Both the position numbers and the translations under genes were made by a program. Positions 1 to 64,000 of a stretch of DNA of 64,000 bases are shown here, piece after piece (the stretch's first letter is position 1; each line of letters begins with the position of its first letter). This DNA is from Proteromonas lacertae (taxonomy: Eukaryota; Sar; Bigyra; Opalinata; Proteromonadidae): contig NGBS01000004.1 in NCBI GenBank assembly GCA_002245135.1, positions 124,001-188,000 on the forward strand. The letters are read 5' to 3'. The notes beneath the pieces are model-generated. The model did not search any database. It was given only the letters and a program-made list of their open reading frames with translations, and was not told the DNA's origin.

Positions 1-854
1 GATTATGGAAGTGTTTCTGTTAGTTTTATTGGAGATTACAAGAATTCTCACTACAATGTAGTTGCAGTACCAGATTTTGGATTATCAGCATCGTATTTGT
101 TCTATTAATATGTGTTAGAATGTGTTTTAATGAATTTATTGATTATTGTGATTTAAAAAATGAATTTCAAAATCATTCATTCATTTACATCAATTTTTGT
201 GAATTAGCTAGTCCAAAATATAAAACAGAATTAACTATTGAAGATATGGCTGATGCTTTATCACAAGTCGTTAATCAGTTAGATATCGGTAATTTCATAG
301 GAATGGGTGTAGGATTAGGTTCAGAGGTATTACTAGAGTATTCACTAAACCATAGAGATCAATTAATATGTTTAATATTGTCAAATGTACATCGAAATGT
401 TTGTTCTATATTTGAATGCTGGAATTATATGTTGATGAAGTTATATTTTAAGTTGGGAAATATGAGTTCATTCTACGATAGTTTACTATATTATCATTAC
501 ACTAAACAGTTTTTATCATTCAATTCTAATTTACAAATCAAATATTTGAATGAATTATGTAGTAATAATGTTGATTCAATATATGCACAATTAAATGCTT
601 ATTATAATAGAAAATATATAGATCCAAAGAAATATCAGTTCAAAGAACCACTCCCCATGTTGTTATTAAACGGTACTCACAATACATATAGTCAAACTCA
701 TGATACTTTGACATTTGTACAACCATTAGATAAGAGATTCACTTCAGTTATACAAATTAGTCAGTCGACCCATAATGTGTTTCAAGAAAATCCAATAGAT
801 TGTTATAAACCACTAACATATTTTTATCAAGGATTGAATATACCAACAAAATAA
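1..854 (+). CDS. NDRG (N-myc downstream-regulated) family protein, 5' partial
   Basis: NDRG proteins have an alpha/beta-hydrolase fold without a working catalytic triad and act in stress response and trafficking. The frame is open from base 1 and starts inside the family's N-terminal motif (DYGSVSVSFIGDY, like YGSVTVTVYG in animals). Other family blocks follow: VPDFGLS, CFNEFIDY, the IGMGVGLGSEVLLEYSLNH strand-turn-helix (animal IGVGVGAGAYILARYALNH), an YNRK block and the C-terminal LTYFYQGL. A 26-nt intron at 93-118 (GTATTT...TTAG) joins the two parts in frame and removes an in-frame stop. The visible part is 275 residues; probably only a short N-terminus is missing. It ends in TAA and converges on the kinase gene 99 bp away. 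I am confident of the family but not of a subfamily. Confidence 0.85.
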
Positions 855-953
855 AAAGAATAATGATAAATGTTTTGTTGTTTTTTAGATATATATTGAT
901 TATTATTATTATTATTACTTAAACCAGGTCATATAAATGATTTAGTTTACTTA

Positions 954-1798
954 TTATAAAGGAACATCAGCGACTATTTTCTTTAATTCTCTCAAAGTCT
1001 CCCATGCCTTTGGTCTTTTATGAGGATCTATTGATAATAATCTGTTAATTAAATTCTGCATGTCAGTACCATATATTTCAGGAATTGGCTCAATTAAATT
1101 TCTGTTAATTTTGTCTATCAACTCTCCCATATCATTAGCCATAAAAGGTTTTTTCAAAGTACACAATTCATATAGAATACATCCAAAAGACCAAAGATCA
1201 ACTTCAAATGAGTATATTTCTTGATTTAACATCTCAGGGGCTTGATATAATGGAGAACCAACTATAGATGCAGCTACATTTGATGTTTTCAATAATTTTG
1301 ATAAACCAAAATCACCAATTACACATTCATTACATTCAGTCAAAAATATATTGTCGGGCTTCAAATCCCTATGCATAACCTTCTTGTCATGAAGATATAC
1401 TAGCCCAGAACATATTTGTTTTGCAAATCTTCTTACGTCCTATTGAATTATACTTGATTTTATACTTTCTTTGTGATAAGTCGGTTGTTTTTGGCAAAAT
1501 GTTTGATCAATTTACCTAAATCACCATTTGGACAAAATTCAGTTATTATTTGAAGGATGGATTCGTCTATGAAGTGAGTATAGTAATGAAGCACCTGACG
1601 ATCGTGTAAATTCTCTAGTATTTCCAACTACAAAGTAAATCAATAATATACTTCACGAACTATTATTTCTGTTTCTTCTGAACCTAACACAATATGCTTT
1701 AAGACATATTCTCTTTCTAACCTTGTAACAAGGAATACTCTACCAAACTGGCCACCTTTCATCTCTCTAATTAGATTATACTCACCAACATCACTCAT
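954..1798 (-). CDS. NEK-like serine/threonine protein kinase, kinase domain only
   Basis: A complete protein kinase of 264 residues made of three exons, with introns at 1628-1651 (24 nt) and 1440-1465 (26 nt). It begins MSDVGEYNLI. Kinase signatures in order are a glycine-rich loop (MKGGQFGRVF), the ATP-lysine strand (YVLKHIVL), HRDLKPDNIFL, DFGLSK, an activation segment VGSPLYQAPEM, and the DLWSFG helix. The lineup DFGLSKLLKT followed by VGSPLYQ and the YVLK strand best fits NimA-related kinases, which often act at basal bodies and cilia. There is almost nothing beyond the catalytic domain, whereas many NEKs carry a long C-terminal tail. The exact subfamily is uncertain. Confidence 0.8.
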
Positions 1799-2078
1799 TC
1801 TAATATTATTGTTGAATTCTAGTAGTTATATAGACTTTTAATACATTTTTAGCCTCTATTTTTTTCTTTTCTCTTTTGCATAAGATATAGATTTTTTGAG
1901 ACTCATCAAACTCATACATGAATAAGTTACAAAATAGTTAGCTGTTCTAACTAGTATGTTAGGAAATTATTATTGTATAACAATATATCTAAAGATATTA
2001 TTATGTTATTTTCACGTTAATCTTGTTATAATACAACATATATTTACATAATATTTTTCATTTTGCATAATATAAATA

Positions 2079-3665
2079 CTAGAAAATTATCTTAGTTCTC
2101 ATATGTTTATTCTTCAATATCTTCTTCATCATTTCTATATTTTCTACTGGTATATTGTTTTCACGGATAGTTAATACTTTTAACTTTGGCACTTCATTTT
2201 CTTCAATTACAGATTTAAAACTATCAAATCCATCTGTTTTTATTAGATTTCTGTCAAAATAGATCATTTCCAAATCCATTAGCTTTTTTTCGCTGATTGT
2301 TTTTATGAATTCCAACAATCCTATATCACCAATGCTGTTATCTATTATATTATATTATAGTCATATAATACTAGAAAAATCCACCACTTTTAAACATGAA
2401 TTCTTTTCACAGTTTCTTATTGCTTTCATTAATATAATTATTCCTTTATCTTCAATAACATTATTATTGACATAAAACTCTTCAATATTTTCAAACATTT
2501 CATTCAGCTCTTTATTTTCACACAATGTATATACACCTTCAGCAGTAAGAGATATATCTAATGAATGAATAAATAAACAGTAATACTTGATAAATCAAGA
2601 TACTTCAAACAAAATAAACTAATTCTATGATTAATACTTTTATGAAATGAGTGAACTAAATATTTTATTCCTTTATCTCCAATACGATTATCACTTAAAT
2701 CCAATCCACTTATTGTATTTATATTCATAAGATATTTTGATATTTTCTTCATTCTATTTTCATTGAGATTATTCGATGATAAATCCAAGTATTTCATATT
2801 ACCTAATTCACTTTTTGATATTATTGATTTACATAACTGTTTTATCCCTGTATCTTCTAACATATTTCCACCAATAATAAGATATTTAAAATCAGGAAAA
2901 CTGTCTATATTCTTTTTTAATGAATTACACAGCAGTTTAATACCTTTTGATGTTATTTTATTGACTATTTATATTTAGAACAATAATATTATATATATAT
3001 ATATACATGATAAATTAAGTGTTTTCAATTGGCTTTTATTCCATGTTATTAAAGCATTACTATAGAATTCAATCCCTTTATCAGATATTACATTGTAAGA
3101 AAAATTAACAACATAATTTGGACTATCTGGTAGTCTTTTCAATTGGTTAATTATTAATATAAAATCATCATCATGAATAGAATTATGAGATAAATTCAGA
3201 GTTGAGATATTTCCATATAATCCAGCTATTCCTATTTCTTGAAGCAAAACTGAGTATTTTAGTTTGGTTAAATGCACTATTGAAATATTATATATATTAA
3301 TTTATTTTATTAAAACTTGTTAATGTTGTTAAATTTCTATACTTCTTCAAAACACGAAGTATTGAAGGTAAATTAAACAGTTCAAAATCTCCTACTAGTT
3401 GCAATGATTCATCATAAGGACTTTTATTCCTAAAAAACTGATCAACTTTACTATCTCCTGTTGTAGGAAGATTATCTACTGAATATGGCGAACCAAAGTA
3501 TTTTATTCTAGGTGTAAAATCTATACTACTTGTTGTTGTTGTTGATGATGAAGAGGAAGAAGATCTAGAAGTTGGTGTATTTAGTGAAATCGGTGTTACT
3601 GAATACGAGGATGGAGACATTCTGCTGAATTCAGTGCTTGATTTTGAACGTGGTATCTTTTTCAT
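2079..3665 (-). CDS. Leucine-rich-repeat (ribonuclease-inhibitor-like) protein
   Basis: Five exons give a 481-residue protein, with introns at 3277-3316, 2965-3006, 2558-2586 and 2342-2371. The first 85 or so residues are low complexity and Ser/Thr-rich with several Ser-Pro sites. The rest is a series of long LRRs of the RI type: NISTLNLSHNSIHDDDF, LKTLNLSFNKITSKG, MKYLDLSSNNLNE, ISGLDLSDNRIGDKG, VVDFSNNSIGDIG. There is no signal peptide, membrane segment or NACHT domain, so it is probably a cytosolic protein-interaction scaffold. All four introns are phase 1, and the last three fall directly after the LS or FS of the repeat consensus, so the internal exons are symmetric units. No specific orthologue is recognised. 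Confidence 0.8.
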
Positions 3666-3742
3666 ATTTTCAATAAAAATATCTCTCTCTGTAACTCGTG
3701 TTTTAAAATTTCGTGTAAGATAAAACGGATTAATTTACATTA
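3666..3742. promoter_or_regulatory. Short divergent intergenic spacer between LRR and CCCH genes
   Basis: Only 77 bp separate the two start codons of the divergent LRR (minus) and CCCH finger (plus) genes, so both promoters must fit here or extend into the neighbouring genes. I see no TATA box or other named motif that can be told apart from general AT richness. The assignment rests on position alone. Confidence 0.35.
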
Positions 3743-5324
3743 ATGAATAGAAGAGGTGGATTTCAAAGAGGGCGACAAGGTAAAAGAGTTCAAAGGAAAA
3801 TTCAGAACAGTAGCAACAATGAGCCACAGAAAAGAAAAGCTAGACAGACTTTCGCTTCAAATGAGAGTGATAGAGTATAAATATTCAATTTATTCTCTTA
3901 AAGAATAACAAAAAAATATGCAAGTTTTTTTTAGCAGGTAAATGTGATAATCCAAACTGTGCATTCCTACATCAAAGAACACTCACTCAGAAGGGAAGTA
4001 CACAGCAATTTCCTAAAGTATTTACTTTTTAATAATTTATAAAGGTCTTAAAGAAGTCACAAGAACAGAAGACAGTTCATACTGCAGTTACACAAAATTC
4101 AGCCTTAAAATCTTCAAATACACCATCTTCTACATTAAGCCCAATTATAAAACCATCAGAAGCTAATTCTGCTAAAATACTAAACAAAACAGAAGAAATT
4201 CAATTGGAGGAAGAAAATAATCTATCTAATGAAGAGGATATAGATTCCACTGACGAATTGAATGATATATTAAACGATGAAGAGAATACTACAAAGAATA
4301 AAAAAGAAATGATCAAAACATCACCAATTAAAATAAAAGCAACAACAACTCCAAAAACTGATGAAAAAACAGATTCAAAAGAAATAGAAGTAATAGAAGA
4401 AGAAAAAGTTGAAGAAAAAACAAAAAAACCAGAAAAACAACAAGATAAACCTATTATTTCAACAATAACTACAGTAGAGAAAAATACAAATAAAAATGTA
4501 ACAACCACACCTGTGAATAGCACCAAAACAACCACACCCAAACCAAAAATTAATACAATAGTAAAATCACCTATAAAATCAATCAGATCCACTCCAAAAC
4601 CAACCAAAACACCTAAAACTCAAAATTTATTATCATCACCAATAAAACCACTTGTTAAAACATCTGAAAATATCATTTTTTACATTATATGAATTTATAT
4701 ATTATTATTATTATTTCTTTAATTATTATTTTTACTAGCAATTCAAACTGATAGTATCAATGATTCATGGGGTTCTACATTTGGATTATCATTTAGTTAT
4801 GCTGATCCATTAATGACTCTTAATAACAATTCACATATGGTATGGTCATTATCAAATGGAGCTCCAATATTTGGTAGATCACCTGTATTTCATCATCATC
4901 ATCAAAATCATGAAGATAATAACAATAACAATATAAATGATAACAATGATAATGGTAATAGTATTAAACCAACCCAACCAAATGTATATAAGGATATATT
5001 ACCCAGAAGTTCTATTATTATATCTTTTTTAAAAATTACATATACTTATTTGTTCAAAGTTTTCTTAATTTAATTGTTTAATCTCAATGGAAAATATATG
5101 ATTATAACAATTTAGAGGAGATTGAAGTAGAATCAAATAAATCTGATAATAATTCAAAATTAAAAATATCAAAAGTGAAATTAGATGAATGTGTACAGAC
5201 ATGTGATGAGAATAGTTGTGAGTGTATTCTTCATCAATATGAATCACTGCTGTTGAGAGAAAAACAATATAATAAAATAATGAATAAGTATTTATTAGAT
5301 GAACTAAAGGAAGGAATGCAATAA
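3743..5324 (+). CDS. CCCH zinc-finger protein with acidic/low-complexity tail
   Basis: The N-terminus is Arg/Gly-rich (MNRRGGFQRGRQGK). A single CCCH finger follows (CKFFLAGKCDNPNCAFLH, C-X7-C-X4-C-X3-H), a fold that usually binds RNA. Then comes a long Lys/Glu/Thr/Pro-rich region and a C-terminal segment with four cysteines. Introns at 3875-3903 (29 nt) and 4018-4044 (27 nt) are ordinary GT-AG. The next two boundaries do not splice well as GT-AG: 4670-4735 fits an AT-AC intron, and 5020-5081 fits an AT-AA intron with a U12-like branch site. A 107-nt GT-AG intron (5009-5115) is an alternative for the second. The U12-like model gives 465 residues ending in TAA. The C-terminal half is the least certain part. 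Confidence 0.65.
4670..4735 (+). other. Candidate U12-type AT-AC intron
   Basis: The 66-nt interval starts ATATCATTTT (U12-type consensus ATATCCTTT) and ends AC. It carries TTTCTTTAAT about 13 nt before the end, close to the U12 branch site TTCCTTAAC. Removing it joins phase 1 to phase 1. No GT in the right phase exists nearby, so a GT-AG model does not preserve the frame. Ending at AG three bases later would also keep the frame. Confidence 0.55.
5020..5081 (+). other. Candidate U12-type AT-AA intron
   Basis: The 62-nt interval starts ATATCTTTTTT and has TTTTCTTAAT about 13 nt before its end, both U12-like, and ends in AA. Removing it keeps phase 0 and opens the reading QWKIYDYNNLEE upstream of the clear 3' coding segment. 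AT-AA ends are a rare known U12 variant. A 107-nt GT-AG intron at 5009-5115 is the competing model. Confidence 0.35.
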
Positions 5325-5442
5325 CACCATTTTTGTTTATGTATTATTTTTGTTTTTTAAAATACTATTGAATGACATTTTTTTGTCAAGTCAAGCGTAT
5401 GAAAATCTATTTTGACATTTTTCAAATTTCAAATTTCTTTTT

Positions 5443-7947
5443 ATGAATAGCATCGATATTGGAGATCCAGCAGATCCTATTCCACCTCCAAGCACAGCAA
5501 AATTGAATAAAAGAAGATCTTTTATCAGAAACTTCCTTCCAGATGATTCTTCTGATTCATTTTCTTTTCAAGAGTATATTTAAATATTTATATTTACTAG
5601 TCCTTATACAAATAATGATAGTGAAGTATATTGAGTTGTTTTTATTGCTTATGTAGGATATGAGTATAATAAAAAACCCTTTCAATGAATCTACATCCAA
5701 AAACAATTTTCCTCCTCTTGATCCAATGTTTGAAACATCTGATGAAGAGTCATTAATTGAGAATGAAGAAGATGAAGATGATTTTAATGGAAATAAGAGT
5801 GTTGAATATAGATCAGCAATGAATAATCACAAATTAGATGTATCAATACATTATTCTACTAACAATTAGTCTCCAAACCATTTGAAAAGACAATTTGAGA
5901 ATGTTTTTGACACTCCTTTAAAACTAGATGATAATTATCTATCAGTATATTATTTTTAGTTTATATAAATAATAGAAAGTACCAATAAAAGGCTTAGAAA
6001 CTCCATTACCAAATGCAAAACCTCCATTATATAAAAGACCATTGTTTATATCACCATCATCTAGTGACAAAGTATTAACTCAAATACCAAACCAAGTTGA
6101 ACATATACCATCACGTATATATATATATATAATATTTATATTTTTATATAGCATTGGCAAAATTATCATCATTATTAAGTCCAATTGGTAAGAATAATTC
6201 TGATAATTCAAGGAACAATAACAGCAGTAATAGTAATAATAGTGGATTATCATCAACTATGATTAGCACTCCAGAACAAGGATTAGATATGATTTCACCA
6301 CCAGAAGTAGCAAGGTATATTATATATATATATATGTATAATAAATAGAAACGATAACTTAAAATCACCTTCATTTAGTTCACCAATTTCAAGGCAAAAT
6401 ATGGATAGTAATATGGAAATATCTAACGAATTATCAGCTACAAAAACACCTAAACAACCTCAACAACAACAACAACAAAATGATGAAGAATTGATAATAG
6501 AAGAAGAAATGTCTCCAATATATAAAGTAAATACAACTCCCACACCAAATACCAGCAATAATAGTAATAATAATGAAAAAAGTAATAATAATGAATTTAC
6601 TACACCAAATAATAATAATAATAATAATAATATTCCATTAGGATTAAATACAGAGTTAAACGATATATCTCCAATTACACATGATCAAATAAGTGTATTA
6701 AAAAGTCAAAATATATTACAAAACTCCACCAATTTAGCTAAAACTGCAATACTTTCATCAATCAGTAATAATAATAATATGTCAGTTATACAGAATAGAA
6801 AAAAGCCATTATCCTTCAACGAAAGATTAGAAAGTGTATTGAATGAAGAAAAGAATAAATCTTCCAATAGCATTAGTAATAATAATAATATATCTGATAT
6901 AAAAATTCAACAACAAGAACAAGAACAAGAACAACAAGGACAACAGCAAGAACAAATAAAACAAGAACAACAGCAAGAACAAATAAAACAACGACAACTA
7001 CAGAAAATATATGAATTACAACAACAACAACAAATACTTGTAAATAATTATAATAATCTAATAACTCCACCATCACATTCATCTTATCATTATCAACAAC
7101 AACATCAACAGTATAAATCAATATCAGATCAATCAACTCAAACTGATGATAATATATACACATTCTCCTCCTCATCATCATCATCACTTCATAATAATAA
7201 TGTAAGACATTCACATTCACTTACACCTTCTGATTATTCAAGACATTGTAGTTGTCATAAACATCATCACCATCACCATAATAATCGTCATTATAATAGT
7301 CGAAGTAATAGTAATTACAATAGTGATGATGATAATGATTCAAATATTGATAATGATGATGATTATAGTAATACTCATTCTAGATCAAATCATAGAAATA
7401 ATGAGAATATTTATAATAATAACAACAATATAGAAGAAAGTAATTCAATATCATATGTTAATGAAAATCTAAATACATTTTCAACAACACAATTTCCATA
7501 TCATATTTCAAATTCTCCATTGTATTATAGTAAAATCAATACTATTCCTCCTCTTCAACAACAACAACAACAATCACTCCCTACACCATTATCTCAACAA
7601 ATACCTATGCAAACTCAACCTACTGTTATATTACCATTACCTCCTCAACAGCAGCAACAGCAATATAGTAGTCCAATTGTATTCTCTCCAGGATTTGCAA
7701 CGAATACTTTACCTACTTCCTACTACTTTCAAGCTTCACCAATTCAATTTAAAAATTCTAGTTATAGGTATATTAATATAAAACACAACAATAATTTATA
7801 TGGATCAAATGATATATTATCACCAAATTATTGGGAAAGGTATATCTCTTTTATTATTTAATTATTCATAGAAAACTAGAAAATTCATACGAAAGAACAA
7901 AGAAGATTTATCTAAAACACAATTCATTGAACAATTCATTCCATTAA
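5443..7947 (+). CDS. Asn/Gln-rich low-complexity protein
   Basis: Eight exons give 760 residues. Introns are at 5574-5600, 5626-5656, 5840-5869, 5945-5975, 6115-6151, 6315-6348 and 7840-7871, all GTAT...AG; the one at 5840 contains a perfect TACTAAC branch box. The N-terminal third has Ser/Pro-rich blocks with repeated SP and TP sites. The large seventh exon is dominated by Asn, Gln, His and Ser runs, including an EQEQEQQGQQQEQ tract and a His cluster. No folded domain is recognisable. Such prion-like proteins in AT-rich genomes are often regulators or RNP components, but nothing here shows which. The start is the first ATG after the preceding gene's stop, 118 bp upstream. Confidence 0.7.
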
Positions 7948-8237
7948 TAAACAATAGAGTGTTTTAATGTAATATAAATTATTTTCATTAAAAAAGTAAT
8001 AATTTGAACTGATTTGCTTTATTACAGTAATTTTCATAACTCTATAAATAAAAATATCACACACAACTATCAAAAAAAGACTTTCAAAAATGTGGTCACC
8101 CAAAAATAAAATCAGGTTAATGAAAATCGAATGAATATAATTGGTCTAATTAATAATTTTGGGATGAATTAGATATAAATTCTTTCTTCTATTGTCCCAA
8201 TTTTTTTCATTAACCCTTTAGTTTTGGCGCTCTGTTT

Positions 8238-9375
8238 ATGTTAGGAAGAGAAAGAAAAATACGTCGTCACAAAAAAGCTCCTGAAGCTCCAAAGAAAGCT
8301 ATGACAGCTTACATTCTTTTTAGTAAGCATGTGAGAGACCAGATGAAACAAGACCCTGCTGAAGCTAATAAAGTATATATACTTTTTATCTATAACCTTT
8401 TAAATAGCAAGCAACAGAAGTAGTGAAAATTGTCGCTCAAAGGTGGGCTCTTTTAAGCGAGGAAGAAAAAAGACCGTTTATGGAAGCTGCTGAACGTGAT
8501 AAGGAGAGGTATACCTTTTAATTTTTACTTCTTAAAGATATAATCGAGAAATGGCAACTTATGATGGTCCTAGACATGTTCCGATAAAGTCTAGAGGTAA
8601 ACACAGAAAAATAGTAAAGCCTACAGTATTTTATATACATTTTTATTGTTTATAGGATGCTCCAAAGAGAATGACTTGTGCTTTTTTGTTTTTTAGTAGA
8701 GACAAAAGAGGTGAAGTAAAAGAACTCAATCCAGAAATGAAAAATACAGATGTATCAGCAGAATTAGGCAGAATGTGGGCAAATCTAACAGATGAAGAAA
8801 AACAACCTTATATAGAAAGAAGTTTAAAAGACAGACAGCGTTACATGTGTGAGAAGACTAATTATGAGAAATTACACACGCCAATCCCCAATAATAACAA
8901 TATAATGAATAATAATAACAACAATCCATCAAACCAATCAAATAATCCATCATCCTCTTCTCCTTCTAACTCTTCTAATATTGTGGTTGATGATACTGAC
9001 CATACATCATTTAGTCCAGCTATAAATGATCAAGGAATGATTCCTATTAATATATCGATGAATATGAATATCAATAATATGAATAACATGTCTTCTATTG
9101 GTAGTCCGATGAATAATCAGATTAATCAAGTTAGTATATATTTATTTATTATTTTATATATAGCACAATCAATGAATGGAATGAATTCTCAATATAACAG
9201 TTCAATGAATAATTCTAATACTGCTATTAGTTATTTGAATTCTTCAATTCCTAGTCAGATGAATATTGGAGGACCTAATTCAATGAGTTCTTTGTCAAAT
9301 ATGAATTCTATGAATTTAATGAATAATGGTATGAATAATGGACAAAATAACAATAATATCGGATATATGTTTTAA
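8238..9375 (+). CDS. Protein with two HMG boxes
   Basis: Five exons give 337 residues (introns 8373-8407, 8509-8537, 8626-8655, 9134-9163). Box A runs from about residue 17 to 83 (APKKAMTAYILFSKHVRDQM, then VAQRWALLSEEEKRPFMEAA). Box B runs from about 105 to 175 (APKRMTCAFLFFSRDKRGEV, then ELGRMWANLTDEEKQPYIER). The PKR/PKKxxxAfxlF start and the W..L..eEK.P core are the HMG-box signature. HMG-box proteins bend DNA and act as chromatin architectural factors. The C-terminal half is Asn/Met/Ser-rich and disordered. Two boxes followed by a tail resemble the HMGB layout, although the usual acidic tail is absent. It lies in the nucleus by inference. Confidence 0.88.
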
Positions 9376-9499
9376 TAATTTATTTATGTTTTACTTTTTG
9401 ATTGTTATCTTGTTTTTATTTGTAAATACACATAATACAGTCTATGTAATACAGAATAGCTGTACTAAATACGTTTGATCATTTCATTTAATTTTTGAG

Positions 9500-12400
9500 A
9501 TGTATAGAGCTTCTATTTTGTTGTTATTCTGCTCAATGCTCATGTATGCTATGAGTGTATGTCCTAATAACTGCAGTGGGCATGGAAGATGTGGTAGTAA
9601 TGGTAAATGCATTTGCTACAAGCAAGCAGTCGAAGATTCAACAAGTGTAGATGCACTTCCATTGGAATATGGTGGAAATGATTGTTCAGTTTGTATTTTA
9701 TTGTTATTATATGTTTATAGTAATGTGTCCATTGGGAATACCATTTGGGATTCAACGTGAAGCAAAAGAGTATGTGTATTTAACTAAAGGGAAAAGTGGT
9801 GGATCAAAGGAAAGGATTCTAAATAGTGAAATTAATCATAAAACTGTTAAGATAGAAGAAAAGAATGATGTAAAGCAAAATGATACTGTTGGTGTAATAG
9901 GTGAGGAGCATATAGCTGAAGCCTATTTATCAAATTTTAATTCAATTATCAATAAGAATACTGATCCTCATAATACAACATGTGTCAATTGTAATAATTC
10001 TCAAAAACAAGCTGAATTAAAACAAGTTATCAATAGAAACAATTCCAATTATATAGAAAATAAAAGAAATCTTAATGAGATGAATCAAGACAATTTTTCA
10101 TTGAATAGAGTGAGAAAATTAGATATGACTCAGATAACAGTTGATGGTAAGATTGGATATAAGTTTACTAATAGTGATACTAGCATATTTGATCAATTGA
10201 AATGTAATACTGATGTTATTAGTTGTGAAAAACAATGTAGTATTGATAGTGAGACAGATAAAAGAAAAGTTACTATTTTAGGATATGATGATAGTGTTAC
10301 ATTTATTACTATTGATCCTGACTTAAGCAGTGGTTCAGCAATTACTACTATTACATGTGATTCTAGTTACACAAATGAAAAGAAAGATTTTACAAATTAT
10401 AAAGATTTAATAGTAAATGATTTATCAAGTAAGAAGATTATTTTAAAAGGATTTGGTGAAATATTTGAATCAATAACAAGTAAATCAAGTAATGATGATA
10501 TAAAGATAGAATGTCATCATCCTACAAAGAATGTAGAGAATTTGTTATATGAATATCCAGGAAAGATCGAATCTGTTGCAGATAGTGTAAGTAATCAAAA
10601 AGATTTAGTAATCACATTTACAAGTGATATTACAAGTCATTTATCAGTGGATGATTTATGTTATTTGATGTTAGATAAATCTGGTGAAGTAATCAATTTA
10701 GGTGTTCCTGTTGTATCTGATAGTTGTGGTAGTTCTGAATTATGTGTAACAACAAGTATTTGTGATAAATGTGAAAATTTCAAATATATAATAGATCGAA
10801 AACAATGGTTTTATGAAACAGCGACAATGTTATGTGAAGTTGATGATAGTGAAGCTGATGCAAGTGATACTACAAAGAAGATTTATAAGATCTCACTTGA
10901 AGCCTCATTAAGTCGATTAATAATAAATCATTATATCTCCACAAGTAAAAGTGGAGTATCAAAAGGTGAATTAGAAATACCAAAAGGATGTAGTGATGGT
11001 AATAAAGATACAGGATTATTTGGAATATTGCGAAAGAGTGGTTCAATAAAAATCGAAATATTTGGTTATGGTAGTGATGATTTTAATGATAAAGATGAAC
11101 ATATGATATGGTCTGTAATAGAAAAAGATGGAAGAAAATATGTGACATTACGAGAAGAGTACAATTTCAATCCAATAAAATATCGAATGTTAGAAATAGC
11201 AAATGATGCAAATAAATTGAAAATGCGAATAATCATTAGTCCAGCTCCATTAATCTCCACAATTTCCAGTGATAATGGTTTAGTGATATACAAAGTTCCT
11301 CATGATTATAAGTTCGAATTGAATAATGTGATAGGTGGAACGATAGAATTTTCAAGTAAAGGTAATGATGATACTAAAGATAACATAGTGAATGAGAAAA
11401 GTAGTAATTTCTGGGGATATGATAGTGGTAAGAGAATTAGTTATATGAGTTATGATGATAAAAGTGTGAGTGATATATGTGTTGATGCATATGAAAATGT
11501 TGATGGTTTAATAAAAGTTAAAGAAGCATGTGATGGTTTATATCCATTAGATTTTGATTATAAAATGAATGAAAATGATAAACCTGATATATCAGAAATA
11601 AAGAAAGATTTTACAAATTATAAAGATTTAATAGTAAATGATTTATCAAGTAAGAAGATTATTTTAAAAGGATTTGGTGAAATATTTGAATCAATAACAA
11701 GTAAATCAAGTAAAGATAATATAAAGATAGAATGTCATCATCCTACAAAGAATGTAGAGAATTTGTTATATGAATATCCAGGAAAGATCGAATCTGTTGC
11801 AGATAGTGTAAGTAATCAAAAAGATTTAGTAATCACATTTACAAGTGATATTACAAGTCATTTATCAGTGGATGATTTATGTTATTTGATGTTAGATAAA
11901 TCTGGTGAAGTAATCAATTTAGGTGTTCCTGTTGTATCTGATAGTTGTGGTAGTTCTGAATTATGTGTAACAACAAGTATTTGTGATAAATGTGAAAATT
12001 TCAAATATATAATAGATCGAAAACAATGGTTTTATGAAACAGCGACAATGTTATGTGAAGTTGATGATAGTGAAGCTGATGCAAGTGATACTACAAAGAA
12101 GATTTATAAGATCTCACTTGAAGCCTCATTAAGTCGATTAATAATAAATCATTATATCTCCACAAGTAAAAGTGGAGTATCAAAAGGTGAATTAGAAATA
12201 CCAAAAGGATGTAGTGATGGTAATAAAGATACAGGATTATTTGGAATATTGCGAAAGAGTGGTTCAATAAAAATCGAAATATTTGGTTATGGTAGTGATG
12301 ATTTTAATGATAAAGATGAACATATGATATGGTCTGTAATAGAAAAAGATGGAAGAAAATATGTGACATTACGAGAAGAGTACAATTTCAATCCAATAAA

Positions 12401-15400
12401 ATATCGAATGTTAGAAATAGCAAATGATGCAAATAAATTGAAAATGCGAATAATTATTAGTCCAGCTCCATTAATCTCCACAATTTCCAGTGATAATGGT
12501 TTAGTGATATACAAAGTTCCTCATGATTATAAGTTCGAATTGAATAATGTGATAGGTGGAACGATAGAATTTTCAAGTAAAGGTAATGATGATACTAAAG
12601 ATAACATAGTGAATGAGAAAAGTAGTAATTTCTGGGGATATGATAGTGGTAAGAGAATTAGTTATATGAGTTATGATGATAAAAGTGTGAGTGATATATG
12701 TGTTGATGCATATGAAAATGTTGATGGTTTAATAAAAGTTAAAGAAGCATGTGATGGTTTATATCCATTAGATTTTGATTATAAAATGAATGAAAATGAT
12801 AAACCTGATATATCAGAAATAAAGAAAGATTTTACAAATTATAAAGATTTAATAGTAAATGATTTATCAAGTAAGAAGATTATTTTAAAAGGATTTGGTG
12901 AAATATTTGAATCAATAACAAGTAAATCAAGTAAAGATAATATAAAGATAGAATGTCATCATCCTACAAAGAATGTAGAGAATTTGTTATATGAATATCC
13001 AGGAAAGATCGAATCTGTTGCAGATAGTGTAAGTAATCAAAAAGATTTAGTAATCACATTTACAAGTGATATTACAAGTCATTTATCAGTGGATGATTTA
13101 TGTTATTTGATGTTAGATAAATCTGGTGAAGTAATCAATTTAGGTGTTCCTGTTGTATCTGATAGTTGTGGTAGTTCTGAATTATGTGTAACAACAAGTA
13201 TTTGTGATAAATGTGAAAATTTCAAATATATAATAGATCGAAAACAATGGTTTTATGAAACAGCGACAATGTTATGTGAAGTTGATGATAGTGAAGCTGA
13301 TGCAAGTGATACTACAAAGAAGATTTATAAGATCTCACTTGAAGCCTCATTAAGTCGATTAATAATAAATCATTATATCTCCACAAGTAAAAGTGGAGTA
13401 TCAAAAGGTGAATTAGAAATACCAAAAGGATGTAGTGATGGTAATAAAGATACAGGATTATTTGGAATATTGCGAAAGAGTGGTTCAATAAAAATCGAAA
13501 TATTTGGTTATGGTAGTGATGATTTTAATGATAAAGATGAACATATGATATGGTCTGTAATAGAAAAAGATGGAAGAAAATATGTGACATTACGAGAAGA
13601 GTACAATTTCAATCCAATAAAATATCGAATGTTAGAAATAGCAAATGATGCAAATAAATTGAAAATGCGAATAATCATTAGTCCAGCTCCATTAATCTCC
13701 ACAATTTCCAGTGATAATGGTTTAGTGATATACAAAGTTCCTCATGATTATAAGTTCGAATTGAATAATGTGATAGGTGGAACGATAGAATTTTCAGTAG
13801 TAAAGGTAATGATGATACTAAAGATAACATAGTGAATGAGAAAAGTAGTAATTTCTGGGGATATGATAGTGGTAAGAGAATTAGTTATATGAGTTATGAT
13901 GATAAAAGTGTGAGTGATATATGTGTTGATGCATATGAAAATGTTGATGGTTTAATAAAAGTTAAAGAAGCATGTGATGGTTTATATCCATTAGATTTTG
14001 ATTATAAAATGAATGAAAATGATAAACCTGATATATCAGAAATAAAGAAAGATTTTACAAATTATAAAGATTTAATAGTAAATGATTTATCAAGTAAGAA
14101 GATTATTTTAAAAGGATTTGGTGAAATATTTGAATCAATAACAAGTAAATCAAGTAAAGATAATATAAAGATAGAATGTCATCATCCTACAAAGAATGTA
14201 GAGAATTTGTTATATGAATATCCAGGAAAGATCGAATCTGTTGCAGATAGTGTAAGTAATCAAAAAGATTTAGTAATCACATTTACAAGTGATATTACAA
14301 GTCATTTATCAGTGGATGATTTATGTTATTTGATGTTAGATAAATCTGGTGAAGTAATCAATTTAGGTGTTCCTGTTGTATCTGATAGTTGTGGTAGTTC
14401 TGAATTATGTGTAACAACAAGTATTTGTGATAAATGTGAAAATTTCAAATATATAATAGATCGAAAACAATGGTTTTATGAAACAGCGACAATGTTATGT
14501 GAAGTTGATGATAGTGAAGCTGATGCAAGTGATACTACAAAGAAGATTTATAAGATCTCACTTGAAGCCTCATTAAGTCGATTAATAATAAATCATTATA
14601 TCTCCACAAGTAAAAGTGGAGTATCAAAAGGTGAATTAGAAATACCAAAAGGATGTAGTGATGGTAATAAAGATACAGGATTATTTGGAATATTGCGAAA
14701 GAGTGGTTCAATAAAAATCGAAATATTTGGTTATGGTAGTGATGATTTTAATGATAAAGATGAACATATGATATGGTCTGTAATAGAAAAAGATGGAAGA
14801 AAATATGTGACATTACGAGAAGAGTACAATTTCAATCCAATAAAATATCGAATGTTAGAAATAGCAAATGATGCAAATAAATTGAAAATGCGAATAATCA
14901 TTAGTCCAGCTCCATTAATCTCCACAATTTCCAGTGATAATGGTTTAGTGATATACAAAGTTCCTCATGATTATAAGTTCGAATTGAATAATGTGATAGG
15001 TGGAACGTATAATATTTCAGTAGTAAAGGTAATGATGATACTAAAGATAACATAGTGAATGAGAAAAGTAGTAATTTCTGGGGATATGATAGTGGTAAGA
15101 GAATTAGTTATATGAGTTATGATGATAAAAGTGTGAGTGATATATGTGTTGATGCATATGAAAATGTTGATGGTTTAATAAAAGTTAAAGAAGCATGTGA
15201 TGGTTTATATCCATTAGATTTTGATTATAAAATGAATGAAAATGATAAACCTGATATATCAGAAATAAAGAAAGATTTTACAAATTATAAAGATTTAATA
15301 GTAAATGATTTATCAAGTAAGAAGATTATTTTAAAAGGATTTGGTGAAATATTTGAATCAATAACAAGTAAATCAAGTAAAGATAATATAAAGATAGAAT

Positions 15401-18400
15401 GTCATCATCCTACAAAGAATGTAGAGAATTTGTTATATGAATATCCAGGAAAGATCGAATCTGTTGCAGATAGTGTAAGTAATCAAAAAGATTTAGTAAT
15501 CACATTTACAAGTGATATTACAAGTCATTTATCAGTGGATGATTTATGTTATTTGATGTTAGATAAATCTGGTGAAGTAATCAATTTAGGTGTTCCTGTT
15601 GTATCTGATAGTTGTGGTAGTTCTGAATTATGTGTAACAACAAGTATTTGTGATAAATGTGAAAATTTCAAATATATAATAGATCGAAAACAATGGTTTT
15701 ATGAAACAGCGACAATGTTATGTGAAGTTGATGATAGTGAAGCTGATGCAAGTGATACTACAAAGAAGATTTATAAGATCTCACTTGAAGCCTCATTAAG
15801 TCGATTAATAATAAATCATTATATCTCCACAAGTAAAAGTGGAGTATCAAAAGGTGAATTAGAAATACCAAAAGGATGTAGTGATGGTAATAAAGATACA
15901 GGATTATTTGGAATATTGCGAAAGAGTGGTTCAATAAAAATCGAAATATTTGGTTATGGTAGTGATGATTTTAATGATAAAGATGAACATATGATATGGT
16001 CTGTAATAGAAAAAGATGGAAGAAAATATGTGACATTACGAGAAGAGTACAATTTCAATCCAATAAAATATCGAATGTTAGAAATAGCAAATGATGCAAA
16101 TAAATTGAAAATGCGAATAATCATTAGTCCAGCTCCATTAATCTCCACAATTTCCAGTGATAATGGTTTAGTGATATACAAAGTTCCTCATGATTATAAG
16201 TTCGAATTGAATAATGTGATAGGTGGCAGTATAATATTCAGTAGTAAAGGTAATGATGATACTAAAGATAACATAGTGAATGAGAAAAGTAGTAATTTCT
16301 GGGGATATGATAGTGGTAAGAGAATTAGTTATATGAGTTATGATGATAAAAGTGTGAGTGATATATGTGTTGATGCATATGAAAATGTTGATGGTTTAAT
16401 AAAAGTTAAAGAAGCATGTGATGGTTTATATCCATTAGATTTTGATTATAAAATGAATGAAAATGATAAACCTGATATATCAGAAATAAAGAAAGATTTT
16501 ACAAATTATAAAGATTTAATAGTAAATGATTTATCAAGTAAGAAGATTATTTTAAAAGGATTTGGTGAAATATTTGAATCAATAACAAGTAAATCAAGTA
16601 AAGATAATATAAAGATAGAATGTCATCATCCTACAAAGAATGTAGAGAATTTGTTATATGAATATCCAGGAAAGATCGAATCTGTTGCAGATAGTGTAAG
16701 TAATCAAAAAGATTTAGTAATCACATTTACAAGTGATATTACAAGTCATTTATCAGTGGATGATTTATGTTATTTGATGTTAGATAAATCTGGTGAAGTA
16801 ATCAATTTAGGTGTTCCTGTTGTATCTGATAGTTGTGGTAGTTCTGAATTATGTGTAACAACAAGTATTTGTGATAAATGTGAAAATTTCAAATATATAA
16901 TAGATCGAAAACAATGGTTTTATGAAACAGCGACAATGTTATGTGAAGTTGATGATAGTGAAGCTGATGCAAGTGATACTACAAAGAAGATTTATAAGAT
17001 CTCACTTGAAGCCTCATTAAGTCGATTAATAATAAATCATTATATCTCCACAAGTAAAAGTGGAGTATCAAAAGGTGAATTAGAAATACCAAAAGGATGT
17101 AGTGATGGTAATAAAGATACAGGATTATTTGGAATATTGCGAAAGAGTGGTTCAATAAAAATCGAAATATTTGGTTATGGTAGTGATGATTTTAATGATA
17201 AAGATGAACATATGATATGGTCTGTAATAGAAAAAGATGGAAGAAAATATGTGACATTACGAGAAGAGTACAATTTCAATCCAATAAAATATCGAATGTT
17301 AGAAATAGCAAATGATGCAAATAAATTGAAAATGCGAATAATCATTAGTCCAGCTCCATTAATCTCCACAATTTCCAGTGATAATGGTTTAGTGATATAC
17401 AAAGTTCCTCATGATTATAAGTTCGAATTGAATAATGTGATAGGTGGCAGTATAATATTCAGTAGTAAAGGTAATGATGATACTAAAGATAACATAGTGA
17501 ATGAGAAAAGTAGTAATTTCTGGGGATATGATAGTGGTAAGAGAATTAGTTATATGAGTTATGATGATAAAAGTGTGAGTGATATATGTGTTGATGCATA
17601 TGAAAATGTTGATGGTTTAATAAAAGTTAAAGAAGCATGTGATGGTTTATATCCATTAGATTTTGATTATAAAATGAATGAAAATGATAAACCTGATATA
17701 TCAGAAATAAAGAAAGATTTTACAAATTATAAAGATTTAATAGTAAATGATTTATCAAGTAAGAAGATTATTTTAAAAGGATTTGGTGAAATTGTTAGAG
17801 CAAATGGATGGAAATATGATTCAACTGTTACTTTAAGTATTGAATGTTACCATAATGATACAGACAATTATTTTAGTAACATTACTGAATATGATGCTGA
17901 AGTTACTGCATCTAAAGAAGGTTTTGTAATTACTATTACAGATACAGTTCCAGTATCATTAAAGAAAAATGATATTTGTCATTTAATGGCTGATAGAGAA
18001 GGTAATTCATATTCATTACAAAAAGTCAATCCTGTTGTTGTAGTCGATAAAGATAAAGAAAAATATGAATGTGATATATGTAAAGAATTATTTTATGATT
18101 CTATAAGAGTTAAGTTCTATGTTAAAGAGATATACTTTAACAGAGTAGAAGGAATAACAGTGGATGATAAAAATAGATATGAAAATTATACATCTGTTTT
18201 AGGAATAAGTATTATAGAGAATGTGATTGATGATTATGTTGAAAATGCTCAATATCCATTACTAAAACCAACAAATGGTGGATTTCAGACTTATAATGGT
18301 TATGTATTAAAGAATAATATATTAGTTGTCAATTTAAGTATACCCTTAGAAGCAGATAATACAATTGATATTCCAGTTTATTATGAAGTGGCAAAGATTA

Positions 18401-20953
18401 ATGATGTTATAACACCTACTAATTATGAAAACTTTACATTAGATATTTATCCTCCTTTAGTTCAATTAAAATCAAAATATGAAGAGAATAAAGGGAATGA
18501 TTATTTAAAATTAACTCATACTGTGCTTGAAAATTCAGTATGTGATAAAAACACATTAATATGCAGACATATATTATTGGATTTGAATTTACCAAAAGAA
18601 GGTGGATATGTAAGAGTATTAAATGATAAAAATGATGTTGTTGTTGTAGGTAATGTTCTTTCGTACAGATCTAATTATCCTCAAGTTGCTATTATAAAAT
18701 ATGACAAAGATATTTGGTTTGATGAGAGATTTGATTGTTTTAGTTATACATATCAAGTAATTTCACAAAGAAATGATCTATCAATGTATGAATCATCAAT
18801 AGTTGAGAATAATAAAATAGTGTGGAAGGATACTGGTTCTGCAATAGATTTGATGGGATTAAATGGAAAAGAAGTGAAAATAATTTGCGTTTCAACATCT
18901 TCTAATAAAACTACTACACATAAAGTAACAATCTCAACTATTGGGAATGACACAGAATTTAGTTTTAATGGAGATAATAATAAGCCTGAAAATAAGGCAA
19001 CTTGCAATGTATTAGCAAATAGTGAAAAAGATATAGAAGTAGAAAGAACAATCAGAATCTGCTCCATTATTCACTGTAGACGAAAATGGAGAGAATGTAT
19101 TTAAAGAAGTAAAAAAGGATGATTTAGAATATGATGTATTAATCAAACAATTGAATAACATTGACACTAATAGTGATAATGAAAAAGAAAGTGTTGCAGT
19201 TCCAGTTATAACAGGTGGTGAAACATATTACAACAAAATAGTTCAATATTATAATGAAATTGATAATGAAGAATCAGAAGGAAAAGAAGATGAAGTTATT
19301 ACAAAGAATTTTGCTATTCCAATTGTAACTGAAAGGAAAGATGTTATAATGAATGATGCTGTAGAAGATAGTGTATTAACAGTTGAAATTATAGAAGGTA
19401 GAAAAAGCTTGTTTAAGAGTGTTGTGGTGATAACTGAAGTTGTTGGAAATGAAGGTGGATTTATACTTGTCAAAACTAACCCAGAAATTGATTATCTAGA
19501 AATAACAAGAAATAGAAATTTAAAAGGTGGTGAAGAAAGTAAAAGAATAATTATCACTATTACTCCATCAGTTCCAAAACCAGAGGGAAAAGATAAAAAT
19601 ACAGATATTGAGTCTGGTGAAGGATTGTTTAATGTAATTGGAGGTAAAATGTATTGTACTAGTTTAAATTCAAGTAATAAAGGAATTGTTAATGTTATAT
19701 ATTATAAGGGAGAAGAAGTTATTTCTCTATATGATTTTGATACAAATGAAAAAGACAAACAAGAGAAGTTGGAATGTAGTGTGATTAGTAAGAGAAATGA
19801 TTTATCACTTTATAGTGAATCAGTTGTTGAAAAAGATAATAAAATTACTTGGAAGTATTATGCTGAAGCTGTGAAATTGTTAATTGAGACTAAAAATATA
19901 TTGAATAATGAAAGATTTCCTTTTATTTGTTATAATCCTAAAGGTAATTACAAATTAAACCAATATTATAGTGTAGTAGAGGATATAAAATCAGCAAATG
20001 ATATAACATTTAAGATTCGAGATGTAAGTGATGATATGACTGGATTTGTGTGTTATTGTAATGCAAAGATAGATGGTGACAATATTAAAGAAATAACTGA
20101 TTGGGGTATAATGGATGCTTCCAAATACTTTGAAGAGAAAGATGATGAATGGTATTTTAAAATAGTAACTGAAGCAGGATCAGAAGGATTTGTAACAGAA
20201 AATGGACCAGAAATATTATTAGGAAGTGAATCAACAGATAACTTTATTAGCAGATATGAAACTAGTAAAGAATTATTAATACAACTATCTAATGATCAAG
20301 CAGGTGCATTATTTAAGTTATATGCTGTTCCAGGATCTTATATACAAATTGAAATATCTGGTGAAGAGTTGAAATTAAGTCAAATTGCAAGTAGTATCTA
20401 TGATAAAGAAAGCAACACTATAACAATTAGAACAATGCTTGATTTAAAATTAAATTTCCCAAAAGGAAGAATGAGAAGAAATCTTGACAATAGTAATTCA
20501 ATAATAAGAATCACAATAAGAAATGATATGGAAAATACTCATTCACCTGTTGAATGTAGTGGACAAGGTATATGTGACAGAGAGACAGGAAAATGTAATT
20601 GTTTTGATGGATTTAGTGGATATACATGTCAAAGAGCTTTTTGTATGAATAATTGTAATGGTAATGGAAGATGTGTTCCATTGAAGGAGTTATTATCAAA
20701 TGATGATTTAATAAAATATGAAGGATTTGGTAATGATGAGAATGTGTATGGTTGTAAGTGTGATAAAGGAAGAAGAGGACCAGATTGTAGTTTGATTGAA
20801 TGTCCATCAGGTATTGATCCATTGAAAGCAGAAGGAGATGAAGAAAAGAGAGATTGTAGTGGAAGAGGTGTATGTGATTATACCACAGGAATTTGTGATT
20901 GTTTTGATGGATTTACTGGTGAAGGATGTCAAATTAGAAGAGAGTTTAGTTAA
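9500..20953 (+). CDS. Giant secreted EGF-domain protein with tandem 407-aa modules (three frameshifts)
   Basis: A signal peptide (MYRASILLLFCSMLMYAMS) is followed directly by an EGF-like domain (CPNNCSGHGRCGSNGKCICY), then a 28-nt intron (9693-9720). Next come a unique region, six nearly identical 407-residue modules plus the start of a diverged seventh, about 1,000 unique residues, and three C-terminal EGF-like domains (CSGQGICDRETGKCNCFDGF and similar). No membrane helix or anchor is visible at the C-terminus, so it looks secreted or cell-wall/coat associated, perhaps an adhesin. The modules carry conserved cysteines (DICVDAY, DLCYLML, SICDKCENF) but match no family I know. The frame breaks near 13797, near 15019 and between about 19040 and 19070. 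Removing five surplus bases gives 3,806 residues in one frame. Whether the breaks are real or assembly errors is open. Confidence 0.75.
10380..17792 (+). repeat. Tandem array of six ~1.22-kb coding repeats plus an 81-nt partial copy
   Basis: Copies begin at about 10382, 11603, 12824, 14047, 15270 and 16491, and a seventh matches for 81 nt (17712-17792) before diverging. Spacing is 1221, 1221, 1223, 1223, 1221 and 1221 nt; 1221 equals 407 codons. By eye the copies differ at only a few bases: a short cluster near 10493 in copy 1, one base near 12452, and the variable junction that precedes SSKG. The edges of the array are abrupt. This looks like recent unequal crossing-over or gene conversion inside one exon. 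Confidence 0.95.
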
Positions 20954-21062
20954 ATATATATTATTTATATATTATTTTTATTTTGTTTTTGTTGATGTAA
21001 AATGAATGTAAATTACATGTAATAAGTAAATTTGACACTTTTTTTTGTTTTGATTTTTTCTC

Positions 21063-22339
21063 ATGTCATCGTCGTCTTTCGCAGAATTAAACTCTTCAGA
21101 GAAAATAAGAGAAAAATTTGAAAATTATTTAAAAGACCCATGTATGTGTATCTTTCTATTTTCTAGATAACAATATAAACTATATTCGTCAACTTGTTCT
21201 ACTGAAAGGTATACCACCTGAAACACCAGAAGAAATAGAACATTTAATAAACGATGCTCAGTGTACTTTAAGAGGCAAAATCTGGAAGTTGTTTCTAGGA
21301 GTGCAGCTATTAGATGCCAATGAATATATTGAGTTAGTATCGCGAGGACCATCATGGGCAGATTATAAATTAAGACAAGTATTTTTTTATAGAGGTGATT
21401 TTTTAATTTATAGGATACATTTCGTACTTTTCCAACAAATGCTGAATATATTCGTAGAGCACCTGAAAACACATTGATTCGTCTATTGAATGCATTTATT
21501 CACAAATACGGAACACCTGAAAAAGAGAGAAACAAATCAAACAAAAAATATGATTTTACTTATGTTCAAGGAATGAATGTCATAGCTGGTCCATTTCTAT
21601 ATGTTATGCCTGAATTAGATAGTTTTGCCTGTTTCTGTAAGCTGATAACCTATCATTGTCCAAGATATGTGTCACCTAACTTAATTGGGGTGCATGACGC
21701 ATGTAATCTATTAGATGAATGTCTAAAAGTTGTATATCATACATATATATCATTATTATTCTAATTGGAAATAGATTGATGTTGATTTATATAATTTCCT
21801 ATCTTCCAAAGGGATGTTTTCAAAAATATATGCGTTTTCTATGTTGTGTAGTTTATCTGCATCTGTTCCACCATTAGAAGAGTTAGTTCAACTATGGGAT
21901 ATCATATTTGCCTTTGGAATTCATATGAATATATTATTTTGTTTAAGTAATGTTTTGGCCAACAAAGAGGAGATAATGAATGCATCTAATAAAGGTAATA
22001 CTAATCTGTTATTAAGACAAGAGACACTAGATTCTGAATTTTTGATATCATCTGCAATGCAGTTGATTAAATCAATTCCAAATGATTTGTATGATAAATT
22101 GACAAGACATCCCTATTGTTCAACTAAAAGTGTTTTAGTATATTTATTTAAATTTGTATTAATGTATATTATTTTCATAGTATCGTCGTTCTATTAATAA
22201 TAATAATAAGATTATGTCAAAGAAGAGAACAATGAGTAATACAAAGAGACAATCTACAAGGGAATTTAATTCAAAATCATCAACACTTAGGCCAGCTTCA
22301 TTACCTAAGAGGCATTACTCATATGATCCTTCTACGTAA
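21063..22339 (+). CDS. BUB2: Bub2/Cdc16-like TBC-domain Rab/Ras-family GTPase-activating protein
   Basis: Five exons give 376 residues (introns 21142-21166, 21379-21413, 21732-21774, 22138-22180). The TBC domain covers most of the protein: LRGKIWKLFLG, then QDTFRTFP supplying the catalytic arginine finger (IxxDxxR) and YVQGMNVIAGPFLYVM supplying the glutamine finger (YxQ). The blocks CPRYVSPNLIGVHDACNLLDECL and LVQLWDIIFAFGIHMNILFCLSN match the Bub2/Cdc16 subfamily, whose members act with Bfa1/Byr4 on a Tem1/Spg1-type GTPase in mitotic-exit or septation control. The C-terminal 60 residues are basic and Ser/Asn-rich. The subfamily call is from pattern memory, while the TBC fold and both catalytic residues are plain in the sequence. 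Confidence 0.83.
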
Positions 22340-22454
22340 TAGAATTATTTAATAATTACATGTGTAAAACAATATTATTATATATAACATAGAATAAAAT
22401 ATATATAAACTATAAATTATGCCTTTTTTTTTCTCTATTTAACTATTTGTGATT

Positions 22455-23347
22455 TTAAGATGTTATTTCTATAGGAATCCCCATTGGACTACCTTTTTCT
22501 TTCAATATTGGTTGATTATCAATATCTTCTTCTCCTTCATTATTATTACTACTATCTTCAATTTGCGCTTCATTTGATGGTGGTTGGGGTGTTGGATTAG
22601 TTGGTTCTAATGCTTTTGGTAATTCTGTAACAATTGGTTTTGGCATTTCAACATAATCAAAATCATCAGTAATTCCAAGTAATTTATCAGTGTCTTTTGG
22701 TATTGTATATAGTTTTTTCACCATATATGATTTACAATTATAAGCATTATCTGTCCATCTGTTAATTGCTTCTACACAAGTAACTATTGCAGTTTCCATC
22801 TCTTTTATTACTACTGGATCATTCTTTCTGTATGTTTTAAGTCTTTCATCTATCTCTTTTTCCTGTTTAGTCATACTATCAAAATCATTTAATAATTTTT
22901 GTCTCTTTTCTGTTGGTTCTCTGTCTGTCAATAAATCCGCTTTTCTTTTCAATAATCCGGCTTGTGTATCTTCATCAGCTTTGATTTTAGTCTTTAATTG
23001 ATCTATTTTTGTATTTCTCTATGTAATTAGACTGATAAATAGTATACAACAACTAAAGCTTTACTTGGAAAGGCCCAATATATATTAGAAGCTCCTATTT
23101 TATCTTGATCAACCAGATTATCATCGATTAACCCTTGTAATACATCTTTCACTGTTTGAGATACTATAATAAATATATTATAATATATAAATACTGACTC
23201 CAACTTTCGCTCCTAATTTTTCAAGTTCTTTCAGAGTATAAATTGATTTCTATTATAAAAGATAGAGTAGAGTAGTACATCATCATAAAATATCTTCATC
23301 AGCCTCTGACGTTTTTCAACAAGCGATACTCCCTTTCTTTTAGACAT
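22455..23347 (-). CDS. MND1: Meiotic nuclear division protein 1 homologue (MND1)
   Basis: Four exons give 267 residues (introns 23250-23278, 23164-23194, 23019-23047). The N-terminus is the MND1 winged-helix region (MSKRKGVSLVEKRQRLMKIF, then YTLKELEKLGAKVGVISQTV and SNIYWAFPSKAL). A coiled coil follows, then the diagnostic NRWTDNAYNCKSYMVKK block and GITDDFDYVE. MND1 pairs with HOP2 and stimulates DMC1/RAD51 strand exchange in meiosis, so the organism probably has a sexual cycle. The protein is longer than the usual 205-215 residues because of a Pro/Asn/Glu-rich C-terminal tail of about 55 residues. The gene diverges from the UMP-CMP kinase gene. Confidence 0.93.
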
Positions 23348-23488
23348 TGCTTATGATAAAATCGAAAGAATTAAGTTGCGCGGTAAATTACCTCAATTCA
23401 AATTGTTGGCTTGAGTTTGGCTCTTTTTTAAAAAGAAATTTTCTTTTTTGAAATGGATAAATCGTATAATGCAATGTTTAAATAATTT
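23348..23488. promoter_or_regulatory. Divergent intergenic spacer between MND1 and UMP-CMP kinase
   Basis: These 141 bp separate the start codons of two divergent genes, one meiotic and one housekeeping. The spacer is the only obvious place for both promoters. It contains the GC-richer stretch TTGCGCGG amid AT-rich DNA, which could be a factor site, but this is a guess. Confidence 0.35.
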
Positions 23489-24221
23489 ATGGATAGAACA
23501 GTAACAGTTGTAGCAGCTACAGCATTATTTGCTGGATTACTTTATGCTAGTATTTATTTCATTTTTTTATTGCATTACAGGAGATAGAAAAATCAAAAAC
23601 AGACCAAATGTTATATTCGTGTTAGGTGGACCAGGCTCTGGTAAAGGAACTCAATGTGATATAATGGCAAGACGTTATGGATTTGTCCATTTATCAGCAG
23701 GAGATTGTCTTAGAGAAGAGCAGAAGACTGGTTCAAAAGATGCAAAATTAATTCTCGATCATATTAATGCTGGAACTATTGTACCTGTTGAGATTACAAT
23801 TCGTTTATTGATGAAAAAGATCCACGTATATACTGTTCTGATTATATTTATTGAATAGAGTTATGTAGCAAAAGGATGTAAAGACTTTTTAGTTGATGGC
23901 TTTCCAAGAAACGAGAATAATTTAGAAGGATGGAATCGTATTGTAGGTAGTAAGGTGAATATCCCATTCATGTTATATTTAGAGTGTGATGAAGACATTA
24001 TGACACAGAGAATCTTAGAAAGAAGTAAAACAAGTGGTAGAACTGATGATAATGAAGAAACTATTAGAAAGAGATTTAAGACTTATGTTAATGAAACAAA
24101 ACCAATCATTGACAAGTTTGCTGAAATGAACAAATTAAGAACCGTTAATGCAGTTCGTGATATATATGAAGTAGCAAGTGAAATAGATTCAATTGTTTTG
24201 GGATGGTTAGCTTCTCGATAA
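23489..24221 (+). CDS. UMP-CMP kinase with N-terminal membrane anchor
   Basis: Three exons give 222 residues (introns 23550-23580, 23826-23858). The enzyme phosphorylates UMP/CMP with ATP. Visible motifs are the P-loop [10 protein letters not shown], the NMP-binding [11 protein letters not shown], the [10 protein letters not shown] block and the lid-side [16 protein letters not shown]. The short lid and DGFPRN-x-x-N fit UMP-CMP kinases rather than long-lid adenylate kinases. The first exon, ending at residue 20-21, encodes only a hydrophobic stretch ([17 protein letters not shown]) followed by basic residues, which is a likely signal anchor, so the kinase is probably bound to a membrane. Most UMP-CMP kinases are soluble and start near the P-loop. 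Confidence 0.88.
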
Positions 24222-24362
24222 ACAAAACAATTTGTAAATCAACATTTATTTTTTAAATCTCTTTGTTTGTTTTGTTTTATATATCAAAAAACAAAAACAA
24301 TATTATTAATCATAAATAAAAGAAGAAAAGTATTTTACATTTCTAAATATATAACACAAAAT

Positions 24363-25920
24363 CTATTTATGATTTCTTTTTGATTCACCACTTTTCACTT
24401 TCTTTAAATACTGTTGTAATACTCTCAACCTTTCTTCAACATTACTTTCATCATCACTATCATCAATATAATTCTGTTTCATCTTTTGCACATGAACTTC
24501 ACCATCACTTAAATCTATATCACTCTTCATTCTATCATCATTATTATTACTTTTCTTTCTATTCCTTCTACTTACAGTTTCATCAATTATTCTATCATTA
24601 TTATTATCATCATCTGAGGAAGATAAATAACCTGTTGTTGGTTTATTCTTCATATAAATCACTTTCTTAGGTGATAAATGTTTAGATATTGATGGACTTC
24701 TGGATACTGATCTTTTAGAAGCTTTTGATGAAGAAACTGAAGTTGTTTTCTTTCGATTATTGGAGGGAGATGGTGATAAATGACGATTTTTATTGTTCAC
24801 CACTTTTTTATCTATATATTTAATATAATAATAATAATTATTCTTATTATACGTGTAGGTGTGTTAGATCTTGATGATATTGGAGTAACACTTCGACTGC
24901 TATTACTTTTATTTCTTATTCTATTAGTTGGAGTAGGACTTCTGGAAGTTACTCTTTTCTTCATTGTTGTTGATGATGATGATGTAGTTGATTTATTATG
25001 ATATTTATTATTTGGAGTTATAGATCTTGTTTTAGATACACTATTATTGGATGATTGACTTGTAATTGATGTTCTTCTTTTTTGTTCATTATTCATTGAT
25101 TTTGAGGGAGTTTTCTTCCTTATTATTGTTTTTGATTTAGTTTTATCGGGTAATTTTATTGATTTTAAATATTCTATTTCTTTTTTCAATTCTTCATTCT
25201 CTCTTAAAGCTGTAATGAGTTTTTCAGAATTTATTTTCTTTTCTTCTTTGATTTTAGCTATTAATTCTCTCATTTTACTTCTTTCTGATTGTATTTCACT
25301 CTCTAATCGTCTTATTTGCATTTGATATTGATGGATTTCATGAAATGGATAGTCATTTGGTCCAATTTCTGCTTTATATTCACTTAATTCTGCTCTAAGT
25401 CTATTAATTGTCCTTTGCAGCATTTCTATTGTAGGATTAATAACGAAGTATAATGGAAGTGGATAATGAACCATATCGAATTCTACACTATATGTCACTA
25501 TTAAATATCGTTTATTATCTGATTGAGATGTTGTTATTGAGTTATATAAATTTCTATGCCTATTTCTGAGCGTTTCTAGATCTGATGGCGTTAAAAGATC
25601 AACAAACACAGATCCACTCTTGCTAGTTAACGCTGATAATAACATTTTTACAAATGTTGAGAATCTTTTATAATTTCCTGTTTTACGAGTGATGTTTTCC
25701 AAAGCTATTCAAAAATAAATGTAAAATAAGATACCATCACCTGTAAATACTCCTCCCCATCTTTTTTCTCCATCGCTAGTTTCACAGTCAATACACAACT
25801 TGTTATCTTCATCAACTGAAACTTCAATACAATATGATATTCTAAGAATATAAATACTTAATAATACCCATGAAATATCATTTGAAATGATTTTTCGAAT
25901 GGTTCAATAACTGCAGTCAT
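24363..25920 (-). CDS. CCDC61: CCDC61/VFL3 basal-body protein (XRCC4 superfamily)
   Basis: Four exons give 486 residues (introns 25842-25867, 25705-25734, 24812-24852). The N-terminal head matches CCDC61: HGISYCIEVSVDED, ENITRKTGNYKRFSTF, then a LLSALTSKSGSVFVDLLTPS block and KRYLIVTYSVEFDMVHYPLP. A coiled coil follows at about residues 145-225 (INRLRAELSEYKAEI and onward), then a long Ser/Arg/Thr-rich basic tail with many SP/TP sites. CCDC61/VFL3 dimerises through an XRCC4-like head, binds microtubules, and positions basal bodies and their rootlets. The head gives a secure identity even though the tail is unique. The gene shares a 67-bp spacer with the DEX1-like gene. Confidence 0.9.
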
Positions 25921-25987
25921 GTGAAAATTTGATTTTAAAATCAAATTTAAAAATATAGCTTGAGTGTAGCTTGATATTCTTCAGAAA
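25921..25987. promoter_or_regulatory. 67-bp divergent spacer between CCDC61 and DEX1-like genes
   Basis: This is the shortest head-to-head spacer in the window. The two starts are 67 bp apart, so any 5' UTRs and core promoters must overlap. It contains a direct repeat, TTGAGTGTAGCTTGA, with two TTGA elements flanking GTAGC. I know of no established motif here, and the regulatory role is inferred from position. Confidence 0.35.
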
Positions 25988-28642
25988 ATGATTGAATTGC
26001 TCTTTATTCTGTCAATATATTTGCTTAGTTATGCAAGTTCAAAGCCAATGAATCAGCTTGGTACTGATATGAAGAAATTTCAAAACTCAAAGTATGTTAA
26101 TTATATAGTTAGTGATAATAATAGATATTTTCAGCAAAATAATTTTGATATGCTATTTAGTGATGATTCTGCAAAAGAAAATATGACAAGTGCTGAAATT
26201 TGCCCAGTACAACTTGATTTGCTTTGGGTAACTGATGTTGGTGCTTCAATTCATTCTACACCAGTTATTTATCCTCTATTCAGAGATGGTGTTAAGACTG
26301 TATATTAATAGTAAGGTTTATAACTTAGATTATTGCTCCAGCAGCAGCTAGATATATTGAAGTAATAGACAGAGAAGGACGTAAACCTAGTGGATGGCCG
26401 CTTGCATTTGATGAAGGAAAGTTCGAAAGTTCACCACTTATATACGATATTGATCAAGATGGAATAGATGACTTATTAATAGCTGATTATTATGGTATAA
26501 TAAGATGCATCAAACTTGATAATCATGGTCATTACTCTAAGGATGTACAAATACGATTACCTCGTCTAAAAATAAAAAAAGATTGGTTTGAAGGAGTAGA
26601 TAGTGATAAAGTAGATATATCAATGAGTTTAAGTGATTTTCATCATTATAATCAAACAGGACCTAATAAACAAGGAGATGGAAGTAGAATAGTAATGAAT
26701 CCAAAAGAATTCTTTGATATTGGCGAAGTTTCAGCTAAGAAAGCTGATAGTTTAGGATTATTACATTCATCCTTCAATTCTTCAAAGAATATGAATGCAA
26801 AGAGGAAATTAAATGAAGCAGCAGCAGCAGCAGCAGAAGAAGAAGAAGATGCAGTTGTTGAGAAAGAAGAAGATTGGAAAGAGAAATTAAAACATGAGTT
26901 CAATATTGATATTGATGATATAGCTGATGGTGATCATGATTGGGATTTATTTGAATATGATAATAACTTTTATAATGATAAATCTGTACAACATAAAGAT
27001 ACAATACAAGGAGAGTATATATATATATTATTTCTTATACTTATTCTTTATTTATCATTTTTATAATGGTTTTTTAGTGATATTTTAATTGATGCTCACA
27101 TCTTAGCAACTCCAACATTAGTTGATGTTGATAATGATGGATATATGGAATTAATTATTCCAGTATCCTATTTCTTCTATGTTGATTATTACGATGAATA
27201 TTTAGAGAATATTGATATTAATAAATATGTAGCTGATGGATTAATATGTTATGATCTATACCATCAACAATATAAATGGGAAATACATTTAGATTTATCT
27301 ACAAGTTTGAGTGAATTAAAAGCATATGTTACTACCACACCAACTGTAGTAGATTTAGATAAAGATGGAGTATTAGATATTGCACTAGGAACACAACTAG
27401 GATTAATGTATATATATATATATAATGTTATTATTATTAATGATAATAGATATGTATTTGATATAAATGGTAATCCAAAGAGTGGATTCCCTATTCAAGT
27501 TGGTCCTATAGAAAATCAGATACTCTGTGAGAATGTAATAGGTGATGATAAATTAGAGATTATAGTCGGAGATAAGTTAGGGAATGTGGTGATATTCTCT
27601 TCAGAAGGAAAAGAATTATTACATAAAAAGACATTTGGACCGATTATTGCAGTATTTTCTATTATTATTATTATTATTATTATTATTATGTATAGAATAT
27701 GGTAATAGGAGATGTAGATAATGATGGTAATAATGAATTAATAATAACCACTGAGAATGGATATGTGGATGTTATTGAGATGTTTTCTGGAGGATCTATA
27801 TACGGATTTCCATTAAGAACTGGAGGTAGAATTACAGCTACACCAACCTTAATAGCATTAAATGTATTATATTATATATGTTATTTATAGAAAACTGATA
27901 TTATGAGTATATTAGTACCAGTTGCTGATGGTCATATTTATATAATAAATGGTAAAAAGTATAGATGATTATTATTATTATATAGTGGTTGTGTTAATAA
28001 ATTAGATATTGGTGAATTATGTGATAGTTCTATTCTAGTAGACGATATGAATGGAGATGGATATTTAGATTTAATCATTTCAACTTTGAATGGTAATGTT
28101 TATACATTTTCTACTCAAAGTGTATATAAACCATTGAAAACTAGTGTTGGACTTAGCCAGAACAGTAATATATTTAGATACTCAGACAATTTAGATCAAA
28201 TTGGAGTTTATTTCAGACATTCACAGTATATTTTTTGTAATTAATATAAATAAATAGTAAAGAAGAAGTCAAAGTGCTCGGTAGGTTTATAGACTTGTAT
28301 TTTGATATTATAGACAAAAGAAAAAAGGTTAATTTTCCACATTATAATATTTCTATTTCAATCGGTACAAGTGTTATCAAATTTAAGCGTACCTACAATA
28401 AGCCTGGTAGATATCATGCTACAATAGAGTATAATAAGCCTGAACAACTCAATGTCAATATTAAGATGGTTAATGAATATAATCAAATATACACAGATGT
28501 GATAAGTGTAGTGTACAACTTGAACTTCTTTGTTACATTGAAGTATCTTTTCATTCTGCCATTACTATTGATGTTATTGTTATTTGTTCTTACTAATCCT
28601 CTTTCGGATGGTCTTCCTACTCACAGTGAGCATTATAATTAG
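25988..28642 (+). CDS. DEX1: DEX1-like FG-GAP/integrin-alpha-repeat membrane protein
   Basis: Eight exons give 796 residues (introns 26300-26328, 27015-27077, 27408-27449, 27652-27695, 27864-27890, 27959-27985, 28226-28257). A signal peptide (MIELLFILSIYLLSYASS) leads into beta-propeller repeats with Ca-binding DxDxDG loops: YDIDQDGIDDLL, VDVDNDGYMEL, VDLDKDGVLDI, GDVDNDGNNEL, DDMNGDGYLDL. The opening DLLWVTDVGASIHSTPVIYP and SGWPLAFDEGKFESSP strongly resemble plant DEFECTIVE IN EXINE FORMATION 1. A low-complexity acidic insert sits between the first repeats (about residues 250-330). A single membrane helix near the C-terminus (YLFILPLLLMLLLFVL) makes it type I with a short tail. Its role outside plants is unknown; a surface or secretory-pathway function is likely. 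Confidence 0.85.
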
Positions 28643-28824
28643 TTCATATTATTATTATGACTTATATTTTTTCTAAATGTGTTTTGCTACCTAGTCATAC
28701 TACTTATTAACTTATCTTTTATTGCTCTAAGAAATATTGTTACCTTATTTTCTTCAGTATGTTATGTTTCTTTTATAGCATCTAATAAATAAGCGATTAC
28801 TATACGTTTTTTTAAAACCATCCT

Positions 28825-30149
28825 ATGAGTTTAAAGAATCTTCTAGACAAGAAAGATGTATAAGCAATTCTGTTCTTATTATCTCAATAGCCATTTGAAC
28901 TAAATGAAACGTCTATTGATCTAGCATGTTTTTGTTATCGTATTTAATTTGTATTAATACAATAGTATCAAATAAAAATGTCAAAAAAATACTTGACTAT
29001 TACGAATACTGCAGTTCATCGTATATTACACACTAATTGTAACATATAGTAATGGATTGAACGAAGATAAGCTGTTGCACTATTTACATCTAGATAAAAT
29101 GGAACTTATATCAGAGATCGTAACAGTTTTACGTATAGACAACGATTGTAATTTGTAGATATTTATAATAAACCAGAAGATGAATCAATTACTTCCTCCA
29201 AGATAGTATTATCGAAAGATGACTATTTTCAATTTATTGTAATTTTTGGCATATTACCACTTAATTTAACCATAATCTGTATAATATTGATATATAATTA
29301 TTATAGTTGTACTATCTATTGTTGGTGCACAAAGCTTTACACATATAAGTGAACCTACATTTGCGAAGATACTATCTTTAATAAATTGTGAAGCTGATAA
29401 AGGAGGAAGTGCACTTCAGACGATAAGTTTGAAATACAAAATGTTAGCTAAGTATTGTATTCCATTTTTATCATATACATAGACAAGATATTTATTATTT
29501 GGAATTTAATGATTTTTATAACATTATATTTGAGAATAAATGGTTTTCCGAACTTTACAAAATAACAAATAGTATAAGAATAATAGCATTATCACAACAG
29601 ATCTATGAATCTATTCACTATAGAATGACTAATATAACGAATATATTACAATATAAAATGGAACACAATGGAAAATCACCTCCTTTATCTTGTAATGATC
29701 ATTTACTAATACTGTTAGGAGTAATGGATAATCCATATAAATATAATTATTGTGATAGTAGTGTAGATAAAAATAGAATAACAGAAATAGCAAAACAAAT
29801 GAAGAGGAAATTAATGACACAACAGAGAAGTTTTATTCAAGTAGTTTGGACTCCTCATTTAATGAAATTAAAGAAACAAGGAAGTAGTCATACTATGGTA
29901 TCAATGCCTGGTATTAATAAATCACTACGAGTTTCTAATCTATCTGTTTCTGAAGATGATTGTTATTCATCTAAAAATATTAATAGTTATGGTCCTTTTG
30001 CTTGTAAAAATAAGGTTTGTCCTATTATTGATCCAAATAGAAATAGTTGTAGTAGATTCCCTAATAAAAGGTCTTGTCCTGTTGAATCTTCTAGAAGGAT
30101 CAATTGTATTTCAGAAGAATCTCCTCCTTTACCTAATCAAAGTACGTAA
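28825..30149 (+). CDS. Unrecognised protein, seven exons
   Basis: I reconstructed this gene from small exons; six introns of 26-33 nt (28858-28890, 28940-28965, 29021-29049, 29133-29158, 29279-29306, 29452-29482) join in phase to give 383 residues, which argues that the model is correct. The N-terminal 220 residues look helical with alternating hydrophobic blocks (NETSIDLACFCYLSNKN, DKMELISEIVTVLHIY, DDYFQFIVIFGILPLNLT, LINCEADKGGSALQTISLK). The spacing is loosely like EF-hand-type helix pairs, but there is no clear Ca loop. The C-terminus is basic, then Cys/Pro/Ser-rich (FACKNKVCPIIDPN, RSCPVESSRRINC), possibly metal binding or disordered. There is no signal peptide and no recognised family. 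Confidence 0.65.
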
Positions 30150-30370
30150 TAATAATAAATGATACTTATATCTCATTTATATATATTATTTATATGAAAA
30201 TGCATAGATGTATATTTTAATTATTAGTGTCATTTATTATATTAAAGAGTTGTAATGTTTTTGTATGTTAATAAATTATTAGTATAATATTATGTATTTT
30301 TATTTAAATTATTGTTTTTAATTATTAATATGTTGGTAAAAATATTTGGAAATGAAATTCTATGTTTAAT

Positions 30371-33300
30371 TTATACAAAGTATTTATTAAATGCTTCTTC
30401 AAAAGCATTTGTTTCTTCTTTTGTATTGAAGATTATTGTGAATCTACTACCTTTTTTCGGTATTACTTCAACTGTAAAACTTAATCTCTTCATTTTTGAT
30501 TCAACTAATGATATATTCACATATTTTTCACCACAGAAACCAGGTTGAAAGTAAGCTATTGATGTATCAGTACAGAATAATATTCTAGCTTTTGAAGAAT
30601 TATTTTTATCCATTATCCTTGCAGTAAATCCATCAGTGTTAAAAACATTAAACAATGGAATTGAATTCTATTAAAGATATACATATAGATATACAATTAC
30701 AGATTGTGGTAATCTTGCTTCTACAGATACTGCTGAATTTTGCTTTGATTCTTTTTGTTTCTCTTCTTCCAGTTGCTTTTTAAGAAGTGTTTCTTTTTCT
30801 AAATCATTTTTAAGTATTTCATATTTCTCATGTAATTCACATAATTCTTTTTCCATTTCTTTAATTTTCTTGTTCTTCTCTGCCAAGTCAATTTCATATT
30901 TTTTACTATTACTATCATTTTCAGCTATGGGTGGTGGTGGTGGAGTTGCAACATTGCCTATTTTGTTATACTTATTTTCTTTATTATTTAGCTTTTCATT
31001 CAATTCATCAATTTTGGATTGAGCATCTATCAATTCTGCTTTTAATTTTATTACAGCTGTGTCAGTATTCGTTATTTTCCTGCTAAACAATTTTTCATCT
31101 TGACCCATTAACTTTAACTTTTTATTCATTTCCATATTCTCACCTAAACAACAATACAATTGTTTTCTTAATAATTCTATCTCCTCATTTTCTTCTTTTG
31201 TATTACCATTTGTTTTAATTGCTACTTTTTCTAACTTACTATTACTAAAATACAGAAATGATTGACGATATAATATATCAGCATCTAATCTTAATAATCT
31301 ACTATTAATTACAGGGTATTGTTCTTTAATCATTTCACCATTTACTGGTTTATTAGTATAAATATCAATTGATATTGGTCCTTCAAATGGATCAAATGTT
31401 GATGGAACAAAGAAATATTTACCTTTTGGAATAATAGCTACTTCAGAGATTAATGGTAGTTCTGTCCAAAAATAACATCCATTTATTTTAAAAATTGATT
31501 TTGGATATTGCTTCAGTTGTTCTTTTGGTGATTTTCTCTTCTTTTCATTTTTATATAAATCAACATTTACACATACTTTTTCTGTTGGATTAAAAACCAT
31601 TACTAATTCAGTATTATCTTCTTCAAATGTAATTGGTATTCTATAAAAGATAATTAATTAATGTTTAATACATTGGATTATCATCATAATGATGATGATT
31701 GTTACATCCTGCTGCTGTTCCATCACTTTTTGACCATTTTCCATCATAATGATAATGCAAATAACCTTCTCCTAATTCTGGACATCTTTTCACAGTTAAT
31801 TTATCTGGAGATTGAATAGTGAAAGTGAAAGGACCATGTGTTGTTTGTTTATATACTAAACATTCTGCTATATAATTACCAGGAGTTAAATTACTTTGAA
31901 TAATTTTGGATGAAAATGAAAAACAACTTGGTGATTCAATTACTGAACATTTATTATCCTGATAATCAAAATATCTTCCATCACTTCTATATAATAGCAG
32001 CATTACTTGATCATCACAAGTTGTGTTTAAATACAAATAAAGTGGAGTTGTTTTTGTAACAGTAATTAGATATTGTGGAGAAACAGTATGATGATTATAT
32101 CCTTTATTATTTGCTTCTGTCCATTCATCATGAATATCAAGATTAAACCAATCTGTGATTTGAGTAATGGTGAATAATGAAGATCCGCGAAATACTATAC
32201 TCATTGAAGAAGTACTATAATTTCTATTATCACAATAAAAACAAAAATAATACTCTGCAAATGATGGAACTAAAGTGTATTTACTTTTTTTTAATGTCAC
32301 TGATGATGTAGTATTGCTTTTACCTAATATTCTTCCAGATATCATTCTCTCTCCAATACTGAATAAATGATCTCCATTACTCTCATATAATTGAAATTCA
32401 GATATACCATCTACAGTTTCGCAACTACAAACTAAATCACATGATTCTTCTAAAATATCAATACACCATTGATCATTTGATGGTTTATCATGACTATTTT
32501 ATTCATAATCAAAACAATTTATACTATTCAATATTTCCAAATGTATTTCTTATTCTTTTTCCATCTTTTAATAAAATTAGAGATTGTCTTGTTAAATCTA
32601 CCTTATCATATGATATTGGTTTTGTTGACCACATTGAAAATGAATAAGATTTCATTACTTTCTTATGAATAGTAAAATAAAGATTAAGGATTATAATAGA
32701 AATAAATAATCCAAAAAGATATCAATGTAAAACAAGTGAATATTGTCCTGGTTGTAGATTAGCACAATATGAATAGATGGAATGAACACTGGCAATATTT
32801 TCACATTGAGTTTCAGATAAAACACTATTTCCTTTTGAATCAAATACATAGATGAAATATGAAAATGAATCATTTGATTTTAGAAGCAATCTGGTTGTTT
32901 CTTTCACTGTTAATTTGTATTGAGGTAATTGAGTATAAAATCCTTGAATCAAATATTCTCCTCCATCTTTTACTACTCCTTTGATATTATATTCAATGAA
33001 TTTCTCCTCACATTTTGTTGATGATATTTCAAGTGATATTGGAGATTCTAATCTTACATCGATTTTACATGGTTTGTTATTGTTTATTAAATATGGAACA
33101 AATCTATATTCTCCTTTTTCTACATCAATTTCACAAACATTTTCATTGAATTGAGCAGCCATTTGAGAAACTGTTTTACTATCACTATCACAATATATTC
33201 TATTTTCTCCTTTAAATAATGAACCACCAACTCTTTCATTTTCACATTTCAAATAAATGAACAACTTTGTATTTTGTGGAATTACTATTTTCAATTGAGG

Positions 33301-35551
33301 TAACATATAGAATAATTGTTCCATTGGATTATAATCTGTAATCCAATCGAAACTTACTTTAGAATTATATGTAAATCTTTCCATCGCTAAAGGTCCATGA
33401 GATATCTTCATATTCTTTGAGAATATCTATAATATAATATATAAAACAATAAAATATACTCTAATTGTCATTGGAACTGGATATATATTATTATCTTTTA
33501 AATACGACACAATTACAAACTTTGATGGTTTATCAATGATTTGCCTATTTCCCCATACTTTCATCATATAATAAGTTCGATTCTATTACACCATTAGTAA
33601 TAATATGTTAATATACCATTGATGAAGGTTCATCCATTAGTCTTTTACAATTTTCACCTGTAACATCTAAGAAGTATATTCTATTAAGGAGAAAATTTAA
33701 AAATCATTTATAGAAAGATATATCATTAAAAACATAGATATTTGAATCACTTTCATCTTTACTATGCCTTTCAAACTCAAAGTATACTTCTCCTACTCCT
33801 TTTGTTGGAGTTACTTCAAATGTATATTGATGTCTGAAATATACTTGTCTTGGAACTAGTCCTGGTAATAAAATGTGATGACTTCCATTAAATGGGTATA
33901 TTTCTTCATGATATGCTATATTTCTATTGAAATTATAATATTTAGAAAAATACATTCCATTACATTCAGGTAATACATCTTTCAACAAAAACCAAGAAGC
34001 ATTTACACTACAAAAACAATCTGCTGATTCTCGATTATATCCAATATACTATAACAATAATTCAATTATATAATATCAATACTTTTTGATGTTTTTCATC
34101 CCATATATTATTATCAATATACCAAGGTCCTTTAATGCCATGAGCATTCCCAACTAGAATCCATTTCTCTTTGTTATATTCTCGATACTAATAAAAGAAT
34201 AGAATGAATATGATAACATACAGCTAAAATAGCATATGCATGATGATGAACAATTGGTAATTTTCCTTGATCACAGACTGAAAGTGTTGATATTATATGT
34301 CCATTACTATATAAAGTGTATAATTCATTCCATATTTTATCTAAATTATTCAACAATTCTTTTGAACTATATGATCTAGTAGCACAACCAGTAAAACAGG
34401 ATAATTCACAACTGAAATAAGAACCTGTATAAAACACTTTCATTATTGCTTTTTCTAATAAACTAACCCACAATTCAGTCTGCAATAATGATTGAGCTAT
34501 AATAACACCAGAACACTCTTTACTTGTCAATTGATAATCATCGACTAGTACACTTCTAAAACATCCATTGATATATATTTTAATAACATACTTACCATAA
34601 GGATTGTAAATTGGCCAACCATCTTTGTTTTGAGGATATATCATATTCTTCAAATAGGTTGTTCCATATAATGCCATATGATTAGTGATTGCCATTACTG
34701 GTGCAATATTAGAACAATCTCCCATTTCCATTTGTTTTACTGATGGTGATAAAAAGTCTCTTACTACTTCAGGAATAACATCATAAAACTCATTTGGTCT
34801 TCTCCATACACCTTTTCCTACTAAGTCTTTTATTTTGTTATAATCAAAATCATCTCTGAAATATTCTTCATCTGTATCAAATCTTGTATTATATAATTCA
34901 TACTCACTAAATGGATTAACTGCAACTTCACCAATTCTTGAAGAATCTTTCAATATTTTGGTTTGTTCATTTTCTTCATCAGGTTTGAAAATAAAGTTAT
35001 CTTCTTTTGGATAAGATTTTAACAACTGGTCAATATCATTTAAATACTTCTTTTTATCTTCTTTTTCTTTTGATGACAATTTTTCTGAAGATTTAAATAA
35101 TGCTTTGGCATTATCTAACAGTCTTCTTGCTTCCGTATTTTTACCAACAGATCTTAAAGTTTGAGCGTATTCTAAACAGAATTTACCCTTCAGATAGTTT
35201 ATTGGAGTAGCGAATGTTTTAATCGAAGACATTGGGTAACGATACTAAATTTAGACCATTTAAAATACCTGATTAAATTGTTCATTCGCTTTATCATCAA
35301 TTAACTGTATCATCTTTAATATTTCTGAAATGCGCTTAATATTTCTTTCATAGCTATAGATCAATATAAATATGAGTTTACTTTGAGATTTTAGGAGAGG
35401 AAGTCAAAACATAATAACCATATAAAGCCTGGAAGTATAAACTTCTGGCATATAACCACAACTTCTCATTTTCTTTCTCTTTACCCTAAAGAATCCTTTA
35501 ATAGATCAGAAATACTTTTTTAATAAGCTGTTCTACATCCTGTATTTTCAT
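30371..35551 (-). CDS. CAPN7: Calpain-7-like cysteine protease with coiled-coil and PH-like extension
   Basis: Thirteen exons give 1,591 residues; exon lengths sum exactly when two AT-AC introns are used. Order: two MIT-like helical regions (residues 1-150), a calpain protease core (about 215-500), several C2-like calpain domains (about 500-1,250), a charged coiled coil and a C-terminal PH-like domain (IMDKNNSSKARILFCTDTS, GFCGEKYVNISLVESKMKRL). Family matches include IYPQNKDGWPIYNPYGKY, TELWVSLLEKAIMKV and GKWSKSDGTAAGCNN. Catalytic Cys lies in MEMGDCSNIAP and His in HHHAYAILA. The Asn motif is GNAHG rather than NPW, so activity is not certain. CAPN7/PalB proteins bind ESCRT-III through MIT domains and act on endosomes. 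The coiled-coil plus PH-like end is absent from human CAPN7 as I know it. Confidence 0.85.
32672..32722 (-). other. U12-type AT-AC intron in the calpain-7-like gene
   Basis: On the minus strand this 51-nt intron starts ATATCTTTTT, contains TCCTTAATC (U12 branch consensus TCCTTAAC) 11-12 nt before its end, and ends AC. It joins phase 2 to phase 2. The product keeps a C2-like strand pair (QYSLVLHCIHKK, then SYSFSMWS) that lines up with the CAPN7 segment. A GT-AG alternative is possible but removes one of the strands. Confidence 0.75.
33674..33721 (-). other. U12-type AT-AC intron in the calpain-7-like gene
   Basis: On the minus strand this 48-nt intron starts ATATCTTTC, contains TCTCCTTAAT with its branch A about 10 nt from the end, and ends AC. 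Both flanking exons are phase 0 (VFND joined to FLDVTGENC). No GT-AG pair nearby preserves the frame; the alternatives run into stops. All three U12 signals agree. Confidence 0.8.
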
Positions 35552-35649
35552 CAAATTCTCATTTAACAGTTATATAAAACGGTAAATTTTATAATAAAAA
35601 AAACAATCTACACCAACAAATAGCATTATTTACTAAATAAAACAAATAA

Positions 35650-38600
35650 TTATTTCAATAATATGTTCTGATAAATCCAGTAGCACTGATAATCAACATA
35701 ATTCTTCAAAAAAAATATACATTCTGGATTTATGTTTATGTTTGTGAAACTATCTTTGCTAACAATTGCTTCAAATATCTTTACTGATTTAGTACTATCA
35801 TATTTCAAGTATAAAAACATGTTATTACAAGGCAATACAATCATCATAGAATTACTAAAATCAACTATGACTTCCTTATATAAATCATGAGTCGATAAAT
35901 CTCTTAAAAATAATTGACTTTGTATTGCAGTATATACCTCAGGGACATCGATAATTGCATTTAAAGGAATTTTATAACTCCTTTCAAAAATCCAATCCTA
36001 CATTGAAATATAAAAAAAGCAATACGAATTTATCAGTGTTTCTATTAAGAATCAAATCATTCCATTTATTCAAATAAGATTGTTGCAACTCTTCTAAGCG
36101 GCTGTTGAGATTAGAGGTAATAATTGAAGGATAATCTTGCAGACTGGCATTTTCGTACAATACAATTCCACCAATTTCACTAACATCATCTTTACCAGTT
36201 TTATAATATCCAATGAAATGAAAACGTTCATAATTTGTAATATTACATGATTTGTATAGAATATATGATAAATTTGGATATTGATTTAATATATAACTGG
36301 AATTCAAACCAAATAGTTGAAGATACTATAAATAAACATAATTAATAATACTTCAGGTTTCTTAAAATCATAATTCATTATACGATAATTAGAATGAACA
36401 ATATTGTCTGGATATTTGTCTCTTAAGAACAAAATAAGATTATAACAATCGTTCAAACTATAATAATGTATAAATAAATGATAATAGTTTACTTTTTGGT
36501 TTGTTCAGAAATCAATTCTACTGCCATGCTATATATACTCTCATATATCAGTTTTTCAATGTTAAATGAATAGAAGAAGTCAATAGCAATGTTTGGATTA
36601 AATATATTAGTTGGTACATATCCATTATTATAATAGTAATACTGACATATAAATCGATTTTCTTTATCTTTGATTTGTAAGTAAATGAAATTAGATGAAA
36701 CTTTTTCTTTCAAAACTCTATATTATATATAAGTGTAAAAGGTATAACTATACATATAAACTCCATCAATACTATCCCTTTCTGTTCTAAACTGCAAATT
36801 ATCTGTGTTTAAGAATAATATTTCTTGCAATTCCTGTTTAATAATAATAATAATAATAATATAGATATAAATACAGTTCTACATCTCTTCACTTCATCAA
36901 TAAAACGGCTAGAATGAAACAATTCAATAATAATCTTTGATTTAAACACATTATTCTTCTGAATTACAAAATTTAAAGGTAACATTTTCTCTCCTATAAA
37001 AGTTGAATATGATTGAAATATTGTAGCATAATTCGGCAAAGAAAAACTAGAGTTATGATCATCCATCAATTGATTTAAGAATTTCTCATAACGTTCTCTT
37101 AATTCAATACAATCATTTACTTTTTTCATATATTTTGCTTTCTTTTCTATTAATCCACTCTCATCACTACCTAAATCTCGTAAATTTATATCCAGCGGAT
37201 ATGGTAATGATAAATTATAATATAATATGTTATGAGAATAATGAATGTTAATTGATGTGTTGTGTTTAAAAGGTTTATTTAACTGCAATAATGATAAAGT
37301 GTTTGACTTTTGAATATTATCTATAAACGACTGTAAACCAAATATAACAGAAGATTTCATTTTGGATATTAATTTGGATGGTAATTCATATGAATAATAC
37401 GAACTAATTCTATTATTAGAACAAATATAAAAACACTTTTGATCAATAGAATAATACCAAATTTGACAATTTCTCACTAAATTCTTCATGGAAGTAATAT
37501 GATTTAAAACTATTGAATTATTATCATACTCTTCGTTCAGTGCTTGTTGTGATTTAAATGATATCCATTTACTATTATCATCTGTAGATAATGAAAAGAA
37601 TGATTTATATTTCTTATCATTTTCACTAATTGATGAGAATTTATTGTAACAACACCAAAATGGGATATTTATATCTTCATGTCTAACTGTATAGTAATTG
37701 GAATTATTCAGAATATCATATATGATAGAAGGAGGATAGTTATAGATACAACTCGTATTATAATTCATAAATGAAATAATTACACTGCTTATATTTGATG
37801 CTACACATTGCTTTAAATTGTATATTACATTTTTGGGTATTTCAGAGTATGATTTTAATTCAAATCTATATAGATAATGTGTAGAATCAGAATAAAGTGA
37901 CTTATGAATAATATATATTGTACTATAATCTGTTAATATATAATATTTGGATGATATTTTCTGATAATTCTCTATGTCTGATGTATTTATTTTTGCTACT
38001 CCAATATTGATCCATTCATCTAAATCATTCTCTGATCTTGGAGTTAATGTATTAATGTTAGAATATTCATCTTCTATTCTTTCTTCCTTCAATTCATTTT
38101 CATCATTCTTTAGCTCTTTTATGCATAAATGATCACTTTCTATCTTCAGTATTTTCTTATCATAATCATCAATGTTATTAATATAGAAATTAGGAATAAA
38201 ATAGAGTGTTTTACTATCAGTATATGATGAAAAACTGACAAAATGATCTTTTTCCATTTCAATTATTTCTTCATTTCTCATCTTGTTTATGTAGTTAGTG
38301 AGTTGGAAGAGATAAGAATGACTTTTTATGATTCTAGTAACATTTTGAATTGTTTTATCAGATTGTTCATTATTTACAAATGTGTAGATATTAAACTGTA
38401 AACAATTGTCTAACATATTCAATAGAATATAACAAGGAGTATTTCCACTTTCAGAATATCTAATTATAAAAATAGTACTTATATATATACATATAAACAA
38501 CTGGATCTTCATTGATTAATTTGATATTATCATCATTTAGAATTGTATTACTTATCTTCAATATACTTCCATTTCCATTATTACTCAAAGAAACACCAAC

Positions 38601-41600
38601 AACAGTTCTATTTTGAAATGAAAATTCATTGTTCTATAAAATTATAATATATATAAAGCAAAATATACAGGATTAAAACAACAAGATGGTAAATAGAAAT
38701 TCTTCATTTCATTATTTATATATCTTCTACACAAGTCAATGATATATTCTTTAATTTCATGAAACATATGAGAAGTTTCATAATTAAATTCCATTGGAAA
38801 TGAAAGAATGATTATCTTCTTACCTCTTCTTTTCAATTGAACATACAAGAAATAAGAAGGAATATTATCAACAATATCTTTACTATTTCTGTTTATATAT
38901 TGATATATAGAAGTATCTGCTGATGTAAAATAATAAGGATTAGTTGCAGTGATTAAATAATCACCAAATGTATTCCAAAATCCATCCTAAATAAAGATTA
39001 TGATTAAAATTACATACTTGGTTTACTCCAAAATCAGGTACTTCTTCTATACTATCTGTAATACAGTAAGGAGTGTATAAATTGTTAATATATGTTTTAA
39101 TATGACCATAATATTCTTTAACATTAGCTAAATGTTCATAAATATAACAATGTCTCAAAACTTCTACTGATAAGAATGTAACAACATCATTTGCTATTCT
39201 ACTACATATTTCACTTCCCTTTTTGTTGAAATACTCAAAATCTAATTCATCATTTTTGATTTTATCTTTCAAAACTCCACTAATTTTATATTGAAAAGGG
39301 AAATATCCTTTTATATCAATTGAATACCTGTAATTACTTCTATTATGGATAATATATTGGAAATCCTTTTCATTAATATGATTCATTATTGTCTCTTTAA
39401 AATTGGATAGAAAATCATTAACAGGGATCTATTTAAGTAAATAAATCATTATATAAATATACAGTGAAATATTTTTCTGAATTGCTATCTCCTTCTTCTT
39501 TTATAATAATCAAAATTAACACTGGTAATTCATTAGATAATCTTTTCATCTTTTCTTCTACAGTCTCTTTTCTCTCCATATTATCTGTGCTTTTACTAAA
39601 AACCCTTGTAATTGGTCTTAATGACTCTAATTCATCATTTGAATAGGGTCTCAACCAATAATTTTGACTTACTGCAAATGTTTGATTGACAAACTTTTCA
39701 AGCTTTTTCTCAAGCTGTATTGTGAAAAAGTCTAGATTATCAGTATTCATTCTTAATAACTCACAAAACATTGTAATATCTATTCTTTTCAACGTTTTTG
39801 AATATAAATATTGTTTATATCTTGTAAAAGTATTTTCACTTATATCTTCACCAAGTTTAACGAAATGAAAGAATGTTTTAACAGCTGAATAATTCAATAT
39901 GTTATTAACATCACATCTTATATCATTCAGCTTATTATTTGATATTCCTTCAGAGTTAAATGATGGTAAAAACAGTCTTGTAAGAGTATCATTTTCTGAT
40001 ATTTTTAATGATAATCTTTTAGGGTTGTATAAATGAACATTAAAATGAAAAGAGTCTATTGTGTGTTATATAAATAAATATACTTTGATGTATTGGGGAT
40101 AATGATAATACCATATTCTGTTTATGTTTTTTATCTTCCATTAGGAATACAACAAATCCACTAACATTCTTTGTTTTAAATTCATATCCATAAGTCAAAC
40201 TATGAGCTTGACAATACAGTTTAAAATATTTAACCAGATTATCATAATTATATTTAATATACATACTCTGAGCATCAGCTATTAAATATATATATATATA
40301 TATATAATATTATAATTAAATACGATTTGTTAGATTTTCAATATTATTAGCTATTGAATGTTGAACTAATATCTCCATATTATTGAATAAATTATTCATA
40401 TTGCAACATTTATTAGAATGACATTCATGGTTAGATTTACTACTCAAAGTATGATAATATAACATCAACAAATTATCTGCGAAATAACATGAATTATATA
40501 ATATTTCATTTACTTTATAATCAGCCAATTCATCAATTTTATGATGATTATGATCAAGAAATAACATCTGATTATCTACCCATAGAGATACATAAATACA
40601 TCCATCTTGAACTGACATTGTATAGAATATATGACAATCAAATTGCTTTTGATTATGCAATTGAGATGAATTATTTGGAGTAGGAGTTGAAGTAGGAGTT
40701 GGTGTAGATAAAGAATCTTCTGGAGAATCAAATTGATGTGGATATAATTTCAAACATTTGTACAATATAAAATAGTCACTTTGATTGGATTTTATTTCGA
40801 GGAAATCAGCTGTAACATGCTGTTCAATAATGAACTTTGCCACTTCATTCTCTTCTACTTGATAAGTCCAAGTTTTCTTTGTTAATGTTGGAATTTTGTC
40901 ATTTACTGAAACCCACATTTGGCCATATATCTTTTGAAACATTAAGAATTCCGATGGTACAAATGAGTAATGGTCTTTGAGGTTTTGTTTTATTTCCTCA
41001 AGATAAGAATTATTCTTTTGTGGAAATGAATTGAAATGAACAAAATGAACTGAAGTATCTATATCTTCTACTGTAATATATATTAATAGTTCAGATTTCA
41101 CATGTTTAATGATTTTATAATAAAAACAATAATCTGAACCATAACATCTTTCATATCCAATTTTTTCTAATAACTATTTTAATATAGAAATATATAGATA
41201 TTATTTATACTGAACCAATTGATGGAACTTTACTATGAAGTTCTTGACAACAATAATCTTCTTTCTATAATAAATAATAATATAAAAGTAAATATAAAAA
41301 ATACAAAAGAATACAAATCCAATAATTCAGTAAATAGATAAGGTGAAGTTCTAATAATCTCATGATAATTCAAAACTTTTGTATCAAATGATTTGATTGG
41401 ATCAATTATTGATTGATATACTATTGGAATACACTCATATTGACAAGGTAATAACGAGATTTCCATTGTAATTTGACAATTTAATTGATCATTAGTTGAT
41501 ATTGTATATAATACAATAATTGTCTCATCATAATTATATCTCAGTTGTATTACAGAATAATTCAATCTTTCTATATATGAGATAATATCAAATCCTTCTC

Positions 41601-42636
41601 TTACTCTCTGTGATATATATATTCTAATATTCTTATTTGCTGAATAAGTTGTAACTTCATACAACTGAGATTTTGGGTTTATATAATACTTACTAATTGT
41701 TACGTATTTCCTATATACATTAATTGGAATTGACTTTGCTTCTGTTACTGCATAACTTCCTGTATTTAGACATATGCTTTTGATTATATCATCGCATTTC
41801 AATATAAAATTATCAACATTGATTGTTAAAAAACATAATGTTATATCATTAGTATTGATTGATTGAATTAGATGGTTATATTGCTGATTATTCCCAAAAT
41901 TATAATATGTATTATCTAACAGAATAATTAAAATTGGATTTGCTGTATTATCTAAACGGTTTAATACATACATTGATTGCTTTAAACAGTAAGGAAAATT
42001 AGCTGGATTAGAATCTAAAATATATATTTTTTATATTATACAATCTTTGCTTTCAATGAGTGAATTAAACAATTCTTTCAGTGATTTTTCTATTATTGGA
42101 TGAAATTTTGAGTAAACATCATCATAATGCGGACGAAATATCAAATTGTGTAAGATACACATACAATTCTTGTCATTATAAAAACATAATATAGATAATG
42201 ATATTATTGCAGGTTCTTCCCTGTTATCAAATATGGTTTCGTTAAATAACTGATTTAAAAGATCACTAGCTTTATCTAAGTATAAATCACACAATTGTTT
42301 GTTATCATAGAGTAACCCAAATTGTGAACTTATCATAATGGATAGAACGATCTTATATTCAGAATATTCAAAGTATATCCCTTTAACTATTTGAATATTC
42401 TGCATTTCTGGCACTAATGATGTAGGTGTATATGGAGATGGTGTAACTGGATTTGAATAAGTATAGGAAGAAGTTGAATCTGATCCTGGTATGTGTTTTG
42501 CATCACTGTTGAATATAAGAGGTTGATGGTTGTAACCTCTTTTGAAATTGTCAAGAAAAAATAACTGTCTTTCTTGAATACCAAATTTTGATTGATTAAA
42601 CACTTGATAGTTTAAATCTTGAGATGTCAAAGACAT
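35650..42636 (-). CDS. SZT2: SZT2-like KICSTOR subunit
   Basis: Fifteen exons joined by 14 phase-compatible introns give a protein of roughly 2,150 residues. The N-terminus follows the human SZT2 pattern: VFNQSKFGIQERQLFFLDNF, a TSLVPEMQNIQIVKGIYFEY block leading into EYKIVLSIMISSQFGLLYDN, a vWA-like strand ILIILLDNTYYNF, then ICLNTGSYAV and RVREGFDIISYI. SZT2 is the largest KICSTOR subunit, which holds GATOR1 on lysosomes so that amino-acid loss shuts down TORC1. Later regions are poorly conserved, apart from scattered blocks such as IYGQMWVSVNDKIPTLTKK. It is shorter than the roughly 3,400-residue animal protein. The family call rests on N-terminal collinearity seen by eye and needs a profile search. 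Confidence 0.6.
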
Positions 42637-42753
42637 ACTAAAAATATATTCGTTTCAAAATGACTTTCTCATTTTTCTCATCAACAACAAAATATTCTTA
42701 TAAAAAAATTAAATAAATATTATATATGACATTATATTAACATCCTACGAAAA

Positions 42754-45700
42754 CTAAACATCATTATTTAAAGAAGCATCTTCAGCAATCATAGGTATAT
42801 TGTTAGCCTCATAACGGACATATTGGAATTGTTGCATTCCACTAGCAGAAGGACGAGTAAATTTACTAAAACCTGATTTATCATTAAATCTTGTTACTTC
42901 AGTCTCAATTACATTTCTTGTAGCTTCAAGTTCAGGGCTAGTTATAGGTGGAGGAGCAGGTGTAACTTTATTATCATTATTTGGAATATTCATCGGGCTT
43001 GACTTCTTTCTCCCAGTTCTACCAGATTTAGATGTAGCTTTACTATTCTGATGTAATACATAAATAGCCCAAACTTTTGGTAAAATCATAACAGAACAAA
43101 CTACAAACAATGTTGCAGAAATACCACCTAATTCTAAGAATAATAACGCATCTGGCTCTTCATAGACTAATATTTCAACAACAATAATTAACACTTCACA
43201 TGCAAACTCTGATCCAATTGATGTTGCTAAACTTCTTGATTCATTAAAATCATCTGTTAGAGTTCTAGTAGTCCAAGAGAAATAAACTCCAACACAAAGA
43301 AGAATTGTATTAACTGCAAATTCAAAAATGACATAAACAGAGTTAAAAATACATCTATTACTAACATATGTTTGAATATAAGTAGTTTTAGCTAAATATT
43401 TTGGCTCTTCATATCCTACAAATGGATCTATTAAACCCCATATTATTATAATAATTGCATGAACTAAAGCTATAATAAATATCCTCACAAATATTTGAGA
43501 ATCAGTTACTGATATTTTTTTCAATTGTTTGTTAGTCAAAAATGCATGAACTCTCCACACTTTCAATACTAAACCAGAAGTAAACATAATCACAGATTGG
43601 AATAATAAACCATACAATAATGTGCAATCTATTTCTGAAAATGTTTCAAATCTAACACATGTTGATATAATTATTGTTATAATTCCCATAACATTAATAA
43701 ATTGTAAGAAATAAGGACTTGTAAACTTGATTGTCTTTACTTTTCTATTTTTGAAAATAAAGAACATATATGATAACAAAATAGCAATGATTAATGAAAC
43801 TAATGTCAATAATGCTATTCTCAATTCTGGTCGATATTTATACATTTCTTTTGGCGTAGACATATCACATTTACCATTACCTTGTGAATTTGGAATTATT
43901 GGATCTAAGGTTGCTACAAGTTGAGGACAAACTCTGCTTAATGATCCATCATCTAATATAACTGATACAGATGTTGGTGTGATAAATGAATTATATTCTG
44001 AACCTTCCAATTTTCCAAATGGCGTTTCAAAATCTAATCTCTGTGTAGCAGTTCTTAAATAATCAAAAAGTGGCCAATCACTTCCAATATTATCATTGTT
44101 CATTCCATCTAAAGCTAATTGAACAGCTGATACAAAACCATTAAATAGAGTATAAGTATTTGCTAATGATAATGTAGCTTTTGAACTTAATCTGTTTGAT
44201 ATATACGATTGAAATGATAATGAATTTGCTACTGTATCATCATTAATGAATGGTCTCAAAATTAAGCTTCCTGATATATATGATAAATCCTGTTTAGTAA
44301 AGAAAGATTCTTGATAAAATGCTAAAATTAATTGATTTCTAACTCCTTTTAAGTCATATAAGGTGTAATAAGCAACAAATTCAACTAAATCATCATTTGC
44401 AAATGCACAAAATATTGCATAATTAGAATCGCCAATTTTCATTATATCATGAACAAAACCATCTATAAATTCATGCATTTTATCCTCATCTACATCTCCT
44501 ATTCTATATTCATATGTGGTAATATTATATTTCTTGCTAAAAGTGTTAATCATATTACCTATAGTCTTATTAAGATATGAATTCTTCATTACTTTACCAA
44601 TTATATACAGTCTATCTAAATGTGAAATATTCATATAACTATAAACAACTGGTAGTTTCTGTAGAACAGTTTGCTGTAATTGAAATACATGAGAATCACA
44701 AATATCGTTTTCTGGTAAAGATATAGATGTGAATAACATAATATCATGTTTTGCTAACTCTGGCATTACTAAATTATAAGAATATTTTGAGCTACATCCA
44801 AATAATGCTACTAAATCATCATTATGTAACAACTTTCTTATAGAACCTTCATCTTTATTCTTAATTTCTTCTCTTTTATTATTCAGGTTTACTACTTCTA
44901 GTAATAATGCATAACCATTGAATGAATTCAGTTGATTATAATCATATAATAATTGCTGAATTAGTAACACATCCATTTGTGAAATATATCTATAACTATC
45001 ACTAAAATCAGCTATATAACCAATAATTTTAGTTTTCAAGATTTCTGTTGAATTTGATTGACTAATATTACATATATATTGAGGATTATAGACAGCTTGA
45101 GCATTTGATAATGAACTATAATGATAAACATTAAACAATCTATCTTCTGTTATTCTTGCAGAAAACGTTCTTCTTGTTAATGTATTATCAATTCCTAAAT
45201 AAACTGTACCAGATGGACTTTCATATTCTCGATTATTCAATAACGCTGATACTTTATCAGGTTCAAATGATGACGTTTTCATCACAGCTGTTAGCCATAT
45301 CTTAAAACCAATATATAATCCTTCAGTTCTATAATTTGTTGTGAAAAACCCTGCTGTTCTTGTATTTAATATTGTTGGATAGTTTTTATCTGCATTTATA
45401 ATAAACTCATATTTAGTATTAACTAAACCACTGAAATAAGTTGCCATTACTGTTACATTCCTAATCATATATCTATTTTCAATGAAATCATTTTCTGTTA
45501 AGAAGAATGTATACATATCTATTCCATTACCATATCTAAAACCAATATCATATAAATCGATATAAGCTTGTAAATTATAACTTGCTAAGCAAAAAACAAT
45601 TATACAATGATCAATATCACAATAACTCTTCATAGCCAATAATTTTTTCTTATAATCATTAGCATCATAACCAATTGATTCAAAATGCAAACCAACACCT

Positions 45701-48700
45701 GAAAAAAGTGTAGTAAATTGATTTATTAAACTCATTGATATTTCACTAGAATCACCCAATAGATAAATATATCTGTCTTCATCAATTAATTCCATATACA
45801 CATTATAGACTAATGACATTTGATCAACTCCTGCAAGTATTACATTCTTTAAACAATAATTCTGAGAATAATATCCAGGATAGAAATACAACAAATTTGT
45901 ATCTTTCAAATATGGAATAGAAATAGAGAATTTCTGTGGATCATAACCTGAAAATAATACTACCACATTTGGATTATCAATGATACTTTTCAGATATTTT
46001 ATATGTAAATTATCATCACCTTTATCATCATATACTAAGGGTATTAAAAAGTAAGATAATTGTCCATTATTCGCTTCTTCAATAAGCATTAATAATGTTA
46101 ATAACATTGAAAGTGTATTTGTGTTTATTGCAGCTAAGAAAGCAACAACTGCTACTTCTAATTCATGTTTTTCATTGGATGTTACATTACATACTGTAAA
46201 ATAACTCTTCTCTCCTGAAATTGGACTTGTCTTATTAAATCCATTATCCTGTAAGTATGTAAATGGTGAATTATATTCATATCTTAATACTACTGTTGTT
46301 ATATCTTCTGAATCGACTATTCTTCTTAATTTGAAAATAGGCTTAGATCTTATATAATTATCATATCCAACATCGAAATTACCCAAATTATCAAAGTAAT
46401 GTTGCGAATATAACAATTTATTCATTTCTGACATTTTGAATGTTTTATATCTATTTATTATAGTAATCCATGCAGATAATAATCTAAATAAAGATGATGA
46501 ATAATCAGGAATAATATTAAAATCAACAATATTCTTTATTGCATCATCGATATAGCTTAAGTATAAATCTTCAGGATCTGACAGTGTTACATAGTAAAAT
46601 GGAGAAAAATCATATAGTTTATCTATCGAAATGAATGAAAAATAAGCTTTAATTAATTCTCTTAAGTTTATCCAATTGTTATTATTGTTATTTAAATAAT
46701 TCATCACCTTTTTATTTAAATCAATAGCTAAATAAAATTCTTCACCTCTGTTATATAAATCAACTAATACTTCATCTAAATAAGTTATGTTTTCAACAAT
46801 GAAAAACTGATAATTAGACATTCCATAACTAGTAAAACAATCTCTAGCCATTCTATAAGCATATTCATTTTCTTTAGATGCTAAAAACACAACTTTACCT
46901 GTATGAGCTACAGATATAAGTAACTGTGCTTCATAATTTATATATCTAGACCAGACTAAACCATGAGATATCATCTTTTTACTACATCTAAATTCCTCAT
47001 TATAATGAACAGCAAATATCATTGTGTCTTTTAAATCACTAAAAGTCTTAGATTCTTCAATCATATCTTTACACTCTGTACTTACTACCATAAATACAGC
47101 TGCAATATTTCTATAATTTGATGATTTATAATTATTAACAAAATTTTGACATGTATTAGTCGAATCAATTCCATAATAAGTTGGTGCAATTAGGTATGTA
47201 TCATTAATTATGGTATATTCTGAGTTCAATAACTTCAAAAAATAATAGAACTGAACTTTCAATGATTTATCTAATGAAGTATCATAAATTAACTGTATGA
47301 TAATTTGTCTTGATTGTAGAGTAGTCTGTTTATGATCCTTGTGAGATACAATACAAATACTTGCATTAGGATATGCCAAAATCCATGTTTCAGGTTTAAG
47401 TGAAAACTTATGTTCAACTATATAATCTATTTCATTATTATATATATAACCTAATCTGAATGATTTATATAAATAATTATTGTCAGCTATATTTGTTCTT
47501 CCAAAGGGAGTATCAATATCAGTATATTGTAAATAAGTAAAGATTTCAATTGGATCAAAAGAATTACTCAACGTTATTCCATCATGAAGTATTTTTACAG
47601 CTGTATATGAATTTGCCATTACATTTGAACTTCTATTAATTGCTAAATATTGATATAAAGATTTTTTCAAATTCTCATTAACAACTATTTTATCATGGTA
47701 ATTATAATCACTTATAAAATACAAATAATTTGTATATTTCTTATCTAATTGTAATAAATCAATCTCCTTAGCCAATAATATATAAACTTTCTTTGTTGCT
47801 GGTTCAGTTGGTGAATTATAAACAGTATAAAGGAATTTTTCCATTGAATATGTTTCTATACCAGGTATAAAAACCAAGGCACAATGATCATTACTATACT
47901 TTACAATAGTAGAAAATAGATCTTTAGTATTATTGAAATATAGTTTGAAAATATCATTACCAAATCCTGATGAATTACACATATACTGTAAATTCTCTAC
48001 AATATAATTCAAATACACATATTCAGCTTCATATATTATATGCATGCAAGTATCAGTATTATTCATTTCAAAATATACTAAGAGGAATTGCAAATACTGA
48101 TTCGGGACAATACTAGTGAAAAGAACATGTTCATCACAAATTGTACCACTAAGTATATATGGAACTAATAAATATTGATTATTCTCTCTTAAAGCAGGTA
48201 TTGCTTTCTTTATACATTTATTACTATCACCTCCTATTATAAATTGAATTCCCAATTCATTAAAATAATTCATTGCTTCATAACAATCTGGATTTTCTGG
48301 TGCATATAATTCATAACCTATTGTATATCCATTAATTATTTTATTTTGGAATAATTCTATAATGCCAGCTATTGCACCTTCTGCCATTGAATCTAATGAT
48401 GAATATGTACTTAAACTAGAAGCTAAAATACCAAATTTATATGTTTTAGATTGTTTACCACAATCACAAACCAATTGTTCTCTTGGTGATTTTGGGAAAT
48501 TCAAATAAAAAATAGGAGAGGCAAAATGAAGAATATATTTACCTTTACTTATATACTCATATAAATACATATAATGTGGGAATGTTGGACATTTGGTTAA
48601 TGTAATAATCTCTCCTGTTGGTAAAGGTAGTTGCATTCCATTATACTTTTTCATTGATATAAAATCTACAATATCATAGTTACTATCAGTAGCATAATGT

Positions 48701-51700
48701 AACATTTTAACAGATAAATAACTGTAATAGAAGAATGGATTTATATCCATTTCATTATTATATAAATCACTATGTAAATCTAACAACTTCAACGCTTCAT
48801 CAGATAGATTGTCTAAAGCAAATGGAGTTGCTATCATGTGAGTATATATATCACTATGTTTAATATTTGCATTTTTAAATAAACCAACTCCACCATCACT
48901 AACAATAGTAAAATGGATTTGACTTTTACACTGCTCAGCTAAAGCATTAAATAACTTATTATATTCGAAATTATCAAGAGCATTTATCAATACAGAATCA
49001 TCAGTGATTAATTCGCATATTCTGCTTGCTATTGGGTTGAAATCTATTGAATCTCTAGAAACAACTTTGAATTTAAATGATATCTTTGCATGCTTATATT
49101 CTAATTCAGCAGTTATAGCTTCAACTAATTTATGTGAATAAACACTGTCATTATATATAATTCCATATGATCCACTATTATTATTATTTATCAAATATGA
49201 AACTAAAGTCAAAAGAAAAGACGACATAGTCCAATGGAATGAAAAAATGTAATTATTAGCTGTTCTATCTTCAACATTTGTTCCAATATAAAACAATACT
49301 TTTTTCAATGATTTTAATTTTTCAGCAAAGAACATTATAACTGGTTCTCCTAATCCAATTATCATTTTAGATTTCTTAAACCATTCATCATTAACAAAAT
49401 CGCCTGATTCGAAATCATAATGAAATAATCTGTAATATGGTTTTATTATTTTCCCACTAATACCTTCATGCTTATTATTAATCTCATCAATTGCAATATA
49501 AACACCAGATTCTAAAGCAACTCTTACATTAACATCTTCTATTGAACAAAACACAGCAATATTATAATAGTCTTTTATTTCTATTACAGGATTATCTGGA
49601 TCTTCATAGTTACATATTTTATCAAAAATAATATTCTCCTGCAATTCAGAACTATTTCTGTCATATGTGTATATAGTAGTTAAATTATAATACGAATGTC
49701 TGTACAATATATTGAAAGCAGCAGATATAACAAATTCTTTATTAATCGAACAATGACCAGATGGTAAATCATATGTATCAATCAAATTCTTTCTGATTGG
49801 TTCAACTTCAAATGTATTATAACGATTTGTAACATCATAAAAAGCAACAATACTATTGGCTAATCCACTTTCTAAAAATGTAACTTGTGTTTGAATTGAA
49901 TAATAATAATTATAAATATTTGCCAACACTTTACTACTTTCAGTTGATCTTGAATAATCATTTGTTACTATACCATATGTATTATCGTATATTTCATTCT
50001 TATTTCCAATAAAATTCTCAGTAAATGAAAAGTAAATCTTGTATTTACTCCTTTTGTTTTTGTTAATATATTTATTATAAACTTCAATAAACAATTTATG
50101 CTCAACAGGAATAGTGATAACTAAAATACTACCTCCATTTGGCAATTTAATCAAAACATCTTTCATAAACTGATTATAAAACGCTTCAGTATTATTAGAT
50201 TCATATTTGTATAACTCTATTGAATAAGCAACTGTTGCTGATTCTATTGTATCTGCTATTTTAACAGATTGTTTTGAATATAACAAAACACAATCTTCTC
50301 TTGAACTCCATATTGGTGATTTTAAAATACCATTTACTAACGTTTCTATTGAAAATCCATTCACAACATATGAACTACAACCATCTGCATAAATTGGAAT
50401 ACCAAATGACCATAATAAAAACTTCTTTTTCTCTTCCACTAATTTCATTAATTTCAGTGTTTTTTCATCGCTTATAAATGTAAATACATGTTTTATATTA
50501 TGATTAATGTAATATTGAACTATATCTTCTATAGATGTAGTTTCTTCATCCTGTAATAATGGAACATAATAAACAGCACATCTACCAATTTCATACAAAT
50601 ATTCAGATAAAAAATGAATTAATCTTTTCATTTGGTAAGATATTCTATTATATCTTGGACTTGTTGATACTATTAGACCAATATTTTCAACTGCATCTTT
50701 TCTATCAAACAAACGAGAAGCTTCATCTGTACACATGTGAGTATCATTCACCATGATTAAAGGATTCTGTGGAATTGCTTTATCTGTTAATATTTTTATT
50801 TTTGTATCACCATCATTCATTCTAAACACATACAATGGATATTGAAGTTGATTAGATAATGAGAATTTTAAATCACCAATTACAGAATCTAATACCATCA
50901 ACTGATGAATAATATAATCTTCTGGAAGTTCACTTCCTAATGATTTTACACCCATGTAACTATAAGCTTTAAATATATTACTCATTACTACAACATCATA
51001 AATTGGATACTTCGAAAAAACATCATAATATGGTAATAATTTCATCATATTCTGTTTTACACTATCTAATTCATGAACGGGCAAAACTGTAACCACAGTG
51101 TATGTGTAATTGCTATAACCATCTTCATCTAATAGATATGAAGTTCTTGCATTTACATTAACAATTACATACTTCTTTATATCACTAAACTGTTTAAATA
51201 AAGTACTGTTATGTATTTTCACTAACTCTTCATCATTAAGATTCAAATAAACAACTAAACTATCAATAATACTACTTTCTTTATTAATCAAATCTTGTAA
51301 TATATCATCAACACTCATTCGTCGAGTAAAATATATAAGGGGAGTAATTGGATCAGCACAATATTTTTCAATAGTTCCTTTAAAATATTCAGCAACATTG
51401 TCATCATTAGGAATAGTACTTGAAACATATGCAAAATAATTAAATCCTTTTTGAAAGAAATCAAATAATGTTGTAGTAAAAAACTGTTTGGTTAAACAAC
51501 CAAAATGATAAACATGTGGATTACAGTCATTCCCATCCCAAGGACTTATGGAATAAAACATTCCTTTAAACTCCTCTAAAACAGGATTCAATGAATTTAA
51601 TATCGATTTATTATGATATCCTATAACAAATCCAATTCTATGTTCTTCGAAATAATGTCGAACAATCTCTATGGAGTTGTTTAAATTAGTACTTTCCAAA

Positions 51701-54134
51701 CTAACTGGAACACTTTCATATTCTATATCAGTAGACTTTTCTTCAGCATATGCAGTAATAAACATGGAATATAATGCATCATAATAAGGATGTTTATCAT
51801 TATTTACTAACGATATTATATGATATACATCTTTATTCACTATATATCCGTTATTTGCATTCTCACTATTATATTCACATATATCAATTTGTTTATTAGT
51901 GGCTAAAAATGGTTTTTGAGATCTAGTTAATGATACATCCGATATTTTCCATATAGCTCCACTATTAGTAGAAGGATCAATTGTTACAGCTGATTTTAAT
52001 GTATAAATTGAATATAATTGTTTATTAAACCTAACACGAATATCAGAACCTTGTGAATATGAAAATGATGAAGGTAATATCTGAAATTCTAATAACGAAC
52101 TTGATTGGATACTTTTATAAAAATTCAAAATCATTGACAATGCAATATAACCTTGAGATTCTATCTGATGATAATATTGATATAAAAAGGAAGTTCTCCA
52201 TGCTGTGGGTTGGTATAAATGGAATTGAACTGTTGAATAACCTTCCCATTTAATACCAGATTTACTTGCTGATAAATAATCTTGATAACTAAAATCTATC
52301 ATAAAAACATTATCAGATGTGTATGATTTAGTTTCATAATATTTCATGAAATTGTTCTTATTAATATCAGCCATCAGTGTGATTATAGTTAGATTCTTAT
52401 CTAATATTTCTAATTCATATTTATCAAGTCTTTGTTTATAAAAATTAACATCGTTACTCTCATCAACATATATAATTTCTCTACAATTCTTTCCATAACT
52501 TCTACAACTATATTCACATGCTGATTTACCATATTCACCATTTAAACACACTAATACAAAACCTCTTTTTAGTTTTGGTGTAACATAATAACTTATCTGT
52601 GACATTGGTGTTAATGATACATGAAATACATGAGGATTACAATACTGTCCTGTCTCATAACCAATTGCAAATATATATGGAGATAAAACTTTATTTTCTA
52701 ATATTCTACTCAACAATTTCTTTCCATAATACATTATCACTATTTCTATATTTTTCGATATTATATCTTCATATTGTGCATCTATTGTATCACCAACTGC
52801 TTTATATAATAACATCTTTGCATCAAAATGATGTGAATTCTGCAATAATGTGTCTAACGATTGTAATAAACTGTTAAAGAAATCAGGATAACTTTCTCCT
52901 TCAATATATCCTATTCTTAGAACTGGCATTTCTTCTATAAAACCTACTTTACATGTATATAAATCAAATTCCTTTAAATCATAAAATGGTTCTCCTTGTA
53001 TATTGGTCAATAACAATGTAAAATGTGCAAAATTACCACTCAATACTTGTGCTATATATACATTACGTTGCAAATTTAAATTGTATTGAAGTATAATTTT
53101 ACCATATGAATAAATCAACTCCAAATCATCAATGTAAGGTATTAGATAAACCTCACCAAGTGTTTCATATTCTGTAGCTTCATTTAACTTTCTAATTAAT
53201 TCAAGAAACAATATTCTATATAAATAAATAAATAAATAATATATATACGTAGAATATTCTGCATCTGTTATTACTTCACTTGGATTAGATGTCAATACAT
53301 CATTTAAACCTAGATTATCGATAAACGAAGATGTTGCTGGATTATCAAAGAAATAACCAGACATTACATATATATTCTCCATTATAGCATTATTAGCTTT
53401 AAGGAAACGTTCATCTACATTTGCTACACACAACATTACCTTATGTTTTAAATAAATATTACTTGATGAATAAGCTTTGATTGAATTTAGAAGTATTGCA
53501 TCATCACCATAAAAATTTACAATAAAAATCCTTTCAGACACTTCTAAAGATGTAAAAAGCTCTGTAAATCCAACTTCATTTGTAGGAAATTTATGAGAAA
53601 TTACAGTGAATGATAATCTCTCTGCTAAATTTGCTGTTACATTATATTTGCATGAATTTTTCTCTGCCAAGATCAAGACTTTATGGAAACCATCTTGAAA
53701 AAATGTGATTAAAGCTATAATATAAAATTTATATAAATACTTTGTTTTATAGGTTGCTGTATAAGACCACCTCTAACAATATTTGTAGTACAACCCATAC
53801 AAGCAGAAAAGGATGGATAGAAGTATATAGATTTATCATCATAAAACGGGTCTAATGGGGATCCTCTTTCACTATCTGAATATATTGACGTTAACTCTAA
53901 AGGTTGATGATGATTAAAATAGAAAATTTCATTTCTAAGCTTTGCATTACTGATGTACGACTTTAGAATCACATTTGGGGATGAATCTGTGTAAATATCT
54001 GAGTAAATATATATTTTGGGGGTAAAACTCCAAACTGATTTAAATATAATAAGAAAAATCAAAAAATAACACATCGTTACATCAAAGGTCAAACGTGTTT
54101 GAATTAAATTTGGTGTTCGAAAAAAGTAATCCAT
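42754..54134 (-). CDS. Giant class C GPCR with nine tandem periplasmic-binding-protein-like domains
   Basis: Three exons (introns 53715-53740 and an in-frame 33-nt one at 53216-53248) give 3,773 residues. A signal peptide, probably from the second Met (MCYFLIFLIIFKSVWS), precedes nine venus-flytrap modules starting near 54010, 53150, 51830, 50690, 49570, 48470, 47350, 46190 and 45030. Repeated landmarks are a hinge motif like YCNPHVFHVS, DCNPHVYHFG, ICDEHVLFTS or ICDSHVFQLQ, and ends like SGTVYLGIDNTLTRRTFSAR. Both recall bacterial amide/urea-binding proteins (AmiC, UrtA). Module 5 has a textbook ANF-receptor opening (GVYIAIDEINNKHEGI). Seven membrane helices follow (about 43,100-43,830) with the GABA-B-like LKVWRVHAFLTNKQLKKI, then a disordered tail. 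No cysteine-rich linker precedes the helices. It is probably a surface chemosensor; the ligands are unknown. Confidence 0.88.
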
Positions 54135-54220
54135 CTTATTTCAAAATCTACAGACTTTAAACAAACACAATATCAAAAAATAAAAAGCTTATTATAAGGC
54201 AAAAATATCTACAAAATTGA

Positions 54221-55921
54221 TTATTTAGTTTTAGTTTTAAATCCAGAATTAGGTGGGAATATACTATTCAGATTAAAATAATACTAAAAATATTTATACT
54301 TTATTGGTAATTGAGGTATTGGACGAGATGGTGGAGGTCCTACTGTTGACATTGCTTTATGTTGGCCATTTATCATCAAAGGAGTTGAAGAAAGTGGATT
54401 CAATTGAATAATACCATTAATAGTTCTATACTTTCCATTATTACTATTTCTCCCAATCACACCATCACTCAAACTATAATTATCCAATAATCCACTTCTG
54501 GATGGTGGTTTTATAGGTAAATTGTTCTTATCATCTTCTTTATATTCACTAAATATATTAGGTAATGCAACTAACCTCGATCTGTCACTTGGAAGTGGAA
54601 CATGAGGCAAACCTCCACCCATCATCATATCTCTCTTAGATTCATCTTTACTCCTCTTACGCTGATGTCTTCTACCACCTCTTTCACCACTAACATTACT
54701 ACTGTGTTTACTTTCATCATCACTGCTCTTGTAATGGCCAATTGTTTCTAAACTACATCTACTTCTTAATACATATCGATTTCTTTCTTCTTCTTTATTT
54801 TCATTTTCTTTATTATCTTTAGATTCTTCACTTTGTCTTGATTTGACATTAATATCAACAATTGGTTGTAAAATTGGTAAAATTTTGTTTTTAGACACAT
54901 TAAATTCACAACCATCTCTTTCAAAGGCTTCTTTCAATTCAGGTAACAATTTATCATAATGATCAGTAAAATAACGATGATCTAATAACTGGTCACAATT
55001 ATATCTCTTATCAGAGTCGCAATATAAACAGGAATGAATAAAATCAAATGTTATTGAATCTAATGAATTTAAACGATCAACTAAAGGGACTGGATCACTG
55101 CACTATTTAAATATAAATAAATAAATAATATAAATACTTCTGGTATTTGAACACCTAGATAAGATGGATTAGTTTCAAATACGTGAATCAAATGAGGTGA
55201 TAAACTACCTAAACATCTAACTATATGATATAATTGATCAATATCACTTTCTCCAGGAAAAAGTGGTTTACTTGTCAACATTTCGGCGAGTAAACAGCCG
55301 ATTGCCCAGATATCGCAAGGCCTACCATACTGAGTATCTCCTACTAGTAATTCTGGACTTCTGTACCATCTAGTAGACACATAGTCTGTATATTTTGCAT
55401 CTGGTGCTGATAATGTCCTTGCAAAACCAAAATCACTTAATTTCACTACTCCATTGCTAGATACAAGGATGTTTTCTGGTTTTATATCTCTATGTATTAC
55501 ATTTAAAGTATGGATATAATCAGTTGCACTTAGTAACTGAAACATTATCTTTCTTGCTTCATTCTCATCCATACCATTTCCAGAATCTTCAATTAATTGC
55601 AATAAATTACTTTGTACATATTCAAAGACTAAATACAACTTCCCTTTATTCCTAAAATGCTCGATTAGTCTAATGATGTTCGCATGATGCAAATTCTACA
55701 GAAATATATATACCCGAATTATACTCTTAATATTCTAATTTCTCTTATTGCTGTTTTCCTTACAGCCTCATTCATATCTGGTTCTTTGAATTTCTTGATA
55801 GCTACGATCTCACCAGTGTCTTTATGACGAGCTTTTAACACAACTCCATATGTTCTAAGTATTAAATAGTATAATAATTATACCCTTCACCTATATGAGC
55901 CAAGATCTCATAGTTCTCCAT
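54221..55921 (-). CDS. CDKL5-like serine/threonine kinase
   Basis: Five exons give 523 residues (introns 55855-55883, 55696-55724, 55103-55137, 54264-54299). The last 43-nt exon encodes [15 protein letters not shown]; without splicing the frame stops earlier at 54284. The kinase domain (about 1-290) shows [49 protein letters not shown], the T-D-Y activation motif ([15 protein letters not shown]) and [11 protein letters not shown]. These match CDKL kinases, particularly CDKL5/CDKL1, which control cilium length and microtubule proteins. The 230-residue tail is charged and Ser/Pro-rich, as in CDKL5. The start MENYEIL is canonical for the family. Confidence 0.9.
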
Positions 55922-56164
55922 CAATTTATTGATTTAATGAATATATATAAATACAATTAATCACTTATTTCGATTTTTAAGAGTTCTATTCTTCTATTCA
56001 ATTATAAAAAAAGTCGTTACAAAAATTGCATCTCACAAATTCGAGGAATTAAGTGTTCTTGAAATGCATTATGACAATTATTTATGTTATGTGCATAGTA
56101 AATATATGTTTATATGGAATAAAATCCCCAAAATGACAATCATTTCAATAATAAAAAAATTAAT

Positions 56165-59100
56165 CTATTCTGTGCAACATAGCAATGCAACACCTCTTAT
56201 AATCCAATGAACTGGTTTATAATCTCTACTTGGGAAAGTTACATTAAAAATCAGATATTTATCTGTTCTTTGTGGATATTTATAACATGGACATTCATAA
56301 CCACCATAAGGACCATAATCTCCAGCTTTGTTCTTCTTCTGTGCACTTGTCATAGCTGATACTCTTAATATTGGTAATGGATGGAATAACTGTTTAGGAA
56401 TTGATTCAACTAATGTACCATCAGACTTATTCCAAGCAGCACCATCCAAATATAATCCATAAACCAAAACACCTTCTTTTGGTTGAGATTTGATCCTATC
56501 TTTATCAAGATATTCTGTTACTTCACTATAATATGATATATCATCCAAAGACCATTTATCTTCAGTATGAGCTCTAGTAATATCCTGTCTCATTGCTGTT
56601 AAGAAACCTTGAGGATTAAAGAATCCAGTTAACCAGAAACAGTTTGGTTGCCCTCTTTCCAACCAATTTCTTAATTGTGAATCACGATCTATTAAACCAG
56701 TATACCATATACCTAATGTGGGTGATATCCAAGCAATTTCACTACCAGTTAAATCATATATCCATGTCTTTGGAGGTTTTGCATCATAGATTGAATTCAA
56801 TGCATCTATCAAATCAGGAGTCATTACAACTTCACCTTTTAATGCTTGGATTAATAATGACAATGTCTTATGGACGATTTCTAATACATTTTCCATTCTT
56901 TGCACTTCTTGGTATAAGAATATATTTAATGGTTCACCTAAACCACCTAATTTATCAATACTTGTCATATAGAAATCTTCATCATAGAATTTGGGTAACT
57001 TCTCTAGCAATTCTTCAGCTTTATCTTTCACTATATCTTCTCTTGTTCTACCACTACCTGTATTACTTTCTTTAGGCAATGTTTCTGATACTGTAGCAAT
57101 CATTTGATGTACTTCTTTAGTTCTAAATGTAAGTGAAGCATTAGGATGTAATCCAAATATTTCTGGTGAATCATCATCTGGATATTTCTGTATAAATTGT
57201 CTATACACTTCAATATCATTCTCATCAGGAATTGAATACACAAAATCATTCGGCATTTTATTCACCATATGTGATGGATTGAATGAGAAATTGGGTGCTA
57301 ACGTTGGAGGACCTACCCATTCACTAACATATGCATTAAACAGTCTTCTATCCATTTCATCAGTGATTCTTCCACCATATTGCACTTCACTTATCATATA
57401 TCTCAGTGTTTGCCATGATATTGGACCAGCATCCATGTGTTTCTCTAAGAAGGTTATACAAGCTGATAAATCAGTATTATTATATTCATATGGAATATTC
57501 CAACCTAATGAACCATATTTACGTCTTTCTTGTACGATTGAGTGAATGAAACATAATGAATATAATAATATTCTCCATTGATTATTATCTTGTCGATCTA
57601 AGATATCTTGATCAACGATTATTGTATAAGAACGATACATACCAGCTTTCAATCCTTTTGGTGGTTCATTAGTTAATTTTACTGACATATGTAATAAACC
57701 GATTGGGAAATTATTATCAGGTTCAGCGGTTATAAACAATCTAAACTCTTCATTGATTGGTTCTTCTCTTCTTTCAAAGGTACTTTCTAGAGATTCCATA
57801 TATTTCAAATCCAAGTGACAGTTCTGTAATAATACCCAATTACCATTTACCATTGATTCTTCAATTGTTTTTTGTGCTATTACATCTTGACCTTCACCCA
57901 TAGAAACACAAGTAATATCCTTCTTTCTCTTCTTTGCTAATTGTTCAATACTTTCAGTTGGATCTGCACCAGCTGATAATAAGCAAATTGCTGGTGTTTT
58001 TTCAGTCATATCTTCAAATAGTGTAACTATTGAATCATTACAAGGTTCTATATATTTTGGACCTAATACTGGAATAACATTTCCATCCTTTTGTACAATA
58101 GATTCTATTGATTTTATAACTTCTTGCAAGTTTAATATCAGTCTATCTTCTCTTAATGTTCTAATAATCATCATTCTTCTGAATAAACCAATCTCTTTTT
58201 GATTCTCAAATTGCATTTCATACATTGGAACTGGCATTTTCTCAGGTTCATCACTTTCATACCATACTTTCCATGATTGTTCATCTCTTGCCATATCTTC
58301 TACCAATAAATTATAAAAATGACAATTCTCTGATAAGTAAATTACATTTAGCCAGACACTATCACTCATCCAATTGAATGGTTTTCTTTTTACTGTATTT
58401 ATATCCAAAGATGCACCTCCTTTTAATAATGTCATTACATCCTGTTGATTGATAATCTCAGCTGCTGTTAATATCTTTAATAATACACACAATAAGAAAC
58501 TTAATTTATCTTGTACATATAAACCACGATTAATATATCTATAAGTAATATAAGTCAATGTAGAGATAATATTAGTGACTCTTTGACCTGTTAATACTGC
58601 CTTTGGAGCTGTAATCATAGATCTTTCGAATAAACCTAAGAATTGTCCTAATGATGTTTGATACATTGTTGTAATCATTGAAACATCACAAATACTGAAA
58701 TACAATACACTTCCTCTTGTAGCTACTGGTCTATAATGTTCTCTCTTTTCATTAACTGTAGCTTTGGTTGCTGCAGCTGCAACTAACTTCTCACTCACTT
58801 CTGCAGCTTTACGTTTTGTATCTGCTAAGACAGTGATTAATTCTTCATCATCTAATAGATTACCTTCATTATCAGTCAAACGTTGTAATAAAGCAGCATC
58901 TAATTGTAATAATGCTTTCGTATTGTTTGCTACTGAAGCTAATACGGATTTTAATTGTTCTTCTAATGATTGTTGTTCTTGTTGAATAACACGACCTAGT
59001 AATTGTTCTTCTAAACCTTTCATTGTTACAGTAAAATCGACTAATGTTGTTCTTGCCTGTAATTCTGGTGTAAATAATGGATTTGGTAATCTGGTGAATA

Positions 59101-62100
59101 TATATAACATAAATGATTTATCCATTTCTACCATCTTACTACCTAACATAATATATTCAGTCTTTGCTTTTTTAATAATCTCTTTTTCTAATACTGGATC
59201 TAATAATGGATCTACTTCATGTTCTACACCAGTAATAATCAAAGTTTTACCTTCTTCCATAGCAAATTCCAATTGATCTCTGAATTTAGGATGAGATAAT
59301 GTAGTAGAACCATAATCAGGCATATTATTAGCTTCTAAAGCTCGAATCCAATTCAAACCTTGTCCTTGTGGATCTATTAATAATGGGAATCTTGTTGTTC
59401 TTGACATTTTGACTAATATACCATTCTGTATAGAAAGTGAATCTGTTGGTAAACCTTGAACTGCCCATTCACCTGTTGTACCAGCATCTACTAAAAATGA
59501 ATTCAACTCAAAATCATCAGATTTTGGAATTCCTCTTTGTGCTATATCAGCTAAGAATATATCTCTTCTTAATATATCTCTATATTGTTGATTAAACGGT
59601 CCACAATAAGATAAGAATGCACAAGCTAATGCTACATCACCAATTAATGATTTCTTCTTAGAGGCAAAGTGTTTGGAATCTTCAGTCCAACGTACTTGTT
59701 CTCCTGATAATCCTTGAATCAATGCAGTTGCTTTTTCCATTCTTCTTTTTGTCGATTTTGCATTTTCTTCAATTCTTGTTTTCTCGTTGATTTTATCTTG
59801 GAAATCAGCTTGTAATTTATCTAGTACTTCTTTACATTCAGCTAATCTTGATTCAGCTTTGTTTAATTCCTTTTGAGCTTGATCTAATTTTGCTTCTGCT
59901 AATCTCAATGTTTCTAATTTTGGTTTTACTATCTTTGAAGCATCATGATATTGAGCCATTGCTCTAACCCATGCACATAAACCTTCTGCTGCTTTTGATG
60001 CATTTCTTGCTACAGCTGGTGTAAATTGTTCTAAATTCAAATAAGGTGATAATAATTCTATTGTTTCTTCATTGATTAAATCTTTCTTAAACTCACAGAA
60101 TTGGAATAATTTGGTTAAGAACTTTGCATCAGCCAACATTCCCTTTTGTGCCATATTGTATGAATCTTTCAAGAAATCAATTAATGTCTTTTCTTTACCA
60201 ATACCTAATGCAACTTGTGTTGGTTCAACTCTATTCAAAGGCTCCATTTCTAATATAATCACACAATCAAACACAATCTTGATAATATCAGCTGGTTTTG
60301 GTAATTTCTTTAATTCTACTAAATCTGATTGTTTAATGGATCTTACAGCTGCATCCGCTGCATCTAAATATGGTTTTGCATTTGCTAAATCTTCAGCTGC
60401 TGCATCTTTCTCCACTTGAATTGCATTTCTTTCAGCTTCTAATTTATCTCTTATTTCTTCTACTACATCACTCTCTTTCTTTGCTTCTAATGATTTGGCT
60501 TGTAAATTACCTAACATCTCACTAGCAGCTTGTTCAGCTTGTAATAACTCCTTTTCTTTATCAGCTAATTCGATTTTCATCTTTTCTACATCTTTTGCAC
60601 CATCTGCTAATTTGGTCAAACCTAATTGAACTCTCTTTTCATTATCTTGAATCTCATGTAATTTCTCACTATATATCTTCATATAATTATCTAAGAATGA
60701 TAAGAATGATCTTGGTGTTTGATAAACTTGTCTTCTCATTTGATTGAAGTATTTATCACATGTTAAAACAACTTCGTTATGAACATATCCCATATGTTTC
60801 ATTAAATTACCTTTCACTTCATCTGTTGCTTCAATATTGAACGATGTTAAGAAACCTCTTGATACATTAATCAAAGCTTCTTCTGGCCATGGTAAGAACC
60901 AATCAATTGTTGTACCTGTGATTAAACCTGGGAATTTTCTAGCTCTTTCTGCAAACATTCTAGACATTGGTGACATACAAATAACTAAATGTAAATTACG
61001 TCTAACTCTTTCAATGAAATATTTTGCTAAGTTTTCTAATGTATCAACGAAATCAGGATTTTCTTTCAATGCAAATGGTCTTATTTCACCAGACATCATT
61101 GTCATTTCATCTTTTGGGAATAAACCAACAATTTCACCTGTTGTTAATATATTATTAATATATTCTAAGAATCTTTCATCTTTAATCATTGTTTCTGTAA
61201 ATAAGAATGTAGATGGTTGACCTAATTGACCTGCAGCTTTATATATAATTCTCAAATCATCTAATAATGAATTGATATTATAATTCTTAGTTATTGTCAA
61301 GGAATACACTTTCTGTCTAGCAATATAAGATGCTAATTGTGTTAAAGATCTTTTACCAGAACCACCAACACCAACCAATAATAAATTACCTTTTGGACAT
61401 CCTAACACTCTACTAATTCTCATTAAATGTTTCAAAGCATCATCAAACAACACTAATCTCATTGCTTTGGATGGTCTTTCATCATTATGTTCTTTCAAGA
61501 ATTGTTCAACTCTTGTACGAATATCTTCTAACTTAGGACCTAATTCATAGATTCTGGGTGCTTCTTGTTCCAATGTTCCATCTGCATCATATACATCATC
61601 TCTTAAGAAATCAACAAAGTATGATTCATATATTCCAGTTTTACCTACCATTTCTACATATGTCTTATTATTGACTATCTTTTCTAATATTTTGTTTTGT
61701 GTCTTTAACAATGCTTGTTTATCATCAAAATTAGTCAATTTATCTGAAAACACTCTGAAACATTCATGTCTCCATAATTGTAAGAATATTTTTGGTGATG
61801 TTATTTCGTCTTTAGTTGTTCTTAATATACCTTGGAATACTTTACTTAATTCTCTCATATTGAAACTATAATGGAACTTAGAAGGTGTTGGTAATAATGT
61901 CTTATTAGCCCATTGCCATAACTGAATTGTACCATTAACAATCTTTTCAACATACTGTCCAAAATTATCTGGAAATTCATTCGTTTCTAACCATCCTCTT
62001 ATCATTTCACCATAAATACCATCAATCACTGGAACATCGGGTAATGTCATATTAAACATATAAAATCTACCTTTTAATCTCTCAGGAATATCATTCTTAC

Positions 62101-64000
62101 CACTTCCTGGATGATTAATTGCAGCTATATACTGTAATCCTTCAATTGTCTTCATATCGCCTCTTCTATCTTTATCTAAGAATGCAAACATATTCACTTC
62201 TACTAATTGTCTTACTAATTCTAAGGTTGGTTGATCACCCCATTCATTAGGTTCAGGCATTGATAAATCATCCATAAATAATGTCATTTTTCTACCACCT
62301 GGAGGTCCAAATGTTCTACCTCCTCTTTTATCTAATTCTGATTCAAAAGATGATTGGAATAATCCAGCTGTTGTTGCTGATGAGAAATTCATTCTCTTTA
62401 CCATCATTGTGTCTGTTTCTACTTCTTCTAAAAACATCATACAAGTCGATGTCTTTGCTGTACCAGCACCACCTACTGTCATTGTTGGTTTATTCTTCTC
62501 ATAGGAATGCTTTGATTAAAAACAATGATCTTGAACTATCAGCTGTTGGAACTAATAAAGTTGTATAATCAATATATGGTGTTTGTGGATATTCCCAAGG
62601 TTCTGCTTTCCATAATTCCCAATCCATTGAATCTATATTGATATGATAATCATAGATCGTTTTAGCTGGATCGCCTTCTTTAGCTAATGGAGGCATTAAT
62701 TTACTCTTTGTTCTTAAATATTCATCGAATTTTGTTCTATCTTCCAATTCTAATAATCCACCAACAGTCCAAGCTAATGCGAATAAAAACACTCTTTCTA
62801 ATTCTTCTTTTAAATCATCAGTAGTTTGACTGAAATCACCATGCTGGATTAAGGATGATAATAATATACACATTGACTTGATTTTACCAACTCTACAGCA
62901 TTTGATTGGTTCATTACATTTGGTTAATATAAATCTAAATGTTTCACCATATCTTGTTCCTTTATCTTGACCTATTATATTGGTGAAGAAATCATGCAAT
63001 ATTGGGCTATAATTCTCATTAATTGTCTTTAACCAAGCTTGAACAATTGGATACCAACCTAAATTACTTTCTGATACATAAATAATACCAGCTCTACTAA
63101 CAGTAGCAGGTGAAGCATTCTTTAAATTCTCAGCTTCAAACATAAGCTTGACATTATCAGTCATTGGAATACGATCACCATTAGCTAATGTTAATATCTT
63201 ATTATCATCTAATACAGAGTTCAAGTTTTCAATCCACAATGCATCAACTGGACCATCACAGATTAACCATCTTATATCTTTTCTTGTTCTATCATTATAT
63301 CTTTGCCATATTGAAGCAAATACACCATCTACCCATTCACCTGATAATCTATCAGTTTGACCAAACATTTCTTCAGCTAAAATAGCTTTTGGATTCATTC
63401 TTACATCTTTATGTGGAATACCTAAACTCAATGTTAATGCATCTTGTAAACTATCAATTGTGGCTGTTTTACCACTTCCAGCTGGACCAACTACCATTAT
63501 ACCATGTCTGACTAATACAGTTTCATATAATTGAACAATCTTAGCTACCCAAGGATCATGATGAATAAACTGCTTATTTTCAATTGCTTGTTTAATACAA
63601 TCTCTTAAATTACCAAAATCTTTAGCTGGTGGATCTCTACATCTTGGAAATAGATCTCTTAATAATGATAAGAACAATGGAACATCTTGTGCAACGAATT
63701 TAGATAAGTTCATATCTCGAAGTGTTCTCATTAATAACATATCTTCATCTTCTGCAGGATTATCACACTTTGTTTTACCAGCTGTTCTTAAAACAGATAA
63801 GATATTTCTTAAACCAAAATCATAATGTTTTTGTTTTGATAATTGTTCTTCACATAATCTATACAATACAGTGAATTTCTTGGATAAATCTGTAAAGTTT
63901 GTATAACCAACTGAACATAATTTCACTTTAATAATAATCTCTCTATCAGGTACCATCATAGCTACTGATCTGAACAAAGCTTTTAAGTTCTCAGGTAATT
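56165..64000 (-). CDS. Axonemal outer-arm dynein heavy chain (DNAH5/DNAH8-like), 5' partial, one frameshift
   Basis: About 2,610 codons of the motor are present, entering at the end of AAA1 (LPENLKALFRSVAMMVPD). In order: AAA2 with P-loop GPAGSGKT, AAA3 with GGAGTAKT, AAA4 with GVGGSGKRSLTQLASYIA, a long antiparallel coiled-coil stalk holding the microtubule-binding tip (about 59,700-60,700), AAA5, AAA6 and the C-terminal domain ending WIIRGVALLCCTE. The GTAKT-type AAA3 loop plus NFSSATTAGLFQ and YGPP-type blocks place it with DNAH5/DNAH8 (outer arm). The frame shifts by one base near 62,501-62,510. Dropping one base restores the family spacing between SRS and the AAA3 loop. The remainder is a single open exon. 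The tail and linker lie beyond the window. Confidence 0.93.

Follow-up and report, generated by a model that had tools for sequence, protein, structure and literature searches.

In the textbook view of class C G-protein-coupled receptors, a single Venus-flytrap (VFT) domain drives a single seven-helix (7TM) domain, usually in a dimer. Their hallmarks include a cysteine pair linking TM3 and ECL2, as well as i3 FNE(S/A)(R/K) and PK motifs. The class C repertoire of anaerobic gut fungi is large and includes receptors with binding domains of bacterial type; the passages cited assign these domains to type II (SSF53850) or pectin-lyase folds and give N-terminal lengths of 200-1600 residues (PMC5168858). 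In dictyostelids, the family 3 (Grl) receptors are reported to have ectodomains that are ANF-like, BMP-like, or without a recognized domain (PMC10445921). Tandem flytraps, or two per chain, occur in the bacterial sensor kinases BvgS and EvgS (PMC4352136, PMC5573083).

The gene described here lies in a 64,000-nt stretch of the Proteromonas lacertae genome (contig NGBS01000004.1, positions 124,001 to 188,000; hereafter, the window). It encodes a chain in which a hydrophobic N-terminus is followed by nine VFT modules, a class C 7TM, and a conserved tail. As in BvgS and EvgS, more than one flytrap per chain would feed a single output, although the output there is a sensor kinase, and here nine flytraps are carried by a GPCR. 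The microbial-eukaryote setting is shared with the gut fungal receptors, but the modules of this receptor are type I and UrtA-like and extend over about 3,400 residues. The Grl receptors are also protist class C proteins with flytrap-type domains, and the excerpted description of them mentions no module array. GABA-B (subunits 1 and 2) and this receptor have in common a class C 7TM, a flytrap ectodomain, and no match to NCD3G, but GABA-B has one flytrap and the flytraps here are of Peripla_BP_5/6 type. The class C descriptions, as excerpted, give one ectodomain module at most, in keeping with the original prediction that nine would depart from the usual single flytrap, and our literature search found no paper joining 7tm_3 with Peripla_BP_6.

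The gene occupies 54134-42754 on the minus strand, exactly the interval originally proposed, and is modeled as exon 1, one putative 26-nt intron, and a 10,961-nt exon. With the ATG at 54134 and the intron (53740-53715) spliced out, the product has 3,784 residues; the uninterrupted open frame runs from 42754 to 53772 (3,672 codons). It should be noted that alternative introns would also leave the frame open, and the 26-nt intron is a predicted one. Three putative introns in a neighboring kinase gene (29, 29, and 35 nt) resemble it. A neighboring gene encodes a dynein, the best solved match of which is an outer-arm heavy chain (presumably that of Tetrahymena). A ciliate origin, to which this dynein had pointed, was withdrawn, because TTAGGG/TTTAGGG repeats were seen at one of the 16 contig ends inspected and because the best matches of uL3 are tied between ribosomal chains that are presumably from plant and Tetrahymena. 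The features, in window coordinates, are as follows:

53741..54134, minus strand: exon 1, with the ATG at 54134, the hydrophobic N-terminus (residues 19-37), and the beginning of module 1
53715..53740, minus strand: putative 26-nt intron, GTATTT...TATTATAG; the region of module 1 found by the left-out profile (residues 99-356) crosses the junction
42754..53714, minus strand: exon 2, with the remainder of module 1, modules 2-9, the 7TM, the tail, and the stop
52933..54023, minus strand: VFT module 1, residues 38-392, intron included; left-out profile E 2.1e-6 (residues 99-356), earlier profile match to residues 42-356
51814..52932, minus strand: VFT module 2, residues 393-765; left-out profile E 3.7e-8
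50689..51813, minus strand: VFT module 3, residues 766-1140; left-out profile E 3.2e-21
49519..50685, minus strand: VFT module 4, residues 1142-1530; left-out profile E 1.1e-17; within modules 2-9, the one with the highest ortholog identity
48424..49518, minus strand: VFT module 5, residues 1531-1895; left-out profile E 6.1e-21; the sole module without the motif cysteine
47323..48423, minus strand: VFT module 6, residues 1896-2262; left-out profile E 2e-39; region of the top Pfam Peripla_BP_5 stretch
46192..47295, minus strand: VFT module 7, residues 2272-2639; left-out profile E 1.3e-11
45004..46191, minus strand: VFT module 8, residues 2640-3035; left-out profile E 2.5e-40; tblastn match to an annotated bacterial urtA, E 5e-10
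43834..45003, minus strand: VFT module 9, membrane-proximal, residues 3036-3425; left-out profile E 2.6e-30
43039..43833, minus strand: class C 7TM, about residues 3426-3690, placed by Pfam 7tm_3, a GABA-B2 match, and hydropathy peaks; FNESR (3621), LPKVW (3676)
42757..43038, minus strand: C-terminal tail, presumed intracellular, about residues 3691-3784; the ortholog has the same residue at 81 of 93 aligned positions

The nine modules are supported by what we call the left-out profile, which was built from 134 paralog modules with the receptor and its ortholog excluded. In a search of 22 sequences, it found nine modules in the receptor (E from 2e-6 to 3e-40), and the lowest value among the controls (the reversed sequence and 20 shuffles) was 0.035. 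Thus, the central claim of the original prediction, that nine PBP-type modules and one GABA-B-like 7TM are encoded by one gene, stands. Iterative profiles seeded with single modules gave the same nine from three other seeds; module 2 alone did not converge as a seed (two matches in every round). The E-values of the single-seed profiles are inflated because the searched modules sit inside the profile, a problem that the left-out profile avoids. The Pfam search that had been suggested as a check matched Peripla_BP_6 (8.9e-31, four stretches), Peripla_BP_5 (1.7e-27, three stretches), and 7tm_3 (1.1e-24). Modules are of similar length (about 355 aa for module 1 versus about 365-396 for the others, with boundaries that we set). 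The first had been considered shorter, but it spans the intron, which accounts for its apparent shortness.

The 7TM is assigned to class C. Its 7tm_3 match scores 88 bits (the curated cut-off is 33.5), the solved protein nearest to it in sequence is GABA-B2 (E 2.3e-14), and the class C motifs are present as FNESRSL at 3621 and LPKVW at 3676. Across 16 receptors, seven columns are invariant, among them C3495 and C3586, which we take to fit the class C TM3-ECL2 disulfide. NCD3G, the cysteine-rich domain of mGluR/CaSR/T1R, had no Pfam match in the receptor or in three relatives scanned, and ANF_receptor had none in the receptor at E up to 1. In two of the relatives, ANF_receptor was above the cut-off (3.8e-9 in P0003, 7e-17 in L016), although Peripla_BP_5 was far stronger (9e-168 and 1.4e-145, respectively). 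In GABA-B proper, a single flytrap of ANF type is joined directly to the 7TM; this receptor has nine modules of Peripla_BP_6/Peripla_BP_5 type. The genome also encodes G-alpha (12 matches, best 7.2e-105) and RGS proteins (85 matches), which are necessary, but insufficient, for coupling of the receptor to a G protein.

A relative's ortholog (P0001) is 72% identical to the receptor over 3,501 aligned residues, almost without gaps. Modules 2-9 are 65%-79% identical between the two, with the extremes at module 5 (234/362, 65%) and module 4 (307/389, 79%). The idea that some modules are decaying was rejected on this basis.

Within the genome there are 132 7tm_3 matches, and sequence comparison places the receptor at the edge of a large, old family in this protist with a similar ordered plan (membership that the original prediction missed). 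One member is P0003, a separate predicted protein of 3,886 aa that has, in a single frame, a hydrophobic N-terminus, nine Peripla_BP_5 stretches, and 7tm_3. Five other paralogs were read further upstream: The distant paralogs L009, L015, and L016 then have nine modules (split pieces were joined by hand), L011 has eight, and L028 has seven. L025-L027 show five modules, in stretches that are possibly cut. When a protein database was searched with a profile made from the last module and the 7TM of 16 receptors, with scoring limited to the 8,000 candidates that had the most words in common, an insect GABA-B subunit was the one match at or below E 1e-10; this single match reveals little about the rarity of the family.

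In this family, module order along the chain is retained. The comparison initially involved 160 modules (17 of 168 were dropped because they covered fewer than 200 profile positions, and P0003 contributed nine more), the ortholog and near-identical copies among them. The result stood when these were removed and the comparison was repeated for 19 non-redundant receptors, with the ortholog left out. For pairs with last-module identity of 30%-60%, 825 of 826 comparisons had their best match at the corresponding position (115 expected), as did 720 of 1,276 for pairs below 30% (187 expected). For the nine-module receptor against its paralogs, again excluding the ortholog, the count was 76 of 143 (21 expected). 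Counting from the membrane, positions 1, 2, and 4 of this receptor matched the same position in 16, 20, and 18 of 21 comparisons, and positions 6 to 9 were near chance (2/18, 3/14, 2/7, and 0/1). Across the family, best-match order indicates that chain positions have their own sequence lineages; for this receptor, the signal is clear at positions 1, 2, and 4 and does not extend to its N-terminal modules.

Profile matches point to UrtA-type urea-binding proteins as the ancestry of the modules. A profile of 44 modules matched three urea-binding proteins at 6e-63 to 6e-61; for 8hic (6e-63), the match covered profile positions 4-336 of 337, i.e., the whole domain, as a property of the family profile and not of single modules. 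The deposited name of the top match (8tg1, 1e-67) says no more than extracellular ligand-binding receptor. The resemblance to amide/urea-binding PBPs that had been noted originally is therefore real, with urea-binding proteins closer than AmiC (5e-34). UrtA and AmiC (Peripla_BP_5) share with the modules the family profile match and an EGxEC..N segment, but here the modules are fused in tandem to a 7TM. They also differ at the pocket. The residues that hydrogen-bond urea in UrtA are Ser122, Gln144, Tyr190, and Asn246, according to the passage cited (PMC10392092). Not one of the nine modules retains any of the four (0/9), and urea itself is therefore unlikely as a ligand; a urea sensor as the default reading was rejected on these grounds. 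Among 134 modules of the fetched paralogs, 27 keep one such residue and 107 keep none. The recurring C[ND]xHV motif originally described is present literally in modules 2, 3, 6, and 9 only, and it corresponds not to a hinge but to the pocket-side segment EGQECSNN that precedes the hinge in UrtA. Its degeneracy in modules 4, 5, 7, and 8 is not supported as a sign of decay. The cysteine is kept in eight of nine modules, including 4, 7, and 8 (it is missing from module 5), and module 4 has the highest ortholog identity among modules 2-9.

In the ortholog pair, pocket positions were not significantly more conserved than others (53/69 vs. 2,087/2,959 elsewhere, P = 0.29), nor when the set was widened by one residue (141/185, P = 0.10); the mapping of the pocket is uncertain in modules 1, 2, and 7. 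Among paralogs of the main group, the columns of the pocket lean toward conservation at positions 1, 2, 5, and 6 from the membrane and toward variability at positions 3, 4, and 7. The pattern is weak: Uncorrected P is below 0.05 at one of seven positions, namely position 3 (P = 0.02), where the pocket varies more. Pocket conservation is highest in the last module (0.56 vs. 0.42 over all columns, P = 0.08), and positions 5 and 6 have P = 0.08 and 0.14. This is a hint that positions may differ in role. Pocket conservation was rejected as proof of ligand binding, given the lack of significance in the ortholog pair and the weak pattern in paralogs.

We consider the receptor to be probably a G-protein-coupled chemosensor (probability roughly 0.6) in which the membrane-proximal module would drive the 7TM, and the other modules would add inputs or reach. 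The receptor would be sited in the plasma membrane, where the membrane-proximal module may close on a ligand or rearrange against a partner chain. By analogy with GABA-B, that change would switch the 7TM. Distal modules may bind other small molecules or act as dimer contacts, and several inputs could thereby tune one output. A more specific version, which we offer tentatively, is that each receptor of the family acts as an integrator of multiple inputs coded by chain position. Its nine flytraps, of long-kept identity, would bind different small molecules and be coupled allosterically along the chain to the one 7TM, with fixed pockets at some positions and variable pockets at others conferring receptor-specific specificity.

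It is possible, but on balance unlikely, that the array is instead a long stalk, with only one or two membrane-proximal modules binding ligand and driving the 7TM, and the rest acting as spacers or as a dimer scaffold above a thick cell coat. The loss of all four urea-bonding residues from every module, the lack of significant extra pocket conservation in the ortholog pair, and, in the main paralog group, the higher pocket conservation of the last module than of any other, with position 3 more variable, all favor a stalk. Nevertheless, the pockets at positions 5 and 6 also lean conserved, and a separate lineage for each position, together with the absence of any decaying module, exceeds what a spacer would seem to need. 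The very long ectodomain, with its 28 N-glycosylation sequons, could also be that of an adhesive or prey-recognition surface protein that binds cells or polymers, the 7TM being mainly an anchor or contact sensor, and adhesion receptors commonly reach ectodomain lengths of this order. We consider this improbable, as the family of the nine modules binds small molecules, no Pfam adhesion domain was found in the receptor or the three relatives scanned, and the 7TM is class C rather than adhesion class.

Several products, from alternative transcripts or proteolytic cleavage, might replace the single nine-module chain, given that the gene model derives from DNA alone and the left-out profile matches are weakest at modules 1 and 2. 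This is highly improbable in view of the single continuous 10,961-nt exon, the P0001 frame that is kept from about residue 293 of the receptor (from residue 301 on, only six of 3,484 residues are unaligned), and P0003, in which the whole plan occupies one frame. Some other 7tm_3 matches in the genome contain internal stops, but nothing of the kind was found for the receptor gene itself, and with a 3,672-codon open frame and a diverged ortholog in the same frame from a separate data set, a pseudogene or assembly chimera is scarcely credible.

If the integrator reading is true, a single protein would report a combination of chemicals rather than a single ligand. Nine different flytraps feeding one 7TM, with their order kept over deep divergence, would serve as a natural test bed for the coupling of distant sites to a GPCR and for the reading of several chemicals by one chain. 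The family is also relevant to the number of times that class C 7TMs have acquired bacterial binding proteins, the source here looking UrtA-like and not like the ANF type of animals.

The gene for the receptor, in which nine Venus-flytrap modules precede one GABA-B-like class C 7TM, has the following parts in the window:

54134, minus strand: ATG, start of exon 1
53740-53715, minus strand: inferred 26-nt intron, joining exon 1 to exon 2
53772 to 42754, minus strand: open frame of 3,672 codons

Once the 26-nt intron is spliced, the protein comprises 3,784 residues. Other choices of short intron leave the frame open as well; we prefer this one because it resembles the three introns (29, 29, and 35 nt) inferred in the adjoining kinase gene (54286-55921, minus strand; CDK-like in our reading of its sequence), and because module 1 homology crosses the junction. 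The protein has an N-terminal hydrophobic stretch (residues 19-37), 28 N-glycosylation sequons in its long ectodomain, and hydropathy peaks from residue 3433 to 3685 that are compatible with seven helices, followed by a tail.

Pfam recognizes Peripla_BP_5 in three stretches of the receptor and Peripla_BP_6 in four. An iterative profile begun from one module and grown over the receptor, ortholog, and paralog frames found nine modules, as did profiles from two other seeds; the profile from a fourth seed (module 2, counting from the N terminus) did not converge. Because the grown profiles contained the receptor's own modules, a profile was rebuilt from 134 paralog modules, leaving out the receptor and P0001 (its ortholog from a relative). 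In a search of 22 sequences this profile again found nine modules (E 2.1e-6 to 2.5e-40), and the lowest E-value over the reversed sequence and 20 shuffles was 0.035. The original prediction of nine modules ahead of one 7TM is thus borne out. Module borders beyond the profile matches were set by hand, and by these boundaries the modules are ~355-396 residues long. They are highly divergent, with just 12-16% identity to module 6 for modules 2-5 and 7-9.

P0001 is 72% identical to the receptor over 3,501 aligned residues. Most of module 1 is missing from it because the predicted frame begins later; from residue 301 onward, only 6/3,484 receptor residues are unaligned. Identity is 65-79% in modules 2-9, 225/265 in the 7TM, and 81/93 in the tail. 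Given these values, selection seems to have maintained the array, and no module from 2 to 9 is drifting away.

The receptor is one of a family, not a freak. By our count, 7tm_3 has 132 matches in its own genome (123 exceed the cut-off; 36 lie within open frames 2,000 codons or longer), and these include fragments of single genes and near-identical copies. Among 20 paralog loci sampled as ~10-kb stretches, a script joining split pieces found five to eight modules per stretch. Five loci were extended further upstream, with split pieces joined by hand, giving nine modules in three (L009, L015, and L016), eight in L011, and seven in L028; the first module of some of these consists of weak pieces (in L009, one piece at 2e-4). 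Five predicted proteins from source lgn match in the protein database, the ortholog among them. One (P0003) is a 3,886-aa frame with nine Peripla_BP_5 stretches and 7tm_3; P0004, P0005, and P0006 have five, seven, and six module matches, respectively, and all three start or stop inside a module. Over the last module and 7TM, the receptor shares 17-24% identity with the 20 sampled paralogs, which places it, by sequence, on an outlying branch of its family.

Module order was examined by asking whether each module's best-scoring module in another receptor is equally far from the membrane. Receptor pairs are not independent, and the results are therefore counts and not probabilities: over all 23 receptors, a set with both the ortholog and near-identical copies, best matches were at the same position in 148/148 cases where last-module identity was at least 60%, 1,073/1,074 at 30-60% (151 expected), and 1,056/1,916 below 30% (284 expected). 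For 19 nonredundant receptors, with the ortholog out, the counts were 58/58 at 60-90%, 825/826 at 30-60% (115 expected), and 720/1,276 below 30% (187 expected). From the receptor under study, again with the ortholog out, 76 of 143 best matches were at the same position (21 expected). Counting from the membrane, these comprised 16/21 at position 1, 20/21 at 2, 7/21 at 3, 18/21 at 4, and 8/19 at 5, with positions 6 to 9 near chance. Such matching argues that the array is older than much of the receptor radiation and that its positions have kept separate identities, a claim that excludes this receptor's N-terminal modules (positions 6-9).

A profile of 44 modules (eight from the receptor and 36 from paralogs) had as its top match 8tg1 (1e-67), deposited as an extracellular ligand-binding receptor, followed by three urea-binding proteins (6e-63 to 6e-61) and AmiC (~5e-34). 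Lower matches were other ABC-type binding proteins, mainly of the branched-chain amino-acid kind, with glutamate receptor 2 close to the bottom. A tblastn search with module 8 matched 57 plasmid records (best 5e-10); the five matches listed comprise three with a urtA annotation and two unannotated ones. The C[ND]xHV motif of the modules aligns with the segment EGQECSNN of the urea-binding protein UrtA, and its cysteine is present in 8/9 receptor modules and 115/134 paralog modules. Of the four residues that hydrogen-bond urea in UrtA (S122, Q144, Y190, and N246; pocket as described in PMC10392092), not one survives in the nine receptor modules; 27 of the 134 paralog modules keep one and 107 keep none. 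Columns lining the UrtA pocket were compared with random columns within the main group of paralogs, which comprises 11 receptors (eight for position 7). Conservation was above random at four positions counted from the membrane (1, P = 0.08; 2, P = 0.15; 5, P = 0.08; 6, P = 0.14) and below it at three (3, P = 0.02; 4, P = 0.14; 7, P = 0.26), with one of seven P-values below 0.05, uncorrected. Between the receptor and P0001, pocket positions did not differ significantly in conservation from the rest. Position-dependent pocket conservation in the paralogs may be regarded as a lead, short of a result.

By sequence, the nearest solved relative of the 7TM is GABA-B2 (2.3e-14), then GABA-B1 (5e-7), with weak matches to GPR158 (0.004) and mGlu5 (0.015). 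Seven columns are invariant in 16 receptors of the genome, including two cysteines, C3495 and C3586, which are consistent with the class C disulfide; the motifs FNESRSL and LPKVW lie at 3621 and 3676. The same genome has 12 G-alpha matches (best 7.2e-105), by our reading about four distinct genes, and 85 RGS matches. Tandem RGS domains occur in frames on contigs C85, C371, C633, and C36, the most being five matches, in a 939-aa frame of C371. At C1118:51837-52937, an RGS match and a weak, sub-cut-off 7tm_3 match lie on the same strand, both in frames reported as 687 aa, and may represent a GPCR-RGS fusion.

Other features were noted in passing. Just downstream of the receptor, on the same strand, four frames (39433-42654, minus strand; 210, 285, 265, and 207 aa) are possibly one multi-exon membrane protein gene; the two scanned (285 and 265 aa) had no Pfam match, and the 265-aa frame ends in a hydrophobic stretch. 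The window also encodes a calpain-family cysteine protease (34174-35244, minus strand) and an axonemal outer-arm dynein heavy chain (56165-62515, minus strand); the dynein means that the organism either has flagella or cilia or retains the genes for them. GC skew is strong (0.29-0.41) in a run of large frames (9651-20953, plus strand; 1393, 428, 1363, and 636 aa); EGF_2 and teneurin-type EGF matches lie toward the end of the last (636-aa) frame, and every other Pfam match in the run is below cut-off. Elsewhere in the genome, the end of contig C139 has mixed TTAGGG and TTTAGGG repeats, the sole telomere-like end among 16 contig ends (120 bases each).

Class C receptors of fungi are described with a binding domain that belongs to one of several types and with N termini of up to ~1,600-1,667 residues (PMC5168858, PMC3251606). 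In dictyostelids the domain is of ANF or BMP type, or no domain is recognized (PMC10445921), and diverse ectodomains are reported in a 2025 survey of animals' close relatives (PMC12716839); the accessible portions of these four papers do not mention a flytrap array. By title and opening of the abstract, in a literature mostly without subscription journals, we found no paper on a multi-flytrap GPCR, and the nearest systems described there are tandem-flytrap bacterial kinases.

How the receptor would work goes a step beyond its demonstrated architecture, ancestry, conservation, family order, and presence of G-protein partners. The main rival reading is of a single sensor carried on a long stalk. 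Most likely, the receptor is a plasma-membrane chemosensor, in which the last modules would close, or touch each other, and so switch the 7TM, and the distal modules may contribute further ligands or dimer contacts.
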